Shown in pieces: positions 1 to 64,000 of a stretch of DNA of 64,000 bases; position 1 is the stretch's first letter, and the number at the start of each line of letters is the position of its first letter. Source of the DNA: Blastocystis sp. Blastoise (taxonomy: Eukaryota > Sar > Bigyra > Opalinata > Blastocystidae); NCBI GenBank assembly GCA_039096225.1, contig JBBPEB010000007.1, forward strand, positions 372,001 to 436,000. Reading direction: 5' to 3'. Below the pieces are notes generated by a model. It was not told the origin of the DNA, ran no database searches, and saw nothing but the letters and a program-made list of their open reading frames with translations. A program made the position numbers and the translations under genes.

Positions 1-37
<37 letters not shown>

Positions 38-3000
38 TTCAGCATGACCTAATAGGTCTGAACAATTTGTTTCATTATTAATCTGTATACATATTAATTT
101 TTTATTTAATAATTTTGATAAATTTTGAATAACAAAGCTTTTTCCTGAAGGCGAAGAACCATAAATAATAATAGAACGTGATGATGAATATGCTAATATA
201 ATTTCATAAGCTAAAAATAATTCTGATTGTGTAAACTGTATATATTGTGTATTAAAATAATTAGATTGAATAGAAATATCATATGAAGATGAAAATATGA
301 TTAATTTTTTTATAGAATCATATTGAATAGATATTTGATTATTGTTATTATTCATTCCTAAATATTCATCTAATTCTATTCGATCTTCTTTCTTATATTT
401 ACATGCTATACTTAACCATAAAGCTATTTGTATATAACAATTTGATTTTTTATATATATCAATAGCTTTTAATATATCTCTTAATGTAAAGAATGTCCTT
501 GTTTGTTCACCTATTAATATACTTTGTAATAAAATATATTCTAATTTTTGTATAAATTCTTTCTTTTCATTTTCATATTGATTTTCATTTATAGGTTTAA
601 AAAAAGGTAATATCATTTGTTTACTAATTTCAATTAATTCTGTACGACTAAATTGAATATCTTTAAAATATAATGAATAATGAATAATTGATTTTGGTAA
701 AAAACAACGACTTGAAGATAAATTTGCAGGATTTTGAGAAATAATACATAATATATGTGGAAGATTTTTAATAACAATATCACTTTCAGGAATATGAAAT
801 GGTTTATGATAATAACTACATGATAATAATATACTTATTTCATCAAGTAATTCTAAAGATGCTAAATTCAATTCATCAAATAATAAACCAATAGTATAAT
901 TACTATTTTTATTATTATTATTTGATTTATTATTATTCGATTTATTATTATTATATTTATAATATCTATTTGTATTTAATAATAATAATGTTAATTGTGT
1001 AGGAATAAATTCATTACTTTTATTTGATAAATTACGTTGTCCAAATATATTTGAAACTTCAATATTTTGTGCAAAATTATATCGTACATAGGGAATATGT
1101 AAATAATTAAAAAATTGTATAGTTAAATCTGATTTTCCTACTCCTGGATTTCCTTCTAATATTATACTATAATTAGGATCTCTAATAGATTTTAAATTAT
1201 TTATATTATTATTATTATTCGAATTATTATTAAAATTATTATTATCATTATTATTATTATCACTATCATTATCATTATAATTATCACTATTATCATTATT
1301 ATTAATATATTTTTTAGAAGATAAATAATAGCCAAAGAAAAGTGTACATATAATTTGATATGTAGTTTTCGTTGGAATTAAAGGTATATTATTAATTGTT
1401 TTTATATTATTAAAAAAGGATATAATATCATTAACAAGTGATGATACAAATAATTTATTTAATATATTCATATCAATTGTATAATATTCACTTGAATATA
1501 CTAATAATTGTTCTAATTCTTTTGAACATGGATATAATTGAAATAATTTATTACGTTGATTACGATCTTCTTGTATATATAATAAATAAAATAAAGCATC
1601 ATTATAATTATTTTTAAATAATGGATATAAATATTCTGATAAGGATAATAAAGAAAATGATATATTTTTTGTAGATATTAAATTATAATGAGGATATAAT
1701 TCAGTAGCTTCTTTTTCAGTATAATAAAAACAAGGTATATATAAAAAATAATCAGATAATTTTGTATTTATATAATCTTCTTCATTTATACTCCCTATAA
1801 AATGAATTTTATGTATATTTATAGTAGTATGTAAAGAAGAATCTTCATGTATACTATAATTATTATTTAAATAATAACTATCTAATAATGCATGTATTCT
1901 TGGTATTAATGTATCATTTAATAAATTAAAATGATCTAATAAAAATAATTGTTCTTTTAATAATGATAATGACATTGGACCAGGTTTAAAAAACATTAAT
2001 GAATGAATACATTGATTTTCTTTTTCTTTTATATTCATATACCATTTCTTATATCCATTATTTATTTGATTCTTATTATTTATTAATAAGGTATTATTTA
2101 TAGTATCTTCTTTATCATAAATATCTAATAAATTTTCTATTTCATTAATATTATATACAGTCATTTGACCTATTAAATAATCAATATTCATTGAACGTGA
2201 TAATTCTATTGTATTTAATTGTTGAAATAAACTAGATAAAAATGAATATTTATTCTCTTTTCCACCTAATAATATAGGAATCGATGAAAATATATTAATA
2301 AGATTATCTTTATTGGTATTGTTAGCTTTATCTATATTTTGATTAATATCTATATCTACATTTTTATCTATATCTACATTTTTATCTATATCTATATCTT
2401 TATTATTATTATTAACTAAGGATATAATTGAAAAACGGAATAATAATTGTAAAAACCAATTTTTATTATTTAATAATTTCTGATTAATAGAAATTAAAGG
2501 AATCTCAAATATAGAATTTGTTATATATAATTTATTATTTTTATTTATTATTTGTATAGAACTATCTAAATAATGTATTAATTCTTTTTTATAAATTTCA
2601 TGTTGATATATATTTTTAGATTCTTTTAAATCATTATTTTCTTTCATAATATTTAATGAATCACATAATACTTGTAATTGAACACTATTTTCAGATAGAG
2701 CTGAAGAAGGTTGAAATAAAGTAATAAGATGAATTAAATATATAGATAATTCTTGTGTTAATAAAAGTGATTTATTTATATAGGGAATAAGTTGAGTAAA
2801 TAATTGTTGATATATTAATAATAATTGAATACTATATAATTTATTAGAATATAATTCATATAAACATGGATATTGAAATAAATTATTTAATTCTTCTTTT
2901 TTAAATGGATTAATATATATTTTATTATAATAACTAGGAAATAATTCCATAATATTTATATTTTTTATTTCATTATATACAAGTATTATTCTAAAATAAG

Positions 3001-5110
3001 GAGAAATAGTATATACTTCATCCATACAATGAATACTATTATTCATAGGATCTATATATTCTTCTAAACATTGAATAAAATCTTCATTTAAATATTCTAT
3101 ATTTTCTAATATAAATATACGTCCTTCTATCATAGCATTTAATAAAGATCCTTTTCTATAACTAGTTTCTTCATTTTTATTATCTCCTAATGTATAATAA
3201 CCAATTAATTGAGATATTTCTGTTTCTGAAGATAAATAAAATATATCACATAATGATATTAATCCTGTAGATAATAATGTATTCTTTAATATATGTGATT
3301 TACCACAATTAAGAGGACCATATAATACAGTACAACGATTTTCTAATAAAGATATATAAAGAGTAGATAAATATTGTTGTCTTTGAATCATATAATGATT
3401 AAAATAAGGAAATAATTGTTTATTTATATAATTTTGATTTAAATTATCTAATATAGTTTCTAGAGAATAGGTTATAGACTGATTATTAGAATTACTTTCT
3501 TTAGAAATAGTTGTATAAGAATGATATAAAAACATCAATGATGAATAATATTTCTTTTGAATATAATAAGGAGAAGATGAATAATCATATAATGTATAAA
3601 TCATTTGTTTTTTATTATTATATAAAATTGGCATACAAAATAAATTCTCTATAGTATCTTGTTTTAATATATATGATGGATTTAATTCGATTTCTTTTTC
3701 TTCATTTAAAACAAGATGAATAAATCGATTACTTAATGCTGGTGAAAAATTATTTATTCCTAATAAAGAACATGTACCTATTGTACGGTAATTATTATCT
3801 ACATTTATAATTGGATTATTTTGACGTTCATCAAATCGAATAGTAGTTATTATCTTTTTTGATTTCTTTTCTTTTTTATTATTCTTATTAAAGAATGGAT
3901 TTGAAGGTTCCATTTGTAGTTCAAATACATTATTTAATCGTTCTAAACAATTTGATTTAATTTGATGTATAGATTGAAATACACAATACGAACCATTCAT
4001 TAAACTATTTATAAATGGACTATCATACCAAGTAGGAAGAAACTCATTATGTTTATTTTGTTTATTATTATTAGTGTCTTTATTATTATTATCAGCTTTA
4101 TTATCAACATTATTATCAACATTATTATCATTTTGTTTATTATCAACATTGTTATCATTTTGTTTATTATCAACATTATTATTATTTTGTTTATTATCAA
4201 CATTATTATTATTTTGTTTATTATCAACATTATTATTATTATTTGACCTTTTAAGAATGGTGCATCCAATTAATTGTTCCGATTGTACACCTTGATTACA
4301 ATATATAGTATTATAATTAATTCGATCTTCTTTTGATAAATTAGAATAATATTTCATATAATATAAATAAGCATAAACATATTTTCTAGCTGTAAATTCA
4401 TCTTTAGAAATAACAATAACGCTATTACCACTTGATAATATATATTGTATTTTATAAAAAAATTCAGACCATACATTTAAATCTAATGGAAACAAAGGAT
4501 ATATATTTATAAATGTATTTGTTATAGTAGTTGGTATATTTATAGAATCATGAAAATTATATACTATTTGAATAGCAGTTTGAATATCACAATGAATTGA
4601 TAATAATGATAATACTCTATTCATATCTCTTAATGTATAATAATGTTTTGTTTTTATACTATTATTATTATTATTATTATTATTATTTCTTTGAGTAATA
4701 CGAATAGCTTTTAATAATTCATTAACAATAGAACTATTATTATTACATTTATAACTAATAATAATTTTTTGTTCATCTTCTGTAATATTTGGAAATATAG
4801 ATTCATCTACTACTCTGAAATAATCTTTAATATGTTGATTAATCATAATACGTTTATATATAGAACCAGCAGGATTCTGTGTTGCTATTATACGAAAATT
4901 AGGATTCATAGGAAATGTAATATATTGTTGAATCATATTTATATATAAACTCTTATAATCCATTGAATGTAATAATGATTCTATAATAGATTCAGGTGCT
5001 AAGGACATTTCATCTAATAATAATATATATCCTTTTGTAAAAGCTTCTAAAAATGGTCCTGGCTTATAAACAAACTGACCTATTTTTGATGATATATTAT
5101 TATTATTTTG

Positions 5111-5164
<54 letters not shown>

Positions 5165-8100
5165 TTGTTTATAATTATTATTATTATTATTATATTGTGA
5201 TAATAATAGATCTCCATAAATATCTTCAAATGTAGTTGTAGGACTACAATTAACTCTTAATAAAGGTAATAAACTAGTATAGATAACTTCTTCAACACTA
5301 TATGTTTTACCACTTGATGTATCTCCTTCTATTAATAATGGAATATTATTATTTATACATTCATTTATATAATGTATACGTTTTTCACTATTTTCAGTTT
5401 TTATAAATAGAGGTAAAGAATCACGAATATGAACAGTTTTATAAGGAAGAATTGTATATTTTTCATAATTATAATAATAAGTTAACATAGGTTCATGAGA
5501 ATGTACAATTAAATAATCACCATTTATAGATATTCTTATTAATGAATTTGTTAAATATATATATTCATTATTTAATGAAGGAATAGGTTTTTCTGTATAT
5601 ATATCATAATTATAAATTTTAGTAATACAATAAAAATATATATCATTTTTATTCGTATCTTTATTAAATATATTCATATTATATTCATTTGATAAAAAAG
5701 GTAAATAAAAATGTGTTTGTAAATTAGATAAAGAAGTAGAAGAAAGAAAACCATAATAATTATTATATATAATAGAATCTAATCCATAATATAATGCAGA
5801 TGGTAATGAATTTATTATATTACCTTGTATATTAATATTATATATGAAATTATCTTTTGAAATAGTATATATAGATAATTCATCCATAGTTATAGACATA
5901 TTTATATTTAAATTTATATTATATATTAATAATGAAGGCTTATTATTAATATTATAAGGAGGTATAGATTGAAAAGGAATACAAGCAGATAAAGAAGAAT
6001 ATATAGGATAAATTTCTATATATAATAAATGTATAAAATATATTTATATAATAAATTTGTGAAAATATATATATATATATAATAAATATATATATAAAAC
6101 AATAAATACTATAAGTATCAAAAACATAATATTCATAATCTTTTATAAATTGTGATTGCTGATATTCTGGAAATTGACTATTATTTAACTATATATAAAT
6201 ATAAAGATATATATAAAAAATTAATAATAATATATATACGGTTATTTTAATATTTTCATGAATAGGTTGAATATAATAATGTATAAAATAACTAAGAAAA
6301 TCAATATATAATGTTAAATGATCCGAATTTACTATATATATAAATTAATAATCGAATTTAGATTATATATATACAATTAATATCTATTAATTCTAATGTA
6401 TAAAATATAGATTCTGTTTCAAGTATAAATGATGTATATGAATTGAATATATTGGTTAGTATATAATTCATAGGAAATAAGCTTACTATAAAATATATTA
6501 TTATAGTTTATATATATATATATATACATGGAAAATAAATAGTATATGGAATATAATAATTCTTTGATGAATAATCTAGTTTATATTCTATTGTTAACTC
6601 ATGTATAGAATCTATATATATATATATAATAATAATATTAATAATAAAATATTATATATATATATACCAGAGATAAATATTTTGTGTAATGGATTATTAA
6701 ATAATTGTTCACATAATTTTTGAAGATGACTAAGTGGTAAATAATCATTGTCATCTATATATATATTATATTATATTATATATATATAAGATTTTTTAGA
6801 AAAGAGTATATTTAAAAGAATAATCATAGAATCAAAAATTTATATAATAAATCATGATTATTATTATATATACAGGAAACAGATAAATGTCCTAAAGAAG
6901 GTATATTGTTATTATAATATAATAATGCTTTTCGTTTTTGTATTGTAGAATTATATAATGGTGATATTTGGTCCTTATTAACTATATATAAATGTAAACA
7001 TATACTATATATATATATATACAATATTTAAAATAATAGTATTTCGGATGAATGGAAGCATGAATTTTTGATAACTATATATATATATATTCAAATCATA
7101 ATATATTTACCGTAAAAACTTCAATAATATTATTATTTCTTTCTATTTCTTGTATTTCCTCTTTATATATTTGTTCAGTTATATATCTTCCTCTATATAA
7201 ACAAAGAACATCACTTGAAACATCTTTTGTTCTATTCTATATATAAACATATAAATAATTTATATAATTATAAAATATTTAAAAACTAAATATAACATAT
7301 AAATAAACATAATAATAAATAAAATAATATATATATACCCATAAATTCTTTATAAATTCTTTATAAGTATTAATACGAAGAAATGAAAAATTTTGTCGTT
7401 TTGATTCAGGTATATATGCAATATACATATTTACCGTCTATATATAATAGAATATTTATTATAATTTATAGAATATACATAATTTAAATCTTTTCTTAAC
7501 CTTTTAACACGATTTTTATTTCTATAAATAAATGATATATATATATTAATTATATACAATATAAAGATACTCATTTATTATTTTTGGCTTTCCAATAGAA
7601 TTTAATATATATTCTTTAGGAATTATTTCTATATATAATCATATAGAATCATATAGAATCATATATATTTATACTAGAGTTTTTTGTATATGAAAAAGAC
7701 ATTGAACGAATAAGATTTGAAAAAGATCTATATATATATAGTATTATATATATATATATATATACTCATGAATTCTCTGTTTTGGTATTTTATTATTATT
7801 ATTATTTTCACTATATATATATATAAAATACAATATATATACAATTTCTAATAAATATATACAATTGAATATTATGAGAATAAGGAAAAAGAAGATTATT
7901 TTGATTTATATTTGTTATATAGTTATTATCATCAATACATATTTGATCCTTATTATATCGACGACTTAATATATTCTTATCATAATCAGAGAACTAAATA
8001 TGAATATAATAAATTTATAGAATAATAAAAAATAATAAAAAATAATGAAAAAAAATTAAAAAAAAATTAAAAAAAATTAAAAAAAAAGTTAAAAAAAATT

Positions 8101-8689
8101 AAAAAAAAAGCTAAAACAATTACTTGACACTCAACACGAACAACATATATTTTACGATCTAAATTAGCATATGACGTTTTATCTGGTTTTATATAATCAT
8201 TAGTAACTCCATAATACAACTTATTAAAGCAATCTGAAAAACCAAACGATTCGAATATCTACATATATATTATATTATTAATTAATAAATGCATACATCA
8301 TCTACTGTATGGTATAAAGAAATATTTGTAAAAGAGTTATCGGTTAATGGAACAAAAACAGAAAAATAATGATCTTCTACAATGACGCGAAACTCTTTAT
8401 AACTAACGTAAAAAGAGTATGGCGTTTCTAAAGTATTTGGTTTCATCTTTATATTAGAAAAACCTTTTTGAAGAGGATCATTGGAGTTGAACACACGATG
8501 AGACATCTATAGTGGAATTAGATATTCTAATTTTATAGATCAGAGCAACAGGCATACAAGAATAGTTTTGGATTGTATGTATTCATTATTGCTATAAGAT
8601 TGTGATTGAGAAATTTCATATTTGAAAAGTGAATCGTTTATCGAATAATAAACAACAAACTTAGACTCGTTTGATTCAATGATATCCAT
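1..8689 (-). CDS. Midasin-like giant multi-AAA+ ATPase, 3' part cut by window edge
   Basis: Likely start ATG at 8689 (MDIIESNESKF). Exons read by eye lie at about 8689-8558, 8505-8292, 8261-8130, 7993-7856 and several short ones to about 6050; one exon then runs from about 6014 past the left edge. AAA modules seen in order: Walker A EGDTSSGKT near 5320, Walker B LLLDEMSLAPES near 5020 and ATQNPAG near 4885; a degenerate module near 4430; GPLNCGKS near 3310; EGNPGVGKS near 1145 with LLFDELNLAS near 875 and ISQNPA near 735; YGSSPSGKSF near 150 followed by SDLLGHAEI. The DE(M/L)(S/N)LA and QNPA motifs and the LLG after Walker A match midasin (Rea1/Mdn1), the dynein-like ATPase that removes assembly factors from pre-60S ribosomes in the nucleus. 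The spacing suggests six modules, one near 2250 not recognised. The Asp/Glu-rich linker and MIDAS domain would lie outside the window. Asn runs interrupt the domains. A midasin paralogue is possible. Confidence 0.72.
5100..5195. repeat. ATT/AAT trinucleotide repeat coding poly-Asn
   Basis: A run of TTA/TTG-type triplets lies inside the AAA+ gene. On the minus strand it reads as an Asn tract just after the first Walker A module. It is in frame and is therefore a coding homopolymer, not a gap. Confidence 0.8.
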
Positions 8690-9572
8690 GGAAAACAATG
8701 GTTCCTAAGATATATAAGAAGCAAAAGAGTTTTTAATGATTATCATTTCTGAATATGCTCAAAAAGTCATTATTATCATGAAAATAATTGGTTTATTAAT
8801 ATTTATTGTGTTTTTATTGTAATTCTTATTTAAATCACAATTTAGAAAACTTTCAATATCATGCTTTACTAGAGAACATCAAAATACTTGTATTTTAGAT
8901 AGTTTTAAATAAATATCGTGAAATTTGTGAAAATGTCATTCTTGGTATGGATCTTTGGATCATTTGAATCAATAGATATTATCTTTTTAATGTTTTTTCT
9001 TTGATTATTATCAATAAAATATAAATTATTTCGTAAACTTTCCGAAAAATACAGAATAATTCTTATTTTTGAAAATTTCGATTCTTGCGAATCATTTAGT
9101 TAAATTCCCCTAATTATTTTTGCCAATTATTATTTTTTATTTTAAGTAATTGGTAGACTATAAAGAATGCCATTTAAAGATCGATGCTTTTATTGTTCTT
9201 GGTTAATTATCATTATTATGATGGTCATTAACGTATATATTTTTTCATTGATTATTTTTATCATAATTCTCTATGTTGAAATATTCTAACATAATTCTTA
9301 TATAGTTATATATGGTATCCAAAGTATGTTTTAACACACCAATTGAATCATTGTATAATTTATTTGTTAGACCGATTTCTTAGAACCTTCAAAGAAATCT
9401 ATTAATTTTTCATATGAATACTTTAAAGAATTGCTTTCTTTCAGCAAAGAGAATATTTCTATTTACAAAAAGAATAATTGTATGATACATTTTATGTAAT
9501 AGTTGTTTTATAATAGTTGTTTTTATCATATAAAGTGAAATAATTTTATTTAATAAATATATAGTAGTTTAT
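8690..9572. promoter_or_regulatory. Divergent intergenic region
   Basis: About 880 bp lie between the minus-strand AAA+ gene start (8689) and the plus-strand glycosyltransferase start (9573). It is AT-rich without the long TA runs of the introns, and stops are frequent in all frames. It presumably holds both promoters. I could not pick out a specific element. Confidence 0.5.
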
Positions 9573-10154
9573 ATGTCTCAACCAGTAGAAAAAGAAGCAA
9601 ATGAAGATATTTCTGAGACTAATTCTATAGAATCAATTGAATCTTCAACTACTATTATGAAAGAGAATAAAATAAATACACATTTAAAACAATCTGAACC
9701 TATTGAAAATGATATGATAATAGAAAATAATAATAAAGAAGAAGAATATAAAAAGTAAAAAAATTTTGTTTTATTTTTATACATTAATTTATTATACTCT
9801 ATAGTGAACATGAATATTTATTAGTTATCTGTACAACATTAATAGATACAAATGTATAATTATTATATATATTTTATTTATTATTATTATTATATATATA
9901 TATTATTTTTTTTTTATTATTATTAATATATATATGCAGGTTGAAAGAAAAATTCAAGTACAAAAGAATGCTATTTATACTTGGTCATTAATGAAACCTA
10001 AAGTAAAATTAATTATATTTACTCAAAGTGAGTATTGGCAAAAATATTGTAATGAAACTGGTGTTACTTATCATACTAAACAAAAGTATATTATATATAT
10101 ATATATATTTTATTATTTTTTGGTTTTTGGTTTTTTTTATTATTTATTATTTAA

Positions 10155-10187
<33 letters not shown>

Positions 10188-10910
10188 TTTAATCGATATG
10201 GTACTCCATATTTTAGTTCTATGATAGGTATTATAGAACAAACATATGATTCTATGTTTTATGGATATATTAATGGAGATATACTTGTATCTCAAGATAT
10301 TATTACTATTATGGAACAATTAACATGTAAAATATATAAGAAAGAATTAAAAGAAAAAGTATATTTAGTTATTATTATGTTTATATTTATATTATTTTTT
10401 TATATTTATTTATAATTCTATATATTTATAATTCTATTTATATTTATTAAAAATATTCTATAGGTAATGTTAATGGGAAGACGATATAACCGTGATTCTT
10501 ATTTTGATATAGATATAGGTACTACTAAAGATTCTATAGAATTATTTATTGATAATACAACTTATCTTAATGAACAATTTATTACAGTGTCTATTGTATA
10601 TATATATATATTATTTATTAATAATTCTTTTATTATTTTTTACATTACAATATATATATTATTTATTATTATTTATTATAATATTAATAGTAGTATATAT
10701 AACTTTATTTTATAGGATTATTTTATATTTACAAAACCTACATTAAATTTACGTTTATTAAAACCAATTGTAGTAGGACGTAATTTTATTGATGGTTATT
10801 TTGTCAATTTATGTTATCATGATAAATCAATGGATTTTATTGATTTATCAAATGCTTGTATATAGAATTATTATTATTATTATTATAAATATTATTATTA
10901 TAATTATAAA

Positions 10911-10942
<32 letters not shown>

Positions 10943-10946
10943 GGTT

Positions 10947-10984
<38 letters not shown>

Positions 10985-12317
10985 ACATATTAATATAATT
11001 ATTATATAGTAAAAATAGTACATCAGAATGATAAGAAAGGTACATTTGCTGGTGAACAGAATAAAGATGGTTTTTGGAATAAACAAAAAGTAGGTAAAGA
11101 ATTATTAGATCATGAAAGTATAAGACATGCAGATTGGTTTATGTGTATATTTTTATTTTTATTTTTATTTTTATTTTTATTTTTATTTTTATTTTTATTT
11201 TTATTTTTATTTTTATTTTTATTTTTATTTTTATTTTTATTTTTATTTATATATAGTATATTACACAATAAATTCATATTTATTATAATAAAAAATTATA
11301 TATATATATATAGATAAATATAATGATGGTACATATAAGCTTCTTCCTTGGACATTATATGATGATGAATATACGCAAGAAGAAATGAATTTTCTTTCTA
11401 AATATATCCATAAAACAGATAGTATATATTTATATAGTTTATGTTCTTATAATAATATTATTTAAGAATAATAATGTTTTTTTATATTATGATTATTTAT
11501 TTAGATGTATTATCTTATAATTATGGTTATTCTGAAGGTAAACTTGGACAATTTGCAAAATATATACTTAATTTTCATTATGATGTTTGGTATTTGTATG
11601 TAATTTATTATATATATATGATATTATTATTATATTTTAAATATTATATATATATAGTAGAGAATCAAATGGTGATAAAACAATTGATAATGCAGATCGT
11701 GATAAGAAAATCCCAGAGTATATATATATTATTATTATTATTATTATTTAAAATATATAATAACATATATATAGTGTATTTAATAAGAAATTAGAGGGTA
11801 TGTGCCAACGTTATCGTCTTTATTATAAATATGTTTTCGAAAAGAAATACATAAAAGAACATAAATTACCTCAATTTAATATATATTTATTAGATAGTGT
11901 TTGTACTATTCATATTTTACAAGAAATATCCTTTTTATAGTCTATTATATTAATTCTATTCTATTCTATTAATTCTATTATATCTATTCTATTCTATTCT
12001 ACTATAAAAATTCTATTAATTCTATTAATTCTATTTTATTATATATCCTTAATAAATTGACATTTATTCAATAACTCCTGAAAATGCATTATTTATTGTT
12101 AAAGGATTAAATACTGATAAATTCCGCGGTTATAAACCTATTATTAGTGAAGGATATGAACTTATCGATAGGTATCTATATTTTTTTTTTCTTATTATTA
12201 TTATATGTATATATATTATTATTAATTAATAGTTTACCTGCATCTGATCATAATATATTTGAATGGGCAGTATATAAGAAGAAACCTACAAATATTATAT
12301 CTCAATTACCTTTATAA
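9573..12317 (+). CDS. GT-A-fold glycosyltransferase-like protein, multi-exon
   Basis: Start ATG 9573 (MSQPVEKEANED), with an acidic N-terminus. Exons then read EHEYLLVICTTLIDTN (about 9805-9852), VERKIQVQKNAIYTWSL (9940-10086), RFNRYGTPYFSSMIG... (10186 on), MGRRYNRDSYFDIDIG (about 10470-10590), DYFIFTKPTLNLRLLKP with VVGRNFIDGYFVNL (about 10716-10860), VHQNDKKGTFAGEQ (about 11010-11140) and further exons to SQLPL-stop at 12317. The series 'IIFTQSEYW', 'GTPYFSSMIG', 'GYINGDILV' (a DxD-like nucleotide-sugar site), 'LMGRRYN', 'DYFIFTKP', 'VVGRNFIDGYFVN' and 'VHQND' is the signature of a widespread uncharacterised nucleotide-diphospho-sugar transferase-like family. There is no signal peptide or clear membrane segment. 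Acceptor and donor sugar are unknown. The join between the exon ending near 11930 and the one starting near 12060 was not resolved. Confidence 0.65.
10150..10185. repeat. (TA)n tract at intron end
   Basis: Alternating TA directly precedes the acceptor AG of an intron in the glycosyltransferase-like gene. It is typical of introns throughout this window. Confidence 0.7.
11145..11250. repeat. (ATTTTT)n hexanucleotide tandem repeat in intron
   Basis: About 16 near-perfect copies of ATTTTT occur in a row just after the exon ending in HADWFM. They lie inside an intron of the glycosyltransferase-like gene. This is the only long hexamer array in the window. Confidence 0.9.
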
Positions 12318-13028
12318 AGCATTAAACAAAATATTTATATATATAAAGAAATATTTCTATAATATTTTTTGTTTTCTTTATTATTATATCTATTTATATA
12401 TTCATTTTATATTCTTATTATTATTTTTTTTGAAGGTGATACATATTATAAATGAATGTATCAAATATATCTATTTTTTTCTTCGTTTATAAATATAAAT
12501 ATATCTTTGTATTCAAATTATATATATATACTAGGATATTTTTTCTTATTTATCATTCTTGTTTAAATGTATTTAATACTATTGTTAACTTATTAGCCTA
12601 ACAGCATGAAATTGTTTTCATTTTTTTTTAATTTTTTGTATCATATAATCTATTAATTATCATTACTAAAATAAATAATTTATATTATATTGATGAAAAT
12701 CCCTTCTAACGTTATTAGACAGAATTATTATGTGAAAATTATCATAAAATTTTAACAAAACATTTATTTATGACAATATATCAATATATTTTATATTTAT
12801 AGAAATTAAGTATAAAAAGGAGAGTTTCTTTGCATGACCTTTATTTTTAAAACGAGAAAATACTCTCATACTGAATATATCATTTCCAGTACTATTAATT
12901 TAAACAATAATTTATATATATATAGAATTAATAGGAACCTTAATGCATATTAAAAAGTCACATAAAAAAATAATAATTATATATTACATAATAAAGATAT
13001 AAAAAATATATAGATACTAGCAAAGTTA
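12318..13028. other. Convergent intergenic region
   Basis: About 710 bp lie between two gene ends facing each other (stop at 12317 on + and stop at 13029-13031 on -). It is AT-rich with no supported ORF. It should contain both 3' UTRs and poly(A) signals; none is distinctive against this base composition. Confidence 0.5.
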
Positions 13029-14110
13029 TTAAAAACTTTCGATTCTATAATCTACATGATTCTGTTGAATAAATGACGAATCGCTCAACTGTTGTTCATA
13101 TATATCACGTTTTTGTTGAAGAACATAATAGTCTATATGATATAGTATGGATATATATAACTATACATACTAACGTAAAAAATAAACTCTCTTAATTTAG
13201 GAATTTTTCCAGTAATAATAAAATTGATAAATTTTGGTATTTGTTTCTCATCATAAAAAACTATATAAGCAAAGTATAACTTAACATACTACTATATGCA
13301 TACAGATTTCTATATATTTTAAATTTTGAGTTTTATTATTGTTTATATAATCAAACAATATTTCTAGTTCATATTTACTCATCTTTACATCTACATATAT
13401 AAATGTATAACACTTTTAATATATATATATATATACTATCATTACCAATAACTGTATCGATAAATGAATTATCATCATATTTACATCGAAGAATAGAAGT
13501 CATACGATTATAAATAAAATCATCAAAACCATAAGAAGAAATATCCTCTAAAGAATTATAATATTAATTAGTATAAGTATGATTATGAATACGAACATAC
13601 CACATAGTCTAAGAATGCTTATTGTTGGAAAGTTATTATTATGAATATATTTAAATTGTTTTTCTATAAAAGATTTATACCATGTGTCAACTCTGTATAT
13701 ACCTATATATGTATATATATATATAATATTTAATAAATATAATTATTAGATACTAAAAATGTATATATAAATCATATTTTATAACATAATTAAAAAGATT
13801 TTTTATGAATATATACACAAATTAATAGATTTTAATTGAGGGAAATTATTTGTAGTATATAATTTGCAAAAGTTATTATTGGGTATACTTGAAAAAACTA
13901 AATTAATATTAATATAAAAAATAAAATGAAATGTATAATGTATATAATAATTACTTAAAAAAAAATTATCTTAACATATATATATACAAAAATTTAATTC
14001 AGTTGTATTATGGAAATAACCTTCACGAATTAATTGGTTAATGAAATGTATAGTGAAATCTGATAATAATAATAATTAAATTCATAAAATAATTATCATT
14101 AAGTAGAATA

Positions 14111-14112
<2 letters not shown>

Positions 14113-14175
<63 letters not shown>
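14113..14175. repeat. (TA)n dinucleotide tract in intron
   Basis: About 60 nt of uninterrupted alternating TA follow the exon ending in SIVTIEC on the minus strand. It forms the 5' part of an intron that ends in CAG near 14064. Confidence 0.85.
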
Positions 14176-14177
<2 letters not shown>

Positions 14178-15163
14178 TCTATAGTAACAATGGAAGACTT
14201 CGAAATTAATTTCTTTATTATGTTTTTAAATATAGGAAAACATTCAGATGTTATTTCTTTTTTATGAGAATATACTATAATCATAGTTACATATTTAAAA
14301 ATAAATATACATCTAATTGTAATTTTATGAATAGTATTAAATTTATTATCGTTAAAGAGACTTGATACCCAATTTAAATAATCTTTAGTCATATTACCAT
14401 CAACTATAATATTATAATAGTAATAATACTATACATATATACATTTAATAGTTAAATCATTCAAATTTTGTAATACACTACTCTTTAAAAATCTTTCTAA
14501 TGAATTTCTAACATCACTTTGATTTGAATTATTATTCTCTTCTTCATAATCTATAGAGCAATCAAAACTAGTATTAGAATTATATATCAATAAATATTTA
14601 TTTAATAGAAATGAATACTATTGAATTCAATATTTAAACAATCAATGTTTTGTTTATAGCTGGTAAAATAATCTAATTTTTTGATATTTTCAGATTTATA
14701 AGTATCAACTGTATAAGATATAATATATATACTATTTATAATAACACACTAAAAATGATAATAATTAAATATTTTATACTATATAGTTCGTTAATGGAAA
14801 TAAGATCTTTCTCCAATAATTCTTTTAAGTGTGGAAAATAGTAAATTAACCAATCTATAACTATATATATATAAAATATATAACTAATTACATATGTATT
14901 CTATGTTATTAAATATATATATATATATATATATACCAATTCCATCAATATGAATTGAATAATTATAAACTAAATCATTAAAAAATGAAGCTTTTTCCTC
15001 TTCCGGATCAAAGATAAATTTATGAATATGAATTGTATCAATCATTGATATTAAATCCATCGGAAATAATAACTCAAAATTATCAATAAGCATAGAAGCT
15101 TCATAGTTGATAATATGCAGTTTTGGAAAACATTTTTTCTTTATTGAAGTTAATGTGAATTCT

Positions 15164-15221
<58 letters not shown>
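15164..15221. repeat. (TA)n tract, intron or in-frame (Ile-Tyr)n
   Basis: Alternating TA of about 57 nt sits between coding NSGS and EFTLTSIK. The frame stays open through it, and no TATAG acceptor is present at its end (it reads ATATGGAG). It can therefore be read either as an intron with a GGAG acceptor or as a translated Ile-Tyr repeat. Confidence 0.7.
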
Positions 15222-16966
15222 TGCCACTATTATCATATAGAAGTGTAGTAACATTTGGAAATAGATGAGTTGACATTATTGTCGAATACATACCATAACT
15301 AAATGTATCCGTTATTTTTTCAACTATATAATAATAATAATAATAATAATAAATATAATAAAAATAAATATAATAAATATTACAAATATAATAATAATAA
15401 TAATTTTAAAAATACTCCACACTACACTTAAAGTAGTTAAAAAATCAAAAACACCTTCTTTTAATGCTTTTAGAATAAGTTTAGCTGAATACTTTGAATA
15501 AGACTGGTCTATAATAAATTATTTATTATATTATATACATTTATTTACCTGGTTTATTTGTAATTTGTGTAATAGAAAAATAAGAAGGAAGACGTAATAA
15601 TTGATACATACCCCATTCGGTAGATATATAGTCAATACTATTTTATATACATTCATAAAATATTTCTTATTTTTATTCATAATATATACAAGAAATAGAA
15701 ATATATACATAAATGTTTTATCACTTGTTTTATCTATATATAATAATAATAAAACAAATAATATTATAATAATATATATACCATCATATTGAATGATGAC
15801 TTCATCTTGTTTCGTACATTCATCATTTATTTCACTTTTGTTAACTTCTGAATAATTATTTGTATATTTGGCTTCATCAGCTATATACTTATATAATTTA
15901 GGTAACTGATTTTTTTCTCTTCTTTCATTATAAACGTTAACATGATTACTATTCCATGTATATAGGCTTTTACGATCTAAAGAAGAGATCTTATTATATT
16001 CATTTATTTCTGATTCTGTGTAGTAATCATATTCTTCAGGATTCTTTATTTTATAGTCATATCTAGAAAATAAACGACTATATGTCGTTATATATTCCTC
16101 ATTATTTGGATTTAATAATTCATCACTTTTCTTATAATATGTAACTACTATATATATTTATTATTTTGTATATATTTATTTATTTATATTTATATATATA
16201 CCTTTAATCTTTAATTCTTCTAATGAAGGGAAAATATCTTTAATGCACAATGGGCATATATATTCTAATGGAATATTCGACGCATATGGATCTATATATA
16301 TTTATTATTTATAATATACTCTAGTATATATACATTCAACTTCAACTTGAGTAATATTCATCATTTTAAAAAAAGAGTGAATAACATAATAATTCATCTC
16401 TTCTTTGTGGTATCAATAATCCTATATATATACTATATTTATTATAAATAATTATATATGATTACCCCTAATAAACATTTGGTGTTTATTGTGATAAAGT
16501 GGAATCATAGTCATATATAGTATTCTATTCTTACTATAATATTCATATATATATAATAATAATAATATTTCTCAAATACTTGAATAAGAACTCTTTTAAA
16601 TGAAAAAATAAATCACTTTGTCTACTACTATCAACCACAAGTGAATACTCAAGTATTATTCTATATATATCCATACTATCTTTAAAATTTAATGAAGAAA
16701 TATCCATGTTCTCTTCCAACAAAAAATGAATTACTTTTTCCATCGGAGAAAAAGGTAGATCTATATAATAACTACCATCATCATATTTCTCAGAATGTTG
16801 AATAATGTCATAGAATGGAAGTTGAGGATATTTCTCAATAAATTCTTTAGAAATCCATAATTGCGTCTCATCCTGAAATGTAAACAAATCTAAAAAATAT
16901 ATTTATTATTTCTATTCATTAATAAATACATTTATCATCAAATATAAAAGAATCTGTGTCTGACAT

Positions 16967-18524
16967 TGCTTAAATTCAACTAGAACGATAAGATAATCAT
17001 ATATTATTATGCTTAAAAGATACTCTCTTATATATACAATAAATAAATAATAATGAAAGCTGATGTAATATAGAATATTATAAAATAATTGAAATGAAAA
17101 AAATAAAACTTGCTAATTCTGTAAAATACAATTTTTATGGAAATTATGAGAAATATAAAGAAAAAATAATAACTCTATTCACATAATATTTTTTATTCTT
17201 TTTCAGTCATTTTCAGATGATTTTCTTCATTCATTCAAAATTTCTGTTACATATATTATTCACTATTCAACCCTAGTATCAAGTCTATTTTTAAACAAAA
17301 ATGTGATATAGATTCTCCTAGACATCTTGAATATTTTTCTACTCTATAATAATTGAATTAAATAGAATCATCTCTCTCAAATAATTAGAATAAGTTGTTT
17401 ATTTTTTCTAGCCAACATAATACTATAAACAAATATTGTTACGATTGAAATTCTATCTATTCTTTCAAGTTCTATACTTTTTAAGTACAAATCAATAAAA
17501 GTTCTATAAACTCAGTTCTTGAAATATTTATATAGATGTTTTTAAAAGAAAGCATTTATTCACAAAATAATGCTTATAAAAATAAACATATATTCTTAAA
17601 AATCCTGAAAACATTAAAATAAAATTTTTTAACTCACTTGGAAAAAATTGAACAAATATATTCATTGTTCTATTGTTTATATGCAAGTATAGTAAAGATT
17701 TAAAAACATTTTATTCATTCTGTTGCTAGTATATACTTTTATAATCAATTAAATAAAAAATAAACAAATATTTTTATAGGAACAAATTCACTTTTTGTTT
17801 TATTGTTTCTGATATCATTCTTTATATATTTGAAATATTGTTTATATTATTTAGTATATAAAATAATATGATAGTATTATAATTAATAAGAAAGAATAGA
17901 TAGAAAGAGAAACAATATATATATATATATATACTTATTGCCAACACTTGCAATAAGAAAAGTATTTTTAAAAACTTTGGAACTCTTTATAAAAGTAGTC
18001 TCATTTCACATGCTATTTATCCTTATATATCTATACAGCTTTTATAAAAAAATAATTTCGATAATTATAACATATATAGATATAGTTATTAAAGCAATTA
18101 ATATGTGTTAACAATAATTGTTGTGAAATTCAAATTTCTTAATTCATTATTTTTTGGTTTTAATATATATAAATAAAAACAAATCGGTGTTAAGTATATA
18201 GAGTAGATAGATATTCTAAATAGGTAAATGTTTAAGGTTATTTATATTTATAATAATTTTCTTATCGATAAACATATGTACTAACAAACAAATACTTATA
18301 AATCATTCTATGTATAGAAATAAACAAAGAAAAACAAATATGCAATAAACATATCGTGAATACAAAGCAAAAATAAAAAAGTGAAAAGAAGTAACAATAA
18401 AAATAAAGAAATCAATTTTTTATATATAAAAAATAATGTATATAGAAATAAAGTTTGAACAAAAATATAAAAATAGTTCACAATAAATATTTCTTTGAAA
18501 ATATATATATATATAATATATTAT
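16967..18524. other. Intergenic region between two minus-strand genes
   Basis: About 1.56 kb hold the promoter of the BTB-like gene and the 3' flank of the hnRNP U-like gene. No ORF or RNA gene could be supported. Apart from a short TA run near 17913-17932 there is no repeat structure, and its composition is less repetitive than that of the introns. Confidence 0.5.
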
Positions 18525-21500
18525 TTACCAATGTCCTTGATTATCTCCAAATGGATAATTAATATAATTTTGAATAACTAATTCATAATCTGTTTGTTTC
18601 TTCGTATCTAAAATAGAATAATAAAGATCATTTGTAGTATTAATAGCATTATTTGAATAGAAAGAACGAGGTTCTAATAATTTATGAAAATCTAAATGAT
18701 TAAATAATGTTGTTTTTATTTGACTAGGTATAGTTACAATACATATACCTATATCGTGTGATAATAATAATCGTTTACCATAATCTATCATGTCATAAGC
18801 TATTTTAAAACCACGATATGAAGGGAACACAAATAGTTTCCCTAATCCTCCAATTTTAAAAGAATAATTAATATATACACTAGCATTTGGTTTAGACATA
18901 TTTGTACAATGTACTTTTGATTCATATATTAATAATATAGCTACAATACAATGTTGTTGATTTTCTCTAGCAATTATATATCCATCAGGAATATAAGAAG
19001 AATCATAAACAGAATATAAAGAAGCATAATTAGGTTCACTAACTAAATTTTTATAAAAATTAATAATTTCTTTATATTCATTTTCAGAAATAGCACAATG
19101 TTTTAAATATGTAAATGTACAAAGTTGATTATTTGGAGGACTAACAATTTTTGGTAGACAAATAGAAGTAGATAAAGATACAGTTGAATTAGATGGCATC
19201 TCTTTTGATTGATTATTTATATTCAAATTATTTTGATTATTTATATTCAAATTATTTTGATTATTTATATTCATATTATTTTGATTATTTATATTCATAT
19301 TATTTTGATTATTTATATTCATATTATTTTGATTATTAATATTCATATTATTTTGATTATTTATATTTATATTATTTTGATTATTTATATTTATATTATT
19401 TTGATTATTTATATTCATATTATTTTGATTATTCATATTATTTTGATTATTTATATTTATATTATTTTGATTATATATAGCATTACTATTAATATTCATA
19501 TCTTTATTAGTATTTTGTGGTATCGATGGTAATAAATTATGATTTGACTGATCTTCTGAATCTCGTTGATAATTAACTTCTTTTATTTTATTAAATATAT
19601 TATTATCATTATATTGAAGAGAAGAATTATTTACAGAAGGTGATTGCTGTTGATATAAAGATGTATTTGAATAATAAGAATCAGGATAATCAACAGGAGA
19701 TAATGGAGAATATATTTTAGTATTTATAGAATTATTGATAGGAATATTATTAAATGGATTTGTTGGTATATGTGGAATATATGAATTATTATTATTATTC
19801 ATGTTTTTATTATTATTTAAAAAAGGGGAAGATAAAGGAGTTGTATCATGAGAATTATTAGATAGAAGTGGAGATGCATATAATGTATTATATGCTTGAT
19901 TTCCAGGGGAATTTATTGACTTTGTCGAATATACAGAAGATTCAGAATAATTATATGTAGAATTAAGTGGATTTATTTGTTCTTGCTTTAAATTAGAATA
20001 GGGAAGAGAAAAGTTACTTAATGGAGATTCATTCTTTTTGGTCGTTTCAATAGGAAGAGTGTTATTATTATTATTATTATTATTATCTGAGATATTATTA
20101 TCAGCTTTATTATTAACTTTACTATTATTATTATCATCTGATATATTATTTTTATTATTATTATTATCTGAGATATTATTATTATTATTATCTGAGATAT
20201 TATTACTATTATTATTATCAGTTTTATTATTATTATCAGTTTTATTATTAACTTTACTATTATTATCTGAGATATTATTACTATTATTATTATTAATATC
20301 AGCTTTATTATTATTATTATTATTAAGATTAATAGTATTGAATAGTTTATAGGGATCAATAGTATTATTATTATTATTATTATTATTTTTAAATACATTA
20401 TTACTATTATTACGTACATTATTATTATTTTTAAATACATTATTATTATTTTTAAATACATTATTATTATTTTTTAATACATTAATACTATTTTTAAATT
20501 CATTATTATTATTTTTAAATTCATTAATATTATTTTTAAATTCATTATTATTATAATCAATTAAAACTGTATCACAAAGATAACTCATAGCATCCTTATC
20601 ATTAATAACACTAGTACTTCTCTTTTGACTTTTACCATTTATTGTAGCTATATTAATAACATCAGAATTTGTTAACTGTGGACTTGATGAAGAAATAGAA
20701 GCATTTATAATAGTAGAAGAAGACGATGAAGAAATTGAAGAAATTGAAGAATTATTAATTATTTGGCTTGATTCCTTATTATTTGTGATCTTTTCTTTAT
20801 CATTAATAATATCATTAATAAATTTTTCCATAGTATTCAGTTCATTTTCAGTTTTTGTTGTCTCAGAAATCATTTCTTTTTGTTTATTTTCTTTATTTAC
20901 TAGAGAAGTATCTCCATTTTTATTAACATCTATAATAATACCCAATTTATTCATAATGAGATTTTTATCATTATTATGTTCTTCATTATTATCATCTTTT
21001 TTAATATTATTATCTTTATTATCTTTATTATTTTTATTATCTTTATTATCTTTATTATCTTTATTATCTTTATTATTTTTATTATTTTTATTATCTTTAT
21101 TATCTTTATTATCTTTATTATCTTTATTATCGTTATCAATATCAATGTCTTCTTCAAAAGGAGAAGTAGAAGATTTTGATAAATAATCGCGAAATGATTC
21201 TTCGATATTTTTTTTATTTGATTTATTACTATCTTTATTATTATCTTCTGAATGAGCATTTATATTTAATGGTTGATTATTTCCAAATAATGCAGTTAAA
21301 GGTAGATTATTATTAGCATCATTATTAACATTATTATTTTGTATATATATATTATTATTCACTTCTTTCATTTGTGTCTTTCTATCTGATTTATAATAGG
21401 CAGAAGAATTTGCATCATTTTGATGGTTACGTACATATTCTATAAAATAGATTATATTTAATAATAATATTAAAACTATTTTTAAAAAAATATCATTTAT

Positions 21501-23435
21501 AAACAACACAGGCTTTATAATATATATATATACTCTTTAGTTTTTCAAGTCTTATATTCATTTCTTCTTCAGGAGCATCATTATAATAAACTTCATCAAA
21601 ACCTTCATCACAATGAGGAAGTTCAGCATTCACTATATATATAATAATTATTATTATTATTATACAAAAAAAAACTTACAATAATAATAATAATAATAAT
21701 AATTATTATTATTATTATTATAATACAAAAAAAAACTTACAATAATAATAATAATACTTCAATAATAATATATAAATATATAATAAAAAATGTAATTTTC
21801 AAAAATAAAAAACATATATATATACTTAATAACTTTTGCATAATAAAATTATTTATATCTTTATCAGGATCTGTTAATTCACGTTTCTTTCTATATTCTA
21901 AGAATTTTTCAACAGTTTGAATAAAAACTATTGCATATTTACGATAGGTAAAAAAATAAGATAATTTTTTAGCTCTACTTCTTATATCTAAATTAGTTAA
22001 ATCCAAAATATAATTATGATTTTGCTTTGATACTCTTTCTAATATTAAATCAAATAAATCTATATATATATATTGATAAATTTTTATTATGACATATATT
22101 ATATTATAATAATAATAATAAATATATTATATAATAATAATAATATATACGATATGATTTAGAAATCAAAAATCGTTTAGAATAATCACGATAACGAGGA
22201 CATGTACTACACTATATAAAAATAATATTTAATACTTATTATACACAATGAAAATAAAATGAATATAAAAACATTTAAAAAAAAATATTTATTATATAAT
22301 AAAATCATCAATATATATATACATCAAATGTATAAACAAGAATATCTGAAGATAATATTCTCCACCGTTTTAATGGTTCAGAAGCACGTTTTAAAACTGT
22401 ATATGTCGATTTACCACTACAGGGAGGTCCTATTAGCATTAATAACTATATATATATTATTATAATAAAATATTAACAAAAATATAAAAAATAATAATAA
22501 AAATAAAATATTAACAAAAATATAAAAAATAATAATAATAATAAAAATAAAAAACACAATAAAAACAAAATAAAAATAAAAATAAAAATAAAATAATAAT
22601 ATACGGTTCCTTTTTTTATACTACATATAGATCCAAAATTAATATCAGTTGATTTTAATAATCCCATGGGAATTCCAGTAATATTATATTTTTTTATAGA
22701 TGATTCAGGTAAATTAAAGTTAAAATTGGCAGTAATTTGTGTATTTAACACATATATATGAGGAAATGAACCACAATCAAACTATATATAATATATATAT
22801 ATATATAAATAAATATAGAAAATATTTATTCTTTAAAAAAATATATATATAATTATACACTTGGATCTATTGGATATTTCCTAAATTGATCTCCAATTAA
22901 AGTCCATATATGACATTCCTCAAAATTAATACCCATATAAACTATATTTAAACAGAAAGAGATTATTATATATTATTATTATTTAAATATATATATACTT
23001 GTATCTTTTGTTTTTCCAGGAACTTCAACTGTTACTAAAGAACCAACTGAGTCATGACAATCATCAATGACATTCCTAAAAATAAAAAAATAAAGAAAAA
23101 AAGAATAAAATAAAATTATTTACCCATTTAAATCATAGCATCGACCAATTTCTTCAGGATTCACATTTGATGTCGACCAGCCAACACGAACAAATGAGTT
23201 TTTATTCGGAGTATTATTATTGATGCCATCAATCACAATCTTATAATAGCATGGAGATTTCTTAGTATAATGAGTAGCTCTTATACCTGCTCCAATATAT
23301 GATAAATATCCTATAACCCATAAATAAACCAAATTAAAATATACCTTTCGAATCTTGAGTGAATTTCAAAGAATCTTGAGTAATTCCATGTAAAGAACAA
23401 TCACTCGGATTCAAACGAATAATATTATTACTCAT
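18525..23435 (-). CDS. hnRNP U-like SPRY + P-loop kinase protein with Asn-rich linker and C-terminal GNAT domain
   Basis: Start ATG 23435 (MSNNIIRLNPSDC). Exons: 23435-23345, 23310-23124, 23075-22999, 22941-22859, about 22781-22606, 22448-22328, 22211-22150, 22062-21836, 21634-21534 and 21450-18525. Exons 2-5 encode a SPRY domain (VRVGWSTSNVNPEEIG, YMGINFEECHIWT, FDCGSFPHIYV). Exons 6-9 encode the hnRNP U-type P-loop kinase-like domain: Walker A LIGPPCSGKSTY, then the family's NYILDLTNLDIRSRAKKL and a conserved tail FDEVYYNDAPEEEMNIRL. The last exon continues in frame for about 970 residues: a long Asn/Ser-rich stretch, DNK and INNQNN tandem repeats, and then a C-terminal GNAT-like fold (GGLGKLFVFPSYRGFKIAYD, with the acetyl-CoA-loop-like PSYRGF). 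Animal hnRNP U has SAP, SPRY and kinase-like domains and a Gly-rich RNA-binding tail, and acts in nuclear RNA binding. SAP and the Gly-rich tail are missing here. The GNAT fusion is unusual. Acetyl-acceptor unknown. Confidence 0.78.
19200..19475. repeat. 24-bp coding tandem repeats (INNQNN units)
   Basis: About 13 imperfect units of roughly 18-24 bp with a TTATTTTGATTATTTATATT core. On the minus strand they encode repeated (N)INNQNN(M/I/L)N in the hnRNP U/GNAT protein, just upstream of the GNAT domain. Unit-to-unit variation is mostly single-base. Confidence 0.9.
20050..20545. repeat. Asn-rich coding repeat region (AAT triplets, ISDNNN / FKNNNN units)
   Basis: Long arrays of AAT triplets punctuated by ISDNNN, KADNN and VFKNNNN units lie in the low-complexity linker of the hnRNP U-like/GNAT protein. 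Open reading frames on other frames here are repeat shadows. Confidence 0.85.
21005..21135. repeat. TTATCT hexamer array coding (Asp-Asn-Lys)n
   Basis: Repeats of TTATCTTTA on the plus strand encode DNK/NNK units on the minus strand, in the first third of the low-complexity linker of the hnRNP U-like/GNAT protein. Confidence 0.85.
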
Positions 23436-24003
23436 TTATTCTTACAGGAAAAGAAATATGAGAAATAAAATTGGCTGAAAAGAGTTGAAAAAAACTACTT
23501 TTTTATTTTTTTTAATTTCTCCACTTTTTATTGAATATAAAATATATAAGATAGGGCAATACTATCATATTTATTGTGAATATATATTTATGAAATTAAA
23601 ACAGTCTTATGAGCAATTAACTTTTTTATATGTGTTGCAATTTGTTTATAATTCTTAAATTTGTTATAAAAATTAAAATTATAACTATTATTTATATTCA
23701 AATGAATATCCATAATCTTCACAAATGTAGTTTGATATTTAAATGAACACAAAATGTTGTAAAAGGCAGTTTAATTATTTTAAAATCATATTGATATCCA
23801 ATTACAAGCACTTATACTTTATAGTACATCTTAATTATAGTTAAATAAGTCTAGAATAAATGAAAATTTATTTAAAATGAACAAAAATCGAAAAATTCAT
23901 GGGAATTCAAGAAATTTTAAATAAATCAAAATAATCAAGAATAAATAATAAATGAGAAAAATTCTTCATTTGTGTTGTTTTGTCATATATCCTTGCAATA
24001 TTC
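23436..24003. promoter_or_regulatory. Divergent intergenic region
   Basis: About 570 bp lie between the start of the hnRNP U-like gene (-) and the start of the surface-protein gene (+). No ORF, repeat or RNA gene is seen. It presumably carries both promoters. Confidence 0.5.
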
Positions 24004-27000
24004 ATGAGATCAGTATTTGCTCTCATAGGATATCTTTGCTTGTTCTTCGTAGCATGTAAGCCTTTTATACTTAAAATAGTGTGTCTATATATATATATAC
24101 TCATTATAGTTTGTTGCGAAGAGGGTGAAATTGATATTATTTTAACAAAGCATTTCACAGAAAGATCTGAGGATCAATCATGGGCTTTGTATTATCAAAA
24201 CAAGACTTCATTAGATAGACTATTCCTTAGTCATGGTTCACTTATTGATCAGTACAATCAAAAAATTCAATATTTATGTCTACTTAAAGATTCCAATTAT
24301 ATTCTTACATTAAATTCTACGTATATAGTTCTATTATTTTTTTAAATGGTTTTATTTTGTAAATTTTTAATAATTTATGTTTTTTATATAGATCTGGAAA
24401 TGGTTGGGGATCAAAGCCAAGTGATGAAACAAGAATAGAAATTTCTTATGATAAATTTGTATTAATTATTGCAAATTTTCCTTACTTTCAAGGTCAAAAT
24501 ATATTTTCTATTGAATTTTCTTTTACAAGTATTTATTTTTTGTATTTTATAATGTTTTATATTTATTATTATATTTATTATATTTATTATATTTATTATA
24601 TTTATTATTATTATTATATTTATTATATTTATTATATTTATTATTATTATTATATTTATTATATTTATTATTATTATTATATTTATTATATATATTATAT
24701 TTATTATATATATTATATTTATTATTATATAGCTACATTTTTATCTTATCCTTCAGAATCATGGGAATATAGTAAAATTCCTCAAGAAAATGATTTATGG
24801 AAAACAATGTCTACTTCTATATCATGGCGTGAATATGATCCTTCTATAAGTATTTTAGCAGATAGTATTACTCGATATTATCGAAAAATTGTTGATTTTA
24901 ATATATATAAACATATATTATTTCGTTTATTTATTAAAAGTAATTGTGGAATTGTTATCTATATAAATGGATATGAAATCGATAGACATGCTTTGAAAAG
25001 GTAATTAAATAGGGTTATATTATATTATAATTTTTTTTTATTAGTTTTTATATTATTTTTATTAAATTATATATTATTATTATAAATTATTATATAGTGG
25101 TCCTATATATTCGAATACAACTGCTTCAACTCCTTATACTATTATAGCTTACTATAAGTATATTAATATATTATATATATAATAAACTATATATATATAT
25201 AGTTATTTATTATCATCAGATGTATATAAATCTGAAAATGGTTTAATAATCGTGGGAATTGAACTTCATTCTTATAATTTAGATAATATTAAACAAGAGG
25301 TGTTTATTTCATCACTTTATTTAGTTAATTCAAATAGTATATATATATATATATATATATGATATCATATTATTATTATTATTAATAATATATATATATA
25401 TATTTTTTTTTATAATTTTATTATATATTTTAATAATATATAATATATAAATAGCTGATGCATATATGCTTACATTAAATGGATTTTATTCTTGTTCTTC
25501 AAAACAAACAATTACTTCATCATCATGTAATTCATTATTTGTACCTCAACAATATTATCAACCATTTATTATTAATACACCTGTTGATATTCTATTTGAT
25601 TTCTATGAAAATAAGTATATTTTATTATATTTTATTATTTTATATTAATTTATTTTAATTATATATTAAATATTATTATTTTTTTAATTATATAATAAAT
25701 ATTGCTATTTTTTTTTAATATATTATTTTATTATTATTAATTATAATAATAATAATTTTATTGTTATTCTCCAATATATATTTGAATTAATAAAACTAAA
25801 ACTATTCTATATTCTCTATATAGTTTTGAATGGTTGAATTATTATTCTATAACTTTTTGTGTTAGTGAAGAAGATCAATATACATGGTTTTTATATGGTA
25901 GAGATATATATGGTATAGAATATTTATTAGATAGTCAATATAATGTAAATATTAATCCTGATAATAAAGAAACATATTATTTATTAACTACAAATATTAA
26001 AACATATTGTGGATATTCATTACATATAAGTATATATATTTATTTAATTTTATTTATTTATTTAATTTTATTTATTTAATTTTATTTATTTATTTATCAA
26101 TTTTATTTATTTATTTATTTATTTATTTAATAAATTTTATTTATTGCTAAAAATATAATATAAATAATTCTTTATAGTTTCTGCATCAAATAAAATATCT
26201 ATATGTAAAATTCATTTTTATGGTTTATTAAATAAATATATAACATCTTCTTTAGAATATCCTGATTCTATTTCATTTTTCCCTCAAAATTCTATATTAA
26301 CATTAAAGCCTATATCAACAGGATATCAAAATTTTACATTATTATCAACTATTGCATATGAAACATATGATTTTTCTAAATATGATGGAATATTAACTAT
26401 ACAATTATCTCATTTACGTTCTATATATATTAATATTTCTGCTTTTGATTCAATATCACAAACAATTCAATATGCTTCATTTACTATTACTTCTAGTTGT
26501 ATATATATATATATATATTATTATTATTATTATTATTATTTATAATTATTATAAGTATAATAATAATAATAATTATTTATTTATGTATTATTTAGTAAAT
26601 AAAACAATAACATATTAATATATCTATATATAGTTTGTTCTAAATCAAGTATTCTTGGTTATTTTGATTTTAATAATGTTCCTTATTCTAAAGATATGTT
26701 AATATCTTTAAAAGATTTAAATAATTATGCAAAATTATGGTTTTATCGAAAAGCTATCTCTATTCCTGAAGTATCCTTATGTTTAAATCCATTACATTTT
26801 TATTCTTTATCATTTGTAAAAAATTCCCAAGATTATTTATGGGGTAAAGGATATTATTTAGATTTATATTTATTATTTAATAGTGATTTACCTTATTCAT
26901 TTCAATATTTACGTATGTCTTCATTTGATGATTCTTTATATGATCCTATTACTTTTCAACCAAATTATTTAATATCATTACAAACAAAATGGAGATATTT

Positions 27001-30000
27001 ACCATTATCTATATATGATTCAATACCTATAAATTGGAAAGATATAGATTATAATGATTCAAATTGGAATATATATCAATTTCATTATAATAAATTATAT
27101 AGTCCATTAGCTACAAAAGAAACACATCTATTATTATTACGAAAAATATTTATTGTTGATAATATAGAAGATCCACAAATAATAGTTTTTAGTGGATTAA
27201 CAAATATGAGTTATATAATATATATTAATAATAATGAATTATGTCGTATACGTATAAATGGTAAAGATCCATTATCTATGAATACAAGTAGTACTAATGA
27301 TGATGATGAAGATGAAGATAATAATAATAATGAAGATAATAATAAATATAATAATAAATATAATAATAAATATAATAATGAAAATAATAATAAATATAAT
27401 AATGAAAATAATAATGAAAATAATAATAAATATAATAATAAATATAATGATGAAAATAATAATAAATATAATAATGAAGATAATAATTCAAATAATAATA
27501 AACATAATGAATATAATAATTCTAATAAATCTTCTTCAATTCCTGCTTCTGATATTATATTTTCTATAGTTCGAAAAGAATCTAAGAATAGTATTATTGA
27601 TATACATAATTATTATTCAATATCTTTATATAATAATATAACAAGATTATATCAATCACCTTATTTTCAATCTTATTATAAACAAGGTATACGTTCTATG
27701 TATTGTAGTGGCCCTATAGATTTAATTCATAAAGGAAATAATACTATTTCTATAGCATTAGTATCAAATAAAGATTTATCAAAATATCCTATATTTTTTG
27801 ATAGTACATTAATGTTTGCTTATCATAGTCAAAAATATACATTATCTACTTCTACTCCTCAATTATTATCTAATGAAAATGATATGATAGATAATAATCC
27901 TTTATTTTTACATGATTATAATATGGATACATATTGGTCTACTTTTCATTCAGATGAATATATATTAAAAAATATTACTATTCTTAATAAATCACATCGA
28001 TTAGATTATATTAATAAATATTGTGTTTATCAAAATTTTTATTTAAATTTTTTATCACCTTATTTTTTACATTGGTATATATATGGTATTACTGAACAAA
28101 ATGAATATATATTATTAGATACTTATGAAAATTATTATCAAACAAGTGTTTATACAAAAGATTGTTTCTATATATCTACAAAACATGATAGTTATAGAGG
28201 TTATTGTATGACATTTCAATTAAGTAATATGAGTGTAAAACCTATATATATACGTATTTCAGAAATAGAATTATTAACTGAAAATCTTAAAACAAAAACT
28301 ATTCCAAATTTTACATGGTATCAATCAAATGTTACTTTATTTAATGGTTATACAATTACACCAGAATTATATTTAAATAAAGAATTTAAAAATTATACTA
28401 TAATACCTTCATTAGAATTCTATAATATATATATAAATAATGGTAATGGTATATTATTTGGTACTCCTAATAATACATTAAATAAATCAACATTTATTAT
28501 ATCAGCTATTGATGTTCACGATGAAATACATTATGTTAATATTACTTTAGAAATACTCAATTGTTCTGGTGATATATATAATGATTTACAATTTTCATTT
28601 TATACATATAATAATGGTAAATATTTAAATTGGTATGTAACTGAGTATTCTAATGATAAAATAGTTGCTTATGATTTTCGTATTATTGATAATAAAAAAA
28701 GTATTTATTCTTATTGTCTAGTTAAAAATAGATATATATTACATTTATCAAGTAGTATTAATAATGGTTGGTTAAATAATTATTATGCTATTACTTTTAA
28801 TGGTATACATATATATAATAATAAAATAACTACTTTAAAATATAATCATACAATAGAAATTAGTAATAATTTTATTTCTCAACATGTTATTTCTATATGG
28901 AATTATACATCTATATATATGGCTACTACCCATTGGGTTGATATAAATTATCAATATTCAAATTTATTTAAACCTATACGATTAAAAGATTTTATTAAAT
29001 ATAATGATATATCTACTTATTATTTTAGATATATATTTGATATTGATAAATCTTTATATATAAAATATCCATCTATATTATTTAATATAAAAATTACAAG
29101 TGATATTAAAGTATATTTAAATGGTGATTATATATTATATTATAATGAGAAATATTATCATAATACAGATCCTTATTGGAGAGAACGTGATAAAAATAGT
29201 CCTTATAATTGTGATGTAATATGTTTATTAACTGGATTTATTATTTCTATGAATGATACACGATTAATTCATGGAAAAAATATATTAGCTATTCAATTAG
29301 ATTATATAGGATTTACTGATCAATTAGATAATAATAATTTTATAGAAAGAAATGATAATAATAATAATAATTATAATTATAATAGTTATAATAACAATTA
29401 TAATTATAATAATAATAATAATAATAATTATAATTATAATAATAATAATAATACATATTCTCCTTTATCATCTACAAATATTTTTAATAATAATAATGAA
29501 TATGCACAAAAAATAACATATAAATTAGATGTTGGTATTTCCTATAAATATTCATATGAATCTATATTATTTAATGGTTATTATTTTTCAAATATATTTT
29601 ATAATTCACAACATAATTTAGATTCATTATTTGATAATGATCCATCAACTTATATAGAAAGTATAAATGGTTGTGAAAATATATATATTGAATGGAAATA
29701 TGATTATTTATTTCATACAATAGGAAATAGTTATACTTTAATAGGACCCAATTCTTGTTTAACACAAGCACCTACTTCTTGGACAATAGAAGGATTTAAT
29801 TATTTACAAAATGAATGGATATTATTAGATATACGATATAATGAAACATGGACTATTTCTAAACAAATTAAACATTATTATTTTAATCAAAAAAATACCA
29901 TAAATCATACTTTTTATATATATCGTTTAACTATATTATCTTGTGATAATTTAATTGAAACACCTATATGTAGAAATGATACTATTTCTTTATCTGAATG

Positions 30001-32631
30001 GAATATATATACTGAATCTATACCTCAAAATCTTGTTTGTTCTAATGATATTAATTATAGTCCTATATATAAAAATATGTATAGTTATAAATTATGTGAT
30101 TCTTGTTATAATGGTTATAAATCACGTTATTGTAATTCTAATTTATTATTTGATAATGAAATATCATATTGTAAATTAAATTCACCATCTTATTTAGAAT
30201 ATCATCCATATAATGTTTCTATTGAAGCAGGAGAAACAGTTATAATGATACCTTATTATAAAGGTTGTTATAGTACATTTTCTATATCTCCTCCTCTTCC
30301 TTCTACATTTACTCTTAATACTACTACTGGTGTTATAAGTGGTTATGGAGATATAGATGTTTTTTCGGGTATATTTATTGTTACATTATCTAATAAAGCT
30401 GGTCATATTAATACTACTATATCTATTAGTAATATGAATACAAGATGTCCAAAAGAAGATATGTGGAATACAACTATATATACAACACAAGTTATAACTT
30501 GTCCTTCTGATTATACAGGTAGTATTTTTAGAGAATGTAAATATGATAAAGAAACAAAAACACCTTATTGGTCTGATATTTATTATGATTGTAAAGAAAA
30601 ACCTATTTATATATTCTATAATAGTTCATATTTTTATTATATAGATGATTATATACGTATAAAACCTAGTAGTATTACACCATTACCTATAAATATTACT
30701 ATAGAGCCACCTTTACCTAATGATTTATTTTTTAATATAAATGATTATTCTATTACTGGTATTATAACTTATATATATTTTAATATGTATATTATTACAA
30801 TTACAACATCAATACAAGTATATAAAACATTTTTTTCATTATCTGTAATAGATAATGATTTAAAATTTTGTTTTCCTTTTGATATGTATCCATTATCTCG
30901 TGTTCAATCTATTGTTTCTATTCCTTGTTTAGATATGAATGAATATACAGGTTATAGAACACGTAAATGTATATATAATAATAAAAATATACCTGAATGG
31001 ACAGAAGAAACAAATACATGTATTCCTTCTTTACCTTTTGTTATGTATCCAAAAGATATAATAGGATATACTAATCATTTATTACCTACTATACATCCTT
31101 ATATATATGGATTAAATATATTAAATGTAACATTAATAAATGCTCCTTTAGGTATATTAATGGAAGATAATGGTAGTATTATAGGTTTAGTACATGAACC
31201 TTTAGAAACACCTATTATTATTAAAATAATTAGTTTATATGGTTCTTCTGAATATACTATTATATTACATATATATAAAGATGAATGTCCTGAATATGAA
31301 GATTATCCTAAATCTCCTATACATAGTATAATATCAAATCCTTGTGAAGATTCATATTCTATAGGATATAGACAAAGAGAATGTATATATACAAATCATC
31401 CTTATTGGTCTAATGAAATAAATACATGTATTTTACCTTTACCAACATTATCTATTTCTAGTACTTATTATTCTGTATATGTATATCATACTATACCAAC
31501 AATACATATAACATTTAAAGCAGGATTAGATTATAATTTTACTATATCACCTTCATTACCAAATACATTAATATTTGATACTTTTACAGGTGATATTGAT
31601 GGTACTATTAATGAAGTTATGTATACACATTATTATATTACTTTATCTAATCATTCAGGTAATAAAACAATTGATTTTTATATATATGCAATTGTTTTAT
31701 TATGTAAAACAGATTCTATATGGACATCTACTAATGAAAATACTATTCGATATAATTTCTGTTCAGATAATAATTATAATGTTATGTATAGATTATGTGA
31801 ATCTTCAGGAATAGATACTGTTCGTTGGGGTATCTTATATGATGAAAATTGTCTAGATATTAATAATAGAAATATTTCTAGTAATTATACACCAATTATA
31901 TTAAATATTAATGTATGTAGATATGTTATTATTTTTTTATTATTATTTTATGTTATAATTATATTTATTATATTTATTATATTTATTATATTTATTATAA
32001 TTATTTTTATTATAATTATTTTTATTTTATTCATTATAATTATTTTTATTTTATGTTATAATTATATTAATTATATTTATTCTAATTATTTTCAATATAA
32101 TTAATATAAATTCTCTTTATATAGATATATGGATTAGATTCAACTTATTTTGCAAAAGCTTATAATATAGAATTAATTCGTTCACAATTAATATTTTTAC
32201 TTCATGATTTTAATGTCATATCATCATATATATATATTAATTCAATTTTTTCTTCATCTCAAACTAATACTAATGATTCTTCTTATATTATTTCTACTAC
32301 TATTTATTTTCCAAATATTTCTTTATCTATATGTAAATATTATTTATTAAATATATATAATATCTCTCAATATTTAACTATGTTTATTATTCATCATACA
32401 TCTATTAATTCTTCTTCTTCTATTTATGTTTCTATACAAGAACAAGATATTATTATTCCTAATTTAAATATATTCTCTTCTATTTATATATTTATTCTTC
32501 TTATTCTAATTATTCTTTTATTTAATATATTTCTATTTATTTATATATTTAAACGAACAAGAAAAACATTAATTCATAAAAGAAACTCTGTTCAATTAAA
32601 TTTAATTTCTAATTATAAAAAAAGTATTTAA
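24004..32631 (+). CDS. Giant type I membrane protein with galactose-binding-like, discoidin-like, He_PIG-like and CCP-like modules
   Basis: Start ATG 24004 gives a signal peptide (MRSVFALIGYLCLFFVA), interrupted by an intron at 24056-24109. Exons follow at 24110-24320, 24392-24530, 24733-25002, then five short ones, then a main exon about 26634-31912 and a last exon 32125-32631. Galactose-binding-like jelly-roll units: about 24760-25320 (CGIVIYINGYEIDRHALKR), 26980-27780 and 28930-29330 (IKVYLNGDYILYY). F5/8 discoidin-like units: about 27890-28290 and 29600-30030 (LFDNDPSTYIES, APTSWTIEGFNYLQNEWILL). He_PIG-like folds follow (SPPLPSTFTLNTTTGVISG near 30290). Four Cys modules resembling CCP/sushi start near 30448, 30870, 31285 and 31700, each with a conserved W and a C-terminal C. 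The end has a membrane helix (ILLILIILLFNIFLFIYIF) and a short basic tail. Many NxS/T sites. About 2,500 residues. Probable cell-surface adhesion or carbohydrate-binding protein; ligand unknown. Confidence 0.75.
24555..24732. repeat. TATTTATTA-type repeat in intron
   Basis: Nonamer and dodecamer units of TATTTATTATA repeat through the intron between coding SIEFSFTS and TFLSYPSES. The frame happens to stay open as (YI/YY)n, but the sequence is flanked by splice-like sites. Confidence 0.7.
27300..27520. repeat. Coding Asn/Lys/Tyr-rich repeat insertion
   Basis: Units of AATAATAAATATAATAATAAA encode NNKYNNK/NNENNN inside the second galactose-binding-like module of the surface protein. This is a low-complexity insertion in a folded domain. 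A second one (NNNYNYN) lies at about 29350-29460. Confidence 0.85.
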
Positions 32632-33675
32632 TAAAAAATTTGTTTATTTTTTTTATTATTACTTTCTCATTTTCTTTTTATTTTTTAATTTACTTTCTTC
32701 ATTATATATATATTTATATATAATTTTTATCTATTATTTATTTCTTTTTTCAAATATATATTTAATAATTTAATTACTGTTTTTTTTTTACAGTAATTCT
32801 TACATTTTTTTTATTTTAAACATACATTATTTATCTAAAAAGGTATTCTCTATATATATTTTCACTTTTCTATATATATTAATTATTTTTATATTTTATT
32901 CTTGTACATATTTCATATTTGAATATTTGATAATATTCAATTTATTTATATATTTATATATAATTTTTTTGGTATTTTCTTCATATAAAATTTCTGAAGA
33001 TTTCAAGCTTTTTCATTTTAAAAACCTATCTTTTTATTATTAACTAATAAATATGTATATTTACTTGTATTTTTTTTTTATATAATTTTTCTTTTCTTTT
33101 TCACATGTATTGTTAATCATAATAAAAATATATTTATATTATCCTTTCATTCGATTTCGATAATAAATATTACTTTATATATTATCATTTCTTATATGTT
33201 TTATTTTTTTAATTCTTTTTCTCTTTTTCTTTTTGTAACCTATTTTTGGATCAATCATTTTTATATGCGTTGTGAAACATATTTATTTAGTTTTGTTCTT
33301 ATAGTTATAGTCATAAATCTACATTTTTTTAGTGGCAAAATTCATAATGATATAAACAAACTTAAAATATGAATACGTTGAATAATCATAGGGAAAATAC
33401 TATTAAAAACGATCATACAAAAAAATATCATAGATGATGAGAAAATATGTACGTAGATAGTATTAAAAAATATATATATATATATAAAATATAAATAATT
33501 AGATATAAAAAAAAGAAAAATAGGGATTATATACGAATATAAAATGATAAAATATATATAAAAAAACGATGTTAAGAATATTGGAAAAAAAATTATTTTT
33601 TTATATATATTATTATTATTATCATTAATAACTAAACTATTTATTTATTATAAGTTTAGTATTGGTAATAGATAT
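32632..33675. other. Convergent intergenic region
   Basis: About 1.04 kb lie between the stops of the surface-protein gene (+) and the Nup88-like gene (-). It is T-rich near the first gene and TA-rich near the second. No coding or RNA feature is supported. Confidence 0.5.
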
Positions 33676-33987
33676 TTAATGGAAAATAGTTGGAGGAATA
33701 GTATTATTATTAAGGGGAATAGAATTATTAGTATTATTGGTATTATTATTATTTGTAGTAGTAGTAGTAGGAGTAAAAGTAGTAGTAGGAGTAAAAGTAT
33801 TAGTAGTAGTAGAAGTAGCAGTAGGAGTATTAGTAGTATTAGTAGTAGTAGGAGGAGGAGGCATGGTAAAGGAATAGGAAACAGGAGGAGGAGTAATAGG
33901 AGCATAGAATGGATGAATATTTCTTTTATTATTATTATTATTATCTGAGATATTATTATTATTATCTAATATATTATTATTATTATA

Positions 33988-34067
<80 letters not shown>

Positions 34068-35379
34068 GACGACCAGAACGATGTATAAATCTTAATTTCT
34101 TTTGAGGACTTTTATTTATATTATTATTACTTTCCGATTCAACTTCTTTCTTTTTTTTAGATTCATTATATAAATTTGAATCTTCATATTTCTTTTCACT
34201 AGATATATTTATAGGTTCATAAGATAATTCTTTTTCACTCTTATTCTGAATACTTTTTATTTTATCTGAATCATTTTGAATAGACTATATATATATATAT
34301 TTATATATAAATTTTGAACATGTCATGAAAAATAGTGATAAACAATATATTATATATATTATATATACTATATATATATAATATATATATATACTTGTAT
34401 AGTTGCTAATAATGGATTGATTTCATTTTTCGTCATAGTTAATGTATTATTAGTAGCATCCAACATAGTGACGCATGCCTCGCCGATGGGTTTTGGTAAC
34501 GCATGCTAAAGAGATTATTATATAGATAGTAGAATATATAATTATAAATAAATCAATAATAAATAAAAATGAAATGAAAAATAATTATCATTAAAAATAA
34601 TAATATATAAAATAACAATATATAAAATAACAATATATATATATATATACAATAATTTGTCTTTGGTTTTGATATACTTGATAATGAAGAGTAGTATTAT
34701 GTATTTCTTCAACCATTAAAGAAATCATCTTCTCTATAGTATCCATCTTAGCCTTCATTCTATATATATATTTATTATATATATAATATATATTATATTA
34801 TTGTATATTACTTTTAATTATATATATATATATAAATATATATACCCATCAAAATATAAATCATAAGATCTTTTTTGTAATAATAAGAACTTCTATATAT
34901 ATATATATAAGTTTATATAATATAATTAATAAAATTAAAATAATTAATATATATACATCATGAATTCGATTTGCTCTTTCAAAAAGTTGTTTCTGTACTG
35001 TAATTAATTCATCAGCTTTCTTTTGTAAGATAACATTATATTTATGAGTTGATTGAATTAATATCCCTAATTGTATATTATTCTCTTCAAATAGCATAAC
35101 TTTATTATTTTCAATACTTTTAATTTTATTAATTTTTAATCTATATTCATCTATTTGTTTTACAATATATACCTATATATATATATTATTTAATAATAAA
35201 ATAGAATACTATATAATATATATACAATTTGTTGAATTTGTTTAAGAAAAGCTATTGTATATAATTGATATAATAATTCCTTTGGTTTATCTTTATTTAC
35301 AGAATAAATATCATTCGTAAACTCAATAAAACTCTCTTCAATACTTGGAATAATTAACTATATATATATATTAATAATT

Positions 35380-35411
<32 letters not shown>

Positions 35412-36656
35412 GGAAGAATATCCTCATTTTTTTCTATTTTCTTTAAAATTATATCTATATATATATATACATAATTATTATATAATATATATACTTTTCT
35501 TGACATCTTTAAATACTAAGTTTCCTGCAGTTTTAATTTCACGATTATTTGTTAAATATACTAAATTTGTGATTGATGAATATGTATAAAGTGTCTAAAT
35601 ATATAATTATTATAATAATAATAATAATAATAATAAATTTTAAATACATTAAATGAAATAGCATCATCATTAATAATATTGGGAATTTCTGTAATTAAAG
35701 GGGAATTCTTATTGATTTCCTTGAGAAATTGTGGTCCATCAATTGTATTATCCAAATATTTAGAAATAAATTGAATAATAGGTAATTCAATACATATACT
35801 ATATATATATAATATGATTAAATAAATAGTATATATAGAAATAAACAAATAAATAATATATATAGAAGAATATTCTATTAAATATATATATATACAGTGC
35901 TCTATTAACAATAGTATAGAATATTTGTTGATAAGGATTATATTGAAATTGAAACAAATTTGAATTTATATAATTAGATATATATGTATGACTAAGAGGT
36001 ATCAAGTGATCACACTATATATATATAATTTATATTAATATTAAATAATAATATATTTAATTATTAAAAAAATGAAATACTTTTAAAAGAAATATACATA
36101 TATTATTATTTAATAAATAAATAAATACATTATTTTGACTATTAACAGATTGTAATGATAATAAATATATATCTATATATTTATTATTGACAAAAGAAAT
36201 ACATAAAAATGATTCATCAGAAATTGTAGGAAGTCTATGAAAATGTATATATAAAATAGATTATATAATATAAATAATATAAATAACATATAAAAATAAA
36301 TATATATATATACATAAAGAATCCATTTTGAGTAATATTTTTACTAGAATCTTTTTCTTTTGTATTTAATTTATTTAATTTAATTAATGGCGGGAATGTT
36401 ACATTTTTATTTATAACATATATATCAGGACATGGTAATGAATATGAACTATATATATATAAAAGTAATAAGTATAAATACATATATAATAATTTTAAAT
36501 ACATATATTTATATTAAAAAAGAAAATATCATATATAAAAAACTATTAATAATCAATAAAAAAAATATATTTAAAGACAATATTCCTCATTATTTTAATA
36601 TATAAAAGAATTAAAATATATATATATATAATAGTATATATAAAAGAATTAAAATA

Positions 36657-36741
<85 letters not shown>

Positions 36742-37572
36742 ATAAAAATAAATATAAATATATACGTATCAAGAATAATATTTTCAGCATGATCCCATTT
36801 CTGTATACTAAAATGTTCAATAAGCCATTGATTTATAGAACTAAGAGTAGTATTACTATTAATATATGAATAATATATTTCTTGAAATTGTAGGAATGAA
36901 AAAGTCATATCTATTGGACATAAGAAAGATATATAATAAAATGTATTCACATCTGTAGAGAGAATCAATGAATAACGATATTTATGATTATTCTTAATAA
37001 ATGAGAAAGAAATGGGTTTTAAAGGTGATATTAATAAAGAATATTCATTAACAAAATTTATAGCAGTTTCTTCAATATGATAAATACATATAGTAGTATC
37101 TGTTAATACATATATATAATCATTATCATAAGGATAAAACTTAACATCAATAATTGTATTACGTAATAAAGAAACTTGAGAAAACCTAGTTAATTATAAA
37201 ATGTAATAAAATCAATATATAGAATAAAACTAGATCAACAACAACAAAAAAAGATAAAAAATAAGAACAGCAACAAAATAAAATTGAGTATAATAGAATT
37301 ATATACTGAATTACAGTATCCTTACGAATTCTTGGCGATCCATTTACTTGTAAGACACTCATGACATATACACATTCATTTCCCCACAAGAGAACTCTAG
37401 ATCCAGCATCATCAAACTCAATTTTATTCACCAAAGTCAACAACAGAGGCGAATGAATATCAAATGTTTCATCTTCTTTTGTTATATCATCAATTGAATA
37501 ATAACTTAGTGTATTCGAATCCTTTATAGCAATACAGTCACCAAATGAAGTCGTTGCTAATACATCAATCAT
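33676..37572 (-). CDS. Nup88/Nup82-like nucleoporin, multi-exon
   Basis: Start ATG 37572 (MIDVLATTSFGDC), stop at 33676. The N-terminal exons look like a beta-propeller of the Nup88 type: SRVLLWGNECVYVMSVLQ, then IIDVKFYPYDNDYIYVLTD with TTICIYHIEE, the 'position-on-the-pore, voice-of-LTSD-plus-IYxL' pattern of Nup88. Central exons (SFLCISFVNKYIDIYLLSLQ, IIQFISKYLDNTIDGPQFL) are alpha/beta mixed. Later exons form coiled coil (EENNIQLGILIQSTHKYNVI, RMKAKMDTIEKMISLMVEE), matching the C-terminal coil of Nup88/Nup82. The last exon holds a poly-Asn run, a Pro/Thr-rich tail and PPTIFH-stop. Nup88 sits on the cytoplasmic face of nuclear pores with Nup62 and Nup214. The assignment rests on architecture and a few motifs only. 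Confidence 0.5.
33985..34070. repeat. ATT triplet run coding poly-Asn
   Basis: An uninterrupted TTA/ATT triplet run, read on the minus strand as Asn directly after RSGRH in the last exon of the Nup88-like gene. Confidence 0.85.
36656..36735. repeat. Long (TA)n tract in intron
   Basis: About 75 nt of uninterrupted TA dinucleotides, the longest in the window. They lie in the intron that follows coding WDHAENIILDT of the Nup88-like gene. Confidence 0.9.
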
Positions 37573-37930
37573 TCTCAAAACAAATTTTATTCTAATAAAT
37601 TCTAAAAAATAGTATCATCATCATTTCTATATAGTATTACATACAATTAAATACTTGGATATATGAAATAAACCAATGAAGAACTAATAAACTAAGTCAA
37701 ATCTTTATAAAAATTTTTAGAAAAAGCAAATAATCATGGTTTTGTTCCTTTTATAAATAAAAACTCCCAAAATAGTTTCTTTTCTTGTAAACGGTCTTAT
37801 TAGACTGTAATAACGCTTATTTAATATTTAATTTTATTTATTCTACATCTCTAAAGGTTTTATATATCTATAAAAACAATAGAATGAACAAAGGAAGAAT
37901 ATTAATAATTTTTTTTTTTATTTTAAATAA
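37573..37930. promoter_or_regulatory. Intergenic region between Nup88-like gene and element array
   Basis: About 360 bp. It contains the upstream region of the Nup88-like gene and, by the insertion model, what was originally the 3' flank of the tRNA-Lys gene (its minus-strand T-rich continuation starts at 37930). No ORF is seen. Confidence 0.5.
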
Positions 37931-37971
37931 AAAATGTAAAAAAGAAACGCCTGATAGGGGGATCGAACCCC
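37931..37971 (-). repeat. Target-site duplication copy 3 (tRNA-Lys 3' part plus terminator)
   Basis: 41 bp identical to 55021-55061. It consists of the T-arm and 3' acceptor strand of tRNA-Lys (37948-37971, containing the B box at 37960-37969), then the T-rich Pol III terminator. It abuts the 3' end of element 1. The copy at 46429-46470 differs by one inserted base. Confidence 0.92.
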
Positions 37972-38290
37972 AAGTGTTAGCCAATTAAAGTAACCATTTG
38001 TACCAGAGAGAACGGTACACAAACAGAAAAAGAACATAAAAAAAAATTAAAATAAATTTAAAATATCATTTAATAACATTTGTTCATTTTGTTTTGTTTA
38101 AGTATGTTTTACCGCGGGGATATCACAACACATGTATTTCATATGCACCTTAAAATCACCAATAGGACTCTCTGAATGGGATTTGTGTACTGATACCAGA
38201 TCTAGTAACACAATTTTTACACCTCCCAAGCATTTCTGGGATATAGCTGATGTATAGGTACAATATACCTTTCATATCACGACTATATAT
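37972..38290 (-). ncRNA. Conserved 3'-terminal region of element 1 with end hairpin
   Basis: About 315 nt nearly identical to 46471-46785 in element 2, although other parts of the 3' UTR differ more. Near the end is a perfect 5-bp hairpin, GTACC/GGTAC, at 38000-38018. It is followed on the sense strand by GGTTACTTTAATTGGCT, which can fold as an anticodon-like stem-loop, and then directly by the target T-arm. By analogy with R2, this is probably the RNA recognised by the reverse transcriptase. Folding was judged by eye. Confidence 0.5.
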
Positions 38291-38539
38291 ATATAATTAA
38301 TATAATTTAATTAATTTAATTAATATAGAAGGTTAATAAGTAATAGAATAATTTTTTAAGTAATATTTTTAAGATAAGAGTTTAATAAACAGTAAGTAAG
38401 AGAAAAAGAGAAAATTCAATCTATAAATATATAGATATTCAAAGAAGAACTGATTATAAATAAAATCAGTATAAATAAGTTTTAATTAAATAAAATTAGA
38501 ATAAGATATAAAGAAAAGATTTCAATAAAAAGATATATA

Positions 38540-38780
38540 TAAAAAGTAGTAAATTATAAAATCAAGTAAAAGTAATATATCCAATATAATATATAGAGGA
38601 TAGGGAGTAGATATGTATAGTAAGTATAATATAAAGTAGAATTATTAATATAATATCCATTGTAATATGTAGAGGATAAGTAGTAGATAAATTTCATCAA
38701 TATAGTATAAGTAGTAGTAGTATATCCAATATAGTATATGGAGGATAAGTAGTAGTTTTATAGAGGATAATTAGTAGTAT
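38540..38780. repeat. Imperfect tandem repeats in element 1 3' UTR
   Basis: Roughly three to four units of about 60-90 bp. Each holds a variant of AATATA(A/G)TATATAGAGGATA followed by GTAGTAG/GGAGTAG. The equivalent block in element 2 is about 47055-47270. Confidence 0.6.
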
Positions 38781-38805
38781 ATATTATTCCATATAGTAAT
38801 ATATA

Positions 38806-41800
38806 TTACTCCATATTTCGTTGAGTTAATTCAATATGAGCAGCAGAAGAATGTAGTCTAGAAATATTTTTTGTAATTAGTCTAGAATCAGAAAGAGATA
38901 GTCTCCAATACTTATAGGCCCATTCTAAGACTATATCATTAATTTTTGATATTAAAAAGTATAAGTATCTTCCTTTGAGTTTTGAGACTTGAGATATATT
39001 ATGAATAGTAGATTCAGGAATTGTCCCAGAGGCACCAATGATAACAGTATAGTAAGAGATTTGTTTATTAGGGAAATCATGTTGTAATTTTTGTATAGCT
39101 TCATCATATGAATGATCTTTAGTATGTTTCATTTCTAAGAGAGTATCACGAGTTCCATCTACCTGTTCATAAGTAACACCAATTTCTACCATTCTTATTT
39201 CTTTCTCACTTGTAATTATAATATCTGGACGGCGATTAGCCCATTCTTCTTTATTCTTACCATCATATAGAATAGTATTCATTGATTTTTCTTGATTGAC
39301 TTTAAAAATAGTATAAGGAAGAGTTTTTGCCAAAGATCTAGTTAAACATTCTCGTATTTCATTATGTCTTTTGCTAATCAGATCGTGTCCATTTTCATTT
39401 CTAGAAATTCTAGCACAAGTAGTCATGATGTGGGTTTGACTATGTATTTTTGATTCATTTTTAGTTTTCAAACAATAAGGACATAAAGCGACAGTATCAT
39501 GTAGAGTAGGTTTTTTTCCTTTTGGATCTTGTCTTCTATAAGCCATTTCACCAGTATATAGGGTTCTCATTCGAAGATTCAATAAGGCACAGTATTTTGA
39601 AGGATTAATATGTTTTGTTTTGTATATCCATTTGTTACACGATATATTATTATTCAAGTATTTAGTATATTGTAAATAGGAGTATTCTTTCAGCATAGAA
39701 GCATGTCTTATTTTCAAAGATTCATTTAATAATTTACACATCTTACGTTTCACATCTTTCGCTTCTATAAATTTCGATATACTATTATCAGTACTTCTTA
39801 TTCTTATTCCAGCTCCATTTTTCGGATTATTTTCATAGTAACATATGTCCATGTTTAATGCAACTATAGCATCAATAGCTTTTCTTATATAAGGGAATGG
39901 ATGGTTCAGTGTAGTAAAGTCTATATCTAGAGGAATAACAGTATTATTTTCTTTCTTTGCTTTTAAGGGTTTGTTAATGTTGTTGATAGATAGATTAAAG
40001 AATACCAAATCTTTCTTTCTAGTTTCAGGGATTTCAGTAGGAATATGGCCTCTCATATAGTTTATTGGATCATTAATCACATATAGAGAATTTTGTAGAG
40101 TAGTATATCTAAGAGCATAATATAAAGTATTTCTAATATTTATATCATTTGAATTAGCTATTCTTACCAGTAGAGAAGCTTTACCAATATAATACCTATC
40201 TAACAACAAAGTAACACCAAGTCCACCATCTCGTATTGAAGTGCTATAAAAGTCTTTAGGCCAGACAGAAGAACATCCATTCCAATTCTTAACATTATTT
40301 CTTATTAGTACATCCAGTTCTTTTATTTTAAGTATATTAGTATCACCATTTCTAGCCAAGAATTCAATACAAGGAATAATATATTGACGAAGAGTTATTA
40401 ATTTTTGATGAGGACTAATAGGAATTGTGTTTAATGAATTTATTTTTTCTTTGATTTCATCTAAGGTATTCACCCAGAATTCTCTTCGTTTAGTAATGGA
40501 TTCACCCATAGGACATCCTAAATATCTTTGGATTTCAGTATCTTTAAGTAGAGTAATCACTTCATTATTATAAGTAGGAGGAGGAGGAGTATAAGTAAGT
40601 TTTCTATTTCCATCATTGGAATATTTCATCGCTAAACACTTACATTTATTAACCGATAGTTTCATATGATATATATTAAGTATTTCTTTTACCTTTCCTA
40701 AAAGAACTTCCGTATCTTCTTTATTGTTAGCTAGCAGGACGATATCATCTGCATAAGCATAAGCATTACTTTCTGATATAACAATAGGATTATTAGGAGT
40801 AGTGTTATCTTTAATATTCATCATCATTGCTTGATTATTGTTCAGGTAATTCAATAAAGGATTAAGTATAATATTGAATAGAAGAGGAGATAGTGGATCA
40901 CCTTGTCTTATTCCACGCTTTAAGTATATAGGATCTGTATATGAATTTTTGGTTAATCTTATGACAGTATTAGCAGAAGAGTATAAGGATAGAATAATAT
41001 TTCTGAAGTCTATAGGAAAGTTCATATATTGAAGAATTTGATGCATTAATCTTTGAGGTACCGTATCATAGGCCTTCTCCAAGTCAAGGAAAGTAAAATA
41101 GGCAGCAGTTTTAGCTCTTCTAGATAGTTTAAAGTTAGCTATGTAGTTTTGTAGTATGAAATTAAGTTCTTCACAACCAGGTATTCCAGATATAAATCCT
41201 TTTTGATATTTTGACATAAAGTTTTGTTTATTGTTTAGTTCATTCATGTAAGTAACCATTATAGAAGAAAGTATTTTTGATTCAGTATTTTGTAAAGCCA
41301 AAGGTCTCCAGTTTCCTAAGCTACTAGGATCCGATTTATTTTTGTCTAGTAGGCAAGTGATAGAGGAACTCCAAGATTTTAGAGTAATACCATTCGAACG
41401 ACATATTTCTAATATATAAGCCAATAGAGAACAAGCAGAAGAGGAGTATTTGTATACTTCATAAGGGAGACCATTAGGACCAGGAGTACTGTTATTTGGT
41501 AAAAATTTTAATGCATGTTTAATTCTTTCATAGGTTATCTTATTAAGGGCAGGAGGATTTAGTAATTGTTTAGTATTTGATTTTATAATATCTGGAAGTA
41601 ATATATTATCTGAAGTTTCTTGTGAGTCATATAGTTTCGTAAATTGTTCTTGTAAATCCTTAGAAGGTATTTCACAATATCTAGGAGTAGTTTTAGAGAA
41701 TACTTTACTTCTTAAGAAAGCTTTAGTATTCTTATCAAATTCAGATTGTATTTTCTTAGCATCATTAATAGAAGTAATTCTTATTTTAGCTTCTTTGAGT

Positions 41801-44800
41801 TGGTTAATATTCCATAAGCATGATTCTATCTCATTCATTATAAGATTTAATATCTCTTTCCATTGTTCTAGAGTAAGTAGAGGAGTATTATTATTTTCAT
41901 TATCTTTCTGTAAGATATTTAATATATTTATTTTTAATTCTTCATCTTCATCAAAGAGTGTAATAGATTGTAGTTTATTTTTCCAATTAAGGATAGACTC
42001 TGAAAGAGTAGAAGAGATAGTATAGGATTCAGTTTCAGGAATATTAGGTAATATAGTATGATTCAAATCGTATTTTAGAGTATCTAGATTACTTTTTAGA
42101 TTATTATAGTATTTCTTTAAAGCTTCAATTTCATTATCCGTAGATTTTCTGAAAGGATTATTATCAAAGAAATCATCATTCGTTTGTTTGAATTTATTAT
42201 TCATATGTATAGTGTTCGTATTATTAGAAGGAGTAGTAGTAGTAGGAGGAGGGGAAGTAGTAGAAGGAGTAGTAGTAGAAGTAGAGGGAGTAGTACTATT
42301 TATAGTAGTAGATCGATTAGTAGTAGTAGTATTATTAGTAGTAGTAGAAGGACTTAAATCCATATAGTTCTTATATTTATTATTCTTTTTATATTTATTT
42401 TTATTACTATAATTGTTTATAGGATGATTATAATTATTCTTTCTTCTATTATATCTATGTTGATTATAATCATGATTATTTCCAGGAATATTTTGAGTAT
42501 CATATCGATTTTGAGTATTCCCGTGATTATTTTGAGAAATATCATGCGTATCCATATCATCCATATTATTAGTAGTATTCTGAAGATTATTAGGAGTAGA
42601 ATCAATATGACTTCGATTTTGACCATAACCGCGATTATTTTGAGAAATATCATGAGTATTCATATACTTTTTTCTATATTGATTATTCTTTCTAGCATAT
42701 ATTTTCTTTGAGTTTCTATATTGGTTATTTGATCTATATGAATTGCCATTTCTATTCTTAATATTCTTTCCAGCATAAAAGTATTTATTTGAAGAATTCT
42801 TATCATTATAACTATTCTTTTGAGAAGGAGAATAACTATTATTCTTTCTGTATATAGTGTTGTATTTCTTAGTAGAACTATTGTTATTGAGATTATTATT
42901 ATGCCAAGATCTGTAAGTAGGAATAGAGTTATTATATATCCAGTTATAAAGTTCATTTTGAATATAATCACATATATTATTGAAGGAATTAATCATTTCG
43001 TTATTCATCTGTATAGTATTCGATTCATCAGAGGAGATAGGGAAAGGAGTAACAAGAGGTATGAGTTTATCTTCTATAAATTTGTTAAATCTAATGAAAC
43101 TTTTCCAATTTCCTAATTTATGTATAGCCATAGAAGAAAGTCGTCTTTTAGGAGTATTATCTACTTTGATAGTTTTTGAGAATTGTATAGTTTTCTGAAT
43201 ATTAATAGGAGAGTAAGTAGAAAGGAGATCTTCAGTATTAGGAATTCGAGGAGCCTTTATATAATCATCATATTTTGATTTATTCTTAGTATTCTTATTT
43301 TTATTTCCTTTTTGTGTAGAATTCTTTTTATTCTTTTGAGTTGAATTATTTGTAGAAGTATTTTCTTGAGTATTAGAAGATTCAATATCCATCATAGTAT
43401 CATTATTAGTATTCATAGTAGTAGAAGCTATTTCTTCTTGTATTTCCATAGTATTCATAGGAGTATTTGTTTCAGAATTACTCATGTTTTGATCTATATC
43501 TATATCAATATCTATAGTATTATTATTGTTTAAAATTTCATTCGTATTGATAGGAAAAGGAGTAGTAGTAGTTTCTATAGTAGTAGTAGTTTCTGTAGTA
43601 GTTTTCTTAGATTCATTTGTATCTTTATGAGTAGAAATAATAGGAGTAAAATTAAAATCTATATTAGAGAGACTTATATGATTTTCAAGAGGAATAGGAG
43701 AATCCATAGGAGAGGTAGCAGTTGAAGTGGATGTAGAAGAGATATTAATTATCGATTCATCAGAAGATATATCATAATATTCATTTTGATTCTGTATTGT
43801 AGTTGTATTATTCATTTGAGTATTAGTTTCATCAAGATTAATAGGATTTCTCTTATTTTGTATATTTTCTTCTTCATTAGCTATAGATGTAGTAATATCA
43901 TTGTTTGTAGTAATATTCATAGTATTATTTACTAAATCCTTATGAATAGATTCCTTTTGCTGATTAATATTATTTGTATTAGAATCAATAGTATTCAAAG
44001 TAGAAGGAATACTATTAATATCTATATCTAATTCCATATCTATATTTTCCATAGAACTATTAGGAGACAATTGAGTATTATTTATAGAAGGAGAAGATAT
44101 AATAGTATTGTTTATTATATTGGTATTTATTTGCTCTATATTCATAGAAGAAGATAAGTTTGTTGAATCTATATTAGAAGGAGATTCTATAGATATAGGA
44201 GATTCTATAGTAGAAGAAAGATTGACTGTAATAGGAGATTCTATAGATATAGGAGATTCTATAATAGTATGATCATCTGGATTTATAGTAGTATTCATGA
44301 TAATAGGAGTATCTATATTATTTGTAGTATTTGTAGAAGAAGAAGAAGTATGTATAGGAATAGAATTAGAATTAATTATAGAATTTGAGATAGAAGGAAT
44401 AGTAGGCTCAATAGTAGTTATAGAATCAGAAGGAACAGGAGATAAAAAGGTACCCATATTAGTATGTGTATTATCCTCAATTTCATTTTGTATATAGTTA
44501 TTTATTGTATCACTTGGAGTTATTCTTTCTTGTATAGGGATTTCATTTTGTTTCGCTACTTCATTTATTGGAGCACTAGAATTTCTATGTTTATTTGAAT
44601 AAATATTTCTGAGAGTTCGTAGTAAGTAGAACAGTGTATTCACACTTGACTGAGGGAATAACATGGAGAATGATTTTTGGCGTGTAATTCTTTTTTGAAT
44701 TCTAGGCCTATTTTTTCTTTTCTCGTAGATAAACATTAAAGTGAAGTGATTTATAAATTCCTTTAAGGATTCTATATTATTCCATTTCTTTCCATTTTTA

Positions 44801-46416
44801 TGTTTTTTTATTGTGTTATAACCAATTAGAAATTCAGGTTTTGCCGGGAAAAGCCAATTAAATTTAGTAGGAAAATCTTTAGGAGGAGAAGTAATAGTAT
44901 ATATATTAGTAGGTAATAGAATATTAAAATTATTTCCATGAGTAGTTTCAAGTATATTATCAATAGTAGGAATTTCATATTCACCAAGTATTTCATTAGG
45001 AGTATAGGTATGTACATCATCTAAAGTATCATAAGAGGATTCATGTTCTTCATCACTTAAGTTCATTGTAATTAATTCATCTTCGGAAGATATAGAAGAA
45101 TTATGTTGTATAACGTTTGATTGATTATTAGTAGTTAAAAAAGTATTATTATTAGTATTTATAGACGTATTTATTGAAGTGTTTGTAGATGATGGAGAAG
45201 ATAATTCCAATGTAGATATATTATTATTTTGAGCCCAAGAAGGAGGATTTGTATCATTTGGGAATATTCTTTGATGTAATAATTGACTAAGTGTAGGAGT
45301 AGGAGGAGAATTAGAAGATATAGGAAAATCTGAGGATTCACTAGGAGTATTTTCATTCATAGAGTTATCAATATTGTTTTCATTCAATTCCATATTTATA
45401 TTACTTTTTTGTATCTCAGCATCCATTTTATCATTCTCATCAACTACTGTTGTATCAATATTGATTACATTGCTTTCTTCAGTATTCATCGAAACATCTT
45501 TCATTTCATTTTCATTTCGTATTTCTTTACTTTGAGAGGAATTAGGAATAATTTCTTGTAGATTCTGAGTCGTTTCATTCATAGAGGGATTCATAGTAGT
45601 TTCATTCATAGTATTAGATTCATCTAAGGGTATTGTAGTAGTTTCATCATTCGTAGTACCAAAGTTCGTAGAGAATGTAGAAGTAGGTTTCATAGTATTT
45701 CGAGGATCATCATAATCAATCCAAATATTGATATCAGTAGACCAAGAGCTTTGCACAGAGTAGTTCGAGGACCATGAAGTTTTAGTAGAGGAGAAATTCC
45801 AATCATTCTTTTTCGTAGTATCATCATTTTTCGTAGATAGAGAGTTTACAGCATCCTTTGTAGACATAGTAGGTTCAACAAGTTCATCACCATCTTTCTT
45901 CTTTCTTAAACTCATAAAATCAGTACATACAGGAGACATCTTTCTCTTTTTCGCAAGTGTAGAAGTTTCAATGTAGAAGACTTCAGTTTCTAGAGGTATA
46001 GGACTGTTCTGGTTGTGTAGAGGTAATGTAGTTGTAGAGATAGATGTAGAAGAAGAAATATCCTTTTCAGGATTATTTTTGGGTTGTAAATAACCGTTAT
46101 TATTTGGTGGATCTTTCAAAGTAATAGAAGAACCACGGGAGGCTTCGGAATTTCCTGGGATTTCACATCCGGAGAAATTCTCTTTTTCCTGAATTGGAAG
46201 ACCATTCTGAGCATATTTTATTTGTTTTTGATTTTTTGAAGCCCCAAGGAATTCTTGAGTATTTCCACCATCACTAATCATCTTATCATCTTCTCTAGCA
46301 CACACAGAAGAAGAAACGGAAGAATTCTGACCTTTATAAACTGATTGTAAAAGATCATGTTGGAGTTTTGACTCCGGAACAGAAGCATTGTTACTTATTT
46401 GGATTGCTGATTGCAT
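38806..46416 (-). CDS. LINE polyprotein: reverse transcriptase + zinc knuckle + restriction-like endonuclease (element 1)
   Basis: Start chosen at ATG 46416 (MQSAIQISNNASVPESKLQ), because homology to the second copy begins here and the upstream open frame only runs through target DNA; 2,536 residues. The N-terminal ~1,400 residues are Ser/Thr/Asn-rich and end in a basic Asn/Arg/Tyr/Lys-rich segment, a plausible nucleic-acid-binding region. No C2H2 or Myb finger was recognised. Reverse transcriptase about 1640-2080: FLDLEKAYDTVP, GIRQGDPLSPLLFNIIL and the catalytic AYAYADDIVLL at about 1888. A CCHC-like knuckle CPYC...H...C lies at about 2312. The restriction-like endonuclease RPDIIITSEKE...EIGVTYE lies at about 2397. 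The order is RT, zinc knuckle, RLE, as in R2/CRE/NeSL-type LINEs. It makes and inserts cDNA by target-primed reverse transcription. No stops or frameshifts. Confidence 0.9.
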   Translation of the reverse strand: MQSAIQISNNASVPESKLQHDLLQSVYKGQNSSVSSSVCAREDDKMISDGGNTQEFLGASKNQKQIKYAQNGLPIQEKENFSGCEIPGNSEASRGSSITLKDPPNNNGYLQPKNNPEKDISSSTSISTTTLPLHNQNSPIPLETEVFYIETSTLAKKRKMSPVCTDFMSLRKKKDGDELVEPTMSTKDAVNSLSTKNDDTTKKNDWNFSSTKTSWSSNYSVQSSWSTDINIWIDYDDPRNTMKPTSTFSTNFGTTNDETTTIPLDESNTMNETTMNPSMNETTQNLQEIIPNSSQSKEIRNENEMKDVSMNTEESNVINIDTTVVDENDKMDAEIQKSNINMELNENNIDNSMNENTPSESSDFPISSNSPPTPTLSQLLHQRIFPNDTNPPSWAQNNNISTLELSSPSSTNTSINTSINTNNNTFLTTNNQSNVIQHNSSISSEDELITMNLSDEEHESSYDTLDDVHTYTPNEILGEYEIPTIDNILETTHGNNFNILLPTNIYTITSPPKDFPTKFNWLFPAKPEFLIGYNTIKKHKNGKKWNNIESLKEFINHFTLMFIYEKRKNRPRIQKRITRQKSFSMLFPQSSVNTLFYLLRTLRNIYSNKHRNSSAPINEVAKQNEIPIQERITPSDTINNYIQNEIEDNTHTNMGTFLSPVPSDSITTIEPTIPSISNSIINSNSIPIHTSSSSTNTTNNIDTPIIMNTTINPDDHTIIESPISIESPITVNLSSTIESPISIESPSNIDSTNLSSSMNIEQINTNIINNTIISSPSINNTQLSPNSSMENIDMELDIDINSIPSTLNTIDSNTNNINQQKESIHKDLVNNTMNITTNNDITTSIANEEENIQNKRNPINLDETNTQMNNTTTIQNQNEYYDISSDESIINISSTSTSTATSPMDSPIPLENHISLSNIDFNFTPIISTHKDTNESKKTTTETTTTIETTTTPFPINTNEILNNNNTIDIDIDIDQNMSNSETNTPMNTMEIQEEIASTTMNTNNDTMMDIESSNTQENTSTNNSTQKNKKNSTQKGNKNKNTKNKSKYDDYIKAPRIPNTEDLLSTYSPINIQKTIQFSKTIKVDNTPKRRLSSMAIHKLGNWKSFIRFNKFIEDKLIPLVTPFPISSDESNTIQMNNEMINSFNNICDYIQNELYNWIYNNSIPTYRSWHNNNLNNNSSTKKYNTIYRKNNSYSPSQKNSYNDKNSSNKYFYAGKNIKNRNGNSYRSNNQYRNSKKIYARKNNQYRKKYMNTHDISQNNRGYGQNRSHIDSTPNNLQNTTNNMDDMDTHDISQNNHGNTQNRYDTQNIPGNNHDYNQHRYNRRKNNYNHPINNYSNKNKYKKNNKYKNYMDLSPSTTTNNTTTTNRSTTINSTTPSTSTTTPSTTSPPPTTTTPSNNTNTIHMNNKFKQTNDDFFDNNPFRKSTDNEIEALKKYYNNLKSNLDTLKYDLNHTILPNIPETESYTISSTLSESILNWKNKLQSITLFDEDEELKINILNILQKDNENNNTPLLTLEQWKEILNLIMNEIESCLWNINQLKEAKIRITSINDAKKIQSEFDKNTKAFLRSKVFSKTTPRYCEIPSKDLQEQFTKLYDSQETSDNILLPDIIKSNTKQLLNPPALNKITYERIKHALKFLPNNSTPGPNGLPYEVYKYSSSACSLLAYILEICRSNGITLKSWSSSITCLLDKNKSDPSSLGNWRPLALQNTESKILSSIMVTYMNELNNKQNFMSKYQKGFISGIPGCEELNFILQNYIANFKLSRRAKTAAYFTFLDLEKAYDTVPQRLMHQILQYMNFPIDFRNIILSLYSSANTVIRLTKNSYTDPIYLKRGIRQGDPLSPLLFNIILNPLLNYLNNNQAMMMNIKDNTTPNNPIVISESNAYAYADDIVLLANNKEDTEVLLGKVKEILNIYHMKLSVNKCKCLAMKYSNDGNRKLTYTPPPPTYNNEVITLLKDTEIQRYLGCPMGESITKRREFWVNTLDEIKEKINSLNTIPISPHQKLITLRQYIIPCIEFLARNGDTNILKIKELDVLIRNNVKNWNGCSSVWPKDFYSTSIRDGGLGVTLLLDRYYIGKASLLVRIANSNDINIRNTLYYALRYTTLQNSLYVINDPINYMRGHIPTEIPETRKKDLVFFNLSINNINKPLKAKKENNTVIPLDIDFTTLNHPFPYIRKAIDAIVALNMDICYYENNPKNGAGIRIRSTDNSISKFIEAKDVKRKMCKLLNESLKIRHASMLKEYSYLQYTKYLNNNISCNKWIYKTKHINPSKYCALLNLRMRTLYTGEMAYRRQDPKGKKPTLHDTVALCPYCLKTKNESKIHSQTHIMTTCARISRNENGHDLISKRHNEIRECLTRSLAKTLPYTIFKVNQEKSMNTILYDGKNKEEWANRRPDIIITSEKEIRMVEIGVTYEQVDGTRDTLLEMKHTKDHSYDEAIQKLQHDFPNKQISYYTVIIGASGTIPESTIHNISQVSKLKGRYLYFLISKINDIVLEWAYKYWRLSLSDSRLITKNISRLHSSAAHIELTQRNME

Positions 46417-46428
46417 GAGGATAAAAAT

Positions 46429-46470
46429 AAAATGTAAAAAAGAAATCGCCTGATAGGGGGATCGAACCCC
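46429..46470 (-). repeat. Target-site duplication copy 2, between the two elements
   Basis: 42 bp, the same as 55021-55061 except for one extra T (gaaatcgcc versus gaaacgcc). It marks the 3' boundary of element 2 and the 5' boundary of element 1. It contains a B box at 46459-46468 but no A box, so it is a half tRNA gene. Confidence 0.92.
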
Positions 46471-46785
46471 AAGTGTTAGCCAATTAAAGTAACCATTTGT
46501 ACCAGAGAGAACGGTACACAAACAGAAAAAGAACATAAAAAAATTAAAATAAATTTAAAATATCATTTAATAACTTTTGTTCATTTTGTTTTGTTTAAGT
46601 ATGTTTTACCACGGGGATATCACAACACATGTATTTCATATGCACCTTAAAATAACCAATAGGACTCTCTGAATGGGATTTGTGTACTGATACCAGATCT
46701 AGTAACACAATTTTAACACCTCCCAAGCATTTCTGGGATATAGCTGATGTATAGGTACAATATACCTTTCATATCACGACTATAT
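46471..46785 (-). ncRNA. Conserved 3'-terminal region of element 2 with end hairpin
   Basis: Nearly identical to 37972-38290. The terminal hairpin GTACC/GGTAC lies at 46499-46517. Likely template-recognition RNA for target-primed reverse transcription; inferred from its conservation and terminal position. Confidence 0.5.
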
Positions 46786-47301
46786 ATATGTAATTAATAT
46801 AATTTAATTGATTTAATTAATATTAAAGGTTAATAAGTAGTAGAATAATTTTTTAAGTAATATTTTTAAGATAAGAGTTTAATAAATAGTAAGTAAGAGA
46901 AAAAGAGAAAATTCAATCTATAAATATATAGATATTCAATCAGAGCTGATTATAAATTCAATCAGTATAAATAAGTTTTCATTAAATAGAATTAGAATAA
47001 GATATAAAGAAAAGATTTCAATAAAAAGATATATATAAAAAGTAGTAAATTATAAAATCAAGTAAAAGTAATATATCCAATATAATATATAGAGGATAGG
47101 GAGTAGATATATATAGTAAGTATAATATAAAGTAGAATTATTAATATAATATCCATTGTAATATGTAGAGGATAAGTAGTAGATAAATTTCATCAATATA
47201 GTATAAGTAGAAGTAGTATATTCAATATAGTATATGGAGGATGAATAGAAGTATTATAGAGGATAATTAGTAGTATATATTATTCCATATAGTAATATAT
47301 A

Positions 47302-50300
47302 TTATTCAATATTTCGTTGAGTTAGTTCAATATGAGCAGCAGAAGAATGTAGTCTAGAAATATTTTTTGTAATTAGTCTAGAATCAGAAAGAGATAGTCT
47401 CCAATACTTATAGGCCCATTCTAAGACTATATCATTAATTTTTGATATTAAAAAGTATAAGTATCTTCCTTTGAGTTTTGAGACTTGAGATATATTATGA
47501 ATAGTAGATTCAGGAATTGTCCCAGAGGCACCAAGTATAACAGTATAGTAGGAGATTTGTTTATTAGGGAAATCATGTTGTAATTTTTGTATAGCTTCAT
47601 CATATGAATGATCTTTAGTATGTTTCATTTCTAAGATAGTATCACGAGTTCCATCTACTTGTTCATAAGTAACACCAATTTCTACCATTCTTATTTCTTT
47701 CTCACTTGTAATTATAATATCTGGACGACGATTAGCCCATTCCTCTTTATTCTTACCATCATATAGAATAGTATTCATTGATTTTTCTTGATTGACTTTA
47801 TAAATAGTATAAGGAAGAGCTTTTGCCAAAGATCTAGTTAAACATTCTCGTATTTCATTATGTCTTTTGCTAATCAGATCGTGTCCATTTTCATTTCTAG
47901 AGATTCTAGCACAAGTAGTCATGATGTGTGTTTGACTATGTATTCTTGATTCATTTTTAGTTTTCAAACAATAAGGACATAAAGCGACAGTATCATGTAG
48001 AGTAGGTTTCTTTCCTTTCGGATCTTGTCTTCTATAAGCCATCTCACCAGTATATAGGGTTCTCATTCGAAGATTCAATAAGGCACAGTATTTTGAAGGA
48101 TTAATATGTTTTGTTTTGTATATCCATTTGTTACACGATATATTATTATTCAAATATTTAGTATATTGCAAATAGGAGTATTCTTTCAGCATAGAAGCAT
48201 GTCTTATTTTCAAAGATTCATTTAATAATTTACACATCTTACGTTTCACATCTTTCGCTTCTATAAATTTCGATATACTATTATCAGTACTTCTTATTCT
48301 TATTCCAGCTCCATTTTTCGGATTATTTTCATAGTAACATATGTCCATGTTTAAAGCAACTATAGCATCAATTGCTTTTCTTATATAAGGGAAGGGATGG
48401 TTCAGTGTAGTAAAGTCTATATCTAGAGGAATAATAGTATTATTTTCTTTCTTTGCTTTTAAGGGTTTGTTAATATTGTTGATAGATAGATTAAAGAATA
48501 CCAAATCTTTCTTTCTAGTTTCAGGGATTTCAGTAGGAATATGGCCTCTCATATAGTTTATTGGATCATTAATCACATATAGAGAATTTTGTAGAGTAGT
48601 ATATCTAAGAGCATAATATAAAGTATTTCTAATATTTATATCATTTGAATTAGCCATTCTTACCAGTAGAGAAGCTTTACCAATATAGTACCTATCTAAC
48701 AACGAAGTAACACCAAGTCCACCATCTCGTATTGAAGTGCTATAAAAGTCTTTAGGCCAGACAGAAGAACATCCATTCCAATTCTTAACATTATTTCTTA
48801 TTAGTACATCCAGTTCTTTTATTTTAAGTATATTAGTATCACCATTTCTAGCCAAGAATTCAATACAAGGAATAATATATTGACGAAGAGTTATTAATTT
48901 TTGATGAGGACTAATAGGAATAGTATTTAAAGAATTTATTTTTTCTTTGATTTCATCTAACGTATTCACCCAGAATTCTCTTCGTTTAGTAATGGATTCA
49001 CCCATAGGACATCCTAAATATCTTTGGATTTCAGTATCTTTAAGTAGAGTAATCACTTCATTATTATAAGTAGGAGGAGGAGGAGTATACGTAAGTTTTC
49101 TATTTCCATCATTGGAATATTTCATCGCTAAACACTTACATTTATTAACCGATAGTTTCATATGATATATATTAAGTATTTCTTTTACCTTTCCTAAAAG
49201 AACTTCCGTATCTTCTTTATTGTTAGCTAGCAGGACGATATCATCTGCATAAGCATAAGCATTACTTTCTGATATAACAATAGGATTATTAGGAGTAGTG
49301 TTATCTTTAATATTCATCATCATGGCTTGATTATTGTTCAGGTAATTCAATAAAGGATTAAGTATAATATTGAATAGAAGAGGAGATAGGGGATCACCTT
49401 GTCTTATTCCACGCTTTAAGTATATAGGATCTGTATATGAATTTTTGGTTAATCTTATAACAGTATTAGCAGAAGAGTATAAGGATAGAATAATATTTCT
49501 GAAGTCTATAGGGAAGTTCATATATTGAAGAATTTGATGCATTAATCTTTGAGGTACCGTATCATAGGCCTTCTCCAAGTCGAGGAAAGTAAAATAGGCA
49601 GCAGTTTTAGCTCTTCTAGATAGTTTAAAGTTAGCTATGTAGTTTTGTAGTATGAAATTAAGTTCTTCACAACCAGGTATTCCAGATATAAATCCTTTTT
49701 GATATTTTGACATAAAGTTTTGTTTATTGTTTAGTTCATTCATGTAGGTAACCATTATAGAAGAAAGTATTTTTGATTCAGTATTTTGTAAAGCCAAAGG
49801 TCTCCAGTTTCCTAAGCTACTAGGATCCGATTTATTTTTGTCTAGTAGGCAAGTGATAGAGGAACTCCAAGATTTTAGAGTAATACCATTCGAACGACAT
49901 ATTTCTAATATATAAGCCAATAGAGAACAAGCAGAAGAGGAGTATTTGTAAACTTCATAAGGGAGACCATTAGGACCAGGAGTACTGTTATTTGGTAAAA
50001 ATTTTAATGCATGTCTAATTCTTTCATAGGTTATCTTATTAAGGGCAGGAGGATTTAGTAATTGTTTAGTATTTGATTTTATAATATCTGGAAGTAATAT
50101 ATTATCTGAAGTTTCTTGTGAATCATATAGTTTCGTAAATTGTTCTTGTAAATCCTTAGAAGGTATTTCACAATATCTAGGAGTAGTTTTAGAGAATACT
50201 TTACTTCTTAAGAAAGCTTTAGTATTCTTATCAAATTCGGATTGTATTTTCTTAGCATCATTAATAGAAGTAATTCTTATTTTAGCTTCTTTAAGTTGGT

Positions 50301-53300
50301 TAATATTCCATAAGCATGATTCTATCTCATTCATTATAAGATTTAATATCTCTTTCCATTGTTCTAGAGTAAGTAGAGGAGTATTATTATTTTCATTATC
50401 TTTCTGTAAGATATTTAATATATTTATTTTTAATTCTTCATCTTCATCAAAGAGTGTAATAGATTGTAGTTTATTTTTCCAATTAAGGATAGACTCAGAA
50501 AGAGTAGAAGAGATAGTATAGGATTCAGTTTCAGGAATATTAGGTAATATAGTATGATTCAAATCGTATTTTAGAGTATCTAGATTACTTTTTAGATTAT
50601 TATAGTATTTCTTTAAAGCTTCAATTTCATTATCCGTAGATTTTCTGAAAGGATTATTATCAAAGAAATCATCATTCGTTTGTTTGAAATTATTATTCAT
50701 ATGTATAGTGTTAGTATTATTAGTAGGAGTAGTAGTAGTAGGAGGAGGGGAAGTAGTAGGAGGAGAAGCAGTAGAAGGAGAAGTAGTATCAGTAGAGGGA
50801 GTAGTACCATTTATAGTAGTAGATCGATTAGTAGTAGTAGTAGTAGAAGGACTTAAATCCATATAGTTCTTATATTTTTTATTCTTTTTATATTTGTTTT
50901 TATTACTATAATTGTTTATAGGATGATTATAATTATTCTTTCTTCTATTATATCTATGTTGATTATAATCATGATTATTTCCAGGAATATTTTGAGTATC
51001 ATATCGATTTTGAGTATTCCCATGATTATTCTGAGAAATATCATGAGTATTCATAGCATCCGTATTATTAGTAGTATTCTGAAGATTATTAGGAGAAGAA
51101 CCAGTATAGTTTTGATTTTGACCATAACCGCGATTATTTTGAGAAATATCATGCATATCCATATACTTCTTTCTATATTGATTATTCTTTCTAGTATATG
51201 TTTTCTTTAAGTTTCTATATTGGTTATTTGATCTATATGAATTGCTATTTCTATTTTTTCCAGCATAAGAATATTTATTTGAAGAATTCTTATCATTATA
51301 GTTATTCCTTTGAGAAGGAGAATAACTATTATTCTTTCTGTATATAGTATTATATTTCTTAATAGAACTGTTGTTATTGAGATTATTATCATGCCAAGAT
51401 CTATAAGTAGGAATAGAATTATTATATATCCAGTTATAAAGTTCATTTTGAATATAATCACATATATTATTGAAGGAATTAATCATTTCGTTATTCATCT
51501 GTATAGTATTCGATTCATCAGAGGAGTTAGGGAAAGGAGTAACAAGAGGTATGAGTTTATCTTCTATAAATTTGTTAAATCTAATGAAACTTTTCCAATT
51601 TCCTAATTTATGTATAGCCATGGAAGAAAGTCGTCTTTTAGGAGTATTATCTACTTTGATAGTTTTTGAGAATTGTATAGTTTTCTGAATATTAATAGGA
51701 GAGTAAGTAGAAAGGAGATCTTCAGTATTAGGAATTCGAGGAGCCTTTATATAATCATCATATTTTGATTTATTCTTAGTATTCTTATTTCTATTTCCTT
51801 TTTGTGTAGAATTCTTTTTATTCTTTTGAGTTGAATTATTTGTAGAAGTATTTTCTTGAGTATTAGAAGATTCAATATCCATCATAGTATCATTATTAGT
51901 ATTCATAGTAGTAGAAGCTATTTCTTCTTGTATTTCCATAGTATTCATAGGAGTATTTGTTTCAGAATTACTCATGTTTTGATCTATATCTATATCAATA
52001 TCTATAGTATTATTATTGTTTAAAATTTCATTCGTATTGATAGGAAGAGGAGTAGTAGTAGTTTCTATAGTAGTAGTAGTTTCTGTAGTAGTCTTCTTAG
52101 ATCCATTTATGTCTTTTTGAGTAGAATTAAGTGGAGTAAAATTAAAATCTATATTCGAGAGACTTATATGATTTTCAAGAGGAATAGGAGAATTCATAGG
52201 AGAGGTAGTAGTTGAAGTGGATGTAGAAGAAATATTAATTATCGATTCATCAGAAGATACATCATAGTATTCATTTCGATTCTGTATTGTAGTTGTATTA
52301 TTCATTTGAGTATTAGTTTCATCAAGATTAATAGTATTTCTCTTATTTTGTGTATTTTCTTCTTCATTAGTTATAGATGTAGTAATCTCCTTGTTTGTAG
52401 TAATATTCATAGTATTATTTACTAAATCCTTATGGATAGATTCCTTTTGCTGATTAATATTATTTGTATTAGAATCGATAGTATTCAAAGTAGAAGGAAT
52501 ACTATTAATATCTATATCTAATTCCATATCTATATTTTCTATAGAACTATTAGGAGACAATTGAGTATTATTTATAGAAGGAGAAGATATAATAGTATTG
52601 TTTATTATATTGGTATTTATTTGATCTATATTCATAGAAGAAGATAAGTTTGTTGAATCTATATTAGAAGGAGATTCTATAGATATAGGAGATTCTATAG
52701 TAGAAGAAATATTGACTGTAATAGGAGATTCTATAGATATAGAAGATTCTATTATAGTATGATCATCTGGATTTATAGTAGTATTCATGATAATAGGAGT
52801 ATCAATATTATTTGTAGTATTTGTAGAAGAAGAAGAAATATGTATAGGAATAGAATTAGAATTAATTATAGAATTTGAGATAGAAGGAATAGTAGGTTCA
52901 ATAGTAGTTATAGAATCAGAAGGAACAGGAGATAAAAAGGTACCCATATTAGTATGTGTATTATCCTCAATTTCATTTTGTATATAGTTATTTGTTGTAT
53001 CACTTGGAGTTATTCTTTCTTGTATAGGGATTTCATTTTGTTTCGCTACTTCATTTATTGGAGCACTAGAATTTCTATGTTTATTTGAATAAATATTTCT
53101 GAGAGTTCGTAGTAAGTAGAACAGTGTATTCACACTTGACTGAGGGAATAACATGGAGAATGCTTTTTGGCGGGTAATTCTTTTTTGAATTCTAGGCCTA
53201 TTTTTTCTTTTCTCGTAGATAAACATTAAAGTGAAGTGATTTATAAATTCCTTTAAGGATTCTATATTATTCCATTTCTTTCCATTTTTATGTTTTTTTA

Positions 53301-55008
53301 TTGTGTTATAACCAATTAGAAATTCAGGTTTTGCCGGGAAAAGCCAATTAAATTTAGTAGGAAAATCTTTAGGAGGAGAAGTAATAGTATATATATTAGT
53401 AGGAAAAGAAAGAATAAATTCATTATTTTCAATAGTATTTAGTATAGTTTCATTTGTAGGAATCTCATTTTCATCTATTATATCATTAGGAGTAAGTATA
53501 GGTATTTCTATATTAGAATCAGAATTCGTATATATATCTTGATCCTCTTGTTCGGTATTATTTAAATTGATAGAAATAGGTTCATCTTCAGAGGATAAAA
53601 GGGAGGTAGTTTGTATAGAAGGATGAATAATTTCATTTCCAATAGGAGTATTATTTGTAATTGTAGCAGTATCTATTATAGTAGTATTTGAAGATGTAGA
53701 TAAAGAAGGAGATAGTTCTAGTGTAGGATTTCTTGCCCAAGAAGGAGGATTCGTATCATTTGGGAATATTCTATTGTGTAGTAATTGACTAAGTGTAGGA
53801 GTAGGAGGAGAATCAGAAGATTCAGGAGAATTTATAGCATCAGGAGAGTTTATAGAATCAGAAGAATCCATAGAAAAAGAAGAATCCATAGGAGCAGAAG
53901 AATCAAGAGCATTAGAAGAAACCATAGAAGCAGAAGAATAAATAGAATTAGTAGAATCAACAAAAGCAGAAGAATCAATAGCATTAGAAGAATTCATTAA
54001 ATTAGTAGATTCAGAAGTATTTAAAACAGTAGAATTAGATTGTGTAATGTTAACAGTAGGAATATTTTCATGAGTAGAAATAATAGATAAATTAGTAGAT
54101 TCGTTAGTAGAATTGTTCAACAGGGATTCTTTTGTAGAGGACACATTTTCAGGAGTAGATAACGCATTAGAAGAAATAATAGTAGTAGAATTTTCATTAA
54201 GAGTGTTTGTAGCCACCGAAATAACCATAGGTACATCATTTTGTTGATTTAGAGTCGTATTTTGTGTAGGAAGTCCAAGATTGGTAGTAGATTTTTGAGT
54301 AGATTTCACGTTTTGTTTAGGATCATCATAATCAATCCAAATGTTTACATTAGTAGACCAAGACTTAGCAAAGGCATCAGAAGACCAACCAGTAGAAGAC
54401 CAAGATTCATCTTTCTTTTCAGAAGTATTTTCAGTAGAAGGTTTCAAAGGTTCAGAATTCACTTGTAGAGAAGAGTCAAGAGGAGGGTTCAAAGGAGTAT
54501 CCACTCTTTTTCGAATAGACTTGTATTGTGTAGATATCGGAGACATAATTCGTTTCTTAGCCGAGGAAGTAGTATCTACGTAGAGGGTATCACTTTCAGA
54601 AAGTACCCAGTTAGAAGAATTGTTTGTAGTTGTAGTAGTTGAACCAGTAAGAGATAAGTCTATTAATTCTTTAGTATTTAAAGAATAATCTTGTTTATTT
54701 TGAGGATCTATTTTAGTAGTAGTAGAATCACGGGAGAACTCGGAGTTTTGTGGGATTTCAAATCCGGAAAAAACCAATTTTGATCTTGGATCACCATTTT
54801 CATCATAATTTTTTTGTTTTTCGTTTTTCTCATCTTCCACAGATTTAATTCGTTTCTCGTTTATCTGTAAACTGTTCTCATCGCTAGGGCTAGGAGCAGA
54901 AGAAGACGCCAGGTTCGTAGACCCAGATTTATCTCTGATCTTCAGATCAACTTGGAGTTTTGACTCCGGAACTTCACCGTTGTTACTAAAATGGATTGCT
55001 GATTGCAT
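47302..55008 (-). CDS. LINE polyprotein: reverse transcriptase + zinc knuckle + restriction-like endonuclease (element 2)
   Basis: Start ATG 55008 (MQSAIHFSNNGEVPESKLQ); the open frame reaches upstream to an ATG-like codon inside the tRNA gene, but that part is target DNA. 2,568 residues, uninterrupted. Residues about 1-535 share only blocks with element 1 (FSGFEIPQNSEFSRD, NIWIDYDDP, SPPTPTLSQLLH with RIFPNDTNPPSWA). From FPTNIYTITSPPKDFPT onward the two proteins are almost identical. This copy has a Ser-rich minisatellite at 53815-54010 not seen in element 1. It carries the same YADD reverse transcriptase, CPYC...H...C knuckle and RPDIII...EIGVTYE endonuclease. Some substitutions are conservative (for example IGASGT to LGASGT near the C-terminus), which suggests coding constraint. 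Expected to form an RNP with its own mRNA. Confidence 0.9.
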   Translation of the reverse strand: MQSAIHFSNNGEVPESKLQVDLKIRDKSGSTNLASSSAPSPSDENSLQINEKRIKSVEDEKNEKQKNYDENGDPRSKLVFSGFEIPQNSEFSRDSTTTKIDPQNKQDYSLNTKELIDLSLTGSTTTTTNNSSNWVLSESDTLYVDTTSSAKKRIMSPISTQYKSIRKRVDTPLNPPLDSSLQVNSEPLKPSTENTSEKKDESWSSTGWSSDAFAKSWSTNVNIWIDYDDPKQNVKSTQKSTTNLGLPTQNTTLNQQNDVPMVISVATNTLNENSTTIISSNALSTPENVSSTKESLLNNSTNESTNLSIISTHENIPTVNITQSNSTVLNTSESTNLMNSSNAIDSSAFVDSTNSIYSSASMVSSNALDSSAPMDSSFSMDSSDSINSPDAINSPESSDSPPTPTLSQLLHNRIFPNDTNPPSWARNPTLELSPSLSTSSNTTIIDTATITNNTPIGNEIIHPSIQTTSLLSSEDEPISINLNNTEQEDQDIYTNSDSNIEIPILTPNDIIDENEIPTNETILNTIENNEFILSFPTNIYTITSPPKDFPTKFNWLFPAKPEFLIGYNTIKKHKNGKKWNNIESLKEFINHFTLMFIYEKRKNRPRIQKRITRQKAFSMLFPQSSVNTLFYLLRTLRNIYSNKHRNSSAPINEVAKQNEIPIQERITPSDTTNNYIQNEIEDNTHTNMGTFLSPVPSDSITTIEPTIPSISNSIINSNSIPIHISSSSTNTTNNIDTPIIMNTTINPDDHTIIESSISIESPITVNISSTIESPISIESPSNIDSTNLSSSMNIDQINTNIINNTIISSPSINNTQLSPNSSIENIDMELDIDINSIPSTLNTIDSNTNNINQQKESIHKDLVNNTMNITTNKEITTSITNEEENTQNKRNTINLDETNTQMNNTTTIQNRNEYYDVSSDESIINISSTSTSTTTSPMNSPIPLENHISLSNIDFNFTPLNSTQKDINGSKKTTTETTTTIETTTTPLPINTNEILNNNNTIDIDIDIDQNMSNSETNTPMNTMEIQEEIASTTMNTNNDTMMDIESSNTQENTSTNNSTQKNKKNSTQKGNRNKNTKNKSKYDDYIKAPRIPNTEDLLSTYSPINIQKTIQFSKTIKVDNTPKRRLSSMAIHKLGNWKSFIRFNKFIEDKLIPLVTPFPNSSDESNTIQMNNEMINSFNNICDYIQNELYNWIYNNSIPTYRSWHDNNLNNNSSIKKYNTIYRKNNSYSPSQRNNYNDKNSSNKYSYAGKNRNSNSYRSNNQYRNLKKTYTRKNNQYRKKYMDMHDISQNNRGYGQNQNYTGSSPNNLQNTTNNTDAMNTHDISQNNHGNTQNRYDTQNIPGNNHDYNQHRYNRRKNNYNHPINNYSNKNKYKKNKKYKNYMDLSPSTTTTTNRSTTINGTTPSTDTTSPSTASPPTTSPPPTTTTPTNNTNTIHMNNNFKQTNDDFFDNNPFRKSTDNEIEALKKYYNNLKSNLDTLKYDLNHTILPNIPETESYTISSTLSESILNWKNKLQSITLFDEDEELKINILNILQKDNENNNTPLLTLEQWKEILNLIMNEIESCLWNINQLKEAKIRITSINDAKKIQSEFDKNTKAFLRSKVFSKTTPRYCEIPSKDLQEQFTKLYDSQETSDNILLPDIIKSNTKQLLNPPALNKITYERIRHALKFLPNNSTPGPNGLPYEVYKYSSSACSLLAYILEICRSNGITLKSWSSSITCLLDKNKSDPSSLGNWRPLALQNTESKILSSIMVTYMNELNNKQNFMSKYQKGFISGIPGCEELNFILQNYIANFKLSRRAKTAAYFTFLDLEKAYDTVPQRLMHQILQYMNFPIDFRNIILSLYSSANTVIRLTKNSYTDPIYLKRGIRQGDPLSPLLFNIILNPLLNYLNNNQAMMMNIKDNTTPNNPIVISESNAYAYADDIVLLANNKEDTEVLLGKVKEILNIYHMKLSVNKCKCLAMKYSNDGNRKLTYTPPPPTYNNEVITLLKDTEIQRYLGCPMGESITKRREFWVNTLDEIKEKINSLNTIPISPHQKLITLRQYIIPCIEFLARNGDTNILKIKELDVLIRNNVKNWNGCSSVWPKDFYSTSIRDGGLGVTSLLDRYYIGKASLLVRMANSNDINIRNTLYYALRYTTLQNSLYVINDPINYMRGHIPTEIPETRKKDLVFFNLSINNINKPLKAKKENNTIIPLDIDFTTLNHPFPYIRKAIDAIVALNMDICYYENNPKNGAGIRIRSTDNSISKFIEAKDVKRKMCKLLNESLKIRHASMLKEYSYLQYTKYLNNNISCNKWIYKTKHINPSKYCALLNLRMRTLYTGEMAYRRQDPKGKKPTLHDTVALCPYCLKTKNESRIHSQTHIMTTCARISRNENGHDLISKRHNEIRECLTRSLAKALPYTIYKVNQEKSMNTILYDGKNKEEWANRRPDIIITSEKEIRMVEIGVTYEQVDGTRDTILEMKHTKDHSYDEAIQKLQHDFPNKQISYYTVILGASGTIPESTIHNISQVSKLKGRYLYFLISKINDIVLEWAYKYWRLSLSDSRLITKNISRLHSSAAHIELTQRNIE
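53815..54010. repeat. Ser-rich coding minisatellite in element 2
   Basis: Units of about 18-27 bp with an AGAAGAATCNATAG-type core. On the minus strand they encode DSS(A/F)xMDSS-like repeats in the N-terminal region. Absent from the same place in element 1. Confidence 0.75.
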
Positions 55009-55027
55009 GAGGATATAAAAAAAATGT

Positions 55028-55033
55028 AAAAAA
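55028..55033 (-). terminator. Pol III terminator of tRNA-Lys
   Basis: A run of six T on the minus strand, 5 nt after the discriminator base, followed by more T-rich sequence. It lies in the duplicated target, so each half-tRNA copy carries the same terminator. Confidence 0.8.
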
Positions 55034-55037
55034 GAAA

Positions 55038-55109
55038 CGCCTGATAGGGGGATCGAACCCCTGACCACTGGATTAAAAGTCAAGCGCTCTACCGCTGAGC
55101 TAACCAGGC
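55038..55109 (-). tRNA. tRNA-Lys (anticodon UUU)
   Basis: 72 nt folding as a full cloverleaf: acceptor GCCTGGT/ATCAGGC (one G-T pair), D-arm GCTC/GAGC, anticodon stem CTTGA/TCCAG with one T-C mismatch, loop CTTTTAA giving anticodon TTT, T-arm AGGGG-TTCGATC-CCCCT, discriminator G. No intron. A box TAGCTCAGCGG at about 55092-55102 and B box GGTTCGATCC at 55050-55059 are intact. It is the target of the two adjacent retrotransposons, which lie immediately downstream and leave it complete. Confidence 0.93.
55050..55059 (-). promoter_or_regulatory. B box of tRNA-Lys internal promoter
   Basis: GGTTCGATCC is an exact match to the eukaryotic B-box consensus bound by TFIIIC. It is duplicated at 46459-46468 and 37960-37969 without an accompanying A box. 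Confidence 0.85.
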
Positions 55110-55272
55110 TCCTTGAAATGTTAAGAATTACGTTACTCCTTGAGAATATCTTTAAAGAAATATTTTTTCCAATTCTTTTTTGAAACTAAATATTATATGA
55201 ATAGTTAAATGGTGATTATAAAATTATAAAATAAAGTTCTTATAATTGAAAGAATGTAAAATAAATCTGAAA

Positions 55273-55527
55273 ATGAAAAGAAATATACGTCGAAAAATAA
55301 TTGAACGTCTTAGTCATACAGATATATGTTCATTATTGTTTTCAGCATTATTATATTTATTTCAGATTATTATTTCGTCAACTAGAAAGAAATGGAATTG
55401 ATACTCAAACAAAAGTAGCATTAAATCTTATTGATTTTATGATTTTGTATCTTCTATAATCAATGTACATCTCAGAATCACATTATTTCTGATGATAAGA
55501 CAATTTTGTGAGCATCCGAAGAAATAA
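55273..55527 (+). CDS. Possible small three-exon gene with 28-29 nt introns
   Basis: Exons 55273-55337, 55366-55446 and 55476-55527 join in phase to about 65 residues (MKRNIRRKIIERLSHTDIC..., LFRQLERNGIDTQTKVALNL..., MIRQFCEHPKK). The introns would be 28 and 29 nt, with GTTTTC/TTTCAG and GTATCT/CTCAG borders. They are much shorter than most here and have no TA repeats. It is helical and basic, and I do not recognise it. It may be a relic of a longer gene. It lies divergently from tRNA-Lys. Confidence 0.35.
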
Positions 55528-55954
55528 AAGAATTATTTAATATCAATCAGAGATATATTCAATGAAAAAAACACGATATATTTCACAGAAACGAATTTTT
55601 TAGAATTAAAATCACAATATATATATATAGATCTTTAAAAAAAAATATGTATATTTTTTTACTAATTAATTTTTTAATAATTTCAAAAAAAAACTAAACT
55701 TTTTATAAAACTACGATATGAACTAATTGAATCAAAAGGAGTACTAACGAAATATATAATATGACAAAGACAAAAAAAGAAAAGAAATAAAGAACAATAA
55801 TATTCACAAAATAGATATATATGAATATATATATATATAGATATCTATGAAATTTAAATTATATAAATAAAAGATAAACAAGTAAATATATATAAATAAT
55901 AAATATATTTAAACAAATAATAAAAATTTTATTCAATATTAAATATACAAAAAA
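55528..55954. other. Intergenic region
   Basis: About 430 bp downstream of the possible small gene and facing the end of the large minus-strand gene. AT-rich; nothing recognisable. Confidence 0.5.
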
Positions 55955-58900
55955 CTAAAAAGAATAAGTAATATTATCTTGAAATGAATAGTTAATTGAT
56001 TTTAAAGAATCCCCAGGGGACACTAATGGCGGGAATGGATGTCCTTTCTTACAATTATATCTATATATAATAATAAATATATTTATAAGAGAGAAAATAT
56101 AAAATAGAATAAATTTATATATATATATTATTTAAGAGAAAAAAAATATAAAATAAAATATATAAATAAATATATATATTTACAGATATTCTTCATAGAT
56201 TAAAAGTAAGTCAGCTAAAGAATGGATATAATAATTTAATTCATTTTCTTTAATAGGAGGCAAATCTATATATAGAGTGATTTATATATTATTATTGTAG
56301 AATAAAATAAATAATTATAATAATAATAATAAAATAATAATAATAATAATTGAATAATAAAAAAATAATAATAATAATTGAATAATAATAATAATAATAA
56401 TAATTGAATAATAAAATAATAACATAAAAAATACAATAAAAATAATCATTTATATTTTGAATCATATCATTTTTATATGTATCTTCAATTTTAGTGGAGA
56501 ACATAAGAAGAGAAGCTCTTTTTAAGTTTTTTAAATATGATAAATAATCACGGGATTGAGAACCTGCTTTTTTAAGTAATTTATATTCTTTATAAAAAGA
56601 GAATTCTTTTAATTGTGTTAATGTAGGAATAGAAAGTGATTTATAACGATCATTGACATAACGAAGGTAAAAATATTCAATTACTGTGAACTATAAAGCA
56701 TACAATAATTATATAATTATCAAAATATAAAAATTATTTATATATATATATATATTTATTTATAAATATATATATAACAAATTTAAAAAAAATTATCAAT
56801 ATATATATATACTCTTTCTATAATAGACTTTGTAGCTAATTGTAATAACATAACTAAATTCTCATTTTTTTCTTTATCTACACTCTCAGGCTATATAATA
56901 ATATATATAGTAATTGTAGAAATAATAATAATTTAAAAAAAAAATAAAATATTAATAATTTATAGAAAATGAAATATATAACAATTATATATATATATAT
57001 ATTATATATATACATCTTGGAGATTAAGTTTATCATGAATAGATGGAGTAGTACTTGCATTTGTTAGAGGATTTTCACTATAACTATATATATATATAAA
57101 TCATAATAGAATAGCAAACATGACATATTCATTATAAACATTTATAAAAAAAAAAACATTAAAAAGAAAAATAAAACAAGAAATATTCTTATGAACAAAA
57201 TGTATATATATAAAACAAAAATAAAAGAAAATAGAAAAAAAAAAAATTATAAAAAATATATATACAATGAATCATTATTAATAGCAACAAAAGAATCATT
57301 GATAGCACTTAATACAGATATATTACTTAAACTACTTGGCCATTGCTGAATGTTCCCGCGGTTATATGCGTTTTCTAAGGGACTATTTGCATTTATAGAT
57401 GTTTTACGTTTTAATTTCTTTGAAGAATTTGTTTCTGAATCAATATTTAAGCCAATTTCAGGCATATCAATTGGACTATCTTGATTTGTATAATTCACAT
57501 GAGATCCCATCATAATTCCAGAATCCCCACGGTTATAATTATATCTCATATGATTTATTATACAGTTATTAATCATCTTTATAGATTGATCTGTATTTGA
57601 TTTTTCTTTATATAATTTATATAATTGATTAATATATGAACTACCTAAAACTTTAAATAAAACTCTATATGTATTTATACGTATATTAACATTATAATGA
57701 GTAAGAAGAAAGGGAAGATTCGATAATAAATGAGAAAGAAGGATATTTTGATATGATATATCTTTATAATCCATAAATATATCAAATAAAGATAAGGATA
57801 AAAGTACTAACTATATATATATATAATTGTGTTAAGGAAGAGATAAAGAAATGTGAAATAAAAGTAATGAAGAATAGAAATAAATACGATAATTGTTATA
57901 AATAATATAATTATTATTATTATAATTGTTATAAATATTATAAATATAATTAATATTATAAATATTATACATATAACTAATATTATAAAATCTATAAGAT
58001 ACTTGTATATTATTACTATTAATATTTGCATATAAGAAATCTTTCATCCAAGGACATATTTCAGCTTGTATATATGTAATATTCTTATTAAATCGTTCAT
58101 CTATATATATTACTTTTCCTGTTTCTTTATTTTTCATATAATAATCTAATGAATAAAGTTGTCTTGCAAGGAATATTGTGGGTAATTCAGACTCTGGAGA
58201 TAGGGGAGAAGAAGACGTTGAAGGCGAAGAAGCAGAACCTTAAAATTAATAAAAAAAGATATAGAATAACAAATATATAGTAAAAACAAATAAAAAAAAA
58301 TGAAAGAAAAAGAGAATAATTGTTTTTAAGATTTTATAATAATAATAATAAAACACAACTAATATAATAATAATAATAAATTATACTCAGTGAATATAAT
58401 AATAATAATAAATTATCTGCAATGAATAAAATAATAATAATAGAGATATACCATTTGTTGAGAAACTATCTATAGATACAGAACAAGAATTTGGTGAATT
58501 CATAATATGATTATTCTTTATTGATTGATCATGAATAGTATTCCCAGTATATCCATTATTTGCACATGTCTGAGGATCACAAGTGACAGAATCATCATAA
58601 GAATATCCTGCATTCCCATGAGAATCTTGGTTTTCAGGGGAAATACAACCATTTGAGTTTTGATATGATGCATTCCCTTGGGAATTCAGATAAGACTCTA
58701 ATAGAATATTCTCTTTTTGATCAGTTTTAAAACATTGCATGGGACACTATATATAAACATATACATACTTATTTTTGAATAAAAAGTATATATAAATATG
58801 AATAAAATATAAATATGAATAATCTTAAATATTTTCTTTTATTATATATATATTATAATATTTTTTTAATGTATATATACAGAAAGATTATATATAAGTG

Positions 58901-60043
58901 GATAGAAGAGTTGATACGAAAGTGATAAAAATCGTTGAATAGATAAACTATATAAGTCCTATATATATTATGTTTATTATTATTATTATACTTATTATTA
59001 TATATATATAGAAGATATAAAGAGATTCTATAATTATATACAGGAACAGTATTCATTTCAGATATCATCAGCTGGACTTGAGACGGCTGAATATATTTAA
59101 GATAAAACATTGGCTATATATAGAAATATATAAATATAATATATATTTTCTTGAAAGAAATAACTAATAAAAGTATACTTTAACTAATAAAACTATAGTA
59201 TAAATAACTAATAAAATTATACTATAACTAATAAAACTATACTATAAATAACTAAATAAAATACTTTAACAACCGCGGGAATACAAATTTCTTTTAAAAG
59301 AATTCTCGTTAAATCAGTTGATAAATATAAATTTTTATATATATCCATATAAATAGGTGTTGCTGTTAATATATTTGTTTCTATAATAGATCTCTTTAAT
59401 AATAACACTATACATCTATATAAATAGGATATATATTAATGAATATGAAATAATAAAGTTATATGTATATTGTAATATTATATATATTAATGAATATGAA
59501 AAATATAATAAGTGAATAAAATAATATATATTTAAATATATACTTAAAAAAAGGTAATTGTCTAAATATAGGAGAAGATGGATAAGAGACTACATAAGCC
59601 TGTTTAATCCATTCAATTCTATATATATATATATATATAATGGATATTATATTTAAAAAAATATTAGTATAAATAAGGAGATATCTTATTATATTTTTAT
59701 AAGAATTAAGAATTTGATTATTATATATATAATATATATATAATGGATACTATATTTAAAAAAATATATATAATAATATTCAAGAATATAATATAATATA
59801 TATACATAACAACATAAAGGAGATCATGTATTTCTACAATACAATCGACAAGAATAGGATAGGATTGAATTATTTCTGCGATTTTTGTCTCAAAATCACG
59901 ATTATCCGACAAATTATAAGCTTTCTAAAAAATATTCATAATGAAAATATTTACGAATATATGTATATGTATGAATATATATATATACATCAATTAAAAT
60001 CGTTAATGCTTTTTTAGAAAACACCTCAGTATCCTATAATTAA

Positions 60044-60082
<39 letters not shown>

Positions 60083-60389
60083 CAGTAATAACCATGTTAA
60101 GATGTGATACCGTTAGAAGTGATGGCTATATATATATATATATTTATAAATAGATATATATATATATATACAGTATCACCATTAGATTCTTCACTTTCAT
60201 TTATTGACTCTGAAAATAAGATTGAATGCTATATATGTATATATTTATAATTTATATATATATATATATACTTCCTGTTTTCTAATCTTAGATGATCTTT
60301 CATCTATAAATATATGTATATAGTATTATACATATATAATAATAATAATAATACCTTTTGTTACTTTTCCATCAATAATAATTGTCTAT

Positions 60390-60425
<36 letters not shown>

Positions 60426-60784
60426 TACTTGTTCTTCGTACATTCCTTCAATACGATTGGTTACTTCTGTTTGTATATATTCATTAAAATAAGGAACTCG
60501 ATATAATAACGATACATATAACATTCCTAACATTTTCATCTATATTATATAATACATATATATATATAATACATATATATATTATATTTAGATACATCTT
60601 CAACATTTTCATTTTGAGCCATTTCAGCAGTAAGTTTAATTAGATATATATACATATTTAATACTTCTTGTATTAATGAGACTGAAATATCCTTAAAAAT
60701 ATCAAGCGATTTATATAAATAATTAAATTCGAAATGCTGCAGAATTACAGTGAATATCTATAATAATAAACATAATAAACATAT

Positions 60785-60865
<81 letters not shown>

Positions 60866-60871
60866 TCTCAG

Positions 60872-60913
<42 letters not shown>

Positions 60914-60926
60914 TCTCAGATAATAA

Positions 60927-60958
<32 letters not shown>

Positions 60959-63421
60959 TATAATATACCTTAATACATAGATGTCGAAGTATTTCATATT
61001 CTTTATATCGTTCCATACTTTCTTTAATATAATAAAATATTTTCATAAACATAGAAATTGCTTGTTGTAAAGATAATTCCATAGTACATTTATTATATAA
61101 TAATTCTTTTAATACATCCAATATGATTGGATAAATACATGATAAATCAGGAGACCTTGTGATTTCATTGGTTGATATAATTTGACTTAAACGCTTTATT
61201 AACGACTCATAACATTTATAATGAGGATGTTTAAATGGACTATTATTACTATATATATACAGTAGTAACAGTAATAATAATAATAACATTACTATTATAT
61301 ATGTTATGTAAAATGAATTCATATATATAAATATAATATATATATAATATATATAGATTAAGAATTAAATACAATATATATATATATACCCCACCATACT
61401 AGATATTTGTCTATATATAGTAGTAGTATCATATAATTTCTTATCACGATATAAATATGTATATGCTTGACGAATAATCTTATAATGATCAAAATATAGG
61501 CAAATATGCACTGTTCCCACGGGACGCCCGTCATCAACGGCATTACAATATACATGAATAGGAGATTTACAACTACATGCACATTGTTTATCAGAACTAT
61601 ATAATTGATATATAATTGATTTATAACAGATATATAATTGATTTATAATAGATATATAATAGATAATAATTGATATAAAATTGATATATAATAGACATAT
61701 AATAGATAATAATTGATATATAATAAATATTATAATAGATATATAATATATATAATATAATATATACATATATGCAGTATCGACTGTAAAAGTAGCTAAT
61801 TTCATTTTTCGTTTTGCTTTAAATAAAATATTTCCTTCTAAACATCCCGATAATAAGGTTTGAATAGATGCTATTTAATAATAATATTAAATAATATTAA
61901 TAATAATAATAATTTAATAATAATATTAAATAATATTAATAATAATAATAATTTAATAATAATAATACAATAAACAAAACAACATATATATACTTCCATC
62001 TTTAAAAGGATATATAGCTTGAATATCTTCTTCATTATATATATATTTATAGAAATAGGATTGTGTATTATTAGGAGTATATCCATCTATAAATACAGAA
62101 GAAGAAGGAGATAGAGCAGAAGCAGTAGAAGTGTCTGTTAATATTAAACTCTCTATATATATTATATTTATTATATTTATTATATATATTATATATGTAT
62201 ACCTGATTTTTCATGTTTCACAATAGACTATATTTTAAAAAATATATGAATATATCATTTAAATATATATATAGATAAAAATATACATGTGTTTTCCATG
62301 TAGAAATTGGACAAAAATAATTAGCATGTGTTGTTGGACTAATAATATATATATATATATTTATGATTACAAAAGAAAAATATAATTTCATAAAAATATA
62401 TATATTTATTTACTAATGATATTTAAATAATATTCCCACGGGAACATTCTTTTGAAGACGAGATTTATCTTCAATATTAATAATTAAATTATTATCTAAT
62501 GTTGCTGATATAAACTTTAAATGAATTCCATAATTATAATATTGACGTAAAGTAATATGAAACATTAATCGAAATTTTCTATATAGATATATATATTATA
62601 TTTATTATTATTATTATTATACTATAAATTAATTAATTTATTATAAAAATAATACATAATAATATAATATACATATTATTATAAGATAATGTGAATTCAG
62701 TAACTGTAGGAAAAGATAGAAATTCCATTACCGAGCAAACAGTACTATCAAATATATAATTAAAGAAATCAATATAGTATTCATTATATATATATAAATA
62801 TAATAAAAATAAATAATAGGATATTAATTTGTTTATTGTCAAAGTATTCAATTTTGAAAATTCCTGTTTTTAATAATCGCTTTTGAATAATAATTCTATA
62901 AAGTGTATATATATATAATATATATAGATAATACATACATAAAAAAACATATATATATATATATATATTTAAAAAAACAAATATATACATTTAAAACATA
63001 TATAGATTTAAAATAAAAAATAATATTAATATAAATACGTTTTTTCTAATGGTTGTGGATATTCATATTTTGTTAGAGAAGTGGATGAGAAATTCTTTGT
63101 AACTAAATCAAACAGAGATGTAGGTTCACCTTTTTCTAGAAGAATAAATCTCAAGTTCATAAGTTAAGATATATATATAAAATTCTACAAATATATTATA
63201 TAACATTAATAATAATAAAAAAAGGATATTTTGCCTTTTATTGGATGATGTTCTAATGTAATATATTTAAATGAAACATTAATCTTCATAGAATCTTGAC
63301 CATTGAAGCAGGAATAGATATTGTTTGTACTCGTTGCTACATCACAATCATCAGGATCTAATGAATTCATAAAATTTAAAAAAATGAATCCTATACCGAA
63401 TTTTGAGCAACTTGCGCCCAT
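55955..63421 (-). CDS. Large multi-exon protein with N-myristoylation-like start, unrecognised
   Basis: Start ATG 63421 (MGASCSKFGIGFIF), stop TAG 55957-55955 (FQDNITYSF). More than 25 short exons separated by TA-rich introns encode roughly 1,400 residues. The N-terminus MGASCSK fits the MGxxxS/T N-myristoylation rule, with Cys5 available for palmitoylation, so membrane anchoring is likely. Recognisable exons in order: MKINVSFKYITLEHHPIKGK, KGEPTSLFDLVTKNFSSTS, SVMEFLSFPTVTEFTLSYN, NVPVGILFKYH, a block with CACSCKSPIHVYCNAVDDGR and PVGTVHICLYFDHYKIIRQA, then helical exons (MELSLQQAISMFMKIFYYIK, DISVSLIQEVLNMYIYLIKL), an Asn/Ser-rich exon with GNA units (58450-58740), ILLSHLLSNLPFLLTHYNVN, and C-terminal HPFPPLVSPGDSLKS. 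A C2-like N-terminal half followed by helical repeats could fit a DOCK-like scaffold, but no diagnostic DHR motif was found. Function not assigned. Confidence 0.55.
60030..60080. repeat. ATT triplet run in intron
   Basis: About 35 nt of ATT triplets within an intron of the large minus-strand gene. Confidence 0.7.
60788..60945. repeat. Long AAT triplet array in intron
   Basis: Two blocks of AAT triplets separated by ATATCTCAG lie between coding exons of the large minus-strand gene. The minus-strand open frame through it (poly-Leu) has no support as protein. Confidence 0.8.
61880..61970. repeat. Direct repeat of about 46 bp in intron
   Basis: The stretch AATTTAATAATAATATTAAA plus the following AATATTAATAATAATAAT occurs twice in a row. 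It lies in an intron of the large minus-strand gene. Confidence 0.7.
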
Positions 63422-64000
63422 TTAAAATTAATTCCAGCTTTTGATATGCTTTTAAAAAGTATGATAAAGATCTAATTTCTATTTCTTTTTTTGAACACAA
63501 ATTTCCCTGATTATTTCTTCATTATCACGAATTAAACACGAAAAAATCAAAAATCCTCACAAAAACGAAAGGCTTAGAAAACACCAAGTTTCTATTTGTG
63601 TTTACATCTTTTTTTCACTATTCATGAATTCATCTGTTAACAAAAATACTCACAATATATGTAATATCATCAAATAAATTTATATAATTTTCTCAAAACG
63701 ATCATTTCGACCCTTTTTGGATTCAACCATTACTATTTCTAGGTTAACTAACTTGAAGCGTATCACAGAAACTCTAAAACATCAACAGAATATCAAAGCC
63801 AATGATATTTATCCAAAGTAATTCAAACATAAAAGATTTTAAAACAACTTGACCTCTCACTCAATACAAACTACCGTTTCACCTCCTGAATCACCTCATT
63901 ATCATCGTTTCTCAAGGCTATATCCGAATAATAATAATAAAAAACAAAAACTTGAATAAAAGAAAAATACAGAAAATTTCTGAAAGAAAATAAAAACACA
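63422..64000. promoter_or_regulatory. Upstream region of the myristoylated-type gene
   Basis: About 580 bp to the right edge. Composition is noticeably less TA-repetitive, with several C/T-rich stretches. No complete ORF or RNA gene is seen. It presumably holds the promoter of the minus-strand gene and perhaps part of the next locus. Confidence 0.4.

Follow-up and report, generated by a model that had tools for sequence, protein, structure and literature searches.

Two LINE families with a predicted restriction-like endonuclease joined to the T-arm of tRNA-Lys and tRNA-Phe genes in Blastocystis sp. Blastoise

Organization of the tRNA-Lys(UUU) locus

The window, that is, the whole 64,000-nt stretch of DNA analysed here (C29:372001-436000 in a genome of 33.3 Mb and 34 contigs), contains an intact tRNA-Lys(UUU) gene, downstream of which two LINE elements, A and B, lie head to tail. 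Read along the minus strand, the order is the intact tRNA-Lys(UUU), element A, a 24-nt tRNA 3′ end, element B, a further copy of the 24-nt tRNA 3′ end and the native flank. The G+C content is about 18% in most of the window and 25–30% within the elements, which are assigned here to family K. The following features were located (positions in the window).

55038..55109, minus strand: intact tRNA-Lys(UUU) gene, host of the array (ARAGORN; Rfam RF00005, 64 bits)
55038..55061, minus strand: copy 1 of the 24-nt tRNA 3′ end, within the intact tRNA; the 24 nt comprise the T-stem from its second nucleotide, the T-loop, the acceptor 3′ strand and the discriminator base
46471..55037, minus strand: LINE element A (family K, young type; near-identical in C10, C13, C14 and C33)
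55009..55037, minus strand: leader of element A, 29 nt, T-rich, between the last tRNA base and the ATG
47302..55008, minus strand: ORF of element A, 2568 aa, stop codon included in the span
49012..49830 (C29:421012-421830), minus strand: RVT_1 reverse transcriptase of element A (YADD)
46471..47301, minus strand: 3′ untranslated region of element A, the last base of which joins the T-stem
46447..46470, minus strand: copy 2 of the 24-nt tRNA 3′ end, directly following element A
37972..46446, minus strand: LINE element B (family K, older type)
46417..46446, minus strand: leader of element B, 30 nt, with one extra A at the joint
38806..46416, minus strand: ORF of element B, 2536 aa, stop codon included in the span
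40516..41334 (C29:412516-413334), minus strand: RVT_1 reverse transcriptase of element B (YADD)
39415..39483, minus strand: CCHC-type knuckle of element B (CPYC..H..C), preceding the endonuclease
39106..39228, minus strand: predicted restriction-like endonuclease core of element B (PD..E..K..Y)
37972..38805, minus strand: 3′ untranslated region of element B
37948..37971, minus strand: copy 3 of the 24-nt tRNA 3′ end, directly following element B, with the native flank beyond
37925..37947, minus strand: native 3′ flank of this tRNA-Lys locus, T-rich and terminator-like, displaced beyond the array

A previous reading of this DNA from its sequence only had described two elements of about 8.5 kb at tRNA-Lys(UUU), each with one long ORF encoding a reverse transcriptase (RT, YADD), a knuckle and an RPD..E endonuclease. 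This description was borne out: the units measure 8591 nt (A) and 8499 nt (B), the 3′ ends of both read ...GGCTAACACTT joined to GGGGTTCGATCCCCCTATCAGGCG, and all three motifs are present in both ORFs. The sequence-only reading also had both elements joining a tRNA 3′ half, which is true of the two joints where the 3′ part stands alone, but the 5′-most unit follows a complete tRNA gene. The ORF ends are given from the ATG after the leader, and upstream starts would give longer frames. Elements A and B are 95.8% identical over 7.4 kb and divergent in the 5′ 1.2 kb; their alignment starts at about nt 1231, short pieces aside, which marks the initial ~1.2 kb of the ORF as modular.

Encoded proteins

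The Pfam search gave RVT_1 for the A and B ORFs at 2.5e-32 and 3.1e-32. The RT is of the LINE type, as its best PDB sequence matches are R2 and LINE-1 chains. The RT of the ORFs carries YADD, and their C-terminal part a CPYC-x13-H-x4-C knuckle, RHN and RPD..E motifs. In an alignment of 22 proteins with a restriction-like endonuclease (RLE), columns C826, R864-H865, P911-D912, K947 and Y951 are invariant, and C829, H843 and C848 are nearly so. By these sequence features, the predicted endonuclease of A and B is an R2-like RLE with a C-terminal CCHC knuckle. Among solved proteins, the best relatives by sequence are R2 proteins (R2, R2Tg), reached at 2.4e-41 with K alone; a profile of the 22 proteins reached 2.6e-187 against the solved R2 proteins, which themselves contribute to that profile, and the R2 endonuclease alone matched a single K sequence weakly (5.0 bits).

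No APE endonuclease was found, RVT_1 being the only Pfam family in both ORFs. The N-terminal 1470 aa had no Pfam match and contained neither a C2H2 nor a C2HC pattern. The N-terminal zinc finger(s) and Myb domain of the R2 clade were not found there, and loose matches to the W spacing are no evidence of Myb. The ULP cysteine protease and N-terminal zinc fingers, traits of nematode NeSL elements, gave no Pfam match in the N-terminal part either. A database protein of family K appears under the NCBI name WA158_008271 (Blastocystis sp. Blastoise, taxid 3128533). Among ~5.8 billion proteins, near-identical matches came from this genome only, the next best being 32% identical, and no relatives of the families were found in IMG/VR contigs.

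Family K in tRNA-Lys(UUU) genes

A 321-nt query from the 3′ end of family K was searched against the genome and found 11 K 3′ ends, all of which join the T-stem at GGGGTTCGATC (11/11). The query included the T-arm, and a copy outside a T-arm would still match by the other 290 nt. When read directly, all 11 showed ...GGCTAACACTT joined to GGGGTTCGATCC. Thus, the expectation that other genomic copies would lie at the same base of the tRNA-Lys T-arm was confirmed, and copies at unrelated sites, which would have spoken against it, were absent among the 11 ends found.

The 24-mer GGGGTTCGATCCCCCTATCAGGCG occurs 17 times in 33.3 Mb, namely in six full tRNA genes and at 11 element 3′ ends; its reversed control pattern does not occur (0 in 33.3 Mb), so the repetition of the 24-mer is not due to chance. 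The tRNA-Lys(UUU) 5′ half (up to two mismatches) was found six times, each time in an intact 72-nt gene. Five of these six genes are filled (C10, C13, C14, C29 and C33), and the gene in C1 is empty. Downstream of the 11 K 3′ ends, a K-like 5′ end follows at eight and the native flank at three. The unit length is 8591 nt in seven of the ten measurable K units and 8592, 8499 and 20,625 nt in the others; the start of the eleventh (C23) could not be measured. It should be noted that the searches score the best candidates and the copy and gene counts are therefore lower bounds. As the first tRNA census covered the best 63 of 1493 candidates, the gene counts rest on the pattern searches instead.

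Family F in tRNA-Phe(GAA) genes

A genome search with the RT gave 24 rows, comprising the 11 K copies and 13 rows at 38–49% identity. The latter led to a sister LINE family, F, which is 44% identical to K and is found in tRNA-Phe(GAA). Six of the 13 rows were traced downstream, and five of them end with ...TTTAAATTAATT joined to GGTTCGATCCCGGGTCAAGGCG. The sixth copy (C23:269-272 kb) is interrupted by other DNA before its 3′ end; because it lies 31 kb from the nearest tRNA-Phe gene and is without a 3′ end, its link to tRNA is inferred. All eight F 3′ ends found with a 3′-end query join GGTTCGATC, and the query returned these same eight and no others. The corresponding 22-mer occurs 15 times, in seven full tRNA-Phe genes and at eight element 3′ ends. 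The seven occurrences of the tRNA-Phe 5′ half were all in intact genes, at a threshold of three mismatches beyond which variants would be missed. Six of the seven genes are filled, the one in C25 being empty. At the other end of the element, 12/12 F 5′ ends match from the very first base of a query that starts directly after the tRNA; six follow full tRNAs and six follow the tRNA 3′ part.

A genome-wide RVT_1 search gave 21 rows, of which 20 were above the Pfam cut-off and corresponded by position to 11 K and 9 F copies; the row below the cut-off was a weak match in C20 (26.2 bits). All above-cut-off RVT_1 matches of the genome thus belong to K or F. Each family is specific for one tRNA species at all of the 3′ ends found (11/11 K, 8/8 F), which upholds the central proposal of the sequence-only reading, a tRNA-gene-specific LINE with an R2-type RLE and a 3′ junction in the T-arm, and extends it to a sister family. 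All 13 genes found (six tRNA-Lys(UUU) and seven tRNA-Phe) are intact in sequence, and the filled ones often carry tandem arrays.

The insertion joint lies after T-stem base 1 in tRNA-Lys and after base 2 or 3 in tRNA-Phe, in both cases at the 5′ edge of box B, the consensus of which is GGTTCGANNCC. Two words from the element 5′ end were absent from 30 tRNA loci, including 14 tRNA-Lys(CUU), and therefore the element distinguishes more than box B.

The repeated stretch at the joints

The sequence-only reading had proposed a duplication of 41–42 bp that spans the T-arm, the acceptor strand and the Pol III terminator, and expected duplications of about 41 bp in most copies. In the window, a repeat of 41–43 nt is indeed present: the tRNA-side and far-side copies agree over 24+19 nt (43 nt); in the middle copy, an additional A is followed by divergent sequence. 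Beyond the 22–24 nt of tRNA, however, the repeat is not general. What is repeated in every case is only the tRNA 3′ end. It measures 24 nt in K; in F, one ambiguous T makes it 22 or 23 nt.

The tRNA side of the insertions bears an element-constant, T-rich leader of ~30 nt followed by the ORF, and the native terminator stands past the 3′ junction. In K, the acceptor is followed by the same 21 nt at 5/5 filled loci despite differing upstream flanks. The far-side flank is locus-specific and differs from the tRNA side at two of the three readable loci: the tRNA side has TTTCTTTTTTACATTT.., whereas the native sequence begins TTTCTTTTTTATTTTT.. in C10 and ATTTCTTTTTATC.. in C33. In a longer reading, the native far-side flanks are TTTCTTTTTTACATTTTTTATTT in C29, TTTCTTTTTTATTTTTTTTTTT in C10 (the same as in empty C1) and ATTTCTTTTTATCTTTTT in C33. 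In F, the leaders begin with TAATTTTATTTTT at 12/12 5′ ends, whereas the native flanks begin with ATTTCTTTTT at 3/3 readable sites (C25, C4:2424143 and C4:1586108).

These flanks bear directly on a model in which a staggered cut of ~41–43 bp produces a plain target-site duplication that includes the terminator of the locus itself. The agreement of the C29 copies for 24+19 nt fits such a cut, and R9, a rotifer rDNA LINE also of the RLE type, has been reported with an exceptionally long target duplication (by its title, as cited in the reference list of PMC5035012). Gene conversion among the tRNA-side joints could, moreover, have erased locus-specific copies. Nevertheless, the tRNA-side sequence departs from the native flank in C10, in C33 and at all readable F sites, and we consider this model quite unlikely. 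The plain 41-bp duplication was rejected as a general rule, although C29, alone among the three readable K loci, still fits it; the terminator does not form part of the duplication where the constant leader and the native flank differ. Unlike R9, which targets rDNA, K and F show no long duplication at most loci.

A filled and an empty site can be compared directly, since C10 and the empty C1 gene have the same right flank (99.8–100% over 1.5 kb). The element in C10 joins the flank that is empty in C1, and hence the 24-nt part belongs to the target at the 3′ joint. With regard to the concern that the 41 bp might be part of the element rather than of the target, the 24-nt tRNA portion is target, and the constant leader after it is the element's. 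In C29, the 19 agreeing nt may reflect an origin of the K leader at that locus or the truncation of an older unit there. Since T-runs are frequent at 18% G+C, they are weak evidence that the leader acts as a terminator. The K joints vary by one A at 2/13, which shows that the 5′ joint of this family is not strictly constant; moreover, its 5′ ends form a biased sample, because the query contained the tRNA end.

Age and spread of the copies

Over the first 1400 nt, element A is matched by seven of the 12 other K 5′ ends, six of them without any difference and one with a 1-nt shift. These seven are spread over four other loci, which suggests recent activity. Over the last 1700 nt, 7/10 other K 3′ ends differ by 0–2 bases, and far larger divergence was found in C29B, C23 and unit 3 of C14. 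In the three K arrays of mixed age (C29, C13 and C14), the young units adjoin the tRNA (3/3). The F array in C15 reads, from the tRNA outward, like, unlike, like, unlike, without clear age order. Strict outward ageing of arrays, which holds in 3/3 cases in K and fails in F, was consequently not retained and is only suggestive; the F arrays without age order indicate that repeated insertion at the intact gene was not the sole route of array growth. The 5′ region of the F element exists in two forms, and individual copies of F, which have the same joints, diverge from one another by several percent.

Could most copies have spread without insertion? In such a scenario, true insertions would be few, and the other copies would stem from ectopic recombination among identical tRNA genes and arrays or from gene conversion among them. 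Near-identical units do occur at unlinked loci, the C15 F array resembles a duplicated dimer, and two pairs of filled tRNA-Phe loci have common upstream flanks. In addition, the right flank of C10 and C1 is common for at least ~45 kb (99.7% in a 1-kb piece ~45 kb out) and the left flank is not, which may reflect terminal exchange, a second haplotype or a misjoin. On the other hand, the upstream flanks of the five tRNA-Lys loci differ to within a few bases of the gene, so that conversion tracts would need to start in the 72-nt tRNA. Furthermore, the RT part of K is open and without stops in 11/11 copies, the near-zero divergence fits a recent burst of retrotransposition, and recombination would account for the spread of the copies but not for the first insertion. 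We therefore regard it as unlikely to be the main source of the copies.

The C10/C1 pair also enters into a second concern, namely that identical arrays were misjoined during assembly and that some loci, with this pair, are unreal. Units identical over kilobases assemble poorly, C10 combines the right flank of C1 with another left flank, and C23 ends in or near an array. However, the two units of the window are distinguishable at 95.8% identity and their flank is unique, and the F units share the same joints while lying several percent apart, which makes an artefact highly improbable.

Proposed mechanism of insertion

We suggest with fairly good confidence that K and F belong to the RLE-type LINEs and that each integrates through target-primed reverse transcription at one site of one tRNA species. 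In the first step, the RLE would cut the bottom strand within the T-stem, where box B has its 5′ edge; copying of the element RNA would start from this nick at the RNA 3′ end, giving the fixed 3′ junction. In the second step, the 5′ end would be resolved in such a way that the segment from the T-stem to the discriminator base (22–24 nt) stands on both sides. The repeated tRNA end could arise from a staggered second-strand cut at the end of the tRNA or from tRNA sequence in the RNA template. The 5′ end may thus be resolved by such a cut or by annealing of a cDNA that carries tRNA sequence; in R2, cDNA annealed to the target upstream is described as one way in which 5′ junctions arise (PMC11331408). 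The outcome seen at the loci is a complete tRNA gene upstream, a leader starting from its last base, the ORF and, past the 3′ end, a partial tRNA with the native terminator. Further insertions at the intact gene, together with some array duplication, would yield the head-to-tail arrays. The two families have a common ancestor and use different tRNAs at nearly the same place of the T-arm.

The insertion probably spares the tRNA gene, because the sequence is intact and the genes are nearly saturated. An occupancy of 5/6 and 6/7 would be difficult to reconcile with non-functional tRNAs, and this near-saturation, with no other tRNA-Phe gene found at up to three mismatches, argues strongly that the occupied tRNAs work.

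A tentative extension, which we think rather unlikely, is that the element RNA is co-transcribed with the tRNA and freed at the discriminator base by the tRNA 3′-end endonuclease, so that host maturation would define the LINE. If true, this would place the 5′ end immediately behind the tRNA, as in 12/12 F 5′ ends, and would explain why the ORF starts 29–33 nt later, without room for an ordinary promoter. The whole tRNA gene would then be re-created at each insertion, as a reverse-transcription counterpart of tRNA-preserving prophages. The RNA of R2 is freed from rRNA by a ribozyme.

Comparison with known systems

A site-specific LINE usually disables the gene copy in which it lands, and such elements persist thanks to the copy number of the gene. 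In bacteria, prophages and integrative elements enter the 3′ part of tRNA genes and leave a whole gene; they bring their own attachment site and depend on site-specific recombinases rather than on reverse transcription. Like them, K and F lie in the tRNA 3′ part and leave the whole gene; unlike them, they would do so by reverse transcription.

In the names of published LINEs, _TV and _SM stand for hosts Trichomonas and the planarian Schmidtea. The sequence-only reading named no described equivalent, but tRNA-specific RLE LINEs are in print: the available text of Kojima & Jurka (2015, PMC4640811) gives NeSL-1_TV as specific for tRNA-Pro, LIN15_SM for tRNA-Arg and LIN25_SM for tRNA-Glu, and places all three near the RLE-type NeSL clade. 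K and F are likewise RLE-type LINE lineages specific to tRNA genes and therefore extend a known kind; in contrast to these three elements, with which they are compared by description only, they reside in another host and in other tRNAs. What is unusual in K and F is the preservation of the tRNA gene, the near-saturation and the retargeting between Lys and Phe. No description of the two families was found in open-access PMC listings, and there was no paper on Blastocystis transposons among the open-access PMC matches listed.

K and F share with R2 the order of RT, CCHC and RLE, the single ORF and one fixed site in a multicopy RNA gene. They differ from R2, which occupies 28S rDNA, in the target, in that no N-terminal zinc finger was found and in the rejection of an R2DM-like grouping (p 0.009). 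Their occupancy of 5/6 and 6/7 tRNA genes compares with 10–20% of rDNA genes given for R2 in Drosophila (PMC12192640).

The Dictyostelium elements TRE5 and TRE3 are also LINEs tied to tRNA genes. They are described as APE-type members of the L1 clade, inserted 40–54 bp upstream or 40–150 bp downstream of the tRNA, and box B matters for their targeting (PMC5911963). Unlike them, K and F are without a detected APE domain and have their junction inside the T-arm. In its available text, this 2018 review of retrotransposons at Pol III genes has the TRE elements at a distance and contains neither 'restriction-like' nor 'NeSL'. The Dada-tK DNA transposons of fish likewise occur in tRNA-Lys genes, but they are described with a transposase and no reverse transcriptase, unlike K and F (PMC8869645).

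The anatomy of K and F shows how occupied tRNAs could stay functional. As a natural pair, the two families make target choice and its change in RLE LINEs directly testable. A compact site in a universal gene, the function of which is probably kept, is also of interest for targeted insertion studies.

Phylogeny and folding of the 3′ end

In the first tree, K and F are sisters (support 100) on the RLE side, among RLE lineages that this tree does not resolve. A reduced tree joined K+F to four proteins, P0003, P0007, P0030 and P0031 (support 97). In AU tests, grouping of K+F with an R2DM-like set was rejected at p 0.009, the sets having been chosen after the first tree and containing one source-named R2. 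Grouping with a NeSL/Utopia-like set was neither rejected nor shown (p 0.19), with the ULP-bearing P0079 and the RNase-H-bearing P0054 as anchors and no named NeSL. No clade assignment was adopted, as the two trees differ, the sets were chosen after the first tree, one outgroup row is misplaced and the composition of K and F is unusual.

A tRNA-like fold of the element 3′ end with the orphan T-arm was considered and set aside, being no better than shuffles. The K 3′ end gave a loose multi-arm fold (z -0.91 and -0.27), and the F 3′ end gave z 0.06. Rfam returned nothing in 37900-47000 at E up to 1. In F, the stretch 35–180 nt before the end (L058:1860-2005) folds into two hairpins (z -4.95, 0/200 shuffles), and this predicted structure may be an RNA recognition element.

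Modular N-terminal region of the element ORF

The first ~1.2 kb of the ORF was found to be modular in the tRNA-Lys(UUU)-specific family K. Outside this part, the two units of the window, elements A (46471-55037, minus strand) and B (37972-46446, minus strand), shared 95.8% identity, and the divergent stretches were delimited as follows.

53800-55008, N-terminal ORF stretch of element A, divergent from element B
45230-46416, N-terminal ORF stretch of element B, divergent from element A

In the sister family F, which resides in tRNA-Phe(GAA), the N-terminus also occurred in two forms (genomic stretches L064-L073). In one tree, the RLE-type relatives P0003, P0007, P0030 and P0031 adjoined families K and F. 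P0003 starts with a stretch resembling a ubiquitin-protease signature, but a Pfam comparison did not confirm this resemblance. The more distant LINE protein P0019 includes a UCH domain.

Copies and arrays of family F

The 3′ region of family F (L058:1860-2005) contained two strong hairpins (z = -4.95, with none of 200 shuffles as good), which are a candidate RT recognition element. No signal like these hairpins was found in the family K stretches that were folded. A family F copy on contig C23 was broken ~0.7 kb into L061 (G000:C23:272301-274500), and the interrupting DNA, in which TTTTTTACGAGTTGACAA-like motifs recur in either orientation, is apparently another mobile element. In the C15 array (G000:C15:722056-752983), 5′ ends of two types alternated over four units (like, unlike, like and unlike), as if a block of two units had been duplicated.

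Flanks of the tRNA-Lys loci and other loci

The right flanks of the empty tRNA-Lys locus on C1 (L009) and the filled one on C10 (L016) were equal for at least ~45 kb, and their left flanks were different. This pattern could reflect a terminal exchange at the tRNA, a second haplotype or a misjoin.

One further ORF of the window is presumably midasin.

2-5899, minus strand, long ORF rich in asparagine, truncated at the edge of the window and encoding several AAA domains of the dynein type

The small contigs C9 (33 kb) and C12 (19 kb), whose tRNA sets match, are probably copies of the organelle genome.
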